Source: Agarophyton chilense
Lineage: Eukaryota > Rhodophyta > Florideophyceae > Gracilariales > Gracilariaceae
Direction: 5' to 3'
Assembly: GCA_030374765.1 (NCBI GenBank)
Contig: JARGXX010000021.1
Span: forward strand, 434,001-498,000
Length of the DNA stretch: 64,000 nt
In this document: piece after piece, positions 1 to 64,000 of the stretch
Layout: the number at the start of each line of letters is the position of its first letter
How positions within the stretch are numbered: the stretch's first letter is position 1
Made by a program: the position numbers and the translations under genes
The notes under the pieces: generated by a model
What the model saw: only the letters and a program-made list of their open reading frames with translations
Databases searched by the model: none
What the model was told of the DNA's origin: nothing

Positions 1-555
1 AGGAAAACGGGGGCGAAAACCTATACAAGGGCGAGACTACGACAAGTGTCGGCGATTAAATATGAACCTACGGTGGTTGTAGCACTCTAGTTGACAGAGG
101 GGTGGATGAATTAACGGGCAACGGGGGCTCACCCAGTATGCCGTGAAGACGCGCCAAAGGCGAAAAGTTCAGAGCCAAGACTCCCTCATTGGGATCCCCT
201 CAGAGGGTGTTTACTGGGGAGCAGTGCTCAACCTCCTAAGTAGTGTGGCGTGCAGCCCCTGACAGTGGGCGCGCGCCCGAAAAATAGACACTACATAGCG
301 ATAGCGTAGCTAAATAAATACTAAATAATACTAAATAATACTAACCATTAGGTAGAATCCGGGCCACGTGTTGCACGCCTCGCACTCGAGCGTCGGCATC
401 CGTGCAGGCCACGTGTTCCACCAGTGTGCACTTCCGGTCATAACCGGCCGTCAGCACGCAATAGCGGTATAGTTTGTCATAGCCCAAGCTAGTCCTCAAG
501 CGAGCGAACTCTCTAAGTCCTGCAAAGAATCCCCCTTGAAGGGCATTGTCCTTCA
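1..555 (-). repeat. 3' LTR of element A (partial, inner end)
   Basis: Positions 24-555 match 20993-21517 closely, ending in the LTR terminus TTGTCCTTCA at 546-555. Relative to the other LTR, about 920 bases (from about 20073 to 20993) are missing here, and the junction lies at a short shared ATACA motif. The region includes a short A/T-rich tandem stretch near 310-345. The left end of the LTR lies outside the window, so the element's target duplication cannot be read. Confidence 0.85.
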
Positions 556-568
556 TATCCCCCTCCTT
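556..568 (-). other. Polypurine tract of element A
   Basis: Read on the minus strand this is AAGGAGGGGGATA, immediately before the 3' LTR. This is the usual position and composition of the plus-strand DNA priming site of an LTR retroelement. Confidence 0.75.
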
Positions 569-590
569 AGGTGACGAACAAGCCGTCGAC

Positions 591-2459
591 ATGTCGGGGA
601 GGCAACGGTCCAACTGGCATAAAAGCGAGCCGCGTAACGCGTCTAGCGACCACTCGACTGTCGAAGGCAGAGCTGCACAACCGAACGACAAACGCACCAA
701 CTCGGTAACCTCTCCTCGAACTTCAAGCGCTCTTTCGCATTGTACGCCAACTTCCTGCGACCACATCCCGATACCCGGGCGAACAGTACTCCCGATTAAC
801 GGTGGCAACAATCCCCGCCGGGGTTACTTCTCGGGTTTCCATTCGGCTCCCCTTCCGCAGGGGAGTGCCTTGTCAACCGCGCCGAGCCGATCCCGGGGTC
901 CCGTTGAAGCTTTAAGCCACATTACTCCTGCAGAGGATACCTGGCCCAGTTACGACGAACTCGTCGGGTTAAACCCGCGTCAACATGCGGCGATTCTACG
1001 GAGAGCTCCATGGTTCCATCCGACAGCGTTCTTCGACGAAGAACTCGTGGCGTCGTATTCTGATGGCAATGCGCGTCTCCCGGGCGAGCTGCCGGCTTTG
1101 ATCACCACTTCGTGGGACTGGCGACGCCGTGTGGCGGTTCCCATTCACGCGATTCTGCGGCGAAGGCGCGAGTCGGCGGAAGAGGCGCATTGTATATTCG
1201 TCTGCATCCGTTACTCACGGATCAGCCGGGCGAACTTCCAATACCGCATCCCCGACGAATTCGGCTTCGACCTACGGATGTACCGGACGCAGGGTGAGAT
1301 CGGCTATTGTGACCGCCTTGTAGCGTTGGAAACTTACGCATGGTGCGATCAACCGCGAGCGCGTCAAGAAGCGATCTGCTGGGTTCGTCCGATCATTCGT
1401 ACCGAGTTCCGTCATCTTCGCCGTGAGTTCCGATATCGGTCGTTACAGAACTTCACCCGCGAGGAGCGTTGGGGCAGATCCTGCTTTGGGTTCCATGTCC
1501 CTTATCAGAACATAGAGATAAACCGGATTATTCCCTTCTATCAGTTCGGGCGATACGTTCCCCTGCCTGAGTGGTGGTCCTCCGTCGAGGTGTGCCGGGG
1601 ATGTTATGCGGAGCTGCCTCCAGTCGTCTCCTATCTGGGCTCGTACCTCATCGAGGATCCGCACTCCTGCTTATAGTCCGTGGTCCTAACCGAATGGGCA
1701 GTCCGCGCCGCGGCGCACATCTTGTGGGAAGCCTACGACCAGTATCGACTGTGGTACCTTCCTCCGCGTTTGCGTGGTTACTTCCGGCAGCTGGACCTTC
1801 AATTTCCTCTTAGAGGTGTCAATAACGCTGATGAAGCTCAGGAGCTCATCGACATCATTGGGCGTGTCGACTGGGCTGTTGTGCCTGTCCGGCAGAGCGG
1901 CCGTGGTCAAGAAGCCGGTGCGGCTGATCGGTCTCCGGGGCGTCGCACGTCGTTGGCGGGAGATTTCATCTTCTTTAACCCATGGGAGCAGCATGAGATC
2001 TCCAAGGCGGAGGCGTTGGCACTCCGGATGGCTCCGCGAGGCATACCATACGGGCACCCCGTGGGGTTTGTCAACTCGAATGACTTCTACTACGCCTATG
2101 GCGGTGATGATCTCCCGGAGAAGGAGGGCGAATACCATGGCGACGAGGTCATGGGAGACGTTAAAGATCCCGATGGTGCCGATACTACGGCGCAGCCGGC
2201 GCACAGAGCGACTCACGCAGGTGCGGTCATCGATCCAGTGGCGGCGGCGTTGCCGGACGAACCGGAAGTTATCCAGGTTCCCATACGCCCAGAGGCGGTC
2301 GTGATCTCCCAGTTCCTTCGGGGTGTTGGACTGAACGCACAAGCGGCGAGCGGCGACATCGGTGCAATGAGAGACGCCCCCGTGACACGCCTGACCGGCG
2401 GATGTAACTCCGCTAGCGATTCGGTTGGCGCGCACGGCAATCCGGGTTCTTCCAACTAA
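591..2459 (+). pseudogene. Antisense accessory ORF of element A, one in-frame TAG
   Basis: A plus-strand frame of about 620 codons starting at ATG 591 and broken once, by TAG at 1674-1676. It lies between the 3' LTR and the chromodomain, opposite to gag-pol. The protein aligns with the antisense frame of element B: shared blocks include VPYQ..EI, FGRY, ELPP..SY, then LW.AYD..R.WY (about residues 375-392) and an SPGR...AGDF block (about 445-455). The TAG falls where B has a Trp codon, so a single TGG-to-TAG change would explain it. The N-terminus is Ser/Pro/Arg-rich and the C-terminus is Asp/Ala-rich. I see no signal peptide, membrane segment or known catalytic motif, so function is unknown. 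The minus strand is also open in parts of the region, but the conserved Trp, Tyr and Asp positions favour the plus strand. Confidence 0.7.
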
Positions 2460-2540
2460 TCCCTTCTGATCTTGGTTAGTATATCCCACTGTGCAGTAGT
2501 GAGTGCAGCAACTTCGAAAAAAGTAAACTGCTTCCGCCTA

Positions 2541-2665
2541 TGACGTATTTGTTTTCTTTCTTCTCTTCCACTTCTTTTGAGTGTCCTGCTCCAGGTCGTC
2601 TGTGCATCTTCTCCTTCTTCCAAGGGTCCTTATCCAGATCTTCTGTTCCTTTATCCCCATCGGGT
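2541..2665. repeat. Pyrimidine-rich spacer between convergent frames of A
   Basis: A CT-rich stretch on the plus strand, with many TTCTTC-type runs, lies between the 3' end of the antisense frame and the 3' end of the chromodomain frame. Element B has a comparable tract in the same place (12443-12582). Confidence 0.5.
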
Positions 2666-3106
2666 GTCTTCTTCTCCCACTTGGGCTCGGTTTATGGTAG
2701 CCGGCAAAGCCGTGATAGTACGACGATGATACTGTACCACCTTTGACCGAGGTAGGTGCTCTGTCGGTTCGTCTGAATACCATTCGGGACCGTACCCGTA
2801 CCAACGGACCAAGTATTGGAGATACCCCTTTTGGTGATAGGAGTGCTCCAAAATGCGTCCGACCACGAACTCTTGTCGGTACACTTCCCGGCCATCCCGT
2901 ATGACAGTGTCGCTATTTACGGGTGGTACCCGTCCTGAGCCAGGGGGTACCGAAGTGATCACTCGTTGGGCGGCTTCATTCCGGTCGGACCGTGTAGCGC
3001 GCAAGGCAGTCCTCGGCTGAGTAGAATGTCGACCCGACTTCGGCGGTTCATCTTTTCCAAGTGCCTGGTTTGCTTCGGCGTTTTCAACTCCGGTTGGAGG
3101 GCCCAC
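2651..3106 (-). CDS. Chromodomain frame of element A
   Basis: The C-terminal half of this 151-residue frame contains a chromodomain-like block at about residues 75-125 (FVVGRILEH, then YLVRWYGYGPEW, then a basic helix with VVQYHRR). Chromovirus integrases carry such a module after the catalytic core, and in characterised elements it directs insertion toward modified chromatin. Here it is in a frame separate from the integrase, which ends with a stop at 3389. The frame stays open upstream to about 3226 without an ATG, so the true start is unclear and a frameshift from integrase is possible. Confidence 0.7.
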   Translation of the reverse strand: MGPPTGVENAEANQALGKDEPPKSGRHSTQPRTALRATRSDRNEAAQRVITSVPPGSGRVPPVNSDTVIRDGREVYRQEFVVGRILEHSYHQKGYLQYLVRWYGYGPEWYSDEPTEHLPRSKVVQYHRRTITALPATINRAQVGEEDTRWG

Positions 3107-3388
3107 AGCGGCGGGGAACCCGGGTGGTCGTTCCGCTAATCGGCGTGGTGAAGCTCGCTTCGGCGGTGAGATTCGCTGGGGCGGTGGCGCATTTTCGCAC
3201 CTCTCTGTCCCACGGAGAGATTCCGTCTAGTCACGTGAGCGTTCCAATGGCTGGCTGTCCGGCGTCGGCGCCGTGGATGTATCCGCCTCCCTATGCGGGG
3301 TACCTGGTGGTGCGTCTTCCACTCGTACTGTATCAGGCTGCGGTGCGTCGAGCGCATTTGCATTCCGTGTTGCACGTGTGGTGACACC

Positions 3389-4618
3389 TCAGCGAGTGTT
3401 GGTCACGTTATCCGCAGTTGCGATCTGAGGCTTGGATAGAGACTGCGTCGAATCGTGCAGGACGTCGGTATCAGGCACCCCTGATGGGCGAAGAATGACA
3501 CGCGACGGTGCAGCGTTTCCAGCGACGGCATCGACCGGATTACGAGGCCTGTCGGGCGCCTCCCCCTCCTCAGACGATGCACCGGGGTTGGTGTCCGTTG
3601 GGTGGACTGTGGAGGAGCGACGAATGCGCGACACGATTCCTTGCGGGTTGAGCGCCGCGGGTAGCGGAAGGTCAGACAAACCCCGAGATGGGTGTGGTAA
3701 CGCGTAGGGACGCGGATGGACATGGGGTAAGTGGGTCGACGTATCCGTTTTAACGGGAGCATTCACGCCAGTAGGTTGGGATGTTAACGGCGGAGGAGCC
3801 GATACCACGCGATCGCGGGAGATTTGTTCGTGATTACCAGCGAGGTCAACAACGACAGTGTCGGAAGCCACCGGAATAACCCGAAAGGGGCCGTCGGCAA
3901 CGGGTGACAGCTTGTGGCGTTTCTCCTTCTCTGGGTTCCAATACTCCTTGCAGATGAATACATTACCGTCAGGGGCGAGACGTGGCGGCGAGCGAGGGGC
4001 TTTGGTGTCAAAGCTACGCTTGTAAGCGGCCTGGGCTCGGCCCATTGAACGCCGTGCGGAGGGAACGAGCTTCGTGAGCCAAGTTTTCCACGCTTCGCGG
4101 TAAGCAGTCGGTGACGGAAAGGTATCCAGTGTGTGCTGTGGTTCCAGCGCCACGGGCGGTGGGGTACGGGACAGTACTAGCTCGAAGGGCGTTACTCCAG
4201 TTGTCCTGCGCAACTGCGTATTATACGCAAAGGTGAGCGCATCAGTGAACAAGTCCCAATCTTTGGGGTGGTCTGCAACGTATGAACGGAGTGTCGCAAG
4301 TAATGTCCAGTTGAACCATTCGGCCTGTCCATTAGTTTGGGGGTGGTAAGTGGTCGTGAACAGGTTCTTTATGTCCAAGATGCGACACACATCCTCGAAG
4401 AAACGAGAGGCGAACTGTCTCCCATTATCGGAGAGGAGGTTGACCGGTGGGCCGTAGACGAAGACCCAGTGTAGGACGAAGGCTTGAGCCACGCTCATAG
4501 CGGAGATCTTCCGTAACGGTACGGTCCGGACCAGCTTGGAAAAGCGATCCGTAATTACGAGTAAAAACTTGTAATTCCGCTTAGTGGTAAGGAAGGGACC
4601 GAGTATATCGATGGCCAC
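3389..4618 (-). pseudogene. Integrase catalytic core and C-terminal region of element A
   Basis: The 409-residue frame starts at the first catalytic Asp region (AIDILGPF), continues with ITDRFSKL, the second Asp in LLSDNGRQF and the Glu in NGQAEWFN, so the D,D-35-E triad is present. After about residue 190 come the C-terminal linker and a Pro/Ser-rich tail. An in-frame TAG at about 4622 separates it from the HHCC zinc module upstream. In an intact copy the enzyme would join retroelement DNA to the chromosome. The stop marks it as a relic. Confidence 0.85.
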
Positions 4619-4624
4619 AAACTC

Positions 4625-5674
4625 CTATGGAGCGCGAGCTGGAAACAGCTTCAACTTCGTCGCGTGACGGCGGAGCTTGACACGGTTCCGAGCGCAATCG
4701 GTACAAAACCGCACCGTTGCATAGCAGTCTACTGCCATGGCAGGCCAGTAGAAGTTACGGCGTAGGGTGAGGTAAAGTTTCCGTCCCCCAACGTGGCCAC
4801 TCAGTTTGGAGTAGTGCGACAACCGCAAGACTCTCGACTGGAGGTTATGGTGTACCACGATTTGTGGGTGCAATGCGACGGTCCGTACAAGGTATCCGGC
4901 GTCATTCACCTGAAAGGGGAGAGTATCTCCTCCATTGAGGTGAGCGCGGACCTTTGCGCAGAACGGGTCAGCGAATTGCTCCCATATCATCTCCTCTGGA
5001 GTAATCCGGACGAAGTTCTCTGGTAAGGGTTTCTCGGAATCTTCCGAGAGAAGAAAGTCGTCCAATTCGGAACCGGAATCTGAAGAGTCCGTGTCTCGTT
5101 CCTCGTTCTCGATGGTAGCGCCGTCGCCATTTACTGCAAAGCAGGGTATTTCATCGTCTTTGAAGGGTAGTGCTTCGCCAGTAGTGACCAGGCGGGAGAG
5201 AGCATCGGCTTGGGTGTTGCACGATCCTTTTCGGTACTTCACGTCAAAGTCAAATTCCGCTAGACGGAGACGCCAACGCATCAAGCGGCCTGAAGGCTCC
5301 GAGATGGAGAGTAGCCATCGAAGTGATGCGTGGTTCGTAAAAACGGTGAAATGATTAACAATGAGATAGGGGCGCAACTTTTGTAATGCTCACACCACTG
5401 CAAGGCATTACTTCTCCGAGACGGAGTAATTCTTCTCGTGGACGTTGAGCGATCGGGACCAGTACCCTACGGGGCGTCTTTCCCCATTGGGTGCAGTTTG
5501 AAACAGTGCACAACCTACTTGGTAGTCGCTGGCGTCCGTATCTACGGTGAAGGGCCTTCCAGGCTTGGGCAACGAGAGGATCGGGGCGGAGACGACAGAA
5601 TCCTTAAGAGAGTTGAAAGGTTCCATTTGAACGGGGGTTAAGGGGTCCAGTTCTGGTGGTTGGCCTTTCTGCAA
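4625..5674 (-). pseudogene. RNase H and integrase zinc module of element A
   Basis: Two frames, 5674-5408 and 5377-4625, together cover the RNase H domain and integrase N-terminus. Visible motifs are TVDTDASDYQVG and VGYWSRSLN in the first part, and TNHASLRW, RRLRLAEFDFDVKYRKG and ADALSR in the second. The HHCC integrase finger follows (HYSKLSGH ... CTDCARNR). The gap between the two parts carries stops in the frame where KECLAVVWAL would be expected, and the second part ends in TAG at 4625. The sequence is otherwise typical of Ty3/gypsy pol. Confidence 0.8.
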
Positions 5675-5722
5675 AAGCGCGTTTAACGGTGGAGCCTTGT
5701 CCGCAAAGTGCGGGATGAATTG

Positions 5723-7423
5723 TCAGTGGATGTTTGCGAGTCCCAGAAAGGAACGAAGCTCGGTTTGCGTCCGCAGTTCTTTAGCATCTTTGAGTGACTT
5801 AACACGATTCTCATCGATTGTGACACGTCCTGGACGGATAACATGGCCGAGATACTTCACGGTGTCCGTGAAGAAGTCACATTTCTTCAACTTAGGAGTG
5901 ACACCCGCATCTCGAAGCCTGGTCATTATATCCCTCACATGAGTGAGAAGTTTGTCCAGATTATCTGAGAAGACGATTATGTCATCCAGGTAGACCAGGA
6001 AGGTACGCCATTTGAAGCGGGCCAATAGGATGTCAATGGCTCGCTGGAATGTAGCGGGGGCGTTGGTAAGACCAAAAGGCATCCGTTTGAAACGGTAGAG
6101 ACCGGAGTGACACGCAAAAGCGGTTTTATCCTGGTCTTGCTTCCTTACAGGAACTTGCCAGTATCCCAAATTGGCGTCCAGGGTTGTAAAGACGGTGGCG
6201 GTGCCCAGCGAGTCAATGTACTTGTACCTTCTTAGGATTGGATACACGTCCTTGATGGTGACGGCATTCAAACAACGGTAGTCGACGCAAAACCTCCAGG
6301 AACCATCCTGCTTTGGAGCCAGTACTATTGGAGAAGCCCACGGCGACTGAGCCGGTTCATTGACTCCTGCTCGAAGCATTTTATCCACTTGTGCCTTTCT
6401 CTCCGCGCGTGCGGCGGGTCCAGCACGGTATGGGTGCTGAGAGATGGGTCCGGTGTCCGTTAGCAAATCAATACGGTGTTCCGTAGTGGCAATCTCACCA
6501 AGGGAGCCGTCCCACATAGTGGTGAAGTCCCTTAAAAGTTCTCGCAATTGATGGCGGTATGATTCCGGGAAGTGGCTGAGATCCAGGTCCTCGAGTTCTT
6601 GGACTGGATCGGGGCGGTCACCACTCGTTGGAATGGGCTGCGTCCCTGATGTTGCAGGTTGAACCCCGGGTACCGGCGATGAAACGCGTTCAGGGCTGTC
6701 ACCCTCCTTAGAGTGAACGAGTCCGAGAACGTCAGCTGCGGTCAGCTTTGTCGGCACCATAGCAATGGGGTGCGGCATGACGGACCCTATCACTTGGATC
6801 TTCACCAGATACTGGGGTACAGTCCCTAGATTGGCGATCAGCACCTGGAACGGTTGGTTTGGCTCCACATGGACGATTCCATTCGCAATTGCGAGGCTGT
6901 GACTGTCATACAGTGACGACAATGGTTGCAAGACCCGGAGTCCGTGTTGACGGGAGGTTACTTTTACCATTATTTGGGACTCATGCGGGACGCACAACGA
7001 CGCTGCGACGCGGAGCTTACTAGATTCACGGTTATCCGGTCCAGGTTCCTGTGCTGCCGGTAGCGGGACATGCTTCTTCGTGGCACGCCTAAGCGGACGA
7101 CGAACGATCAGAGTGGACGATCCATCCTCCATCTCGACACGCCGTTGGAGGGGGAAGATCGCTTCGACGAAGCGGTCGCAAAAGTCGCAACCCAAAATGA
7201 CTGGGGCGGCTAATTTCCGACATACGACGAAGTCGAGTTTCACCACGCTAGCGCCAACGCGGACTACCAGTCCTATGAACCCCACCATATCCACCGGTTT
7301 GTTGTTCGCGTCAGCGACCTCTGGGACGTGGTCGCGGCGGATCCTAGAATGCAAAACAGGCGGTAACACTTCCTCCAGGACAAAGTTCGGACCGGCCCGG
7401 TGTCTAAGACGGTAAGGTGTCAC
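5723..7423 (-). pseudogene. Protease and reverse transcriptase of element A
   Basis: Frame of 566 residues. The protease flap and core are visible (AGPNFV, VILGCDFCDRFVEA), but the DTG active site lies in another frame: LTVLDTG is readable just upstream and a single-base loss in the G run near 7397 separates it from AGPNF. A linker follows, then the reverse transcriptase from about residue 320, with VDYRCLNAVT, TLDANLGYWQVPV, FKRMPFGLTNAPATFQ and the catalytic YLDD near 5980. The frame ends inside the thumb/connection region (LRSFLGLANIH). Confidence 0.85.
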
Positions 7424-7688
7424 ACCATAAACTGGGGTGAAAGGCCAAGGTCAGCATAGACCTTGTAGTTTCTCTTGGACATCACCAGAACTATATCCGG
7501 GAACCGGTTATGGAAGACACGTTTCCACGGACGACGCTGAACACTAAAATGCTCCGAGTTCACGTCATTGACGGCCTCTTTCCTTGAAAGGATTTTGACC
7601 GGGGAGCGAGACTTGGACGCCTCGGGCGCCGTCGACCTCTACTCTGAGGGCGCCTCTCCTTGAGAAGAGACTCCCACATTTAGTTTTT

Positions 7689-9740
7689 CTAGGCCTGCTC
7701 CGCGGGAAGCGGCTGCTCAGGACGTTGATCAGGCAACGCCAGGGCATCAGGTCCGGAAGGTACTGCAGAAGCGGTGGGGTGACCGACCACGTCGGTGACA
7801 CGGGAATTCGGTGCAGGTACGACCCGAGCTCGGGGAAGCGACACGTTACGTGGAACATCCGTTCGAGCACGGATATACGATGCAATCGGAACAGCTGCTT
7901 TGTCCTCCAGGGATAGGGTCTCGTTACTTGATTACGACTTGTGCCCATTCTCGAAGAGACAACACCCATTGTGGAGAAGTATGGCCTGGTTTGTAGCAGA
8001 GATGACAAATTAGACCAGAAGCCGGCGTTGGGTGGCGAGGCTCGGCGAACTTCACCGCGGGGCGGGTATCTCTCCAACCAGGACGCGAAAAGCGGACATT
8101 ACCACTCTCGTGAGGGACGCGTGGCGCACAGACGCGACCATCATCCGCATAGAGTAGCGTGTCGTCCCCAATCACGTATTGTGACTCGTCCAAGGTTGAG
8201 GGTAACTCCGTTGTCGGTATGGAATGAACGTCGCTATGGACTAGCTGCACGTTATCATAATCCCTTCGAGAGACCTGTTCGTCGATCATCGAAGCTGACG
8301 GGGTACCCGGTTGTAACATCAACGCTTTTGCGGACCTAGCCCCGGAGCCAGGAGTGCGTGCGCGCAGGGCTTCACCTTCTGCACGAGCGAACTGCACTAG
8401 TTCCAAATACGTGGCTTTAGGTCTATCTTCTCGAAGTCGAGCAACAAGAGTCCGGATCGCCGGGTCCGAACCATCGACAAACATGGTAAAGCGCTCTTCA
8501 GCGGGGTAAACATTGCCACAGCGGTGTAAGGCCTTGTTAAGGCGCGACGAATAATCGGTTTCCGACTCGCCTGAACGTTGGCGAGTGTCCTGCAGGGCTA
8601 CGATAGCCTGCTGAATGGCGGAATTAGTAGCATATGACCTCAGGAGGTATTGAACTGCTTCAGGCCAGCATGTGACCCCTCCTTCGGAGGCGCTTGATGA
8701 ACCTCTGACAGAGTGATACTGGTCTTCTGCAAGCCCACGTAAGAAGTACGGTAAGGCAAGGTAGGCCTGTCCCTCGTTCATTCCAAGGATGTCAGCTTCC
8801 GCGACAAAGCGTGCCAGGAATCCAACACCAATATTGGGTCTTCTCCAAAAAACAACTGGTTTCGTAGTGAGAGCTGCATTTGCTTAATGCAGTCCTTCAC
8901 TCTTCCCGTACCACGGGGTGTACGATCCAAAGAGGAGTCCTCCAAACGGTAGTATCGGTATGATAAGAGCTTCTTAAAGAGCGAATTGGTCGGTTTCAGC
9001 TCCTTCAAACCTGTGTGCTTCCTTCCTTTCGTGCGGGCGCGGATCACACCATGGGTGGCTGTTGACCGCTTAGAGCGTGAGGAACGCTCACGGCGAGCTA
9101 CTTCCACAGATGAAACAAAAGAGTCCGACTCCGAAGATGAAGAATCCGACGGTTCTGAATCCGTGTTTCTTCGCTTCCTTCGACCCTGGCGGTTCTCTTC
9201 CTTACTTCCCTTGTGGGATACTGTAATCTGCTCGGCCGGATCATTCCCCGACATCAGGGTTTGTTCCAACGTCTCGAGACGTCTTCGGACGCGCGATAAG
9301 TTGTCCGCGACGTCCTTGATAAGGGCCGAGGGTCCACCAAGGGACTCCAGAATCGAGTTCACGTCTGCACGGAGGACACGGAGGTCCTGAGAAAAATCCT
9401 GCGTAGCAGTGTCGTTTACCTTCTTGCGAGGGGAATAGAACTCCTCTGCAAGTATGACTTGAGCTTTTCGCATAGAGCGGAGTTACTCTTCCACAGCTGC
9501 AAAGCTGGTATGGAGAGTGACATCCCTAGTAGGGGAGAGCATCTGGGCGGCGGCAGACGCCGGTCCTGCTCCACTTGCTGGGGGTGTCGAATCAGGGACA
9601 GGAGGTCTCGAGGCTTTTCCACCTGGCACGCCAGTCGATCCACCGGTATGAGACCGTGAACGGACGGGGATACGGGATGGATGCGAGGGTTCCGGTGCAC
9701 CGGTTTGACTCCGCGTCCTCGGACGGTCTTTTGACGACAT
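7689..9740 (-). pseudogene. gag of element A
   Basis: Reads from ATG at 9740. An in-frame TAA (9483-9485) breaks the N-terminal segment from a coiled-coil and acidic Ser-rich segment (about 9473-8830). Near 8820 one T appears to be missing, shifting the capsid into another frame (8781-7924; FLARFVAEAD, then LLRSYAT, DYSSRLNKAL). The zinc knuckle reads C-x2-C-x4-H-x4-W: the last Cys has become Trp. Another shift near 7925 leads to a tail ending with LPAEQA at 7689. Gag would form the virus-like particle. The copy is dead, but every segment aligns with element B. Confidence 0.8.
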
Positions 9741-9811
9741 GAGATCAGAATCCGTTACACGTGAGTATCCAAACCCGATCGGCTAGTAGGGCAAAGAAAC
9801 TTCCTCAAAGA

Positions 9812-9816
9812 GGGCA
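9812..9816. other. Target-site duplication GGGCA, left copy (element B)
   Basis: GGGCA directly precedes the TGTAGTATTC terminus of element B and recurs at 19620-19624 directly after its other end. A five-base duplication is normal for gypsy integration. Confidence 0.9.
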
Positions 9817-10483
9817 TGTAGTATTCGCTCTAACGGAGAGAGCAGACACCTGCGACAGCGTTCGGACTGCCGATGGGTCGCTTGCGGCGAAAGAAAAGGG
9901 GTGGTAGAGCTACAAAACCAGCGAGCTGGAAGTGGGGTGTAAGGCCACTACTCGCCAGCGAGGGTGAACAGTCCAACTGTAAAACGTTGATGGAACGTAC
10001 GTACGAGACGGCTCGTGAAGTCGTTGGGGGCTGACTATCTATTATATCTGGTCCGGATCTCCGGTTAAGGAATCCTAAGCGAGGAACAGAATAGTCATGA
10101 TGCCCATGTTGTCTCCTTTACTTGGAGTCGGCGCTCACCTCTGGTACACTATATACTGTGTACCAGGGTGAGTGCCCAAATAAATATATAAATAATACCC
10201 AGTGGTCAGCCACTCAGCCAAACCACTGTATGGGTACGGTCCCTAATGGACGTCTAGCTACAAAGGGTAGTAAAACCAGCCCCGTGGATTGCCACTACAT
10301 GCGCCGTTGCAAGCCACTCCACTCGTGATACCACGTGTCCCACTAAGACATTCTGCCTCTCGGCATCCTACGCGGTGTGCCGTTTCATATCACAAGTTTA
10401 ATGACATTACTCACTTATGAGTTCCAACCGCGACTTCGCGAAAAACCAACATATCCGACTCCCCGACATAGTAGAATACTACA
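9817..10483 (-). repeat. 3' LTR of element B
   Basis: 667 bases with 10-base terminal inverted repeats TGTAGTATTC/GAATACTACA. Nearly identical to 18953-19619. It contains a TATA-centred palindrome (10141-10166) and an A/T-rich stretch at about 10178-10197. Confidence 0.95.
10141..10166. promoter_or_regulatory. TATA-centred palindrome in the B LTR
   Basis: CTGGTACAC, then TATATACT, then GTGTACCAG: nine-base perfect arms around TATATA. With a one-base bulge the symmetry extends outward through GCTCACC and GGTGAGTGC. The same palindrome is at 19277-19302 in the other LTR. Position and symmetry suggest a core promoter usable on both strands; this is inference. Confidence 0.45.
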
Positions 10484-10496
10484 TGCCCCCCTCGTT
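10484..10496 (-). other. Polypurine tract of element B
   Basis: On the minus strand this reads AACGAGGGGGGCA directly before the 3' LTR, the expected place of the plus-strand primer. Confidence 0.7.
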
Positions 10497-10507
10497 AAGC
10501 GCGAACC

Positions 10508-12334
10508 ATGGGGGACGCAAGAAGCGTTTATACGCAGTCAGACCGGTGTTCCGGGTACTCATCGTCATCACGAATCCCTCGCCGCCCGACCAACTCTTAC
10601 AGTTCTCAACAGCATTCTGTTCCTCACCGCTCCTCAGCTCGATCTCTCGCGATGAATCCGAACGCCGGGTCCAACCCGTTTCAGCCCTCCTCTGAGGATG
10701 TGTCTTCTGAGGCTCCGTCCAACACTGCTGGTTCTGCGTCGCAGCCTACTGCTCAACTCGGTCCATACCGTTCGTTCCCCACACCGTACACCGGATTCCG
10801 GTTGGTACCGTTACCTCAGCCAACCGTGGCTCCAATGCCGAACGCAGCTTACGTCGCCTCTGCGGGTGTGATTCGAGCTCCTTCCCGTCGTGCTCAGCGG
10901 AGCTACCTGCACCCTGCGGAGTTCTATGGACGAGATCCTCTCGACAACGTTGAACTTTTCGCGCAAGCGCCCTGGTTTGATCCAGTTGCTATCCACGATG
11001 ACGCGTTCATACAACAGTATGTACACAGTGGGTACTTCTCCGACGGTATTCCGGAACACGCGATTTATAGCGACGACTAGGCGAGCCATATTGCTTTGCC
11101 AGACAACGCGATTGCGCGATATTCAACGGAAACCTTGTCCGAAGCCCGTACGCGGTTCACCAAGCTGATTTACCAGCGTCTTCACCGATTCACCAGTTCG
11201 GTTCTCCTCCCGCAGGACTGGGAACTAGATACCTGGAAAGCCCATATCGACGGTGAAGGTTTCTCGTATATCGAAACACTGGTTGAAGTCGATGTTAGCG
11301 GTTGGTGCAGTGTGCGCGTTGTGCGTGATACAGTTCTCAGCTTTCAGCAACCTCTTCTCTGTGCGGAGTTCCGCTTCCTTCGAAAGCGTGACATTCCTAA
11401 TTGGGATTATCCCCGTTGGGAAGGTCGTATTCGATCACGTTTGGGCTATTTGGTGCCGTATCAAATGATCGAGATTGACAGCATCCGGCGGAACGCGCGC
11501 TTCGGGCGCTACATCGGTATTCCGGAGCATTGGGCGGTGATAGAGAGTCCTCGTGGTTTCCCTGTGGAGCTCCCACCGGCGATCTCCTACATCAAGTCCG
11601 CGTTGGTTAACGACCCGTTCTCGGGATATTGGACGGTGGTTTATACCGAGTTTATCGCCAAGATGGCCGTCTTCCTCCTGTGGGATGCTTATGATACCTT
11701 TAGAGTTTGGTACATGTCTCCCACAGCGCGAAAGTATGCGAGAGAACTCGATCTTTCCCTTGTCCTGGGATCCCATGCGAACCATGCCAACTTCCTTCAT
11801 CTTGTGGATTTGATCGACAGTGTGGATTTGTCTGGAGTGCCAGCTGATCAATCCGCTCGCGGAACCCGTGCAAGACACCACGACCATTCTCCTGGACGAA
11901 CAGCAAGTGCTGGAGATTTCGTTTGGTACGACCCCTGCACGCGCCAGTTGATCACCTCTGAGCAGGCTCGCTTTCTTTGGGAGAACCCGCGTGACATGCC
12001 ACCGAACCAGCTTAGTGGATACGTGTAAGATGGTACTCCATCCGAGAACCGAGAGGAACCTTATGAGGAAGCGCCGGGAGCTGAGGCTGAACTCGGTTAC
12101 GAGGAAGAGCCAGAGCTGGCAGGCGTAGCGACTTCCGTCGATTAATCCGCAGCGGCGGGAGTTGCTCAAGAGTACGTTCACGGGTTTACCCAACAACAGA
12201 TTGCAGTGCTAGTCGAAGATCAAGGCTTGGATCCGCTGAGACAGTTCCCCTTAGACGCAGGCCTTCCCGTGGACGAAGTTGAGGGTGATCGCGCACAGCT
12301 TCTTGCGAACCTGCGTGCTCGCACGTCTCTTTGA
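10508..12334 (+). pseudogene. Antisense accessory ORF of element B, three in-frame stops
   Basis: One continuous plus-strand frame of 608 sense positions from ATG 10508 (or ATG 10652, which shares the CTCGCGATG context with element C) to TGA 12332-12334, broken only by TAG 11078-11080, TAA 12026-12028 and a further TAA near 12143. It aligns with the A copy: APWFDP, LVPYQMIEI, RFGRYIGIPEHW, ELPPAISY, LLWDAYDTFRVWYMSP, SPGRTASAGDFVWYDP. The N-terminus is Ser/Pro-rich and the C-terminal tail is acidic. No transmembrane segment or known family is apparent. There is no frameshift, in contrast to gag-pol of the same copy. Confidence 0.7.
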
Positions 12335-12442
12335 TTATCCTTGAAAATACTCCTAGTCAACACCCTTGCGGTGGTATCTTGATACCAATAAAGCTCCGGT
12401 GACTTCGTGTCTTCACGTTCCCTTCTTATCGTCTAGTCCTCA

Positions 12443-12582
12443 TCTCTTCTCGCTTCTCGAGTTCTTAACTTCTTCTTCTCGCTTCTCTAGTTTCATACTT
12501 CCCTTCTCGCTTCTCGAGTTCTTCAATCCTTTTTCTCGCTTCTCGAGTTCTTCAATCCTTCCTTTCGATTCTCGAGTTCTTC
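12443..12582. repeat. Imperfect tandem repeat, CTTCTCGAGTTCTT type
   Basis: About five degenerate copies of a unit containing TTCTCGCTTCTCGAGTTCTT, another partial unit near 12650. It lies between the ends of the convergent antisense frame and chromodomain frame. It is purine-rich on the gag-pol strand. Confidence 0.7.
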
Positions 12583-12677
12583 ATATGTGATAATCAGGAA
12601 ATGTCCTGTGCTTGCGTGTTGTCACGTTTCTTCTTCATGACTTCTTGTTTTCTTCTCGCCTTTCGAGTTTTTACTAC

Positions 12678-13079
12678 CTATGTAGCCCATACTTGGAAAT
12701 GGGATGTGCCCATGATCCCGACTATCGAGGAGTTGATCTCCCTGGTGAGTGGTAATCGCATGCGTCGATGATATCGCACGAGTTGCGAACGGGGGATATG
12801 AGCGATAGGTTCCCACGTATCCGCTTCCGGACGAAAACCGTACCAACGGACTCGATACAGTAATTCTCTAGTATCTTCATGCTCGCCATGTTCACATTTG
12901 CCATCCATAACATATTCCTGGGCGTTTCCCAATGCTTTCGCTGTTTGCGCGAGACTCCTGTTAACAGGTTTGAAATGCCTTAGGGCTGACCCAAACGTCT
13001 CTGTGTTAGCAGTCTCAGCGTCGCTAAGCGTTCGCTTGTCGACTAACTGTCGATCTGCTCGCAGGGGCAGTGTACTCAT
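12678..13079 (-). CDS. Chromodomain frame of element B
   Basis: 133 residues; the chromodomain-like block is about residues 55-110 (YVMDGKC, LLYRVRWYGFRPEADTWEP, then IPRSQLVRYHRR), with the W-x-G and DTWEP hallmarks clearer than in A. Its ATG at 13079 overlaps the stop of the preceding pol frame as ATGA, which suggests a separately initiated product or termination-reinitiation. Because the integrase just upstream carries a deletion, the junction might also be secondary. Confidence 0.75.
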   Translation of the reverse strand: MSTLPLRADRQLVDKRTLSDAETANTETFGSALRHFKPVNRSLAQTAKALGNAQEYVMDGKCEHGEHEDTRELLYRVRWYGFRPEADTWEPIAHIPRSQLVRYHRRMRLPLTREINSSIVGIMGTSHFQVWAT

Positions 13080-13783
13080 TCCTTGAGAACCTTTCTCAGA
13101 TAAAGAGCTATCCTGTTTCCAGGTTTCATAGAAGCGTACTTCTTGCTACTTCTCAATTCCATTCGTGGATGAACTTCCTTCGGTTTATCCGATTCTGACT
13201 GCTGTTCGGTGGACGATGGTGCTTGCATCACGACAGGAGGCGATACATCTTCTTCTTCCTGCCCACGAGGGATGGGAGCCGATATCGGCGGAACAGCGAG
13301 TGGCGTTTCACGTGACGGTTCAGCCTGAAGCAGCAAAGGGGCGTTTTCGCGTGCACTCGTTTCCAAGTCTTTGGGGCCAAATTCCAAAACATCTTTCCTG
13401 CTTTCAGGTTCCATTTCTGTACTTACGGGTGTGCGCGTGCCACGAGACATATCCCGAAACTTCGAGAAGCGGTCGATGATTACCAATAGGTAGCGATAAC
13501 CTCGCCTTGAGCGAATCAATTCCCATAGGATGTCGATACTGATGTATTGTAAAGGCGCTTTCGCCTGGAATAATGTCATCGGTTTCCGCTTCCTGTAAAG
13601 CTTCACGCGATTCTTCGCACATGTTGTACACAACCTCACTGTAGCATGGCAGTCCATTGCCAAAGTAGGCCAGTAAAAATCTCTTCTTAGAGTCATGAAC
13701 AACTTCGTTCCTCCTGGATGACCAGACAGCCTGCTGTAGTGTGCGAGATGGAGTACTCGACTCTTCAAGACGTGTGGAATCAC
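13076..13783 (-). pseudogene. Integrase of element B with catalytic core deleted
   Basis: The HHCC zinc module is intact (HYSRLSGHPGG ... CTTCAKNRVK), followed by the start of the core with the first Asp (YISIDILWELI) and IIDRFSKF. At that point, near 13455, the sequence jumps to a tail resembling the distal integrase region (TPVSTEMEPES, then Pro/Ser-rich). The DNG Asp, the NGQAE Glu and everything between are absent. The product could not catalyse integration, so this copy must have been mobilised in trans or deleted after insertion. Confidence 0.85.
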
Positions 13784-14755
13784 GATTTGATCATGCTTTT
13801 CGACATGTCTTAACAGTATTCGTCGTGCATCGAGTGAAAAGGGGAGCTCCTCCGCCCCGCTAAGACGAGAGCGTATCGACGCACAAAACGTATCGGCGTG
13901 TTGCTCATTGAGGAGCTCAGTGCACGAGATTCGCTCGAGTTGAACTGAAGGGCCAGTGTCTGCTAATGCAACGAACGGGTCTGCTTCTGAATACTAATCA
14001 AATGTCTCTTGTTCCTCTTCTTCAAAAGATGGTGAATGGGTCTCCATGTAGAAGCAAGGTATTTTTTCATCGATTTCGCCTTTGGTTTCGCCCAGTATTT
14101 TGAGTCGCGATAGCGCGTCAGCTTGGACATTGGCCAATCCCTTCTTATACTTCACTTCGAAATCGAATTCAGAAAGGCGTAAGCGCCATCGTGTGAGACG
14201 ACCAAACGGGTATGTAATGGACAGAAACCATGGTAGAGACGAATGATCCGTGTTGACGGTAAAACGTTCTCCTTGGAGATACAGTCGTAATGTGGTTAGA
14301 GCCCAAACGACTGCAAGGCATTCCTTTTCTGAAACTGAATACTTCTACTCATCTGTGTTCAGCGATCTTGACCAGTAACCAATGGGTTTGCGTTCACCAT
14401 CAGGGTGTGTTTGAAAAAGGGCATACCATAATTGGTACTCGCTAGAGTCGGTATCCACTGAGTATGGCAGGTTGGAGATGGGCAGCGCCAAGACTGGGGC
14501 TGTAATAATCTTTGTCTTCAGCGTGTCAAACGCTTCCGCTTCAGCTTGTCTGAATTGTTCCAGCTGTACTGGTTGTCCTATACGCAGCTTTGCGTTGAGC
14601 GGTGCCACTATTTGCGAGTATCGCGGCACGAATCGTCGGTAGACGTTGCACAAGCCGAGGAAAGAACGCAATTGCTTCTGTGTCGACGGAGGTTGTACTT
14701 CGCGGAGAGCCGCTGTTTGTGCCTCTTGAATGGCAAGCTGTCCCGGCTTGATCAC
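13784..14755 (-). pseudogene. RNase H and connection region of element B
   Basis: 14755-14345 reads LRSFLGLCNVYRRFVP, SVDTDSSEYQLW and IGYWSRSLNTDE and stops at TAG. The same frame continues with KYSVSEKECLAVVWAL, TDHSSLPW, RWRLRLSEFDFEVKYKKG and ADALSRL to a second stop near 13996. Catalytic acidic residues of RNase H are visible. The two stops are the only lesions I see here. Confidence 0.75.
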
Positions 14756-14857
14756 ATGTCCTAAGTATCGGACGGTGCCAGCGAACCATTAGCATTTCTT
14801 GAACTTCAAGGTGATACCTGCGCTCTGTAGTGCTTTGAGAATCTCCTCGACATACCG

Positions 14858-15300
14858 TCAATGGCTTTCCACATCCTGGGAAAAGATGATCACATCGTCG
14901 AAATAGACTAAACAAGTCTTCCACTTGTATCTTGAGAGCAAGATGTCCAGAGTACGCTGGAAAGTAGCCGATGCATTCGTTAAGCCAAAGGGCATCCTTT
15001 TGAAACGGTAGAGACCGGCGTGACACGCAAACGCGGTTTTGTCTTGGTATTCTTCCGCTACAGGCACTTGCCAATAGCCAGAGTTGGCGTCCAACGTGGG
15101 AACACGTTCGCTTCTCCTAAGCTGTCAATACATTCGTCCATTCGAGGCAACAGGTATGTATCCCGAACTGTAACTGCGTTCAGTTTTCGATAATCGATAC
15201 AGAATCGTAAAGAACCATCAGGTTTTGGAACCAGCACCACTGGTGAGGCCCAAGCAGATTGAGCTGATTCGATTACTCCTTCTTCCAGCATTTTGCTCAC
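14858..15300 (-). pseudogene. Reverse transcriptase core of element B
   Basis: Two overlapping frames. 15300-15058 carries ASPVVLVPKPDG and CIDYRKLNAVTVRDTY; a frameshift near 15095 moves to 15094-14858 with MDANSGYWQVPV, YRFKRMPFGLTNASATFQ and the polymerase motif YFDD (YLDD in A and C). Stops follow at 14858 and near 14790. Confidence 0.85.
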
Positions 15301-15303
15301 ATT

Positions 15304-16554
15304 CTACTCCTCGATTTGGCGAGTTCGCGGTCCCGCTCTGTAGGGTGGTTCGGAGATGGGTCGTGACCGTGGGACCAAATCAATGTGGTGTTCCGTAGCG
15401 GAGATCTCTCCTAGTTTTCCACTCCACATGGGTGTATACTTCTTCAGCATAGACTTGATCTTCGCTCTGAAGTGTTCCGACACATGTGCTAAATCTAGCT
15501 CATCGACCAGGCTCTCTGGATCCTTTGCCGTTTGCAATTGATCTCCAGACGGAGTTTTCAGTTCTTCGTTTGTGTCACCGACATGTGTTAATCCCAATAA
15601 TTCTGCAGTAGAAATATGAGTAGGGTCCACCACTGTGAGATGAGGCAAGGCTGTTGCAACAACCTGATTCTTCGGTATCTGATAATCGTTATCGGTGTAG
15701 TTACTCACTAGTATCCAAGAGGGGCTACCAGGATCAACCTGAACAATGCCGTTAGCGTCTATCAATCCACGGGATTCGTACATCCGAGTATTCGGTTGAA
15801 TTACCACGAGTCCGTGTCGTTCTGTTCTTATTTGAACCCAAGTTTTGGTTTGTGCCTTCAACATGGCACTCTTGGCTACTCGAATCCTCGGCGAGACACG
15901 TCCTCGGGATTTCCTGTATTCCAAAGATGGTGGAAGTGGAGGTGCCTCGGGGCAACGACGCATTAGCTTGCGAACAATTGGTACCATTGATCCATCATCT
16001 AGTTCCACTAGTTTTCTTCGCGGGCGAATGGCTTCGACAAACCTGTCGCAATAATCACATCCCAGTACCACTGGTGCAGCTAACGTCTTACAGACGATGA
16101 AGTCGACTAGGACTACAAAGCGTCCCAAACGCACCACGAGTCGAACTGTTCCCAGAGTCTTCACAGCATTTTTGTTGGCATCCCGGATGTCCGGTAACGG
16201 GCCGTATCGAATAAGTTCTAAGTCAGCAGGAGCGAGCTCCGATTCCCGTATACAGTTCAGACCAGCACCTGTGTCCAGGATAGTCAATCGACGAGATAAC
16301 AGATTCCTGTCAGAGCCGATTTCGGCATAGACCTTATAGTTTCTTTTAGACACTACCATGAGGTAGCTTTCCCGTTTTGACGGGCAATTATAACGTCTCC
16401 AAGGACGATGTAACTCACAGTCAAACTGTACGCGCTTTCCGTCCGGCGGACTGATTCCGTACGGCGTAAATTTCTGAGGCCTCAAGAGAATCTTGGGCTT
16501 CCAAGCGCGGGAGCAGGGAGGCGAGCTCTCCCTGGTCAGCACTACGGGATCCAC
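15304..16554 (-). pseudogene. Protease and RT linker of element B
   Basis: 416 residues with an intact retropepsin active site LTILDTGAG at about residues 90-98, then VVLGCDYCDRFVEAI about 75 residues on. The C-terminal part is the linker before RT (MWSGKLGEISATEHHIDL). An in-frame stop at 15304 (TAG) separates it from RT. Of elements A-D this is the only copy in which I see an intact DTG. Confidence 0.85.
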
Positions 16555-16583
16555 TAGTGGCGACCCCCTAGAGGCTCCCTCAC

Positions 16584-18623
16584 TTAGTTTTCCGGTTGCA
16601 CCGGCTGATTCGCCTCAAAGGCGCCTGTTCCTACCGGGGTTCCGGGTTGTAACACTTCAGCATTCTGAGCAACCGGCTTGTCCGTCCGGCGCACTGGTGT
16701 CTGAGAAAACCAACTTTTGGCTTTCCAATACATGCCTGTCGGTACGCGGCTCTTTTCCTCTTCTGAGAGTGCTTCATAATTCGTCATGATACGACTCAGA
16801 TCCTTTGCAGGAAGCGTGCATTCTGCCCTCAAATGGTGTTTTCCATAACATGAATAACATATCAAACCGTCACGACGGTTGGTTAACATAGGTTGTGAAC
16901 GGTATGCCGTGCGAGTATCCACCCATCCGGGTTTCCCGTTCTTAAAACCTCCTAGTGGTGGCACTGTGTAGGGACGGTAGATAGGGCGACGGCCCTCCAT
17001 AGCCATTAGGGCTTCTTCGTACTGAGACTCCGAGTGTGGGAAATCCCCTGTAGGTACAGAAGAGTCCGTATATTCCATTAAATGGAACGCCTCCTCATGC
17101 GAGTCACTCCCTTTGGGTGCCAACGACGAATCTCGCGAGTCAACTGTAGATTATAGATGTAGCAGTTTGCTGCGCTGATTAACTCTGGCGGGGACCTTCT
17201 CCTTACCCATTGAGGTTCCAAAAGCCACTGAACGACGGGGGCTACCACGCGCTCTGGCCGCGTCTCCTTCAGCTTTCGCAAACTGAACTAACTCCAGAAA
17301 GGAGACTCTTCCATGCTTCTCTCGATATCGAGCTACCAACGACTTGATGCTCGGGTCCAGTCCGTCGATGTACAAGGTAATCTTGTCCTCCGTCGAGTGG
17401 ACGTTTACACAGCGGACTGAAGCTTTGTTAAGCCTTGAGCTGTACTCAGCTTCGCCCTCCTCAGGCTTTTGGGTCACATCCCTTAGGTCCAGGATCGCCT
17501 GACGTATCGCGTTTGAAGTCGCGTAACTGCGCAGCAAATACTGCACCGCCTCTGGCCATGAGGAAACGCCGCCTTCATCGGCTGTCAATGATCTGCATAC
17601 GGAACGATATTGCTCTAAAGCAAAACCCTTTAGGAAGTGTGGTAAAGACACAAATGCCTGTGGTTCACTCATCTCTAGAGTGTCTGCTTCGGCAACGAAT
17701 CGAGTGAGAAACTCGATAACGAGAATGGGGGTTTTTCCATCAAATGTTAAATCATTAAGGCCGATCTTCAATCGTTTGATGTGATCCTTCACCTTCGCGG
17801 TTTCGCGTCCTCAGCGCTTCTTGCTCTTCACCTTCAGAAGGTAGTAACAGTAATTCAGGACCTTCCGATAAAGTGGGTTCGTGCACCGGAGCACCTTCAA
17901 TCCTCTGTAGGGTGAGCCTTTTTTTCTCATTTACCACGAAGACGTGTTCTTCTTCCGAGATCGAGCCCTTCGATGACCATTATCACTGTCATCGTCATCT
18001 GACGTATCTGAATCATCAGAATCATCAGTACTGGAACTGAAGCCCTCCGTACTTGACGATTCATCACTCGAATCACGTGCGGACTTCCGCTTCTTACGTC
18101 GTGACTTCGATTTCTTCGAACGAGATTCCTTCAAAGGAGCTCCTTCCTCTTCCAGCACGACTGGTTTAGCAGCAGTCTGCGCATGAACTGCCGCCTCCAA
18201 GCGTTCTAAACGAGGGTTAACTCGAGTGAGGACTTCCTCTACATCCACGGTTAAGCCAGGTAGCGCATCGGGCGTATTCCCGTACCTCTCCAGTAGATGG
18301 TTCAAATCCTCACGTAGTGTTTTCACTGATGCAGAGACCTGCTTCCCATCGTCTTGACGAACGAGTGCTTGATGCGCACTGCGTAATTGTTCGACATCAG
18401 CGATAAGAGCAGCGATCTGCGATTCCAACGCAACCATGCGCACACGCGAAGCGCTTGACTCAGACTTGAGACTACGCACTTCCCTACGCAAATCATCCTC
18501 TTCTTGAGGTCCGACGACCTCAGGGTCAACTACGGCTTCTGTGGTGGGCGTGACTGCCGCTGCCACAGGGGCCGGTACATCCGAGAGATCTCGTTCATCA
18601 TTCACCGAGCGTGAGCGCGACAT
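16584..18623 (-). pseudogene. gag of element B
   Basis: From ATG 18623: a coiled-coil region (heptad-like Leu/Val, about residues 45-160), then Lys/Arg-Ser clusters and an acidic Ser/Asp run ending at a stop at 17931. A frame change and a TGA near 17813 precede the capsid frame (17792-17151; FLTRFVAEADTL, LLRSYATS, YSSRLNKAS). A further change leads to 17123-16584 with a complete C-x2-C-x4-H-x4-C zinc knuckle (CYSCYGKHHLRAEC). The order and motifs match gag of A. Confidence 0.8.
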
Positions 18624-18931
18624 CGCTTGACGATACAGCCGCTCTCCGGCTTCAACAGATGACGCGAGCCTCGGTTTTGGGGGTGGTCACGCAGGACCGG
18701 GGCGACCAGTACTCGACTGGCTTCGGGTCTTCGGCATCCTAAACCAAACCTGAGTCCAGGTGCGAACCAACTGGTGTCTTCGACTTCTCGACCACGTGTT
18801 CAACCACGATGAAATCTGCAATTGCCGGAGGTGGTTCGATAAACAATAACTGTAGTGATTCCACTTCTGCCAAGTATCGATATCGATTCCACGTTCCAGG
18901 AACGAATTGTTCAGTGCAGCTGACCACAGTG

Positions 18932-18950
18932 GTTCTAAGTCGGGAGACCA
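18932..18950 (-). other. Primer-binding site of element B
   Basis: Two bases inside the 5' LTR, the minus strand reads TGGTCTCCCGACTTAGAAC, beginning with the TGG that pairs with tRNA CCA. The same 18 bases adjoin the LTR of A at 19692-19710. I cannot assign the tRNA. Confidence 0.75.
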
Positions 18951-18952
18951 CT

Positions 18953-19619
18953 TGTAGTATCCGCTCTAACGGAGAGAGCAGACACCTGCGACAGCGTTCG
19001 GACTGCCGATGGGTCGCTTGCGGCGAAAGAAAAGGGGTGGTTAAGCTACAAAACCAGCGAGCTGGAAGTGGGGTGTAAGGCCACTACTCGCCAGCGAGGG
19101 TGAACATTCCAACTGTAAAACGTTGATGGAACGTACTTACGAGACGGCTCGTGAAGTCGTTGGGGGCTGACTACCTATTATATCTGGTCCGGATCTCCGG
19201 TTAAGGAATCCTAAGCGAGGAACAGAATAGTCATGATGCCCATGTTGTCTCCTTTACTTGGAGTCGGCGCTCACCTCTGGTACACTATATACTGTGTACC
19301 AGGGTGAGTGCCCAAATAAATATATAAATAATACCCAGTGGTCAGCCACTCAGCCAAACCACTGTATGGGTACGGTCCCTAATGGACGTCTAGCTACAAA
19401 GGGTAGTAAAACCAGCCCCGTGGATTGCCACTACATGCGCCGTTGCAAGCCACTCCACTCGTGATACCACGTGTCCCACTAAGACATTCTGCCTCTAGGC
19501 ATCCTACGCGGTGTGCCGTTTCATATCACAAGTTTGATGACATCACTCACTTATGAGTTCCAACCGCGACTTCGCGAAAAACCAACATATCGGATTCCCC
19601 GACATAGTAGAATACTACA
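18953..19619 (-). repeat. 5' LTR of element B
   Basis: 667 bases, TGTAGTATCC to GAATACTACA. Orientation follows from gag-pol on the minus strand and from the adjoining primer-binding site. The TATA palindrome lies at 19277-19302. Confidence 0.95.
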
Positions 19620-19624
19620 GGGCA
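19620..19624. other. Target-site duplication GGGCA, right copy (element B)
   Basis: Matches 9812-9816. Element A leader sequence resumes here. Confidence 0.9.
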
Positions 19625-19691
19625 ACTGAGATCAACCTCAATTTGTGAGTCCTCTTTCCGATTAATCGTAACTGAGTGTGCCCGACTCAAA

Positions 19692-19710
19692 CTTCTAAGT
19701 CGGGAGACCA
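19692..19710 (-). other. Primer-binding site of element A
   Basis: The minus strand reads TGGTCTCCCGACTTAGAAG three bases inside the 5' LTR of A. Apart from the last base it equals the site of B, so both elements use the same tRNA primer. Confidence 0.75.
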
Positions 19711-19713
19711 GTT

Positions 19714-21517
19714 TGTAGGACAACGCTTGGAGCGGAGATACAACGAAGATGTTCGGGATCTTCCTCTCTTGAGAGACACGCCTCAGGCGGAGGAGACGCG
19801 TCCCAGCGGAGCACAGAAACAGGGACACTCTGGAAAGGCACGACGGAGTCGGGTGTAAGACCTTGGCCAATCCGGCGGGATATACCTAGAGTGTTTAGGT
19901 GAGCACGGCCCAGTCCGGGGTGTGACAAATCCTAAGCGGAGCGGTATCACGGCGATTGTCGGAAATGGAGCGAGGAAACACTCGTATGAGGTGGGCGAGC
20001 AGGGTGAGTGAGGCGGCCACTCACGAGAGCCAAAAAGGGGAACAAGAGGAAAATGGGGGCGAAACCCTATACAGTGTGGAGCAAAACCCGGCGACGGGAA
20101 GTGCTCTCAAGGTGTTCGAAGCCTTGCTCCCTGGGGGAGGCAGACTCAGAGACAGAGCCCTCCGTTCCACCCATAGTGTGGGGTGTAACTCCCACGGTGG
20201 ATTCCGGCAGTACCAACGGAGGTGAGGGGTAGAAACCGTTGGATCGGGAATGGGTATGGGTATCCCAAAGAATGGGGGAAAATCCGGCGAAGAGGAAAAA
20301 CGGGGCGAGGGTCGGGCACTAACAGGCACCGGACCCGAGAACCAGAAAAGGGGCGAAACAACAAAAGAAACCCAATACAGGGGCGAAAACCTGTCCTCGA
20401 AAGGAAACACAAAAAGCACGCAACAAGTAAGCAGAACCCCCACGGGGTATCGTGCACGCAGGTCGTCTGAGCGGTCCCAAGGGGGTGGTTGCACGGAACC
20501 CAAACGTGGGCACTCTCCAAGTGGAGTCGTGTCCCTACGCAGGCGTTGCTAACCAGAGCCCGTTCCGGGTTGTAAGGCCGAAACGATGGCGACGAATAAC
20601 CTCTAAAGGTATCGAAGACCAACCTTGGTTCCCATTTACTTTGAGCTTCGGACTGTCAGATCTCATCTCCCTAAGTAGGGCCCACTAACTAAACTCTACA
20701 GTAGTGCACACCTGCTCAGGGCCATACACGTGGAGATCCAACTGTCAGGGCCCAAAAGTCCAACGTTCTACAAATATCCGAAATTCGGTGCCAAAATTAA
20801 GCCACGTGTATCACGGGGCCAATCCAACCATGGGCCATCCGAATGTTCCCTTATAGGCGAATTCTAACCAGAAAACAGTGCCACCTCAGCACACCTTAGA
20901 GGGGATCATAATCATAACCCTCGGAGGGTTCAATCCTCATTCTATGAGTTGCATCTTCAAGTATCCCCTAACTGGGCGTTTCTCTACATACAGGGGCGAG
21001 ACTACGACAAGTGTCGGCGATTAAATATGAACCCACGGTGGTGATAGCACTCTTGTCGACAGAGGGGTGGATGAACTAACGTGCGATGGGCGCTCACGTA
21101 GTATGCAGTCAAGACGCGCCGAAGGCGAAAAGTTCGGAGCCAAGACTCCCTCCTTGGGATCTCCCCAGAGGGTTTTTACTGGGGAGAAGTGCTCAACCTC
21201 CTAAGTAGTGTGGCGCGCGGCCTCTGAAGGTGGACGCGCGCCCGAAAAATAGACACTACATAGCGATAGAGTAGCTAAATAAATACTGAATAATACTAAA
21301 TAATACTAAGCATTAGGTAGAATCCGGGCCACGTGTGGCACGCCTCGCACTCGAGCGTCGGCATCCGTGCAGTCCACGTGTTCCACCAGTGTGAACTTCC
21401 GGTCCTAACCGGCCGTCAGCACGCAATAGCGGTGTAGCTTGTCATATCCCAAGATAGTCCTCAAGCGAGCGAACTCTCTCAGTACTGCGAAGAAACCTTC
21501 TTGAAGATTGTCCTTCA
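19714..21517 (-). repeat. 5' LTR of element A (1804 bases)
   Basis: Begins TGTAGGACAA and ends TTGTCCTTCA, imperfect terminal inverted repeats. Its last 525 bases match the left LTR at 24-555. The part from about 20073 to 20993 is absent from the left LTR. Several scattered copies of an AGGGGCGA-type motif (near 20050, 20300, 20347, 20380, 20994) mark the region around the breakpoints. Its outer end cuts a Tc1-like transposase. Confidence 0.85.
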
Positions 21518-22217
21518 GAATTATCTTGCTGAAAAATGAATTCTTCTCCGAGCATACAGTATGAAAAAGGTAGAAGATAGTTTTTTTAGAACCTCATGAT
21601 ACACCCCAGAGTTCATATTCGTTTCAACGAAAGCCATATCAGTTGCTACTTTTGTAAGAATTTCATCCCAAGCCATTACTGAAGCCTCTACTGAATGACT
21701 GGTCACAAATTCGTTCTTTTCTTCTCTTAGATCATGCCAATAAAATTTAGAGCAATGCGGACTGTCAAGGTTAAACTTTTTTCGTCGAAAAAAACATTGT
21801 TACATTCAATTTTTCAATAACACTTTTTTGAACACCATCCGAAACGATTATTCTTGTGTTTATCTTTTTAAAAAAAGCTTTCTTCATTTTGTCTACTTGA
21901 ATAAATTTAGACGTTTAGCTTTATGCTATATATTAGATTTTGAAAGAGGAATATTTGGGTTTTTGACAAATGTTCCGCAAGATGAAAGGTTACGGCATAG
22001 TTTTTGCTTAATTTTACGCTTATCGGCCGGAGATAGTGATGTAGAACGGCCGGCTGAACGGTTTTTTTCCGTATGTAGCTGGATTTTTTATGAAGTTGCT
22101 GATTGTTTTTGGGCTGCGCTTGAGTTTTCGGGCTATAACTGCTGGGATCATACCCTGACGTACTAATTCCATGATTTCCAGCTGTTCAGAACGTGTCAGA
22201 GGCTGGCCACGAGCCAT
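21518..22217 (-). pseudogene. Tc1/mariner transposase, truncated by element A
   Basis: From ATG at 22217 the minus strand encodes the paired-type helix-turn-helix (MARGQPLTRSEQLEIM, IARKLKRSPKTISNFI, NPATYG). After shifts and stops, the catalytic region shows FNLD-type sequence with KFYWHDLREEKNEF, SVMAWDEI, and VETNMNSGVYHEVLKKL. The match ends at the LTR boundary just where the QQDNA motif (second catalytic Asp) is expected. The C-terminal part would lie beyond the left end of element A, outside the window. Confidence 0.75.
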
Positions 22218-22768
22218 AATTGAGCTAATGATTGTATAAAGGATATACTTGTGAAACGTTATTGACTTCTTGGTTTTTATTTGGAGTGAAATGTGCTCTA
22301 CAGTACGTGAAATCCCTTTTTGGCGCAGTTTTTGTAAAGGAGTATGTTTTTGAAACGCACTGTATGTCCCCACATCGCCAGATACGCGCATCTGAACAGC
22401 GCCGTGCTTACATACAATCGTTCTGTTTATGACGACGAGTGTTTCGTCACTGCTCATCAAAAGCGGCCCTTTAAATCCAATGCGCAATCTCCGACAACAA
22501 CCAGCGCACAAGACATATCTGTCAACCATCCACATGACCCCAAAAGTGCGCAAATGGCCCGCCGCACCGAAAATCTGTCGCAGCGTCACGTATACAAACA
22601 TGAGTTAAAGCTCCCCGCAGCGTATTGGTACATTATATACAACGATTAGTATATCAAATTATTGCTTGCTCAGGGACAGTTGCTTCGTTATACACTAGTG
22701 CCGCGCACTATACCTCTCTGTCCACCTACGAGCATCAGTCGAAAAAGGCACCATCAACACCACCATCA

Positions 22769-22794
22769 TCATATACCCTTCGAGGGGTATATGA
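22769..22794. other. Perfect 10-base inverted repeat downstream of the kinase gene
   Basis: TCATATACCC, six-base TTCGAG loop, GGGTATATGA, about 35 bases past the stop of the kinase gene, so within its probable 3' UTR. As RNA it would form a stable hairpin on either strand. A role in 3' end formation is only a guess. Confidence 0.5.
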
Positions 22795-22828
22795 GCAACT
22801 CCGAAGCATCCTCCTTTTCCTCTTCAAC

Positions 22829-25800
22829 TCAATAGCGCAACATCGCTATCGCCTCACGACATGAGTGAGCAAAAGCACCATCTCCTGCATACAACTTCAG
22901 TAATGCTTCCAACACAGGCCTCACATTATTGTCCCGCAGATAACCGTATCCATCTGCATCTGCCCCCAACTCTCTCATTACATCGCACAACACCGTCCCA
23001 AGGCGTGCCTTGTGCGTCATCAGCAATTTGTCTACGTTCTGAACCCCCACTGCCGCACTGCTTGATATGTCCGTCAGAGCCGTATGGACTTGCTGGAGGC
23101 ATCCAGAGTCGATTAAACTCTTGCGCATGGAAGCATGGAATCGGATAACAGCCAGAACCGCATAGAAACCGTGTTCTAACAGTTCCACACGTTCCTTCTC
23201 CGTAACAACTCCTCTTCTAACCTGGATAATGGATCGCACCAGTTGTTGACTTCCTTGATCAATCACGAATGAGTTCCAAAACGCTTCGCTTTCATTTGGG
23301 CTTGTAAGCCCAGAAAAGATCGTGGTTATCATCCAAAACACTAATGAAACTATCGACGGCTGCAGCGGGTGCAATTGCGATGTATTAAAAAACACTTTAA
23401 ACCCGTGCCGACGGATGAACTGCACTCGCTGTCTGGGATAAAGAATGACCATTGCGAGCGCCGACAAACTTGCCTCTACCACGAACCACTTCCCGTTCAT
23501 TGCAAACGCATGCATTGACTCTATAAGGATTGTTATCGGCAGCCCACGCCCAGTTTCTCCATGAGGGCTGCACGCTACGAACGCCTGAACGTTTACTTCA
23601 TTCATCCACATGAAGTTCCGGGCAGCACATGCCGCATTGTAAGCAAGTGAATCCGAGAACGGTGCTCCATTCGACTTTTCGCCGGTTATGTTATAGGATG
23701 TCGCATATTCGATCCATCCAGCTGTGTTTGACCTTGCACTGGCGTCCTTAATCACATTAGATATCTTGAACAAGTTGCTCAGGGCGTAGCAGCATGCGGC
23801 AAACACCTGCGCCTTTCCTTCCCCCAGATGAAAAAAATTCGGCATCACTAGCAGAACCACACAAAGAGTATGAGAAACGAACGTTGGTGATATTGCTTGC
23901 GGGTCGTTTCGCGCAAAATTGCCGATGGCAATACAAAGATTCATTGCAATGTATGGATCCTTACGGTCAGGTTGAAGGTCATTATTCATAGCAAGGTACC
24001 TGGTTGTACACGATAGAATACTTGCACCTCCAAGTGATGAGGAGTGTGCAAGCGCTTCCGCAACCAATCTTCGGTTTCCGTGTCGCCACATTCCGTCTGC
24101 TACGGCAATTCCATCGGTTCTCCGTAGAGCATTCAAAAGTGCATTAACATCAAGTGGCAACAAAGTTGGGGTCGACACATTTAGATCACTGGGGAAAGGA
24201 TGAGGGTATTGCCGAGCATGTGGATTCGAATGAGAAGACCCGATGGGCTGCCATGGTGGCGATATGTTCGACTGCATTCCTAGACTTATTCTTTGATGAG
24301 TCGATGTTCCACCCAATGCGCTTTGGGAGGTATCTGTAAGGGGTGGTGCGCTGGGTTCTTGGTGTGTGACTGGCCAGGACGCAGATGATGGCGGGACGCC
24401 AGTAGTAGGGGGATATACGAAACTTCCATAATCCGTTGAAGGTTTCCCACTATGAGCGTCTGGTGCATACGGAGGTATTCGGAAAGAGGTTGACATCTCG
24501 GGGTGGCTTATGCTGGGTCGTATCGGGGTAAAGCTAGGACGGCTTTGAATGTGGTGATCAGCTTGTGACGGATAGTTCCAGCCTGATTGATGGTTGGCAA
24601 AGTTGGTCTGTGGAGGTTGACTAGTAGCTTGATTCGCAGACGGTTTGGAGGGCAGGGCGAGAAATTGGCCTGGATCGCTTGATTCTATTTGAGTAGGAGT
24701 CATCTTTCCTACACCACTTTGGCTAGTGCCTTGATTGTATGCAGTACTTGCGTCAAACGCATGCTTGTCGTTTTGCTCCAGCTCCGACAGCACTTTCGAA
24801 TCTATTTCAACATTTTCGGGACTGGTATACGAGTTCTTCTTTGGCCCCTCGGGGCTACTAGAACCTTCAGGGCGCTCGGGACTGTTGACTCTTAAAGAAA
24901 CCCCGTTGTGAGGAGAAGCTTGAGGCCTCGCAGGGGAATTCTTCAAAGGCTCTGCTTGCACAGTGCTAATGAAGATGCCCGGATAAAGCTCAACTCTCGC
25001 GCCTTGCGGACTGCTATCATGTTTCTCAGCTTCAACGTCGATGGTATCATGACTCGTCTTGGATGTATCCTCTGGCTGGGAGACTTTCGAGAACTTTTCA
25101 GAGTCATTGCTGCCGGATTCATCATTTGGTGTTGGGTCCGTTGGTTTAGGTTCCGAGAAGGGTTTAGCAAACGACTTCAGCAAGTCAGAATTTGTTCGTG
25201 GTGGACCGTCAGCGAATCCATCCTCGGTTGGCTTTGGAACAATTGTCGGTAGTTGTAGCCCATCCACTTTGGGCGGGGGGATTAGGGAGCTCTTGACGTG
25301 CTTCAGTTCAACAATTTCTCCAACGTTGTGGTCAATATCGTCTCGTTGAATCCCGCTTTCCTGTTTGGCAAGGTCAAGTAACCCGACGTCCCCAGTTATG
25401 CTTCCATCGCTATCATGAGAGTTCTCGTCACACGCAGATATTGAATCCAGGGAACGTTCGCGGGGGCCGGGAAATCGAATTCGCCTGTTCCGTACTTCAG
25501 ATTGCGTTAACTTGGTGCTTTCCACATGTACCAAGCCAGGGGGGCCGAACGAGTCCGATTCTTGAATGTCCGTGTAGGCACTTTCAGCATTACTTTTTCT
25601 CTCAAGGTGATCTTCGTTGGAAAGTGAGGAGGGTTGGTTGCTGAAGCTCTCCGAGTCGGAGCTGTCGCCCACTCCGGTTGATAAGCTATTCACATCAAGT
25701 GGGTTGTACTGAACGTTAGGCATCATGGGAACTTGCGGGGTGTTATGGTCAGAGGAGGAAGCATTTGTACAAGAGTCGCTCTGCGCTATGACGTTGGGCA

Positions 25801-26824
25801 TGGATTCGGACGCCTGTGACGAGATCCTTTCCTGATAGCTCTGAAGCAAACTGTTGAGGTGAGTGACTACGTCTTGAATCGTTGGGCGGTCTGCCGGATT
25901 TTGACTCCAGCATTGTTCTACGAGTTTGATGTAGCGAGAATCAATCTGGTTCCTTCGAGGACCCCAGGATGGACGTCTCCCATTGCTAACATGCAGCATA
26001 AGGTCAAACAAGTTTCTCACTCCCTCGAGCGCCCAGCTCTGCAGACCTGATAAGAGTTCGAAGAGCACTAGACCATATGCATATATATCCGAAGCCTTGA
26101 CGACATCATCACTGACGTTTGCAGTACCTTTATAAGCTTGCGGAGACATGTACAAATACGTACCAACCGCGCCAGTGCCAAAATCAGCGGTAGCAGCAGT
26201 AGAACCAAGCAAGTGTGGTGAAATGGCACCCTCCAATCGCTTGGAAAGGCCAAAGTCCGCAATCTTGACTTTAGCATTCGGAGGCAAATACGCTCTACTG
26301 CCAAGCCCTGGATGCGGTTCAAGTTGAATGGCGGCCGTGAGAAGGACGTTTTGTGGCTTAATATCGCCATGCGTGAGCTGTTGGTTATGGACATGAAGCA
26401 AACCGCGCGCGATATGAGATGCAATGGTAAGAAAGCTCATTTCATCCAACATAGCGCCACGCTCTCTCATGCGTAAAAGCGACTCATGCAACGAACCCCC
26501 TTCCATGTATTCGGTGACTATGTACAAGTCGCGCGGGTCATCACCGCGAAACGAACCGAGGTGTTGTATGATGTACTGGTTGCGCATGACGTGGTAGCGA
26601 TTAATTTCGCGGCGGTGTTGTTTAAGGGCAGCGGATTGGTGAAGACGAGCGTTAATGGCGGTGACACTGTCGGATTGAGGGCGTTTAATGACCTTGATGG
26701 CCACAGGACTGGCGTCATACTCACCGCGGTACACGATGCCGAATGAACCTTCGCCCAGTTTCGAGGAGGTGTCCCAACAGAGACGGTTACGATCTACGAG
26801 AGGGAAATCATCGCTCAAGACCAT
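22829..26824 (-). CDS. Protein kinase (TKL-like) with long C-terminal helical-repeat region
   Basis: 1331 residues, no intron seen. The kinase domain covers about residues 15-335: glycine loop GEGSFG (24-29), VAIK lysine 44, catalytic loop HGDIKPQN (152-159; HGD replaces the common HRD), DFG 190-192, then GTYLYMSPQAYKG and a CW..NPADRPT segment typical of the C-lobe in tyrosine-kinase-like families. Residues about 340-870 are low-complexity, Ser/Pro-rich and probably disordered. About 900-1331 is Ala/Leu-rich and resembles ARM/HEAT-type helical repeats, a possible protein-binding platform. Substrate unknown. It is the first host gene right of the transposon block. The start is the first ATG before the glycine loop and gives a short natural N-terminus. 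Confidence 0.88.
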   Translation of the reverse strand: MVLSDDFPLVDRNRLCWDTSSKLGEGSFGIVYRGEYDASPVAIKVIKRPQSDSVTAINARLHQSAALKQHRREINRYHVMRNQYIIQHLGSFRGDDPRDLYIVTEYMEGGSLHESLLRMRERGAMLDEMSFLTIASHIARGLLHVHNQQLTHGDIKPQNVLLTAAIQLEPHPGLGSRAYLPPNAKVKIADFGLSKRLEGAISPHLLGSTAATADFGTGAVGTYLYMSPQAYKGTANVSDDVVKASDIYAYGLVLFELLSGLQSWALEGVRNLFDLMLHVSNGRRPSWGPRRNQIDSRYIKLVEQCWSQNPADRPTIQDVVTHLNSLLQSYQERISSQASESMPNVIAQSDSCTNASSSDHNTPQVPMMPNVQYNPLDVNSLSTGVGDSSDSESFSNQPSSLSNEDHLERKSNAESAYTDIQESDSFGPPGLVHVESTKLTQSEVRNRRIRFPGPRERSLDSISACDENSHDSDGSITGDVGLLDLAKQESGIQRDDIDHNVGEIVELKHVKSSLIPPPKVDGLQLPTIVPKPTEDGFADGPPRTNSDLLKSFAKPFSEPKPTDPTPNDESGSNDSEKFSKVSQPEDTSKTSHDTIDVEAEKHDSSPQGARVELYPGIFISTVQAEPLKNSPARPQASPHNGVSLRVNSPERPEGSSSPEGPKKNSYTSPENVEIDSKVLSELEQNDKHAFDASTAYNQGTSQSGVGKMTPTQIESSDPGQFLALPSKPSANQATSQPPQTNFANHQSGWNYPSQADHHIQSRPSFTPIRPSISHPEMSTSFRIPPYAPDAHSGKPSTDYGSFVYPPTTGVPPSSASWPVTHQEPSAPPLTDTSQSALGGTSTHQRISLGMQSNISPPWQPIGSSHSNPHARQYPHPFPSDLNVSTPTLLPLDVNALLNALRRTDGIAVADGMWRHGNRRLVAEALAHSSSLGGASILSCTTRYLAMNNDLQPDRKDPYIAMNLCIAIGNFARNDPQAISPTFVSHTLCVVLLVMPNFFHLGEGKAQVFAACCYALSNLFKISNVIKDASARSNTAGWIEYATSYNITGEKSNGAPFSDSLAYNAACAARNFMWMNEVNVQAFVACSPHGETGRGLPITILIESMHAFAMNGKWFVVEASLSALAMVILYPRQRVQFIRRHGFKVFFNTSQLHPLQPSIVSLVFWMITTIFSGLTSPNESEAFWNSFVIDQGSQQLVRSIIQVRRGVVTEKERVELLEHGFYAVLAVIRFHASMRKSLIDSGCLQQVHTALTDISSSAAVGVQNVDKLLMTHKARLGTVLCDVMRELGADADGYGYLRDNNVRPVLEALLKLYAGDGAFAHSCREAIAMLRY

Positions 26825-27950
26825 AATGGCGGGCGGCGCGCGCTACGGGCGCGGGCGGAAGGGGGGGAAAAGGGAAATGAGGGCAAGACGGGGCGCGTGA
26901 GCGAGAATTGTGATAAAGGGCGGGGTGTGAGGCGACGACTGGGGCGGTGAGGTATGCGTTGGGGCAAATAGGGTGAGCAAGCGACAGTCAGTTGACGGGA
27001 GGTGCTTGGTAACGTGAGGCGTACAGGAACGGCGAAAGTGAAGAAAAGTTATGTTGAAAATGAGAGTGGAAGGGGAAGAGGAAAGAATCTTGACTGGTTG
27101 AGGTAGGGGGGAAGAAGGATATCCAGCTAGGAGGGTATGTAGAAGGGAGAGAGTGGCGAGAAGGGGGACGGGGTGCGCTGGGGCGTAACACAATGTGCAA
27201 ATTGCGATGTTTCACGGACAACAAGCCATAGCGCCAGGCGACGGTCGCGTTAGGGGCACATGGCGCTGTGGCGCACGTGCAGGAGCTGCGCCACGTGCAC
27301 ACGCGGCAGCGCTGGTAGCGCGAGCCAGCGTACTGTGCGTATTGGTTGGCTGACGATGGCAGCATGGTCAGAAATCACCACGTGGACTAATAGCGCAGTT
27401 GCGCGCGCACTACGCAGCAGCACCCATGGTAGGCGCCGCGCTTGTTGTCAGCCGCTTCTCTATCCCAGTGCATCTGACGAGAGCCTCGGCACTCGCCTCG
27501 ATTGGGCTGGCACAACAAGCCAGCCGCAGTCAGATCCTCACATGAACGCAAGTGTTACGCTTTGTCATGGTCCTTTCCTCGCCGCTCTTTCAAGGCCAGC
27601 GAATCACTCTCCCCCCTCCCGTCTTACAATTGACATTACCGGGTAAAGGGTTACCACGTACATATAATGTATGCTTCTCGCCCATGCGTCTCACTTTTAA
27701 CGCCATTCGTATCGCATTTTAACTTCCACTTGTATCACAAAACTCGTTCTGTAGACGATGCGTAAAACCGTCAGCATTTATCGCACGCTCGCCGCTCTTA
27801 CAGACTGCTGGCTCTTGTAATACCAGGCAAAACCCCCATAGGTTTCGCTCACATCGACACACAACAAGCAAACCATTACCGTCGATCTACACCGCGTTTA
27901 ATTGGACCTGCAATTTGCAACTAATGCAAAATCGTTGCTTACCCAGTCCC
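26825..27950. other. Intergenic region, kinase 5' side to beta-COP 3' side
   Basis: Purine-rich next to the kinase start (about 26830-27150), then GC-rich. Short frames here have simple-sequence composition and no family resemblance. It presumably holds the kinase promoter and the beta-COP terminator, but no motif is decisive. Confidence 0.5.
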
Positions 27951-30794
27951 TTACTTGCCATCAGAAACACTACTTTGACGAAGCGTTATCCTGTCTCCCA
28001 GGCTTAGCGCAATACCTTGTGTTTTGCTACGAATCCGAATATTTCCAGACAGCGTGCCATCTGAAAGCTTTTCAACGCAAAGGTTCAACAAGGCGTCCTC
28101 ACCAAATGCCGATCGAGCGTATAGGTTCGCAGCCAGGTACCCACTCTCTTCTTCAATTCCACGAAGTGTCAGGCAGCGCATATTTGTACAGTCTGTCACA
28201 AAGTCCAAAAACGCTCCCAGATCCGTGAAAGATGTGTTCACGGCGACCTTGTTCTCCCATTCAAACTCTGCCCACATCGCCCTGAAATCTGAATCACTCA
28301 CTTCTCCAGGTTCAATGTAATCCATCACATCCACGTGAATATCATTCAAGATGATACACTGCGACTGCGACCCCGAAGCAACGTCGTACACAATGTTTCC
28401 GAAGATTATTCCGCTTTCAGTTGAAGATACCTTCACATTTGTGCGAATGTTTTTCTTCGCTCCAGGACTCATTGTGAACGGCTGCGGTCGCTCGCAGAGT
28501 CTCAGATCGCCCATGGTGGCAATCTCCAACGTCAGGTTCTGTAAAGTGTCTGAAGTGGTGTTAACAACCAACACGTCGATTATAATATCGTACTGTTGTA
28601 CGCTAATCTGTGCCTCAGCGTATACTGCATCGCTCATGCCGGTGAGTTGAACAACTCGAGATGGACGAATCACGCTCGTTTGGGATGTTCCGAACGTAGC
28701 AGATGTGAGCGCGAGTTGATCTACGTCGACATCACCGTAGGGTGTCTTACTGGTGCGACGGGAACGAAGCAATCGGAAGTCAATCACGTCTTCCACAGGA
28801 GATTGATAAGTCTTAGCTTTCTCCGCTGCCAGATTCTCCCTCTCTTTCTCTTTCATTCGAACCAATTCATCAAACGCATTCAATGATGAATTGAGCCACA
28901 CCTTAGCAGAACCAGAATCAGTAGATGCAATTGCGTTGATGCAGAACATGACACGCTCCCTGGTACCCTTGTCCATCGGAACTAGGTCCTTTGTATACTG
29001 ATCAGCATTCAGTACAGACGTGCAAACCAACATGATCTCCGCCCGGATGCGATGAGTAACCTTTAAAGGAACGTTTTCGATGTCTTGAAGTCTGAACCAA
29101 AGCTTCGTTAGAGTGGTGCAAAGCGCGACTCCGATGGTGTGCTCGCCCCGAAGAAGAAAGCTACGAATTGAGGAGTCCGAAGACTGACTGTTCTGCACGG
29201 CCTTATTACTGGTAGATGATACAGCTGCCTGGGAGGCGTAAGTTCCATCTTCCAAAACAACTGGTCGGCTCCGCACTGCTGGGGTTTCTTTCTCTTCACG
29301 CTCCTCAGGTTCGCTTTCCGCTTTGGTTCCTAACGGCAACTGCCCAATCCAACCGATAATCGCCTGCAAAGATTCTTTAACATCCTTCATTTCTTCACTG
29401 TAAGAGCCGAGAATCCACAGCGCAACCCGGACAGCGCCACCATTGTTCACAGATGGAACCGCTGTTCTCAACTTGGAAAGCACTGAGCCCCGTAGCTCAG
29501 GATATCGCTCACAGATTTCCCGATAGAAGAGAACAACATCCATTGCAACCTCATCGTATGCATCAGAGAAAAAGTTAGATAGCACATTCACGGCTGACTC
29601 ACATACCTCTGGGAAGCGCATGCATCCCATATGTACAGCTTTGATGAGCAGTTGCCTATATTTAACAACCGCATCACCCTCAACAGCCTTGTCCAGAGAA
29701 ATCGTTCTCATCAACTCCTTCCAGAGGATTCCCATAACCTCTTCTACGTTGCGTTTTGTTAGCAAGTCCATTGCCAATTCTATGGCTTTACGTCGGATTT
29801 CTAAGTTTGGACAAGACAACGCTCGCAAAAAGTCCATGACCAGTTCTTGTAAGACATTGACGTGGGAGCCTTTCAACTCTCCAATGCGCTCCAAAAGTAT
29901 CAACTTGACAGTATTCTCACTTTGAGATACTAGTAGATTGCTGTAACACTGAGCTGCAGCGCGTACGGCCGACGGAGCGTTTGATAAGGCCGTAATAGTG
30001 TTCGCAGCTTCGTAAACCACGGCCGCTGAAGAACTTTGGAGAAGACTAAAGATAATCTTCATATAGTGACCCTTCTCCATGGGATTTGAACGACATACTC
30101 TCCGAACTAGTTCTAGGACCGATAGCTGCAAAGTTGCACCCCATACAAGAATTTCTTCAACGTTTCTATTCAGATACGCAATGGCTCTTTCCTGATCGGA
30201 CTGGCAAAGCATCACAAAGGCGTTTCGTCGGGCTGCAAGATCCCCTTCATTGGTCAAAAATTCTTCGACGAGCTCTGCAGCGTCGGGAATGAGAAATTCA
30301 AACTTCTCGAATATAGTGAGAATGGCTTGAACGGCGTTTCTTCTGACGAAAGAGTGACGATGCTCAAGGTTCTGTCGGATTGCAGGGATCAAGGGCTCCA
30401 AAATTTCGGCATCGTGAATCTTACACACGAAACGAAGAGCCACACCGCGCGTATATTCGTTGGGATGTACAAGCTCATTGCGCACCATGTTGCAAACCAG
30501 TATCATCTCCGGGAGCATTTTTCCGTCTGAGTCATGCTTATCGGCAATCTCTAAATAGTACAGTCCAAGCTTTCGCAGATGGGTGTCCTCATGAGGCAGG
30601 ACAAATCGAATGACGAGCATGAGCATGCCAGGCAGAGGCTCGCCGCTCAGGTGCATGTAGATAGCTCGCTTGAGAGCTTCTTGCTTTGCCTCGCCATCTC
30701 CAGTCTCAAGCTCCTTCCTCAGGTTGTTAAGGTCATCGCCTTGAATGCCGGGCTGTAGCAGCAAGGTACACTGCCTCTCTAGCGCAGACGTCAT
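27951..30794 (-). CDS. COPB1: Coatomer subunit beta (beta-COP)
   Basis: 947 residues in one exon, the usual length for the family. The protein starts MTSALERQCTLLL and has the adaptin-like helical N-terminal half (YYLEIADKH, MVRNELVHPNEYTRG, LRFVCKI, HSFVRRNAVQAI, LLQSSSAAVVYEAANTI, LSCPNLEIRRKAIELAMDL), then a charged linker around residues 490-540 and the C-terminal appendage (VYAEAQISVQQYDIIIDVLVVN, MDYIEPGEVSD, FEWENKV). Beta-COP is part of the COPI coat that buds retrograde vesicles from the Golgi. The first Met fits the conserved N-terminus, so the start is secure. It is transcribed in the same direction as the kinase. Confidence 0.96.
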   Translation of the reverse strand: MTSALERQCTLLLQPGIQGDDLNNLRKELETGDGEAKQEALKRAIYMHLSGEPLPGMLMLVIRFVLPHEDTHLRKLGLYYLEIADKHDSDGKMLPEMILVCNMVRNELVHPNEYTRGVALRFVCKIHDAEILEPLIPAIRQNLEHRHSFVRRNAVQAILTIFEKFEFLIPDAAELVEEFLTNEGDLAARRNAFVMLCQSDQERAIAYLNRNVEEILVWGATLQLSVLELVRRVCRSNPMEKGHYMKIIFSLLQSSSAAVVYEAANTITALSNAPSAVRAAAQCYSNLLVSQSENTVKLILLERIGELKGSHVNVLQELVMDFLRALSCPNLEIRRKAIELAMDLLTKRNVEEVMGILWKELMRTISLDKAVEGDAVVKYRQLLIKAVHMGCMRFPEVCESAVNVLSNFFSDAYDEVAMDVVLFYREICERYPELRGSVLSKLRTAVPSVNNGGAVRVALWILGSYSEEMKDVKESLQAIIGWIGQLPLGTKAESEPEEREEKETPAVRSRPVVLEDGTYASQAAVSSTSNKAVQNSQSSDSSIRSFLLRGEHTIGVALCTTLTKLWFRLQDIENVPLKVTHRIRAEIMLVCTSVLNADQYTKDLVPMDKGTRERVMFCINAIASTDSGSAKVWLNSSLNAFDELVRMKEKERENLAAEKAKTYQSPVEDVIDFRLLRSRRTSKTPYGDVDVDQLALTSATFGTSQTSVIRPSRVVQLTGMSDAVYAEAQISVQQYDIIIDVLVVNTTSDTLQNLTLEIATMGDLRLCERPQPFTMSPGAKKNIRTNVKVSSTESGIIFGNIVYDVASGSQSQCIILNDIHVDVMDYIEPGEVSDSDFRAMWAEFEWENKVAVNTSFTDLGAFLDFVTDCTNMRCLTLRGIEEESGYLAANLYARSAFGEDALLNLCVEKLSDGTLSGNIRIRSKTQGIALSLGDRITLRQSSVSDGK

Positions 30795-32244
30795 TCTGGT
30801 GGTTAGACGCCGTTGGAGCGAGGCACAGATGAATTGAAGAGCGAATTTACGGCTAACTGCAGAAGGATCGCGGTGAAACTAGTCACGCAGGCCGCGCTCG
30901 CAGTTGCGCGACAGAATAGTGAGAACGCCAATTGACGGAAGGGCTTGACTGCTTCGAATACCACCGTCAGCGAAGGCTGACGATTTCATGCTATTCCCAA
31001 TACTGTTAGTCAGAAAAAGGCGTCAAATGTGGAAAATAGGTTTATTTTTCGCCAATTTCGGAGTGGCCGCAGAAATTAAGCTACGAACAATTGCCTTTTC
31101 TCAAACTATTTAATTATCTTCTGCACAAGTGCTGGCTGGCGTAGAACATTTACAGCGGTCAGCTTTGTAAAGTTTATCGGATCCACTTCGAGGCCCTTCG
31201 AGCGATATTTATTGTGTTTGGGGTGCCCGCAGTCCAAGAAGCGGGCCCCCCAAAGAGCGAGCTTAACAGCGTCGGAAAGGCGAGGGTGTTGCAAAAGCGC
31301 GGCGGCCTAATAACAAAGGGCAAAGAGCGCGAAAACGCAAATGCTCTGATCGTTGCAGACTGCTTCTTGGTGACGTACACCCACGCCGACGAGAGAACGC
31401 CAAGCTGCGTGTTAACTCCGGTATCGGTGGGGCATAGACGTACACGTGTCCAAAGTTTGCTCCGTTCCGATAAACCAACTTCCTCGTTCTTCCAAATCCT
31501 TGAGTCTAGCTACTACTAGACTTCCTGTAACACCTCGAAGTAGACGACGCAGAACGTAGATACTCGCATCTACAAGAAAGGGTACAAGGGTACTTCCTCA
31601 TGCGATACCCAGTGTTCACAATTTACGGCTATGATGAAGGGTACAGCCTCGCCCTCAGAGAAGGCAGACGAAAACCAATTTCAAAACGAGTCCGTGCAGA
31701 AGAACGAGAAAGTCGCTCCCGACGACAAAGATTTCAGGAAATACGAGCGTCTTCAGAAACGTGAGCCACGACAAGGGTAGCGCAGCAGACTACGATATCA
31801 ACAAAGTTACGTCAAAATTCCGAAACACACTTAGTTTTACTGCACTCACAATCCCAGCATGCATGAAGATCAAGACAGAAGGGGTAGAATGGACTGGAGA
31901 GGGGAGGAAGATGGGGAGGGGGAGGGGGGGAGAAACCTACAGCACACGACAAATAAAGCCACTGCAAATAAAGAGGGTACAAAAGGAGAGAAAATCCGAT
32001 GTGACGCGCTTCTCAATTGGTTGAGATCACATGAGAGTTACCAAGCACGCACTAGTTAGAGAGATTCAAAGCACCACGCCGAGGCAGTGAAAGAAGGATG
32101 GGGTAAGAAAAGAACGGTAGAATGAAAGGTGGGAAGTAAAAGTGGGAGGCGAACATTGGAGGCGAAAAAACAACACGAACACGTCGATAAGATGAGCTCC
32201 AAGCATCTTCGGCAGACGCCACACAATAGACGGGTTCAAGATCG
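30795..32244. other. Intergenic region upstream of beta-COP
   Basis: About 1450 bases without a convincing gene. A 101-codon plus-strand frame at 31214-31519 has no recognisable features and overlaps a minus-strand frame. G/A-rich sequence at about 31860-31990. No tRNA or repeat recognised. Confidence 0.5.
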
Positions 32245-33426
32245 CTACACAACGCGCTTCCGAACGGTACGAAGCGCGTGCATGACAGAGTGCAAGCCTT
32301 TTTGGGCAACCTCCGCATAACGCGTGTCAAACATTGTAAGCATCACTTCGCCATGTCGCGCCTCATCCCAGAGATGCGAGAACACAGAATTGACCAGCAT
32401 CTCGTCGCGCTGACATGCCATCACTTCATGTTCACAAAGCTGACGGTAGCTCATGTCTACTCCATTGAAGCGCACCTTGTGGTTAAGAGAAGCGCACGGT
32501 AATTGCGAGTGTTGTGGACACAACACAGTTGATGAAATTCCTCCATTATGCACGAGATGCTCTGCTGAAAACCCACGGTCGAGCAGGTACTTCTGATCGA
32601 CGCATACGGAATCATCGTCCGGGGAAGGGGATGGATCTAGCTCAGCAGTCGGACTTACATTCCCACCGGGGGCCGGACCGAATCCCGAATCTTCCGTGGG
32701 CAATGGAGTTGAGACATCAGTTGGCGTGGGCGTGGTGATACCATTGGGCGGAGTGATAACGGTCGGGGGTCCGGCAGGCTCAACGGGAGGACTGATTGCA
32801 GAACTTATGGTAGGATCAACGGCCGGTGTCACGGTGGGCTCCATGGAAGGGAGGGTGGAGGTGCTCATTGTGGGAGAAGTCACAGGCGATGGGCTGCTTG
32901 AGGGGGATGGAGTAGGAATGGGCGGCATTTCGGCAAGTTCGCTTGCAGAAGCCTCCCATACCAACGTACAAGTGCAGCTATTATCATTGGCGTTCTCCGC
33001 GGTAGACGCGCACGTAACCTGATCAAAAAACGGCATGTTGGAGTTGATCGGCGAGCTTTCGTAAATGAAGGAATCTGTGAATTTCAGCAGTCGTTGGTTG
33101 TACCGGCAGCCTCCGCGAAGTCCGATGTAGAATTTCGATGTAGAGTTTGAGTTGTCTATGACGCAGCAACAGCCGTTTCGTTCCCGAGGGCCGGGAGAGT
33201 TGCAGGTTCTAATACACTGTTCGATATTGGAGCGCTGCGAGTCGCACGAGGATGTTGACAGGACTCCCTCCATGAAGAGCGACTGAGTGAGCGCAAAGAA
33301 CTCCTGATTGTCCGGGGTATTCGGAATGGTGCGTAGCTGTTGCGCTTGCACGACGGAACGTTCACACAGCAGCAGCGATGCGACGAGAAGCAAAAAGCGG
33401 GATGACGGAGAACGCATGGTGAACAT
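32245..33426 (-). CDS. Secreted cysteine-containing protein with Pro/Ser/Thr-rich linker
   Basis: 393 residues from the Met at 33426, chosen because a good signal peptide follows directly (Arg, then RFLLLVASLLL, cleavage likely after VVQA, about residue 28). An ATG at 33417 would serve equally; the frame is open further upstream without a signal sequence. The N-terminal domain (about 30-165) has at least ten Cys and probably disulphides. Residues about 170-275 are a Pro/Ser/Thr linker of the kind that is O-glycosylated. The C-terminal domain (about 280-393) has four more Cys and many His/Met. I do not recognise a family. Extracellular or cell-wall location is inferred. No terminal hydrophobic anchor. 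Confidence 0.75.
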   Translation of the reverse strand: MFTMRSPSSRFLLLVASLLLCERSVVQAQQLRTIPNTPDNQEFFALTQSLFMEGVLSTSSCDSQRSNIEQCIRTCNSPGPRERNGCCCVIDNSNSTSKFYIGLRGGCRYNQRLLKFTDSFIYESSPINSNMPFFDQVTCASTAENANDNSCTCTLVWEASASELAEMPPIPTPSPSSSPSPVTSPTMSTSTLPSMEPTVTPAVDPTISSAISPPVEPAGPPTVITPPNGITTPTPTDVSTPLPTEDSGFGPAPGGNVSPTAELDPSPSPDDDSVCVDQKYLLDRGFSAEHLVHNGGISSTVLCPQHSQLPCASLNHKVRFNGVDMSYRQLCEHEVMACQRDEMLVNSVFSHLWDEARHGEVMLTMFDTRYAEVAQKGLHSVMHALRTVRKRVV

Positions 33427-34194
33427 CGAGGAGACGCGGATGGAGCGAGGTGAAGGATGCGGAAGATGTCCGGCACAACTCTGGGCGATAGGAGCGATAG
33501 ACGATTGAAAGGTAACTGGGCGCGGGGGGAGGGGGTTGAAGAAGTGGTGCGTGAAGAGGTGATCGGACGTAGACTGCAAAGCTTGCGTGAACGGTCACAA
33601 AAGAGTACAACGGCACAAAAGCGACGCGTGCAACAGCGCGGCGACAGGCGGAAACAAGAGCGACAGCGAGGCTTCCCCGAAGCGGAAACGAGTGAAGCGA
33701 AGGCGGTGGGGGGCGGCGATGGGGAGGACGAAAGCGGATCGTGCCGGGGAGGAGGACGGGGAGGGTACTTTAGGTGAAGGGTGGGGTGGGGGAAGGTTGG
33801 GACAGCGAGGCGTTGGGGGGGGGGGGGGGTATCTATCTATGTAGTAAAGGGTAAGGCTGAACGGTTCGCGTGCAGGTGGCGAACAAGGCTGCGTGGGTGC
33901 GAAAGCGGGTTGACAGCCTCAGCCCTGCTACGTGGGCGGCCTGGTGGGAGGCGTGTAAGCCGCGCAAGCCGCTTGGCACAGCCTTGGCGTGCAGGTTTAC
34001 AGAGACGTTTGTCGTTGTGCCGCACGCGGTGCTTGCAGTGCGACGTCGGCGAGCCATCACATCGCGCTCGTCCTCTGCCGGCGTGCGACCGTTGCGCGTA
34101 TCCGACAGACACTCGTGTCACCGTCGACACAGTGATCCGCTGCTGTCGCAACGCTGCCGCCCTCTTCGCGCCTTCGCCTACGTCGCGAGCCGTC
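33427..34194. promoter_or_regulatory. Divergent intergenic region with a 15-G run
   Basis: Separates the secreted-protein gene (-) from the small membrane-protein gene (+), so it should hold both promoters. It contains G-rich sequence and an uninterrupted run of 15 G at 33815-33829. No TATA-like element is clear. Long frames on both strands are composition effects. Confidence 0.45.
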
Positions 34195-34461
34195 ATGAAC
34201 AGTCCGTTTAGACAGCCAGATACCAAGGAAATGATGGCCATGCTGCAAGCCAACGCCGCCCTGCTCACCGCGTACTTTGGGCTTGTCCGCGCCACCCCTC
34301 TGGTACGTGAACCGCTTTCAGTCGCTTCCCCCCCATCCCCCTTTTTTCTCCCATCCCCTTACCGTGTTTGTTTCTAACATTCAATGCTTCCTGTATCATC
34401 ATATCACCCCACCCAGTTATTGGACTTTGGTTACGCGGCCTACCAGCATTTTTCAAAGTGA
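34195..34461 (+). CDS. Small membrane protein, TOM5-like, two exons
   Basis: Exon 1 is 34195-34302 (MNSPFRQPDTKEMMAM...), intron 34303-34416 begins GTACGT and ends CAG, exon 2 is 34417-34461 ending in TGA. The join is in phase 0 and gives 50 residues. The protein has a charged N-terminus with an EMM segment, then one hydrophobic stretch (ALLTAYFGLV) leading into VRATPLLL. This layout, length and the R-x-TP near the end of the hydrophobic segment resemble TOM5 of the mitochondrial outer-membrane import complex (animal TOM5 has R-V-TP there). The similarity is short, so the name is tentative. The gene and its intron are missed by frame-based prediction. Confidence 0.45.
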
Positions 34462-34920
34462 TCCTCCTTGAAGCTTGCTGAGTCAATCCAATCCCGTGTT
34501 GCTGTTTGCTCTTCGCCACAACCATTCACCGCGTTTCCCGTTTAGTGTCTTTGTTTGATACTAATTCAAAAAAGAAAGCAGCAAACAGTTGTCACCCACG
34601 GCACTTCCATTCAACGTTACACTGCAACACACCCCCCCACCCACCCCCCTTGTTAATTGTAGTTTCGCACAATCAACGCGCTCGAATTTATTACAAGCCC
34701 CGAAGTGAATGAACATCACCCCGTCTTGCACTTCTTGTACATTTCTCCTGGCATCTCGAGTCACGCCAGCGCACTCACCCCCACACACCCTCTTCCCCCT
34801 CGTTCATACATCGCCACCGTCTGACAGAACCTTTGCCGTTCTTGGCTGTGCGTAGCAGAGACATCGCGCAAAACCCCCCTTTCGTTCTACGCCCCCCATC
34901 CCTTGGCTTGCACACCCCGA
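34462..34920. promoter_or_regulatory. Intergenic region upstream of the SNARE gene
   Basis: 459 bases, C-rich on the plus strand, with CCCCCCAC runs near 34630. Presumed 3' end of the small gene and promoter of the SNARE gene; no specific motif identified. Confidence 0.4.
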
Positions 34921-35780
34921 ATGAACCCCATTCAATACATCGCCGCCGCCAGAGTGGCCGACCGTTGTCGTTTCGCACAACATGTCGTCCAATCTTCCAA
35001 ACAGTCCTCGCCCGTCTTGTACGAACAAAAGTTTGACAAGATTCTCGACAGCACGCAGTTGATACACAACAATAGACTGACCATAACAGATGAACATGTC
35101 GGTCACATTCACTACGAAGCTGATCCAGCCCTAATCTACTTGAGTAAGTATTCCTTCCTTTCTCGCAACGTGCAGTGATCGCTTTGAATCATCACGCGTG
35201 CTAACCTTCTATTAATAAAACCAGTCATCACAGCGCCGTCGTATCCGCAGCGCACTGCATTTCAAGTGCTTTCCGAAGCTCGAGCCCAGTTCGATAAACA
35301 TTTTGGCGACGAAATGAGCAAAGCCACCACAGGCTCTCTCTCAAAGCGCTGCAAACCAATGTTCGAGGAGCTCGTTCAAAAGTACGAGCAACCTTCAAAC
35401 ATTGACAAAGTATCTAACGTCCAGCATCAAGTGCACCAGGTCAAGGATATGATGCAAGACAATATAAAAGCCGCACTAAACGTAAGTACACCCAACCCCC
35501 TCGTTTCCATATCTCCGCACCACACAAGAATGCAGAACTGACAATTGAATAACCTGTTATATAGAACACAGAGAATCTTGAAACACTGCTTGACATCAGC
35601 GATAACATGAAGAATGATGCCTTCAGTTTTAATCGCTCAACAACGGAGGCCAAGAAACGAATGCAATGGAAAAACCTGCAAATGAAACTTCTCATCGCGT
35701 TTTTCGTTCTGCTCATTGTCGCAGTCGTCATCGGCTCTGTGGTAGTTCGTCGAAAAGGCTCGACTACTCCGGAAGCGTAG
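34921..35780 (+). CDS. Longin-domain R-SNARE (VAMP7-like), three exons
   Basis: Exons 34921-35143, 35225-35481 and 35565-35780; introns start GTAAGT and end AG, phases 1 and 0. The 231-residue product has an N-terminal longin domain (about 1-115; FDKILDS, HYEADPALIYL), a SNARE motif (about 138-198; VHQVKDMMQDNIKAAL ... KKRMQWKNLQMK) and a C-terminal membrane anchor (about 202-221) with a short tail. The domain order and length match VAMP7-type SNAREs that act in fusion at endosomal, vacuolar or plasma membranes. A gapless alignment to mammalian VAMP2 places Asn161 (first codon of exon 3) at the ionic zero layer, where Arg is almost invariant. The start is the first in-frame ATG. Confidence 0.88.
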
Positions 35781-36262
35781 AGTAACAACGCATTCGATTT
35801 GAACCAAAGTTAACCTAATTTCAGTAGTGCTTTGTTTGCAAAGTGTGTTCTAATTACAGTACCTTCGTAGTTCACGCCTTTCATGACCTCTTGTGTGTTA
35901 AAAGAACGCACTCCCTCCCGTGATCCGCCGAGTTGCCGGTTGGTGTGCCAAGCCGGAGTATAGCTCTCATATACAATATGCGGGAAAACGATAACTTTCA
36001 TGATGCGTAAGTCCTTACTTGGGAAGCATAAAGTCCGCAAAGGAAATCAAGAAAATCACATGCACACGCACATACACACAAACGTCATTTAGTCAACATA
36101 TAAGTTCTCCTGTATTTTACAAACATGACTGTTTTCTGTACATTTTGTATCGAGACAAAGACCAAAATGTCTGCTTTCCCTCGGATCGAAAAGAAAAGTA
36201 GACTCCCCTGTTCGTATGAACCAACATAACGCAACAAAAAACGTTATCCCCATTGTTAGTCT
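35781..36262. other. Convergent intergenic region, SNARE and nitrate reductase
   Basis: 482 bases between two gene 3' ends, A/T-richer than the neighbours. No gene or repeat seen. Confidence 0.5.
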
Positions 36263-38995
36263 TCAGAACTGCATATAGTGTTCAGCATCGAAGCCAATTC
36301 TCTCGAGATTCGGGATACACGCAAAGTTGATCATAGGAGGCGGACCGCACATCCCGACGAAGCAATCATCACCAGGGGCAGGAACATGACTACGAATCAT
36401 CTCTTCGCTTATAAATCCACTGCTATACTCCCATCCGTCGTCCGGCTTGTCAAGCGTATACCAAACATGAATGTTTTCACGCTCCGCGGCCATCTTTTCC
36501 AGTTCTTCGCGCATCAAAATGTCCTTCTCAGTTCGGTTGGCATACAACAGGAATATCTCCGTGTCATCTTCCGTATCCTTGTACACAGCTTTCATCACCT
36601 GGTACGCAGGCGTGAGTCCAGTGCCCCCGCAAATAAGGCCGATCTTCGACACGCTTCTTTCTACGTCGTTCACAATGAAACGACCCTTTTCTAAGTACTC
36701 AAAGTGACCGAGAGGGCCCTTCACCTTAAGCATGTCACCAATCTCCATCCCCTCCATGTACTGTGACATTTTGCCTCCTTCGGGGAATTTTGGGTGCACC
36801 CCGGCAAAGTACACCTTGATGCACAGCGTGAAGCTTCCATAATCGTCGTCGGAAGACACAGGGGTGTACGCACGCATCACAAGCTTGTCATCAATCACAG
36901 ATTTGACGAACATGTGGTATCCAACAGGAAGACCGAGACAATGCTCAGGTGTCGGCAACTTGAACTTGAATAGTCTAGTATCGTGGGAAACCTCTTTTTT
37001 CTCGATGAGTTCGAATTCTAGCCACTTCTTCGGGTTGAGAGAGACAAGACCAGTGCGATGCGTGCTCTTGTCCATAGTATCGACGTTTTGATTCGGAAGA
37101 TCATCCTTCATCAGTTGAGCGGATGACTTCGAAATATGTATAGCATGAGAATTACCATTTGCCGTTGCCTTTTCTGCAACAAGTTCCCCGATGAAATAGT
37201 CCTCTAGCATTCTTTTAGCTTTGTCCGAGTGAATCGCCAAGAATTCTTCAGTTGCATCCTGACCAGCATTCATGAGAATGGATGCCTTTCCTCCCGGGTG
37301 ATCGTCCAAGTATGGCGTGGCGTCATACACTTTACCGTCAACCACAATCCAAGCCGAGTCCTCGGAATTTTGTTTCTCCACTTCCTTCATTGTGAAAGAC
37401 TTGACCATCGTGGACAATGATGGCGCGCTTCCCGATTTGACTGGCGGAGCACTGCTCGTATCCCCATTCGATACAGGTTTGGATGGCGGCAGCATCCACC
37501 CCCCACTGGCCGGACCGGGTACCGTTGGGTGCAAGAACTCAAGTGCAAAGCCGCCAGATATTTGTTTTGGAGTGACTTTGACTGTGAAGTGACAGTTATT
37601 CCCCATGCCCATGAGATTCCAGGTAATATCCTTTGGCTGCGTGTTACTGGCCTCATCCCAGGCACGGCAACGAAGCTCTCCGGCGCCCGCAGCAATGTTG
37701 AGAAATACAAAATTGTCAATGGTGTACTTCCAAAACATCCAGCAGTAGTACCTGCCAAACTTGGGGGCATGACTGTAACGTTCTTCCGGATAGTCCAGTT
37801 TGCAGAGTTGCCATGTCTTGCCGCCATCCAAAGATATCTCCACACGAGAAATTTTGCGCCCACCGCCGGAGTAGGCATAACCCTTAATGGTGTAAACACC
37901 AGCACCAGTGAGCTGCAGACGCTCGCCGTTGGCCGGGTAAACAATGGCAGAATTGATGTTCAGCTGGTTGAAGAGGTATTCCGGCTTGTACCACCAGCCT
38001 TCGGACTTAGCCAGCTCGGCGTCCACATGCGGTGGTAGAATCCTGTTGTCAAAGTAATGGTAGAAGTTTTCCGACGGCTTATCAGTAACCTGAATGGAAT
38101 CTAGCCATTTGACCATTCTACCGCCGATCCAACCAGGAATGACCACGCGCACAGGGAAGCCGTGGTCAGGATGAAGTTTAGTATGGTTCTGCTCATAGGC
38201 GATAAGTACCTCTCCGTAAGGATCGAGCGCGGTTGCAATGTCAATCGAAGTGCCATAAGTGCCATTCGGCAGTCCCTCCTTTTGCACGCCTGCAAAACAC
38301 ACGTGACGAGCTCGACTCTTGTCGATACCGGCCAGTTCCAGAAGGTGAGAAAGCCTGACGCCTGTCCATAAGTTACAAGCGTGTGCAGCACAACCCCAGC
38401 TGAAGCCTATGGTCTGCTTGATCATATTCTCCTCTTTGCGGCGGTTTCCCGCACAAACTAGCGTGACGGGCAGGGTAACGCTTGGAAGTCGCACCAGTTC
38501 CTCCATGCTTAATGTGAGCGGCTTGTTGACCAGGCCGCCAATGGAAATAGTATGCGAGTGCCAGTCGAGCTTAGGCGCTTTTCCATGATTGCGAACGTAA
38601 TGCAGCGAAATGGGGGTGAAGAAACCTTGGTCCAACAACTGACCGATAGGCGGCTCGCAATTGAACGGGTGCTTTCCGGTGAGGCGAACGAGGTCAGGAT
38701 GGCGGGGGATCCAATCGTCCGGGCTGTTTTTGTCCCGCACGTCCACTTCGGTACATTGGTGGTTCTTGGCAAGACGCTGGTGTCGTGTGTTGAGCGCGGC
38801 TGCAAGGTCGTTTTTTAAATGAGTCCATGCGACGGCCTTGGCGTTGCGCAGTTCAGCGGAGGGGTTGATCTCCGCCTTCTTGTACAGATGGCCGGCCCTG
38901 AGAGAGGACTCGGGCGTGGCGTCCGGAGTGTTCCTCAATGACGACTGCGCGGGCTTCTTGTTAGGGTCCCAAGCGTTGAAACTTGTGGAAATCAT
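36263..38995 (-). CDS. Assimilatory nitrate reductase
   Basis: 910 residues from the Met at 38995; the frame stays open 22 codons further but without family support. The protein has the molybdenum-cofactor domain with the Mo-ligand Cys in TLVCAGNRRKEEN (about residue 180), the dimerisation domain (YAYSGGGRKISRVEIS, LDGGKTW), a cytochrome b5 domain with HPGG (about 566) and a second His in AIHSDKA, then the FAD domain (RAYTPVSSDD, about 708) and the NAD(P)H domain (CGGTGLTP, about 790; CGPPPM, about 883). It ends with the conserved Phe. It reduces nitrate to nitrite in the cytosol, the first step of nitrate assimilation. All cofactor motifs look intact; no intron. Confidence 0.96.
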   Translation of the reverse strand: MISTSFNAWDPNKKPAQSSLRNTPDATPESSLRAGHLYKKAEINPSAELRNAKAVAWTHLKNDLAAALNTRHQRLAKNHQCTEVDVRDKNSPDDWIPRHPDLVRLTGKHPFNCEPPIGQLLDQGFFTPISLHYVRNHGKAPKLDWHSHTISIGGLVNKPLTLSMEELVRLPSVTLPVTLVCAGNRRKEENMIKQTIGFSWGCAAHACNLWTGVRLSHLLELAGIDKSRARHVCFAGVQKEGLPNGTYGTSIDIATALDPYGEVLIAYEQNHTKLHPDHGFPVRVVIPGWIGGRMVKWLDSIQVTDKPSENFYHYFDNRILPPHVDAELAKSEGWWYKPEYLFNQLNINSAIVYPANGERLQLTGAGVYTIKGYAYSGGGRKISRVEISLDGGKTWQLCKLDYPEERYSHAPKFGRYYCWMFWKYTIDNFVFLNIAAGAGELRCRAWDEASNTQPKDITWNLMGMGNNCHFTVKVTPKQISGGFALEFLHPTVPGPASGGWMLPPSKPVSNGDTSSAPPVKSGSAPSLSTMVKSFTMKEVEKQNSEDSAWIVVDGKVYDATPYLDDHPGGKASILMNAGQDATEEFLAIHSDKAKRMLEDYFIGELVAEKATANGNSHAIHISKSSAQLMKDDLPNQNVDTMDKSTHRTGLVSLNPKKWLEFELIEKKEVSHDTRLFKFKLPTPEHCLGLPVGYHMFVKSVIDDKLVMRAYTPVSSDDDYGSFTLCIKVYFAGVHPKFPEGGKMSQYMEGMEIGDMLKVKGPLGHFEYLEKGRFIVNDVERSVSKIGLICGGTGLTPAYQVMKAVYKDTEDDTEIFLLYANRTEKDILMREELEKMAAERENIHVWYTLDKPDDGWEYSSGFISEEMIRSHVPAPGDDCFVGMCGPPPMINFACIPNLERIGFDAEHYMQF

Positions 38996-40393
38996 CGCTA
39001 CGGCAAGACAGGGAAAGGAGTGGGGCGGGGAATTGAACCGCTGGAGGGCTGCGGAAGGCACAGGCGCATTTAAGGGGCAACCAACCGGCGGCGGAAGGCC
39101 AGTGAAAGGGGTGGGGGCGCACCATCTGACGCACCACAGTCAGGTGTTTGCAAGAAGGCGCACGGTGAGCGGGCGATAGAGAGGCTTGGTGCGATGCGCC
39201 CCCCAGCAGTGCGAGCTCTCTCGCAACAGCGCGCAGCGCCTCAACGCGCCCTGGGGCGTGGCCCGCTCAGTCCCGTTGCGGCGCGCGCGCACATGGCGCC
39301 CCATTGCACAATAGACACGTGCGCTTCACAGCGCATGATACAGTCGAGGCGTGTTAAATAATCTCTCGCATCACGCCGCCCACCCCCGCCCAAGTGTCAC
39401 ATTTCTGTTACTTTTTGCCATCCCACTTCTCGGGGCGAGTGGTCGGAACCTCCGGCCGTCACTCTTTATTGTGCACCTTACACTGGAACGTGTGTTCACT
39501 GTCTACCGCTTCAGTTTACGGCTATAATTTGGTCATTACGGTAATCTTACACAGTAAAGCCAAAAATAAATCAAATAGTTCGAGAGTACCAGCCCAAAAG
39601 GCGAAACAAAACAAACGCGTCACCAACAACCAAACGACGAATAAAAGAGAGAAACGGCAAAAGCCCACGCCAACTTCAGACGAAGACTTCAAAATGAAAA
39701 AAAGAAACAATCTAGCCGATTCCCGATACCATGGAAACGGAATTTTTAACCAAAACAAAAAATTTTGAAATAACTCGAGACCAACAATATAGCTAAACCA
39801 CAACACTATTAAAAAGAAAGTGGTTTTTTGTTTGGTTGGTAGTCGGTGCTTAAGAAAAAAAATCCTACTGGACTTGAGTTATTTTTGACTCATTCATTTC
39901 TTTTGGAAAGATTTCACACATTCCATTCTAGCCTGAACAACATGAGATAGCCCTTTCGTCGGCGTAATTTGACAATTGGCAATATTTGACATAACGCCAG
40001 ACTTACCTTCTGTCGAGCTTTTCATTCTACTCTACTCCCAGTAGACACCGAACTTTGTGTCTTTTTTCTCTCATCACAGTCTCGAAACAGTTACGATCTA
40101 GTCTCCTAAGGTATTTCAAAATTTCCGAGTCCATACGAAGCCAAACTGTGCGCAGAAAACGAATTGCAGAAAAAAGAGTGCAAGAAAAAGCGGCTCAACA
40201 GGACATTTTTCGACTCATTAAGCAGGTTTAATCAATTTAAAACGTCCTTAGCATATTAACACGTTGTTCAACAATCTTCTACTGTATTCTTAGAGTGTGA
40301 AAATCGAACAATGCTACGAACCCTACGAAGCTCTTTCAATCAAAAAAACGCTTTTCAGGTCGCCAAACAATCCTGACGGAAACAGAAGAGACT
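38996..40393. other. Upstream region of nitrate reductase and repeat boundary
   Basis: GC-rich near the gene (38996-39390), then A/T-rich from about 39390 on. The part after about 40100 precedes the DDE transposase relic and may belong to it. Nothing else recognised. Confidence 0.45.
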
Positions 40394-41143
40394 TTGATGG
40401 TTCATTGTGCAAAATCTGCAGCAAAATTTGGGTATATTTTCGGTATTGACTTGCTGAAGCATTGTGTGAGCCAAATGGTAAACGATGGGCTAAAACAGTT
40501 ACAAGAACTCAATATTTTTTGTGACACATGCCGGTCTTTTCGAGCCCCTGATCGCCAATTAACATACAGAATGGCAGATAATCACATACGTAAGTACTTT
40601 GCTGGTGAAAACCCTATCCCTGTTTGGACACTCGTGGACCATTTGCAGCAACTCAAGAAGCTACATCCAGATTTATTTGAAACCCCAAAAATAATTTGTA
40701 ATCTCGACGAAACACCGGTGAGTGCGACCTACGGAAAGCGAATAAGAATTCTAACATCTTTGAAATCAAACGTCGGAGGGAGACGGCACAACTTGAATGA
40801 TAACGGTGCCCATTTAAAGCCCGTTTTTATTGCTTCTACTTAGGGTTTGGTCGCTCCCCCTTTCTTTATTACTGCCAGCAAAAAGTTTTTTCCACGTTAA
40901 AAGCTCTCCATCCCCGAACATCTCAATCCAAAGCTCCCAAGCAGTCTCAATTGGATGGCATCTTTTCAATGGCTACCCAGTGATAGCAAAATTGTGAGCT
41001 CAAAGAAAGAGTCAATGATGATGCAGCCCATGCAGGATTTGGTAGCACATTTCAATACATTCTGTCGCATAAACATCTGTGTGAATAAAGTATTTCTTCT
41101 CCTCTTAGACGGATACAGTTCCTGGAATGGGGGGGATAAGTAG
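40394..41143 (+). pseudogene. DDE-superfamily transposase relic (pogo/CENP-B-like)
   Basis: One frame with in-frame TAG (40841-40843) and TAA (near 40896). An N-terminal part may start before 40394. PVWTLVDHLQQL and IICNLDETPVS look like the first catalytic Asp region of DDE_1 transposases (usually NMDET), and LLLLDGYSSWNG looks like the second (LLDGHSSH in relatives). The third acidic residue is not visible. No terminal repeats identified. Confidence 0.55.
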
Positions 41144-41389
41144 AATCTGTACTGTCAATCTTGGAACATTGTCGGTATTTAACTTCCTGCAAATACTTTT
41201 CACTTGTAACGCAATTGACTGGTGGGTCAGTGTACTGTTCTCAACCAGTGGTAGCGTCGTAGAGCGGGTCCTAAGGTTCAATTCCTTGACGGCGGCACTC
41301 TCAGAGTACTTGGTGCAATGGGCTGGTGTTTACTGCGTATTCTTACAGGTTGAAGCTACGAAAACGATGGATTGAAGACCAATTGGTGT

Positions 41390-41650
41390 AACTAATGTAC
41401 CAAAGGGGATAATTTAGTATTCTAAAGGTGCTTACCTTACTCTAACGGAGAACCGTCACTCGAGCCAAGTAAATAACAATGGCGAGGCGCTGGGATCTCC
41501 CTGGCACTGTAATGCTAATATATTACACTAAATAAAAAAAACTAATAATCTAAATGAGCCCAGCTGAGGTCAGCCCGTCCACGTGTTGCATGTAAGATAC
41601 CTCAGGCCCCGGCTGCTTACAGGGCTCAACCGTTCTCGTTGCTCCTTCAC
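41390..41650 (-). repeat. Putative 3' LTR (inner part) of element C
   Basis: Ends GCTCCTTCA near 41649, comparable with GTCCTTCA at the end of the A LTR, and is followed by CATATCTCCCTTCTT, a polypurine tract on the minus strand. It also holds CTCTAACGGAGA as in the B LTR (41436-41447) and an A/T-rich stretch like the one in A. The left limit is a guess because no partner LTR exists. Confidence 0.4.
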
Positions 41651-42080
41651 ATATCTCCCTTCTTAGGGTTCTGCCGTCACGGCCAAGTGCAGATGGCTTC
41701 ATGATTGACCCAGGGGACGAGACCACTTCGTTGCTCCCAAGACCATTGGGCCCGACGGGACGTCGCGTCTTCATCGCCTGCGGGGATGCGTGATCTGACC
41801 ATTGGCGTCGGAGTGGCAATTAATTCGCCTAAGGCCTGAAACTCCCGCGCGCTATGAGCGCTGGCCGTAGGTGCATCGCCGGCGCATTCCTCGCGTCGCG
41901 TTGCCGAGATGGTCCATTGGCTTCTTCTCCTTCGACGGTCATTGGGGTTTTCCTAGGTCTCCGTTCTTCCTGTAGCGACCCTCCGCGCTTCGTCCACCTT
42001 GGTTCACGCCTGTCAGTCTGTTCGGATCAATTCCATCACCTCGTCTTCCCATTGTGGTACTTTCCCATTGTTCGCTCGCG

Positions 42081-43989
42081 ATGCCGAACTCGCCTTATAA
42101 GCCCGTCAGATACGCTATTCTCCCTCCGGGCTATGTCGCTTCCGTCGGCTTTCCTATCCATTTCCCTGCGGACCAGCCAGTGGGCAGCAACACCATGGCT
42201 TCGAACAACCAAGTGGGGAGCTCCTCAGGATAACAAATGGCTTAAAAACGTCCCGAGGACCGCTATGACCATACCATCGGATGGAATCCGCGGGCAGTGC
42301 GTCACGCCATTCTGCCGTCCTCTGTGGGAGACTACCAGCGATTTTGTCATATTCATCTCGACGCCCGGTGGTTCGTTAAGATACCCAATTCCCTGAGGTA
42401 TATTAAGAACGCGCGCAGCGTCTCGTGGTATTACCGATGGTTGCATTGTCCTGTGGATCCGCGTTCGGAGACGCGCTGTCGCACCCTCCTCCAAGCGGAC
42501 ATGCCGTACGTTCGCTGCGAGGAGGAAGCCGAGTACCAGTTCAGGGTGAACAAACTCCTTTCGGACCTATACACGGACTTCATCTCGCCTCATGTGAGAT
42601 TTCCTCCGGCGGGTCACAACATTTTGGAGCTTTTGTGCTTCCGTCCGCCGCATGATCGCTTGTTTTGGATGTTAAAATAGAGTCTCTTGTAACGAGATGC
42701 ACGAGCCCGATGGTCGTTTGCGTCAATCCCTGGAGTTCTTCTTCTGCTGGAACCAGGTGGAGTTTCACGACATGAGCGCCGACAAGCGTCCTCCATTATA
42801 TCTCTCGTTGCCCCGTGCGGATGAGAGCCAATGAGCCATGTATTGGCGAGTCTCAACGCTCCTTTTAGTCCCCATGCAGTCCATGGTGGCGTACCATTCG
42901 ACCCAACTCATGGGTGACGACAATGACCGAAGGTCTTGGTTGTTCTGGAAGGTACACTTCGTCGAGTTCAGTGTGATGTCCCTGATGGCCTTCCTCAATA
43001 TCGCGAAATACGGCGTCCGTGGTAATGTCTGTTCGGAGGCTTGGAGGGTATGGTACGACGAGAAGATACCCGGTCCTTGAGGTCGGCTAATCTCACTCCC
43101 GGACATCAGGGTCCGCTTCCTAGGGAACCTGGGCATCCAGAATATTGTTTGTGGGACCCAGTTCGACGTCGAGGAGACCGAGGCCTTTTTGGATCATGTC
43201 CTACAGGTGGAGTGGGGCTAGACTCTCGAGTTTCTTTGGTATGACCACGATACCAACTCGTTCATGCGGATTCCGCTACATTCGCAGGGTTGGGACAACG
43301 CTCGTGTCTATCCCGCCAAGCCTTTGAGGAATCAACCATTGGATATCCTGAGGCGTCATGTGCCCGACTATCATCCGAAGGCCATTGGTTTCGATTCCCT
43401 GTGCTTCGAGCCTGATGTGGAAGCCACGCCGTTGGTTCCTGCTGTTATGTCCGATGGAGAATCCTTCGGTGACGATCCCTTCGTCCTACCCGTAGAGGGC
43501 GTTAATCCTCCAGTCGAGTCCGCTGTTGTGTTGCCGACCGCTTCCCCTCCTCCAGCTCCTCCGGGCGCTGCTCCTCAGTATGAACTCTCATGTGAGCCGC
43601 CCGTCGCCCAAGTGGACATCCCTCTTGGCAAGGATACTGTCAAAGCCGAAAGTCCTATAGGTGATGCGCTGGTTCAAACGTCCACTGGGGGCGTCGACAT
43701 CGCTCCGTCCTCTCCGTTGCCACACTTTCCCGCTTCGGTCACGGCTGCGGCTTCGGATCTCCGTCATGTCTGCCGTACCGTTGGTATTACGGCCCCAATG
43801 GACATTGCCACAGTCCTGAGGGAAGCTTGCTCCTGGGCGCGTCGCTCGGCACGCTACGCCACGGTTGTCCAACACGGTCAGAACCTGAAGACCGCCATGG
43901 TCAATATCCTGCAGAAGAATGCCCAAGTGATGTCCCAGAGGGTTACTGCCGATTTGGATGCCCGGTATGGTGTAACATTGAGCGACTGA
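42081..43989 (+). pseudogene. Antisense accessory ORF of element C, decayed
   Basis: Begins at ATG 42081 in the context CTCGCGATG shared with element B. The first frame runs with two stops (near 42230) to 42680; a shift then leads to a second frame through 42838-43080 and, past stops, to 43989. Blocks shared with A and B: VEFSVMSLMAFLNIA then WRVWYDEKIP (LLWDAYDTFRVWYMSP in B) and LEFLWYDHDTNSFM (GDFVWYDPCTRQLI in B). The C-terminal part is Pro-rich, then helical. Same position and strand as in A and B. Confidence 0.6.
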
Positions 43990-44348
43990 GAAGCTTCTGA
44001 TGGTGACAATAGTTCCTCAGGTGACTCTTCTTCGAAGAAGCGTACTCGGCTCGCTGGGGCCGGTTTTAGTGGTCCAGTTGGCTCCTAGGGTGACCCTAGT
44101 CCCGGTTTTGCTCCTGCAGGTTCCAATGAGGACGACGGAGCTACTCCTGCGCCGTCCCGGTGAGTCCTGTTGGTGTTAAGCGCGCTTCCGCAAACCTTGA
44201 CTTCATGGCAAGGGCTCTTAGGCCTCTGGTAGTTATTCAAATAAAGTTATGCTTGTGCTTTCCAAAGGTCGCTCCTGTATCTCAAACGTGCGGTCTCCGG
44301 GACGTCCTCCAACCTTAAGAGCGTCTCAGGTCTTTTTCAGGTGTCGCC

Positions 44349-44741
44349 TTACGACTGACTTTGTTTCCTGATGCGAGATCTACGGCGAACCGTCGTGTCG
44401 GGAGACGTTTCGAAAGACGTTTTGAGATTATTCGGGCCAATGGATGCTCCCTCCTGAAGGCTGTGCTCTGTGCTGCCAATGTTGCCCCAATTGCGGGCAA
44501 TAACATTAGCCGGAGTGGTTTGAGGCTCTTGCCAAGTGTCTTCCTCAGGGGTGTAACCGAACCAACGGACGCGATGGGGCATAGTTCTATCTTCTCCCCG
44601 ACCGGCGGAGATGATGCGCTCAATCACGTATTCCTGTTGGTGTTCATTCTCCGGAAGGTGAGTGCGGTCCAGAGGGGCGGATCTATCGGAGCTGGTTGGA
44701 AGAGATGGGTCATCGTCATTGGCGTTGGCCATCGGGTCCAT
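44349..44741 (-). CDS. Chromodomain frame of element C
   Basis: 130 residues; chromodomain-like block at about residues 37-85 (YVIERIISAG, HRVRWFGYTPEEDTW). The tail is basic (RRRSRIRKQ). The frame is open upstream to about 44811, so the start is uncertain. As in A and B the module lies in a frame distinct from integrase. Confidence 0.65.
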   Translation of the reverse strand: MDPMANANDDDPSLPTSSDRSAPLDRTHLPENEHQQEYVIERIISAGRGEDRTMPHRVRWFGYTPEEDTWQEPQTTPANVIARNWGNIGSTEHSLQEGASIGPNNLKTSFETSPDTTVRRRSRIRKQSQS

Positions 44742-44868
44742 GGGGCTAGTACGGTCTGCAGGAACTGCCTTAGGGGGTGTGGGGATTTGAGCGTCGACCT
44801 GAGGTCGTAGTGTTTTCGTTGGGCCAGGGGACTGGAACTTTGGTGATTCGGGAGAGCTAAAGGCTCGC

Positions 44869-45740
44869 TCACCTCAACCGATCAATAGATACAGTGTCCT
44901 GTAGGCCGTCAATTAGTAACTTGATGGTGTGTTGATTGGCCCTAAGGACTTTGCATGGTACCGTAGAGCGGGGTGAGAGCTTCTGCGTAGTGTCCTCGAG
45001 TTCATCGCTGTCCTTCGGTGGCCGATCCAGGAAAACCAATTTTTCTTTTCCAAAGGTCGGTGTGTTCCAAACGGCTTTGTCGAAATTGACCAAGTAGCGC
45101 AGTTTGGCTTTGGTCTGTACAGCTCTAGACGATGGTGTAGACGGTCGATGCGTCGGCGCGAGTAGCGCTTCGCCTGGGTAGGAGTCATTCCTTCGGTCAT
45201 GACCTGGGGGATAGTAGACTCCTGAAGGTCAACAGCTATCGGGGGTGGCAATCTGGTAAGCGTTAAATCGAAAGGTGTTGTCCCGGTGGACGCGTGCTCT
45301 GGCCTGTTGTAGGCATAAACCAGTGGCTCAACGTAGTCGTCCCAGTCCAATTGGAGCTTCGATACGTAGTGTGCCAATCGGTCCAGAAGGGTGTGGTTGA
45401 TGCGTTCGGCTTGGCCATTTGCTTGCGGGTGGTACGCCGTGGTAGTCACATGTTTGATTCCTAAGGTAGCACAAACGTGTGAGAAGAATTTGGATACAAA
45501 CTGGCTTCCGTTATCCGTAAGGAGGTAGAGTGGAATGCCATATGGATAAACCCAGTGGAACAAGAAGGCCGTGGCGCCCTCCGTGGCCATTGTCTTCCCT
45601 AGAGGTAGGGCTCGGGTAAGTTTGGTAAACCTATCGATTATAACCAAGACAAACCGTTTCCCATGGGACGACTTAGAAAAAGGTTCAATTATATCTATTG
45701 CGACAAATTCTATCGGGCCTGCGGCGGGGAAGAGTTTCAA
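44869..45740 (-). pseudogene. Integrase core of element C
   Basis: 45740-44913 encodes the core: EFVAIDIIEPF, IIDRFTKL, LLTDNGSQF and NGQAERIN, so D, D and E are present, followed by AYNRPEHASTGTTPF. Near 45095 the C-terminal region passes to another frame (45093-44869; VNFDKAVWNTP to TVSIDRLR). Confidence 0.82.
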
Positions 45741-46835
45741 TTTTGTCTGGTGGTTGGAGCGAGACTTTCGGATTTGCGCACAAGATGTACAGTTTCGTGC
45801 GGTTTGTCATAGGTCCTGCGCCATTAGTGGCCAGTAGAAGAACTTTCTTAGGGTTTGGTACATTCCTCGGCCTCCAGGGTGACCAGCCAAGCCAGGGAAA
45901 CGGGCGAGGTATAGGAATCTTGCCCTTAGTAAACTTGGTAATACCCGTTGGAGTGCGCCATCCAGCGGTGAGCGGCGACACAGTAGTCCAAATCGGGCAT
46001 AGTCGAATAGGCATCCTGAAGTTCCTGCCAGATGGGTTGTTTCCTTGCAGTACTCGTCTTCGACGTGCGCCTGTAGGAGTTACTCAATAGTTCTAGGGAG
46101 GAGCTCTTTTTACTCCGGGGCTATCGCATTAACCTGAGGTGGTGTCGAATTGAGCGGTACTGCCTCCCAGTCCAATAGGTACACTTAATTCTCATTTACC
46201 TCAGGGTCATCCACTTTGACCTTGTCCATATGGTGATCCGTTTCTGTGTAACCTTGAGGTTCATCATCTGCGAAGGGAGTAAGAATGAGGTCGTCCAATG
46301 GCGTTTCAACAGTTCCGTCGGTAATGATTCGCGAGAGGGCATCTGTTGCCTGGTGCTTGATGCCTGACCTATAGATTATCTCGTAGTCATATTCTGACAG
46401 CCTGAGGCGCCACCAAGCGAGGCGACTTGATGCATCGGTCGTATTGAGTAACCAGCGGAGTTAACCATTGTCTGTCCTGATGGTATACCTAGTTCCCTCG
46501 AGAACTGGGCAGAGTGTCAGAACAGACCATACGATGGCTAGACATTCCTTTCCGGTAGTACTGTAGTTTCGCTCCGCGCTGGTGAGCGTTGTGCTCCGGT
46601 ATCCAATACGTCGATATTCCTTCTGTGACTCCTGTTCCTGTAGCAGTGCATATCCCACTTGGACATCAGAGGCATCTGTGTCTAGGACAAAGGACTTCTT
46701 GGGTTTTGTTAAAGCCAGTATAGGTAGATTCAGAAATTTGTCCTTGAGGGTCTGAAATGCCTCGTATTGGTCGTCGGTAAGGGCCTCAAACACAGAAGGT
46801 GTTCCCTTCCTCAGCATTGCATTGAGAGGGGCCAA
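45741..46835 (-). pseudogene. RNase H and integrase zinc module of element C
   Basis: 46835-46461 has FEALTDDQYEAFQTLKD, FVLDTDASDVQVG and KECLAIVW and stops in the region of TDNG. Further on the HHCC module is readable in pieces (FPGLAGHPGGRGMY, then FYWPLMAQDL, stop, CTSCAQIRK). Several stops and shifts. Confidence 0.65.
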
Positions 46836-46838
46836 GAT

Positions 46839-47667
46839 TTAAGGGAACCATTGGACGAAAAGTCGGTAAACATTGCACAAGCCCACGAAGGATCGTAGTT
46901 CCGTTTGGGTTCTAGGAGGTTTAACCTGCCGGATCGCATTTGTGGTCCGTGTGGCTACCTTTAGCTTTTTTGGGACGACGACGTGACCGAGATAGTCCAC
47001 TGATGCTTGGAAGAAGGCGCATTTGCTGAGGTTCAGTGTTACTCCAGCGTCCTGTAGGATTGTTAGTACCGTCTTCACATGGCAAAGGTGTTCCTTCACG
47101 CCACGTGAGCAGATTATTACGTCATCCAAATAGACCAAGGCGAATTTCCATTTTGACTCTGGAAAATATGATGTTCGTTACCCGTTGGAAGGTTGCTGGT
47201 GCATTCTTTAAACCAAAGGGCATACGAGTAAATCTGAACAGACCTTCGTGGGTGGTAAAGGTTGTCAGCGCTCTCACGTCTTCGGCCAAAGTGATTTGCC
47301 AATATCCGGAGTTAGCGCCCAGTGAGGTAAAAACGGCAGCTTCACCTAGGGAATCTAGACAGTCATCCATACGTGGTATCGGGTATGAGTCCCTCTTGGT
47401 TACTGCGTTCAGATTCCTGTAGTCGACACGGAACCTGACGGAGCCATCTTTCTTCGTCACGAGGACAAGGGAACTTGCGCATTCGGATAGGTTAGGAGGC
47501 GCCGGTTCTATGATGTGAGCTTTGCGCATTTTGTCCAACTGGTCGGAGACAATTTCCCTACACTTCAGACGTGGGCGGTATGGGAGTTGGAACTGTGGTC
47601 TAGCATCATCCTGAAGGTCAGTGCGGTGTGTAATGTCTCTGATTTCGCCCAATCTACCTGACCACAT
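46839..47667 (-). pseudogene. Reverse transcriptase of element C
   Basis: 47667-47122 covers fingers and palm: VLVTKKDGSVRF, DYRNLNAVTKRDSYPIP, GYWQITLAED, FRFTRMPFGLKNAPATFQ. A frameshift near 47130 leads to 47138-46839 with the catalytic VYLDDVIICS and YLGHVVVPKKL. The active-site residues are intact although the frame is broken. Confidence 0.85.
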
Positions 47668-47745
47668 GGCCTGGTATTACCTGAGGAGATCAAGTACCTG
47701 GGGCCTAGAGGATTCGAATTCTGCGCCGATAGCGACTGTCTCCTC

Positions 47746-48450
47746 TCAAGAGTCGACGTCCTCGTCGAGAGTTCGCGTTGAAAGGTAATTCATTTGGGCA
47801 TCCATGATGGCCACGGGCGCAGGTAGAGTTAGGCCAATCATTGTACATTTAGGTGATTGTGCGTGTTTATCTATGAAGTTGCTGATTGTGGTCAAGAAGG
47901 GCCTGTTGGTGTGGATGACCATTTCTCCATTGACCATTAAGGTAAGGTGCTTCAGAACCGTTTTCGGGTGATTCCGAATCGTTGCGAGACCTGAAAACTG
48001 GGAATGGACCGATACAGTGGTTTGGGTCATCGGGGGTATCCTTATGGCCTTCGACAAGCGAGCTTTTTTAGACTTCGTGTTTTCGGAGATAACCGCTTGT
48101 TTGCGGTTAGCTTCTGGCCCTGGGGCGGATCCAGTTATTGAGATGGAAGGTGTGCGATAGAATGCGACTTTCCTAAGGCCTGGATAAGTAGTCTTAACGT
48201 ATCGATCGGTAAACAAGGTCCCTAGGATTGCCTCAGCGCCCGAGTTAGGAAATACAAGAAACCACGTGCGGAATTTGAATTGTCCTACCTGGAGGTAAAG
48301 TGGTACTATCCCTTAATCCCGATTGGTCTATGTGATGCATCGGTAAGCCTGGGGGTCTTCCTTGCCTCAACCAAATATTGCCAATAAAACCGTAGTAGCT
48401 TCGGGTGGACCTAATTGGGACCAGCGTCTATGTCCAATACGGCTCTGGTC
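47746..48450 (-). pseudogene. Protease region of element C
   Basis: 48216-47746 is the linker after protease, similar to A and B (SISITG, TVSVHSQFSG). Near 48420-48440 the minus strand reads VLDIDAGPN, where A and B have LDTGAGPN or LDTGAGLN; the active-site DTG has become DID. Stops follow. Confidence 0.55.
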
Positions 48451-48549
48451 ACTCTAGAGTTGTTGGAACGAAGTCCCACGGTTATTCGAACTTTATAATT
48501 CTCTTTCCTGAGGATGAAGGCAGGGTCGTTACTATGTTTCAATTCTGGT

Positions 48550-49980
48550 TCATCCTGAGTGGTCTATTGCGGGTGGTTTGTATTTGGAGGTGAGGAGCTC
48601 CTTGGTTCTTGACCGTCCAATTCGTTGAGGCAGGGGCTGAAAGAGGGAGGATGTTCCTCGCGTCGACCCTCTAAGCGTTTTCCGATGGGGTTTCCGTTTC
48701 TTGCTGAGGATAAGATTCCTCTTCGGGTCGTCCGTGGGGTCTACAATTGCGTGGACCTGTGGGGCTTTGATCGGAGTATCCAAAGGCGTGGCATGGAGAG
48801 AGCTTCCAGGGATCCCTGTGGCTCGTTTCTGTGCCCTGTTGAACATTCCTTCGGATCGCCGCACCCGGTAATTCTCTCCCCTTAAGGCTAGGAGGGTTTT
48901 GCGTGCGTCCTCAGGCAGATACCTCGTGCAGTCACAAGGTTGAACCATTAAAAGGAAAAGTAAGCAGGGCTTTGGGGAGCGAACAAAATCGTCCTTGCGG
49001 GGCGTAAAGGGGGAGTACTTGGGGGTGTGGGTGGTCCAGTGGTCACTGTAGCTCTCTGGGAGGTATATGGTGGGGGCTTGGACGAAGGAGCACTGAAATT
49101 AGCCGCGAATACATCTCCTGAATCGGCGTAATGGAGTGAAGCATCCATGTCCGACTCCGTGGAGCTAACCAAATGGGCTTGGTTGGGTTTAAGCAATGGA
49201 ATTGCGTATCCTCTGGTTATATCAGCGTTGCGCCTGGAAGTCCTGTAGGCTTTTCCATAACCCTCAGCGTAGGTATCGAGCCTTCGGAAGGAGTATTGCG
49301 GGTTTTCCGTGTGGTATTTGCGCACATGTGTCCGAATGGCAGGGATCAATCCCGTGATGTATTGACGTTTAACGCGTCCTTCGGAGAACACGTTTCCACA
49401 TCGGTAAGCCCTCTTCCATAGGTCGTCTGCCAAAGCCGATTCGGTCATGTTGGAGCTCGGCCTAAAGGATATTACTCCCTGGTGGGCATCCATTATAACG
49501 TCATCCGTGGCATAAGTTTCCAAGAGGTAATGAAAAACCTGAGGGTATGATATGAGGAGCTCACCGTCTTGAGCATCCAAGAGGTCAGGTGTAGCAGATA
49601 TCTTCGAAACCACTCGGTCACGCGCCTGTCTTGTAAGGAGGAATCGGAAAAGGTACAGAACGGCGCCATCGTGGACACTGTTCTGACCACAGGCCGTACG
49701 GAACAAACTGAGAATCCTAAGGACAGCAATGGGATCGGAACACGAGAACTTGTCCGTGATGGTTAGTTGCATTTGTTTGGCCCATTTGGCCACTCTTCGA
49801 GCCACCGAACCTGAATATTTCGGGAACCTGTCTACTAGCAGGTCATTCCGGTAGTCTAGAACCTTGAGGAAAAGTTCGTTTGTCGCTGTCACTGATTTGA
49901 GGCCTCGAACGGCAGGTTTTTAAACTTCAAAGTTGGTCGTTTCGGTCGACACTGATTCAGAATTACTCGTGTCCGAATGG
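48550..49980 (-). pseudogene. gag of element C
   Basis: 49892-48948 is a 314-residue capsid frame homologous to A and B (LFLKVLDYRNDLL, KWAKQMQLTI, HYLLETYATDD, DLWKRAYRCGNVF). An upstream in-frame stop near 49920 separates it from a Ser/Thr-rich part. A second piece, 48948-48550, covers the nucleocapsid-side tail (CDCTRYLPEDARKTLL). The zinc knuckle is not complete. Confidence 0.65.
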
Positions 49981-50462
49981 TCTCTTCCTGTACTCCTTCT
50001 GTTTTTCTTTCTCCTGCAGTTACTTCTTTTCTTTCCAGCGGAATAGGGACCTAAAGGATCGATCTATCTATCAGATCCGATGGAGCGCTGAGGTCGCTGT
50101 ACCTCATCTTGTCATTTGTGTAGAACAATCTGTCTCTCTTCTAGACGCAAAGCCTCTTCTGCTCGTAGATTGTCCTTTCATTGGATTTTCTTGATGGTGT
50201 TCCCAGCGAGGGACGGATAATACTGCCACTCCTGGGGGTCCGTTAGTGGTTTGTCATATGGAAGCCGGATGGTTCATTTGTGGAGAGGTCCTAGGGACAG
50301 CGTTGTCTGACTGGCTCGTGACTGCTCCTTGAACTGCCTGAATGAGGGAGACTATGAATAGCTCTGACTCCATGACCTTGGAGACAATTCGCGTAACGAG
50401 GTAATCCGTATGGTCAGCGATCGCCCTGTCCGACTCAAAGCACACGGCTAAAGCTCGAGAAG

Positions 50463-51038
50463 TTGCCTACAGTGAAAAGGGCTAGAATTGTTGCCAGTTG
50501 TGATGAGATAGTTGACGGAAATCTACGAGTCCTAGTTAATTATTTCCTGGCTGATGGCCTGGCCATCTGCATGCACGATCGGTTTTATGCACTACGAGCT
50601 AGAACTACAAAACTGTCGATATATCTTGAGCAGTTGAAGCCTGATATAGATCCGAAGAATACGAATTGTAATTAAGTTCATGACCTTCTGTTCTGAGAAC
50701 GGTTCAGTCGGTAGGTAGTGGGCCTATAGAAGCCCATTCAACAGGAAATGCGAGATCTACGCCCTGCATTGAACAAGATATCGTCGAGAGAAAGTGAAGC
50801 ACTAAGGGCTGGATCAGAGTCTATGGAAAGATCTAGAAAGCTTATAAGTCTGGTGCCCTCCGGTGAAGAGGACTTCGTGGAAGATCGTTTTTGTGAAGCT
50901 ATTCGTATCATATATGATGCCGAAAAGACTGGGATACAACCGCCTCATATACCTGCGGGTCGCTTACTGCGAAGGACAATGAATGGTCTTGAGGGAGTGA
51001 AGAAGAACCTTTACTTTGCCATGTATCATTGTGACTAG
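50463..51038 (+). pseudogene. Coding fragment left of element D, unknown
   Basis: Two plus-strand pieces, 50463-50675 and 50748-51038 (ATG), the second with LRRTMNGLEGVKKNL before a TAG. When element D and one copy of its ATTAA duplication are disregarded, this second piece is in the same frame as the methylase-like fragment starting at 56544. The two may therefore be one old gene split by D. I cannot name the domain. Confidence 0.35.
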
Positions 51039-51049
51039 AAGAACTTGAA

Positions 51050-51054
51050 ATTAA
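51050..51054. other. Target-site duplication ATTAA, left copy (element D)
   Basis: ATTAA directly precedes TGTTGCTCGC and recurs at 56539-56543 after the other LTR. Confidence 0.85.
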
Positions 51055-51440
51055 TGTTGCTCGCGAACGCTACGGAGGACGAGATCCTACACGCGCAGTG
51101 AGTTCAGGCAAAAAGAGAAGGCACAAAGCCTTTGGAAGACTACTCCCAAAGCTGCCTCCCGCTCTCAAAGGTCTGCCAAGGGGAGCGGGCTTTTATCTTG
51201 TAGTTTCCCGCAGCGCGGGAACCGTCGACTGCAACGGCGTGGGTTTCCTTCCAGACGACTGGGCCTCGTTCGCTATCGTTGGGTTTGATCTAACACCCAT
51301 GATTGTGGTTCTCTTGCAAGGCCAGAGACAGCTATCAATCTACTAATTCGAACTACTGAATTTGCTACCTACGGCTTCGTGGGTGGCCCAAATAGATAGA
51401 TATGATACTGTAACAGATAGGACTGCTCGCATAATTAACA
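51055..51440 (-). repeat. 3' LTR of element D
   Basis: TGTTGCTCGC to TAATTAACA. Followed by GTCCCCCAGAAG, a polypurine tract when read on the minus strand. Confidence 0.9.
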
Positions 51441-51530
51441 GTCCCCCAGAAGCAAATGCATCGCTCGATCGTTGGGTTATTACATCTCAGTGGTTCGAGC
51501 AATTCGACTCTGACGTTTTGTACCCGATCT

Positions 51531-51920
51531 CTACACTTCTTCGAGATGTTCGCGTACCAACTCGGGCACGTCCATACTTAGCGGTGAAAGATTCACCCAG
51601 TTGGTTTCGCTTTCCGAGAATCCCTTCCATTTGACGAGGGACTGAATGGAGCCGTCTTTTTGTTGGATATCCGTAAACTCCTCTACTGTTAAGAGCTCGC
51701 TAGGCTGGTAAGCTAGAAGGTCCTTGATTTCTTGTGTCAATGCATAGTTCTTGTTCCGAAAAAACATTAAGCGACGTTCGTGTACCCGTTCTTTCTTCCC
51801 AGTAATAAGGTCTTCCACTTCGAACACATAGTTATCCCGATAAAGCGTAACTCGGAATGGTCCGGGCCACTTGAGCTTTAGCTTAGACCTAGTGTGGTTC
51901 TGAAGCAGTCCACGAAGCAC
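51531..51920 (-). CDS. Integrase C-terminus and chromodomain of element D
   Basis: 129 residues. The first part is a GPF/Y-type segment (LKLKWPGPFRVTLYRDNYVFEV), then ERVHERRLMFF, and from about residue 72 a chromodomain (LTVEEFTDIQQKDG, SLVKWKGFSESETNW, VPELVREHLEE). The W-x-G-F and Trp of the SETNW segment are the usual aromatic positions. The frame ends naturally at 51531. Confidence 0.75.
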   Translation of the reverse strand: MLRGLLQNHTRSKLKLKWPGPFRVTLYRDNYVFEVEDLITGKKERVHERRLMFFRNKNYALTQEIKDLLAYQPSELLTVEEFTDIQQKDGSIQSLVKWKGFSESETNWVNLSPLSMDVPELVREHLEEV

Positions 51921-52193
51921 GAAGTCTCCTTCTGAGAAATTGATAGGACGGATTCCTGTACGGAGATTGGGTGAGTCGACTGCGCTCTTTCACTGTTCAG
52001 CCGATCGCTCTGCACATTCTCTGTGCAGCTTCAACATTGCATTTTGCACCTGTTCTGCGTCCAGAAGAGCTTTAGTCTTTGCTTCGTCGACAGACTTCAC
52101 GCTCTTCACAGTTCCGTCGCGTACAATTGCCAGCAGAAAAGTATCCATAGGTAGACCAGTAAACACTGTCAATGGACACCTTCGACTTAGTCT

Positions 52194-53753
52194 TCAAGTT
52201 GATGAATTGTTTAGAGCGGATTGGACGAGTGGCAAAACGGATTGCCAAGCAGAATGAGGAAGCTGGAATTCGGAAAGTACGGCTTTGCAAGCTCGCAGGA
52301 GTTCTCGGCATACGACTTCGACAGGTCCGTTGCTCCACGGGCAGTATGGGAGAGTAAAGTGATGCTTTGACTTTAAAGCATCCGCAATGAGCTTCAATAG
52401 CTTGTTCTTAAAATGGCTTCCTTTATCTGATAACCACGAATTGGGAATTCCGAAAGAAGAAAACCAATCTATTAGAACTGCTGCAGTAGTCTCGGCGTCC
52501 GCTTCAGAGGTTGTTTTGAGCCACACATATCCGGAAAGGTCATCTTTCACGATTAGAACATAAAGTTGCCCGTGATCTCCACGGGACATAGAACAGTAGT
52601 CGAAATGTATTACCTCGTTTGGTTTGCTGGCATGGAGGGTATGTCCGAGAGGTCTCGGAACCGTCCAGCTGGGTTCTGTGGCGATGCAATGGAAGCATGA
52701 ACCCACAAATTCCTGAGTGTCCTTACGAAGATCTTTCCACCAGAAATGTTCTGAAACAGATTCCAGGGTCGGTTTTAAGGCTGTGTGACCGGCTCGACCA
52801 GTGTGAGATGCGATAAGGAATCTGAGCTGCAGTTGGAGGTCGTTATCGGGTATCCAGATTGCTCCCTCATGCATTTGCCACGGTGGTACATGCTTTGAGA
52901 GTCTCTTTGGTGCCCTTGTAGCGTTGGTACGCTGTGATTTGCATATGTCATCCGAAGAAGGCCAGTCAAAATTCGCGTGTATGCCAGGTTTGATTGGGGC
53001 GGTCAGAAGGGCTTTTATTCTACCCACGTTGGCGATCTGCACCGTTGTCTTTAGACACACTGCCCATCGAGAAAGCATGTCCGCCCAAACGTTCTTTTCT
53101 CCTGGGACGTGCTCTATGACGCAGTGGAAAACACTTAGTTTGAGGGCCCAGCGCATAAGTTTGTTAGCGGGGTGCCGGGCAATACTGGGGTTATTCCCAT
53201 AGGGGTCGTATGTAGAAACCAAGTTCGGGTGGTCCGTGTAGATAGACGAACTCCTTCCTGTGGTGAGATAGTCCATTCGGCACATTGCCTGGACCATCGC
53301 GAATCCTTCCTTCTCCGGTACGCTCCATCGTTCTGCGGATCCTTTGAAAGCACCTGAATGAAAACACATTAGTTCATTTGTTTGGTGTTCAACTGCCATT
53401 CTCGCTTCATGTACCGGGGATTGTGTGAATATAGCTGACCAGTTCGTATCCAACGCGTCGGTGAACAAGCACGTCCTGTAGCCCTCTTTCGGCAGAAAAA
53501 GCTTCGTTGCGTTGTCCAACTGCGTTAAAATCGTGTCGAACGCCTTGTCCTGTGCTGTCCCCCAGGATTCAATGATACGAATCTTCTTGACAACCTTCTT
53601 CGTGCGCTTCCCAGCCTTTTGGTAAGCTTTTTCGAGAAGGTCATGCAACGGCTGGAATGTCTGGCAGTAGTTCGGGATTGAAGATCGCATCCAGTTCGCT
53701 GCACACATCAGCTGTTGAAGTTCATTTTCCATCTGTGGTTTCTTCATATCCAA
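52194..53753 (-). pseudogene. RNase H and integrase of element D
   Basis: 519 residues. RNase H is visible from about 50 to 240 (LFTDALDTNWSA, HVPGEKNVWADMLSRW). The integrase zinc module follows (HTGRAGHTALKPTL ... CFHCIAT), then the core with Asp in VIHFDYCSM, Asp in WLSDKGSHF and Glu in CPWSNGPVEVV. A frame change near 52195 separates the distal integrase, which is readable in other frames down to about 51990. Confidence 0.82.
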
Positions 53754-54830
53754 CAGCGCGCTGAGGTTCCGCAGGTCGAAACTTACTCCTTCCTGGGATG
53801 TGATTCTGCCGCAGAATTTTACCTCCGTGCAAAAAAAATGAATATTTTTCCGGGTTAATCTTGAAACCGATATCTTTGCAGACGGAGAGGAAAGCCTTTA
53901 TATCGGAGAGAAGCTCTTTTTCGGTCTTGGTGTGCGTTAGAAAGTCGTCAAGCCATTGTATCATTCTCTTATCATTCCCAGTGAACTGTTCGCTTGTCAC
54001 AGACTGGAAGTGGTTTCCTGAGTCCGTTCCGCCCTGCAAGGTTCTTGTCGGTGAATAGATTCCGTCAGGGGTCTGTATGTACATAATTTCCTGCGAAATT
54101 TCATCGAGAGGTATCTGCCAATACCCGTGCTTAAAATCTATATTTGCAAAACAGGAGCTTCCGCTGCAGTCTTGGTGTAGCAACTCCAGGTGCGGCATGG
54201 AAGACTGGAGCGGGACTGTTTTAGAATTGGTCCAACGGAGATCAACTGTGAACCGAAGTTTGTCGGTCCCGGGCTTGGGGACAGCTAGCGCTGCACTCGC
54301 CCACCGGGCGCGGGATTCTTGTAGACAGCGCCAATGCTCTCCAACTGTCGTACTGTGTGACTGATGAAGACCCTCTGGTTAGGTGCGTAGCGGCGCTGAG
54401 GCGTACAAAAGCGAGTTATATTGGGCTTGAGCTTCACTGACATTGGACGCACCTTTGCCGGGGGTTCTGACCCCAGCTTGATTCGAAAACAGTTGCGGAA
54501 CTCTTTCAATAGTAGCCTGAGTGTCTTCGATCCTCCTGTAGACATGCCGTTGCGCCTGGCGTCCTTGACATCCGTATTGACGGCTGCGTCGTTAGAATCC
54601 TTCGAATCAGTTCCAAACCCGGCTTGTAGGCATTCCGGCGGCTCTACAGGATCATCTTCAAGGTCTTGATAGCTTAATACCTTGAAAACAGTTGCGGAAA
54701 GACGGGCTTCTACAGCCTTTAGCTCTTCTTCGGTCATCCCATCGATGGCTTGCACCACCTTCTGAAGGTGTTTTCTCAGGTCTAAACCAATGACTCTGAG
54801 CAGCGGACGCCCTAGTAGAACGTCTTCCAT
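53722..54830 (-). pseudogene. Reverse transcriptase and linker of element D
   Basis: 54830-54285 is the protease-RT linker (EDVLLGRPLLRVIGLDL, ending YKNPAP). After a shift near 54290, 54198-53722 carries FANIDFKHGYWQIPL, IYSPTRTLQGG, the polymerase motif IQWLDDFLTH and INPEKYSFF. The catalytic Asp pair is present. Overlaps the next frame by about 30 bases. Confidence 0.8.
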
Positions 54831-54851
54831 ATCCTCGTCAGCAACAAGGAA

Positions 54852-56108
54852 TTACACGTTGCGAATACGCACTGGGAGTCCGGTGTTTGGGAGAATTATA
54901 GTGAACGAAAGATGAATTTTCCCAGAGGCTGTTGACTTCCCATTCTCTACACCACCCTTGACTGCGGGTTCTAGCACCATTGGCTCCTTGAAACGTTCGT
55001 AGGGAGTGTCTGGGTGTTTGTCACGGATGGCTCGGAACAAAGTAGTTGAAATGGTTGAGAAGTCAGCGCCGAAGTCACCCAAAGCTACTTCTTCGACGTC
55101 GTTCAATACTACTACTGTAAGTCGTCCTTCTTCCTCGTCTGGGGTTGTTTTGGAGCCTGAACGGATGGCTGAGATCTTCGCGTCCTTCTTCCGGTTCTTC
55201 TTCTCTTCCCAGTGCTTGACCAGCAGTTCCCGCTGCTTCGCCTTTGAAGTAACGGGGCACTTTCGTATGGGGTGGACACCCTTACACTCTTCCTTATTAA
55301 GGCATGGCTTATTCCACTCTTTGCTGGTTCCGGCTCCGAGATTTACATCTCGTGACGGATTTTTGCTCGGTCCTTCGCGGTACGCACCATCTGCCCTATG
55401 TTTCTTGCATACGTACTCCGGACGGTGTGAGTTGTCGCTACCGCGATGCTGAGGATGTGAGTTGTGCTTCCTTTTGAGCTTGGAGGTGGCGTTCTGGACT
55501 GCATGCACCTGATCAGCGAGATGCGCTAGCGTATTCGCGAAGAACGTCAGATCACTCTTCTGTGCGGACGTCCACATCCCCATCCGATCTCTGAGGAGCT
55601 GCTTACGCTCCGGCGGCTGCAATTTATATGCCAGTTTGATGATCAGTTGCTTGCATCTGTCTGATTCAGTAACGACTTCGGACGCATTGTGCTCGTCGAG
55701 GGCAGTAATGATATCCAAGACGAATTGTTTGGCCGCTCCAGACGGGTCCTAAGGCCAAGCAGTGTACCGCACCCCGGCAATTGCTTCTTCGACACGTTCG
55801 TTGAGATCCCGAGACAACCGCTGCAGACGGGATTGGAACCAGTTTTCTACTGCTTCACCTGTCGCCTCCTCTGCTTTCGTGGCTCCATGGATTCGCTTCA
55901 AGATGCAAAGACTGTGAAGCAGTTTCGGTTTGACACATTGTCGGATAGTTGCAGCCTTTATCTTCTGATTCGATGTCCTACCGGTGTTGATGTCGTTTAC
56001 ACGCTCCACATAGGCGACATAGTAGGTCTGAAACTTGATCAGCTCCGGCTGTGTTGCACTCGACAGTGTGGGTGCCTGGATCGTATTTACCAGCCCGTAC
56101 GTAGACAT
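54852..56108 (-). pseudogene. gag and protease of element D
   Basis: A single frame from Met 56108 with one TAG at 55749-55751 and a TAA at 54852. It contains a capsid-like N-terminal half, a nucleocapsid-like Cys/His segment (CLNKEECKGVHPIRKC) at about 55260-55310, a Lys/Arg-rich stretch, and a retropepsin-like region in which the expected D-S-G reads GDFGADFSTIS. The Ser-to-Phe change may abolish activity. Confidence 0.7.
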
Positions 56109-56152
56109 TTCGTTTCCGTGCGATACGATATGATTTTTTAATCAAAGCGCTT

Positions 56153-56538
56153 TGTTGCTCGCGAACGCTACGGAAGACAAGATCCTACACGCGCAGTGGG
56201 GTCAGCCAAAAAGAGAAGGCACAAGGCCTTTAGAAGACTACTCCAAAAGCTGCCTCCCGCTCTCAAAGGTCTGCAAAGGAGAGCGGGCTTTTATCTTATA
56301 GTTTCCCGCAGCGCGGGAACCGTTGGCTGCAACGGCGTGGGTGGCCTTCCAGACGACTGCGTCTTGCTCGCTCTCGTTGGGTCTGATCTAACAGCCATGA
56401 TTGTGGTTCTCTTGCAAGGCCAGAGACAGCTATCAATCTACTAATTCAAACTACTGAATTTGCTACTTACGGCTTCGTGGGTGGCCTGAAAAGATAGATA
56501 TGATACTGTAACAGATAGTATTGCTCTCATAATTAACA
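56153..56538 (-). repeat. 5' LTR of element D
   Basis: Same ends as 51055-51440. The minus strand just inside the LTR reads AAGCGCTTTGATTAAA; no TGG-type primer-binding site is present within ten bases. Confidence 0.9.
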
Positions 56539-56543
56539 ATTAA
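56539..56543. other. Target-site duplication ATTAA, right copy (element D)
   Basis: Pairs with 51050-51054. Confidence 0.85.
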
Positions 56544-57319
56544 CCCACGAGTCCTTAGGAACAGAAATCAGGGTCACTCTGGGATGTACACAGCTTGTTG
56601 TAAGGGACCCTTTTTGTAACGCACGGCGTGCTTAGAACAATTCAAATAGCAATCATGACCGGTTATCATAGAGCGAAATGGAGAGGACGGCTGCAACAAT
56701 AAATGCAGTACGTCGTTCGGAGCGTCACTAAATCATCTTCTGTGCTATTGAGCAATTTGGGTAATGGTACTAGATCCTCAATGATTCTGTGAGGGAGTTT
56801 CATACGGTCCGTAATCAGAATGAAAGGCGTACTCCCGTTAAAAAGTTGAAACCGATGTTCAGGGTGGACAAATGCTCTCTCATATTCGTTCATGAACCTT
56901 TATCTCACATGAAGGACCCCCGAAATTCTAATATCTTCTCCATAACAGAGTACGCTATTAACGTGGTGAATAAGGGGTTGAGGTGTGTAGAAGAGAGAAG
57001 CAAAATCTTGCTAGAAAGTTTCAACTACGCCCTCTCTACTATAGAGCCCTTCAAAAATGTTATGGACACGGTTCCAAAGACGAGAAAAGGAGAGATTTTA
57101 ACCCGAAAATTGATTACGGAGGAAGATTTAATGAGGCAGTATATACACCCGGAACAGAAACCAAGAAGTCTTATAAAGGGGCTGGTGTCTCGTTTCACTT
57201 GTCCCGGAGACACTGTCGTCGATTTTTTTGCAGGAACTTTCACAATTGCAATTGATCGCCCGTTGCTTCTGAATCATCGAGAGTTCATAGGGTGTGAGCT
57301 TGACGCCGTATGCTTCTGA
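56544..57319 (+). pseudogene. DNA methylase-like fragment (N4/N6 amino-methyltransferase type)
   Basis: The best part is 56789-57319. It has FSITEYAINVVNKG, then HPEQKPRSLIKGLV, GDTVVDFFAGTFT and REFIGCELD. The order QKP, then GDTV-D-FAG-x-T, then FIG-x-E is that of beta-class amino-methyltransferases, in which the D-x-FAG-x-G segment binds S-adenosylmethionine. Here the last Gly-equivalent is Phe. The catalytic DPP(Y/F/W) motif should lie upstream; a VLDP is readable in another frame near 56763, so the N-terminal part seems frameshifted. The gene looks dead. It could derive from a DIRS-like element, some of which carry such methylases, or from another transposon. Confidence 0.55.
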
Positions 57320-57474
57320 AATGCAGGACAACATGTGTTGGTGGAGATGGCCTGTGCGATAGACCGTAGAGACACTGACAATTTCGTGAACCAGAGCACC
57401 CTAAAGACATCGAGACGGATTGTAGAAGCATTACCTTTGAGCAGAAGACCTACGAAGACTTGGAGGCCTCCGAA

Positions 57475-58221
57475 ATGAGTTCCACTTTATCAACTTTTAC
57501 CTCTACACATCGTCGTGTGCCTTCAGAACGTCTCAAGAGACGCTTTTTTCATGAAATCGGGTTGTCACACAGCAGTCTGAGACTGGAGAGACACCTACAG
57601 AGGGGCCTTAGACGTACTCATGTGGATGCCACCCTTGCTCAAGACACCACCAAGTATCGCGTAAGATCGTCACCGTCTACAATCAGGCACCCGACAGCTG
57701 GGATGGGAGGGTTTAGGGCTTTGCTGTTTCTGGCTGGGGATGTAATTTGTCACTTCTTCGGGACGCTGGTGTATCACGATTTGGGCAAGGGGCATGAAGT
57801 GCATACCACGTATGGGAAAAGAATGCCTGGGACAACGTTCACACGATTCCGACGGTATTGTATGGAAACGGAGCTAAACGGGGATGTGTTTCTTTGTCTC
57901 ACAGGGAATGCAGGTGATAATATAAAGAAGCGAGTAGTGTGGGTCGTTTTTGCACCGTTTTGTATGGCAGGGATAGTCAATGACCCTATATACAATGAAG
58001 GGGATGCAGACTTCGACTTAGTTTCACGTCGCAACGCTCGTCGGAGATTTGACAATGTGATGATTAGAAATGTGAAGGCTTCCGTAAGTACCTTCAAATA
58101 ATTGGAAGCACCCGAGCTACTTTATATGGTGGCAAACATTGACATTGAAGCAGACCAAGAGCTGTTCTTGAACTATGGCTCTCTTTATGACAGACAAATT
58201 CTCCTGTCTGCTGAGATGTAA
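57475..58221 (+). pseudogene. SET-domain-like fragment
   Basis: From ATG 57475, one frame with a single TAA at 58099-58101 and end at 58219-58221. GDVICHFFGTLVYHD resembles the start of a SET domain, AGIVNDPIYNEGDADF the central asparagine segment (NHSC..PN in canonical members) and ANIDIEADQELFLNYGSLYD the C-terminal E-x-x-x-NYG motif. SET domains transfer methyl groups to lysine, usually on histones. It follows the methylase fragment on the same strand, 156 bases on. Probably a broken gene of the same mobile or host unit. Confidence 0.5.
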
Positions 58222-58515
58222 GCATGGAATGAGGTCAAAGTGACACGAAATTTGGTTTTTTCTAAGGAGAGAGGAGTACGTAGAATAGTAGTAATAAGAC
58301 AGTCCTGAAGTATGGGAGTTTGCACCACAGTAAAGAAGAGGAAGAAGGACAAATATGTTTACCTCACCTATTAGAAATGTATAAAGGCAAATACATATCA
58401 CGGTGATATCCATACACATATTGTGTTTACGGAGAGCACCGTGATACAGTACAATGTCTACGGACAGGACGACTGAGCGAGCCACGTGCATAAAAAATAT
58501 TGGTAATGGAAACCT

Positions 58516-58860
58516 ATGGTAAGCATCCCAAAAGCGTTACACCGGAAACGCCGGAACTCTGAACCCTTTTCGTGCCCGACTAGCCACAAAATCGTCACTG
58601 CCTTGTGTTCGGGTCAAAAATTCGTCTTAGGGAACAAAATGGTGCCAAAGAAGAGAAAAAGAACTGCTCTTTCTGCTGGGGATGTCGAAGACACACGTTT
58701 AAGGCGCCAGTCAAAAGCTCTGCCGAGGGCGAGGCCTAGTACGAAGGGAAACGCGAAAACTCACGCTTTAACTGGAAACCAAAGTCTCTGTTCTCATACT
58801 GCAAGGGATACAACTAATAGGAACTCCCGCGTACTTCCCTGCGCTGTACTACAGCGGTAA
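58516..58860 (+). CDS. Hypothetical basic protein
   Basis: 114 residues from an ATG, rich in Arg/Lys, Ser and Thr (VPKKRKRTALS, LRRQSKALPRARPS). It looks disordered, with a possible nuclear localisation signal near residue 44. No family recognised. It may be a piece of the same unit as the methylase and SET fragments. Confidence 0.3.
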   Translation: MVSIPKALHRKRRNSEPFSCPTSHKIVTALCSGQKFVLGNKMVPKKRKRTALSAGDVEDTRLRRQSKALPRARPSTKGNAKTHALTGNQSLCSHTARDTTNRNSRVLPCAVLQR

Positions 58861-58980
58861 ACCAGACCCCGGGAGGGTATCACGGACAAGCCATGCAATG
58901 ACGGTGCAGGTGAAGTTGAAGACGAAAGGGTTGGTGATGATGGGAAACGACTGACTGGTGCAACTTGGCCAGCGGTAAGT

Positions 58981-59445
58981 ATGGGGTGTAGTCCTCAATC
59001 TGCACCGAAAGAAGCCACTAGCAGGTTGACGAAGGGTACATTCGAAAGCAAGGAATACGGGAACAATAAACAAATGACGATGAGGACGAGGAGAAGTAAA
59101 GTTCTTTTGGATGACATTGACAGTGACGTACCCACTCCGGCTCCAAGTGTGAGTGTGAACACGAAGAGAAAGATTGAAGAAAAGTGGGAGGTAACGAACC
59201 CCAGCACTGTTGGAATACGTAATGGAGAGATCCGAACGCAGAATACGTTGAAGGTGGGTGGCAGGAGTGCTACTATGGTAGAGAAGGAAGGATGTACAAA
59301 GAGTATTGGGCCGATTAGAAGTGGATATGGGGACGAGGTAGAGGTTTTGATGGATTTGAATTTGGTATGGAGGCCACCTCGGGAGAAAAGCACGGTAGAG
59401 GATAAGGGAAGAAACATGAAACTAGCATCAAACGCTCCAACATAG
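58981..59445 (+). CDS. Hypothetical charged protein
   Basis: 154 residues from an ATG, rich in Lys, Glu, Ser and Thr (MTMRTRRSKVLLDDIDSD, VNTKRKIEEKWEV). No domain recognised. A GTAAGT just before the start could be a splice donor, so this may be part of a larger gene with the preceding frame. Confidence 0.3.
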   Translation: MGCSPQSAPKEATSRLTKGTFESKEYGNNKQMTMRTRRSKVLLDDIDSDVPTPAPSVSVNTKRKIEEKWEVTNPSTVGIRNGEIRTQNTLKVGGRSATMVEKEGCTKSIGPIRSGYGDEVEVLMDLNLVWRPPREKSTVEDKGRNMKLASNAPT

Positions 59446-60392
59446 CTTTCTAGCACACTAAACTAGGATTCTGAGAACAGAGACGTTGTCCTTCACTCTT
59501 TTCCCAACCTCCCAGGCAGTAAGTAAAACATTCTCCACTGCGCCCCAGCGAGCCTAACCAGCTTCATGTGGAAAAAAGCTGCGGATCCTGTTTTCTTATT
59601 CGAATGCTTGTAGTGGAGAAATATAATTTAAATTACGTGCTGAAATTAATAAAAAAAGAAGAGCCGCTGTTATTCCAAAAACTTTGGATTTTGATTTCCC
59701 AGAACCAAACCTTTGCCACAAACCTTTGTTGAAATGCAAATCTTGGGACTTTATGTTCACTCGCATTCATAAATGTAATGAACACGCCGGAACTGAAGCC
59801 CATTTTATCAATACAATTTCTGCAAAAAGCAATTTAATTTGCGAAGATTGTAATTGCATTGTATCCAACCCACACAATTTCCGCCGTCATTAAAAGAGAA
59901 TGAAGCACTGGAAAAAACTGGTAGTTATGATTGGTCATCAGTTGCCCATCTGCGTCTACGTCCACCTGTATCATAACACTTCGGCACTCCCACGTGTACA
60001 TGTTCACGAACTCCACTCGCTGGTCCTAATGTGCCACGTGTACAATGGTCTTGTGCAGAAACTCCTATGTTTTAATCCAAAGCCTGTGTAGTGATTTGTA
60101 AACCTCATATCCGTTTAAATTTAGTTAGAAGACACAACGCGGGTGGCTACAACCAAGGGGAACATAAGTAGTATATATGCTCTCGAGAGTAAAAGGCCAG
60201 GATAGGACAAAGAAAAGAAGCCAAAGAAAGACGACAGAAAGAAGGAGTGTACTGGGTAGAGAGTGTGAACGATAAAATGACCAATGTACATGTGGCAAGC
60301 AGAGGCGAAGGTATAAAGAGGTGATGTAATAAATAAAATGTGCAAAGGCCTATGCCACGATGTAAAAACTGGATGTATATATCGCAAACGTT
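59446..60392. other. Region without a clear gene; zinc-finger-like scrap
   Basis: A short plus-strand frame at 59684-59893 has two Cys/His clusters (CNEHAGTEAH and CEDCNCIV ... FRRH) of zinc-finger type but no ATG. The rest, including the A/T-rich 59580-59700 and the part around 60120-60390, shows nothing I can name. Confidence 0.35.
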
Positions 60393-60854
60393 CTAGAAAA
60401 TGGTCTTGGTCTTCTTTCTGACGCCGGCACGATGACGATGACTTTTATAATGAACTCGGAGATCGCCGGCTTCGGGGAACTTGGTATCGCATACACGGCC
60501 CCAGACGTCGGTGTCCTTGTAATATGCGCGTGGTAGTGCGTTTTAGTGCTTAAGACCGCCTTGGTATACCTCTAATTGGCACTGGCTCTTCACGGTGATG
60601 CTGCAAACGGCAGAGCATTTCAAAGGGAGTTTACGAGGTGGAGGACGGCGGCGACGCTTCCCAGGCTCAGTACCGACCCGAAGGATGTGGCGAGCGCGCA
60701 AGTTGCTAAGGGGTTCGGTAGAAGGTGAAGAGTCCGTGAGGGGTGTGGCTTCCTTGATGACCCTGACGGCTTCCAATTCCGAGTCGAAAACCTTGCACCG
60801 TTGATTAATCGCTCGAAAAATTGCAAACGTTGGCACAATATGCAAGACAGACAA
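60393..60854 (-). pseudogene. Putative zinc-finger protein fragment
   Basis: Minus-strand frame with one TAA near 60543. The middle is very basic (GKRRRRPPPRKLPLKC), followed by Cys/His patterns (KCSAVCSI; VCDTKFPEAGDLRVHYKSH) resembling a C2H2-type finger. Ends at TAG 60393-60395 after a Lys-rich tail. Function unknown. Confidence 0.35.
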
Positions 60855-61563
60855 AGGTCAGTACTTGCACAGAATCCCAAAAGAGCAGTCAAAATCACTT
60901 ATTCTTGAACGAATACCAAAGGCCGTAATATGTGAGCCCTACGCCGTATCACGCGGTTCTGTTAACAACAGGAGGTGCTTATCAGTCCCACGTGATTGAC
61001 GGGTTCCCAGAAAGATCGGCGCAGTCGCGGTAGAAAGCGAACCCGACCTCGAATTAAAGAAAAAAAATGATGAGAGTTGATGGAAAGAGCGGCACAGACT
61101 GTGCTAAGAGATAGTTTTGGTGCCAAAGGATGGGGGGGAGTGAGCCGCTTTTGTCGAGGTGACTTGACCAGAGTTGGTCGGAGCCCACCGAGGTCGGCCT
61201 TATAAAGACAATTTGGAGGACGGCCGGCGCGAGAATTCGTGCCGCTTCCGGCCAGTACTGAACAGCCCGTCTCTACCTATGCGATAATTAGTGCGGTATC
61301 CAGTCCGGCACCGGCCAGCCTGTCTCTACTGGAGCGCCTTACTCGACGGAGAGCGCATTTGCGTTTCGCGCCCAATTTGTGGTGCCCTAGTGCTGTCATT
61401 ACTTTGCGTTGCCAAATCAGTGGTCCGAATTGAATAGAAAAGCAAGTGGTCGTCCAATAAAATCAGAGGCTCTCGAAATGAAATCGATTCCTTTCGACTA
61501 TAAATTACTTGGCCGCAAATTTTTGTTTTGTTTTTACACCATGCTCCTGGATACTTCTCCCAT
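60855..61563. other. Region without recognisable gene
   Basis: About 700 bases. Short frames on both strands, none convincing. Confidence 0.4.
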
Positions 61564-61947
61564 ATGTTTCCGACCTGCGCCGCGATGCCTCACTCCACGT
61601 TCCGCTTCTGTACCTACGCGCCGTCGGGACTGAACGTCGTCGAAGAGAGCGAGATGTCCGGCAATTCACGAAGCGCCACGGCAACCCACCGTGCGGGCCC
61701 ACCTGCGATATCGGAAATGCAGATGGCCGCGATTGTGGAGGCCTGCGAGATGCTGCGTGCCGTGGCAGGTGGCCAACGTTTCACGACCACTGACATGGAG
61801 GACGCTATGCTGCAGGTGTCGTGGCCGTATCTCCGTGGGCTCCAGGATCGAATGGCCTTCGCTGCAAGTTCTCGTGACGTCGGCCGCATTATAGTGGAGG
61901 GCGTTATTAGCGTGCGTGATATGGCGATCAAATTCCTACGGGCCTAG
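61564..61947 (+). CDS. Hypothetical protein, 127 residues
   Basis: Frame from ATG 61564. The second half is Ala-rich and probably helical (MAAIVEACEMLRAVAGG, then WPYLRGLQDRMAFAASS). No family recognised. Base composition is more GC-rich than the flanks. It may be a gag- or accessory-frame fragment of a retroelement. Confidence 0.3.
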   Translation: MFPTCAAMPHSTFRFCTYAPSGLNVVEESEMSGNSRSATATHRAGPPAISEMQMAAIVEACEMLRAVAGGQRFTTTDMEDAMLQVSWPYLRGLQDRMAFAASSRDVGRIIVEGVISVRDMAIKFLRA

Positions 61948-62639
61948 GGATTTTTGAGAATAAAAGGTTTCAGATATTCTTTCATTGTTTTCTTCTTTTT
62001 TTGATTTGCGGTGACTTGCACAAATAGGCGTGTCACAGGATTACTATTTCTAGAGACTTGAAGATAAACTCATGCCTCTACGTTTGGTCGACTCTAACTT
62101 TAATCCACCTCCTTGTGGTGTCAACTGTACAGCATAAGTACAGAACTCCTAGGAATTGAATTCGGAGAAAGCGGCATATAAATTCCCAAGCGAGAGAAAA
62201 AGAGAACGCTGCTAACAATGACATAAGACCTGCTGAAGAAAAATGTATTGGAAATGCAAGAATCACAAAGAAACGTTGGAAAATGAGGGACGATTATGTT
62301 CTTGAAAAGGCCGCCCTTTCCGTCTTTGAAAGGATATATATCGTTACTTCCTCTACCAAAGACTTTGCTGACGGCAATTTAGTTAACCGGAAAAAGTTGG
62401 AACTAATTTTAAACCACGCACAGTTGATCCGTTTAAATGTGGCTACGGCGTTCAACAAGACTGTTCTTTGTAAAGAAGCAAGCTTAGTCAGTTGAGGTGT
62501 AGTATATACCGAGTGCCGAGATCCTTTGCAAGATTGTGAGAGAGTTAATCAGATTAATCGGAGTGGAGAACAGAAGTGGAGAATCGCAATACGACATTGA
62601 TACAACAAAAAACAGCCGATACATCTTTTAAAAGGGGAC
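61948..62639. other. Decayed sequence between 61.9 and 62.6 kb
   Basis: A/T-rich; a 70-codon frame at 62283-62495 has no known features. Probably relic DNA of the retroelement whose RNase H follows. Confidence 0.35.
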
Positions 62640-62864
62640 GCACTCATTCTTGAACTCCGATGGCTTCTTGGCAGTCGGAATAATTATCGAACACGGGTAC
62701 TTATATTTATTGATAATCAGTCGCTTCTTGGAGATTCAGTAAAGAGTCGTAGCAGTAAACGAAGCTTTAAACGTATTAACAGACGTCTGGACGCCTTATT
62801 TGTAGTCGGTGACCTTACAATGGATTATTTTCATGTCACTAATGAGCACAATCCAGCCGATTAA
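62640..62864 (+). pseudogene. RNase H fragment, DIRS-type retroelement
   Basis: Plus-strand frame ending at TAA 62862-62864. It reads LELRWLLGS, then RVLIFIDNQSLLG, KSRSSKRSFKRINRRLDAL and VTNEHNPAD. The D-N/S-Q, KGRSSS-like and E-x-NPAD blocks are the pattern of RNase H in DIRS/tyrosine-recombinase retroelements rather than gypsy. The rest of the element is not readable nearby. Confidence 0.55.
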
Positions 62865-63649
62865 CCATCACAGGCTTTGAGATTTAGCTCACCGCCGAGT
62901 AAATGCGGCGTCGCTGCAAGAATACCGTAACAACGTTGGTTACATTTAGTGGAGAGGCTGGCGCAACAACCCATCGCTCGCCGTCAATGAAAAAACGCAG
63001 TGGATGTCGATAATTTGTTTACGAGGTATTTTATCGAACTCTTTCGTGGTCCTCAGCAATTAAAAGCAGGTGATATTGCTCAGTCGAAATCAAAGCTGGA
63101 ATAATTTCTCCCCGAACTCAGCGGAAACTTGGTATGAGCAAACCAATGCGTACAAGGATGGACGGCATCGCGCCGTAACCGACATTTACGTGTATTTCCG
63201 AAATCATTGTGCACGGACTGGCGCTGGCTCTTTTTTAGACATAGCGATCCGTGTCTTCGGATTGATTGCTGCTGTTGTTTGACGGGTACCCCCTCCGAGG
63301 GGGTTTCTTGCACTTTAAATTGATGGATATGGACAAAGTGCCGCTAATCAGCATTCTATCCATGCGTACCAGGCGTTCCTGCGTACCTGCATGCCAAGAC
63401 GTGTAGAAAAATAACTGTTGCTTGAAGATTCAAAAAGGAATGGACTCAAGAATGGATCTTCTTCGAGAAAGTACGGGTTTGATCCGTAAGCCTTGGTCAT
63501 TTTTTCAGACTGGAATCATGTCCCCCAGTATTAATTACAATCTCCAAAAAGAAACTGGGTTGTATCGTCGTAGATAGGTTTATAATCTCCAGTCGTTGAA
63601 CTTGTAACCATCACCGCCTTTCATAGTCATTTGACGGCCTTGCTGTAGC
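62865..63649. other. Region after the RNase H relic, with a GC-rich hairpin
   Basis: No clear gene. At 63288-63304 there is ACCCCCTC, one base, GAGGGGGT, followed by TTTCTT, a perfect eight-base inverted repeat. A 70-codon frame at 63070-63282 has no recognisable features. Confidence 0.35.
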
Positions 63650-64000
63650 ATGGAGCTCCGACAAACGCCCATAAGAATCGCATCGCGACGCCAATGTCTC
63701 CCCGGAGAGTCCACCCCTTTCATGTCACCCATACAACCCGATAATGCCAATCCTCCTCCTCTTCTTACTGGACGAGCTATTGCCGCCCAGCCGACGCCGT
63801 TCGACTCGAATGTGCAGCTCTCTGAGGATCATGGCCCATTCTGTGTTCCATTAGTACCACAGCTCCCGCCCGACAGCATCGCTTTCGAACGTACGCCGGT
63901 AGCCTCTGCATCTTTGATATAGATGTCCGATGCCGCCACCATTGGTCCAGAGCCTCACCCGATCCGCACAGAGCTTAACGCACTTTATACTTTTATTGCT
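63650..64000 (+). pseudogene. Proline-rich N-terminal coding region running off the window
   Basis: ATG 63650, 90 codons, TAG near 63920, then the same frame continues from a Met to the window end. Pro/Ser-rich start (PDNANPPPLL, VPLVPQLPPDS). It looks like the disordered N-terminus of a gag or antisense accessory protein of a further element on the right, but I cannot align it with A-C. Confidence 0.3.

Follow-up and report, generated by a model that had tools for sequence, protein, structure and literature searches.

A conserved antisense protein gene in Ty3/gypsy-like retrotransposons of the red alga Agarophyton chilense

Introduction

Do the long frames that run opposite to gag and pol in several LTR retrotransposons of the red alga Agarophyton chilense represent protein genes of these elements, and if so, what might their proteins do? 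The question is raised by the stretch of 64,000 nucleotides analyzed here (the window), in which three elements, termed A, B, and C, each carry traces of such a frame. An earlier note on this DNA proposed a conserved antisense gene that belongs to the element and pointed to extra antisense frames in plant gypsy elements. The latter are borne out by the literature, in which antisense additional ORFs between pol and the 3' LTR, designated aORF-3R, are described for Grande (gene23), RIRE2, Retand (ORF4), and PvRetro13 (PMC7264820). No paper on antisense ORFs in red-algal elements was found in our limited literature search, which is not proof of absence.

Results

Three broken copies of the antisense ORF in the window

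The window comprises three copies of the antisense ORF:

591..2459, plus strand: antisense ORF, family A copy; a continuous frame but for one inner TAG at 1674-1676
10508..12334, plus strand: antisense ORF, family B1 copy; one frame with inner stops at 11078-11080, 12026-12028, and 12143-12145
42081..43989, plus strand: decayed antisense ORF, family C copy; not one frame, with 43222-43989 open

All three copies are disrupted: one stop interrupts A, three interrupt B, and C has suffered frameshifts. In the C copy, frame 0 contains 15 stops and frame 1 contains eight, the last of which is the final stop, and the terminal 255 codons (43222-43989) are open. The earlier note had read long plus-strand frames at these three positions; coding traces are present at each of them, but none of the three frames is intact. 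It had further described ordered sequence blocks common to all three proteins. This part stands for A and B, for which BLASTP revealed homology in both halves of the protein (E 2e-29, 35% identity, and E 8e-28, 40% identity), a similarity far beyond chance. In C, the blocks are weak by eye, and kinship with the other families is suggested solely by profile comparison: hhalign returned probabilities of 95.5 and 96.3 (E 1.4e-8 and 1.7e-9) over ~200 columns, the higher of which applies to the profile of families A, B, D, and E (A4; ~200 core columns, 22% identity). As negative control for this link, the element's own gag was compared to the ORF profiles and reached an hhalign probability of 0.2. 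The block order in C is plausible, but not plain from the window copy alone.

The host elements are Ty3/gypsy retrotransposons with a chromodomain

The gag and pol genes of the three elements lie on the minus strand, i.e., opposite to the ORFs. The following features were assigned to pol, gag, the LTRs, and the gaps between LTR and ORF:

2654..3226, minus strand: chromodomain end of pol, element A (PF00385, 25.7 bits; Pfam cut-off 25.1)
3392..5389, minus strand: RNase H, integrase zinc-binding and core parts of pol, element A, in two open stretches (Pfam)
5726..7450, minus strand: protease-reverse transcriptase part of pol, element A (PF00078)
7927..8883, minus strand: gag of element A (PF03732)
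12681..13145, minus strand: chromodomain end of pol, element B (PF00385, 26.4 bits)
44352..44873, minus strand: chromodomain-like end of pol, element C (18.0 bits, below the cut-off of 25.1)
23..555, minus strand: 3' LTR of element A (91.0% to 20988-21517; 35 nt to the start of ORF A)
20988..21517, minus strand: 5' LTR of element A (by LTR pairing; the nested element B separates this LTR from the body)
9817..10483, minus strand: 3' LTR of element B (98.4% to 18953-19619; ends TGTAGTA...TACTACA; 24 nt to the start of ORF B)
18953..19619, minus strand: 5' LTR of element B (element flanked on both sides by GGGCA, a target-site duplication of 5 bp)
556..590, no strand: gap between LTR A and ATG, presumed polypurine tract (purine-rich on the minus strand)
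10484..10507, no strand: gap between LTR B and ATG, presumed polypurine tract by its sequence

The reverse transcriptase (RT) is nearest to Ty3/gypsy, with 4ol8, which we take to be Ty3 (E 6e-47), and the Ty3-G Gag-Pol 7q5b (E 6e-46) as best matches and the next one at 1.6e-29. Inside the LTRs, the order gag, protease-RT, RNase H, and integrase is complete in A and partial in B and C. The chromodomain at the integrase end scored above the cut-off in A (window copy and locus L038) and in B, and below it in C. Judged by these domain matches, the host elements are chromodomain-bearing Ty3/gypsy (Metaviridae) retrotransposons. Chromodomain gypsy lineages of brown algae have been reported to be unrelated to chromoviruses (PMC12477816).

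All three frames had been placed between the 3' LTR and the chromodomain, opposite to gag-pol. This description applies to A and B, in which the LTR adjoins the ORF and the chromodomain lies past the ORF end; for C, the antisense orientation stands, but no LTR pair was found in the window and the chromodomain remained below the cut-off. A was inserted before B, as element B (LTRs 98.4% alike) is nested within element A (LTRs 91% alike). The window further contains a fourth, shorter LTR element at 51055-56538, whose LTRs are 92% alike and whose minus strand encodes a distant gypsy-like pol. Its plus strand has no frame of 200 codons, which makes it a natural control. Four long intron-poor host genes at 22829-39139 (minus strand) look by eye like a protein kinase, a coat adaptor subunit, a secreted Ser/Pro-rich protein, and a nitrate reductase.

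The ORF occurs in several element families at a fixed position

We searched the organism's own genome (79.8 Mb, 135 contigs) with one query for each window copy, which yielded at least 126 scored matches for B, at least 147 for A, and at least 149 for C. A published G. chilensis assembly is described with 66% repeats, 76 Mb, and 138 contigs (PMC10388701). The probe P0011, a distant relative, gave 140 own-genome matches, with A and B copies among them, and led to the additional families D and E. By a count made twice by eye, 39 of these 140 matches lie in frames that run for at least 600 codons without a stop. A B-like family, B2, was found via P0006, a protein named A. chilense that matches the own genome with 100% identity over the first 363 of its 522 residues. 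Homology among families A, B1, B2, D, and E is clear on sequence comparison. Five D and E copies (L070-L074), which were chosen for open frames, share 94-97% protein identity within their family, so that D and E look recently active.

The closest named proteins come from A. chilense and Gracilariopsis chorda, both Gracilariaceae (Rhodophyta). Outside the host species, protein searches of limited sensitivity identified relatives in G. chorda (P0008, P0016, P0019, and P0020; G. chorda relatives of 617 and 565 aa were found) and in further sequence sets. In viral contigs, 8 and 58 stretches matched the search patterns, none of which was confirmed as a relative.

The position of the ORF was followed in 30 loci each of A and B. 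An LTR match was obtained for 26 A copies (four without) and 28 B copies (two without), and the spacing between LTR and ATG amounted to 35 nt in 22 of the former and 24 nt in 23 of the latter. The end of pol lies beside the ORF in 59 of the 60 copies. Seen from the pol side, 47 of 74 A-like RT matches (78 minus four partial rows) have a scored A-type ORF at a distance of 3.2-3.6 kb, mostly ~3270 nt, and always on the opposite strand. For the remaining 27, no ORF was listed; in five out of six sampled cases, the ORF region is present, broken or diverged. The sampled exception, L078, has no match to the ORF, the LTR, or the end of pol in the expected 3' region, and may be truncated or rearranged, or its coordinates may be off. 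In the sampled copies, the ORF is thus arranged tail-to-tail with a Ty3-like chromodomain pol, at a fixed place before the 3' LTR.

Divergence of the ORF was compared to that of gag and pol. A and B share 42-59% identity in protease-RT and 42% in gag, A and C share 35-47% and 29%, respectively, and A and D share 79-82% over 174 RT residues. For the ORF, A shares 34% identity with B1 and 51% with D, and the profile alignment gives 22% for C against the remaining families. ORF and pol rank the families in the same order, with the ORF changing faster than RT, which is consistent with a long joint inheritance.

A candidate promoter region in the LTR

In A and B, no more than 24-35 nt separate the ATG from the LTR, so the promoter probably lies in the LTR or beyond it. 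On the sense strand of the element, purines predominate in this gap, which reads as a polypurine tract. In the A and B window copies, L070, and L071, an A/T-rich box was observed 280-330 nt upstream of the ATG. However, the A/T-richest stretch is found at -162 in L038 and at -379 in L017, and L062 (family C) has only a weak one; due to this inconsistent position, we do not claim the box as a core promoter. Inverted repeats were sought in LTR A and LTR B, which gave nothing useful, and a sigma-70-type scan of LTR B was set aside as inapplicable to a eukaryote. Eight ATGs are found in the 408 nt upstream of the ORF B start (10100-10507), and the ORF B leader may therefore start late or be spliced. 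There is none in the 420 nt before ORF A.

Purifying selection acts on the plus frame between families

Between families, pN/pS values were 0.278/0.710 for B1-B2, 0.339/0.713 for D-E, 0.341/0.689 for D-A, and 0.358/0.734 for E-A, with pS (0.69-0.73) close to saturation. The A-B1 and D-B1 comparisons were saturated (pS 0.78) and gave no usable ratio. For a six-frame test, three between-family pairs were aligned as plain nucleotides. The plus frame contained no stops and showed a pN/pS of 0.40-0.52, and each of the other five frames contained 7-55 stops. In four of these five frames, pN/pS exceeded 1; the fifth shares its third positions with the plus frame and reached 0.49-0.63, yet contained 37-55 stops. 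Third positions of the plus frame changed most in the three pairs (0.55-0.57 vs. 0.25-0.35), and in 40 B1-B2 pairs they held 53.4% of the changes. As the plus frame is the only stop-free frame and shows an excess of third-position changes, selection acts on the antisense protein.

A frame of 283 codons is located on the minus strand at 1686-2537, under the second half of ORF A. If the minus strand were the coding one, e.g., for an extension of pol or an env-like protein, the plus frame would be its shadow, and this register is indeed free of inner stops in 19 of 30 A copies and contains only 1-2 stops over the second half in D and E. In the three between-family pairs, however, the minus register displayed pN/pS values of 1.15, 1.15, and 1.19 over the second half, compared to 0.39-0.60 for the plus frame, and 7-29 stops with a pN/pS of 1.12-1.25 over the whole ORF. 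The minus-strand frame had no Pfam match. On the grounds of the stops and of pN/pS values above 1 between families, we rejected minus-strand coding, which we consider exceedingly improbable; a coding signal on the minus strand, named earlier as the finding that would speak against the gene, was thus looked for and not seen.

Another explanation is that the antisense RNA is the selected product and its reading frame incidental, and antisense non-coding transcripts are known from LTR and other elements (PMC7264820). This is hardly credible in view of the third-position excess, the open frames of at least 600 codons in 39 of 140 matches, and a protein identity of 34-37% between families while synonymous sites are saturated. 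Antisense RNA as the sole function was ruled out by the codon-position and frame comparisons.

Within families, dN/dS ranged from 0.47 to 0.81 (0.47-0.75 in one comparison covering four families; 0.70 and 0.81 for D and 0.57 for E in another). Over 30 copies each, it amounted to 0.70 in B and 0.58 in A, with 1.2 and 1.5 stops per copy, respectively. Since loci were picked by protein score, conserved copies are somewhat enriched in these values; dN/dS outside and inside the query was 0.76-0.77 vs. 0.63 for B and 0.60 vs. 0.56 for A. In a single within-family pair (D) subjected to the six-frame test, the plus frame was little distinct (0.70 vs. 0.75-1.06). Within-family ratios of this size are as expected for inserted copies that decay. 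A dN/dS near 1 among intact copies, the other result that had been named as speaking against the gene, is approached by the young within-family copies (0.47-0.81), but the ratio between families is far lower. Because the between-family ratio is far below the within-family ratio, we conclude that the frame is selected during element activity and drifts after insertion.

Purifying selection has kept the gene through the split of at least five element families. With selection confined to the plus frame between families and a fixed position in the sampled copies, the proposal that the element owns a conserved antisense protein gene is supported. The gene is coding, under selection, and element-borne, occurs in several families, and has relatives in a second genus, Gracilariopsis.

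The antisense protein has a conserved core and no recognised domain

The protein comprises ~560-650 aa and is longer in family C. Conservation is poor over the first ~120 residues, which abound in Ser, Pro, and Arg. The conserved part spans residues 121-520, with a peak at 281-400, and the core is rich in Trp and Arg. The core is followed by an acidic linker and a short C-terminal segment, which is conserved outside C. The net charge of the last quarter ranges from -11 to -21 in the tested A, B1, B2, D, E, and G. chorda proteins and from -8 to 0 in C. A basic motif of the PPKKRARL type is found near the end of all three family C proteins tested; K-K/R-x-K/R occurs in none of the seven proteins examined from A, B1, B2, D, E, and G. 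chorda. A bipartite-like basic pattern occurs in A alone, within the conserved core. The highest 19-aa hydropathy was 1.17-1.57 in seven proteins, with D (1.57) being closest to the threshold, i.e., no transmembrane window above 1.6 was found in any of the seven.

Searches against Pfam, NCBIfam, PHROG, and PDB sequences revealed no significant match for the antisense protein, and no DNA- or RNA-binding domain was recognised in any of them; NCBIfam returned nothing at all. This agrees with the earlier statement that the frame belongs to no recognised family. Several weak rows were read as chance, which applies to the Pfam families Porin_8 (E 0.028) and E3_binding (E 0.081, and 0.24 in the search with C), to E3_binding (E 0.029), TMEM220 (E 0.051), and Ish1 (E 0.092), each in one of 29 members, and to phrog_2513 (E 0.25). 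Two heme-degrading enzymes among the PDB sequences (E 0.1 and 0.14) are likewise at chance level, and profiles gave none. The TRP28 domain (PF04195) was absent in 29 members up to E 0.1 and in C up to E 1, and there was no bZIP match among the Pfam results.

Two kinds of protein were considered and dismissed. An env-like protein is ruled out by the antisense orientation together with the lack of a transmembrane segment over the threshold, and a duplicate of gag by the hhalign probability of 0.2 to the element's gag (A4 profile and C). A structural or transfer protein, i.e., an extra particle component, a chaperone, or a factor for cell-to-cell movement, would fit a large conserved aromatic core in which no nucleic-acid-binding domain was recognised, and red algae have pit connections between their cells. 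The missing profile similarity to gag (probability 0.2), the absence of a window above the transmembrane threshold, and the antisense coding, which uncouples the supply of the protein from that of gag-pol, render this role rather unlikely.

Discussion

Comparison with known antisense genes

The ORF shares two features of aORF-3R: it lies opposite to gag-pol between pol and the 3' LTR, and it is present and conserved in most copies. As in the plant elements, going by their published description, the gene occupies the same slot in the same orientation, is kept in most copies of a family, and is without clear relatives outside the elements. It differs by the lack of TRP28 or any other Pfam domain, the red-algal host, and the chromodomain pol. 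For Grande, the promoter of gene23 is described in the region upstream of the gene; here, the ATG abuts the LTR in A and B, and the promoter would hence be in the LTR.

Retand is described as carrying an antisense ORF in nearly all recently active copies and a pyrimidine-rich tandem repeat between ORF and pol (PMC11963269). Element B has such a repeat as well, with 4.8 copies of a pyrimidine-rich 29-nt unit at 12445-12581, in the space that separates the ORF B stop from the pol end. According to the same source, Retand is a non-chromovirus of flowering plants with a region of 2.9-6.6 kb between pol and 3' LTR and with PF04195 (PMC11963269), whereas the elements described here have a chromodomain and no PF04195. 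Boty of Botrytis cinerea is an LTR element from outside the plants that also has an antisense ORF in this slot (PMC7264820). Its host is a fungus, and the likeness noted here is one of layout. HBZ of HTLV, a spliced bZIP protein, is likewise encoded by an antisense gene that is read from a promoter in the 3' LTR, as would be the case here, but bZIP was not among our Pfam results. The HTLV antisense promoter is described inside the 3' LTR (PMC7264820). Plant and fungal elements already offer examples of this layout; what appears to be new is the protein family and its host, a red-algal chromodomain element.

A possible nuclear regulator of the element

The ORF is a second gene of the element, convergent with gag-pol. 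We propose that it is promoted by the LTR and that its protein may be a nuclear trans regulator of the element's cycle; we give this reading even chances. The gene would be transcribed antisense from a promoter in the 3' LTR, resulting in an mRNA that is convergent with gag-pol, and one LTR sequence would drive sense transcription as 5' LTR and antisense transcription as 3' LTR. Less certainly, the protein might act in trans in the nucleus on the cycle of its own element, where transcription, RNA export, and the pre-integration complex are conceivable targets. Such a nuclear regulatory accessory role is our best guess, with precedents in the role proposed for Grande GENE23 and the Retand antisense proteins and known for HTLV HBZ. 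The PPKKRARL-type motif of the three family C proteins may hint at the nucleus; the lack of the K-K/R-x-K/R motif in the seven other proteins speaks against this reading, as does the failure of the domain searches to recognise DNA- or RNA-binding domains. GENE23 is described as nuclear and TRP28 as a predicted DNA-binding domain (PMC7264820, PMC11963269).

By its layout, the antisense mRNA would be complementary to the genomic RNA of the element, and siRNA production from such overlaps has been raised as possible (PMC7264820). The protein could hence suppress host RNA silencing and counter the dsRNA from the element's own convergent transcription; given that no recognisable domain of any kind was found in Pfam, we regard this as an improbable role. 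The protein might also limit the copy number of its own element, as a self-restriction factor from antisense transcripts as copies accumulate. Each added copy would be an added antisense promoter, and the dose would rise with copy number, but the numbers of A, B, and C are high (at least 147, 126, and 149 matches, respectively), and we judge self-restriction to be quite unlikely.

In a further-reaching view, the protein may be the trans-acting control or counter-defence factor of the element, as a member of a new family that is expressed from a bidirectional LTR promoter and represents an independent red-algal invention. We put this forward tentatively, as possible rather than probable.

So far, the antisense extra genes of plant Tat/Retand elements and a few others have lacked an explanation. 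An antisense gene without a recognised domain that is under selection in several families of red-algal chromodomain elements suggests a repeated origin and a general need for such genes. The many stop-free copies in the genome provide material for direct tests of expression and function. If the protein is indeed a red-algal control or counter-defence factor, this would be an independent invention, with other proteins, of the strategy of HTLV (HBZ) and of plant Tat elements.
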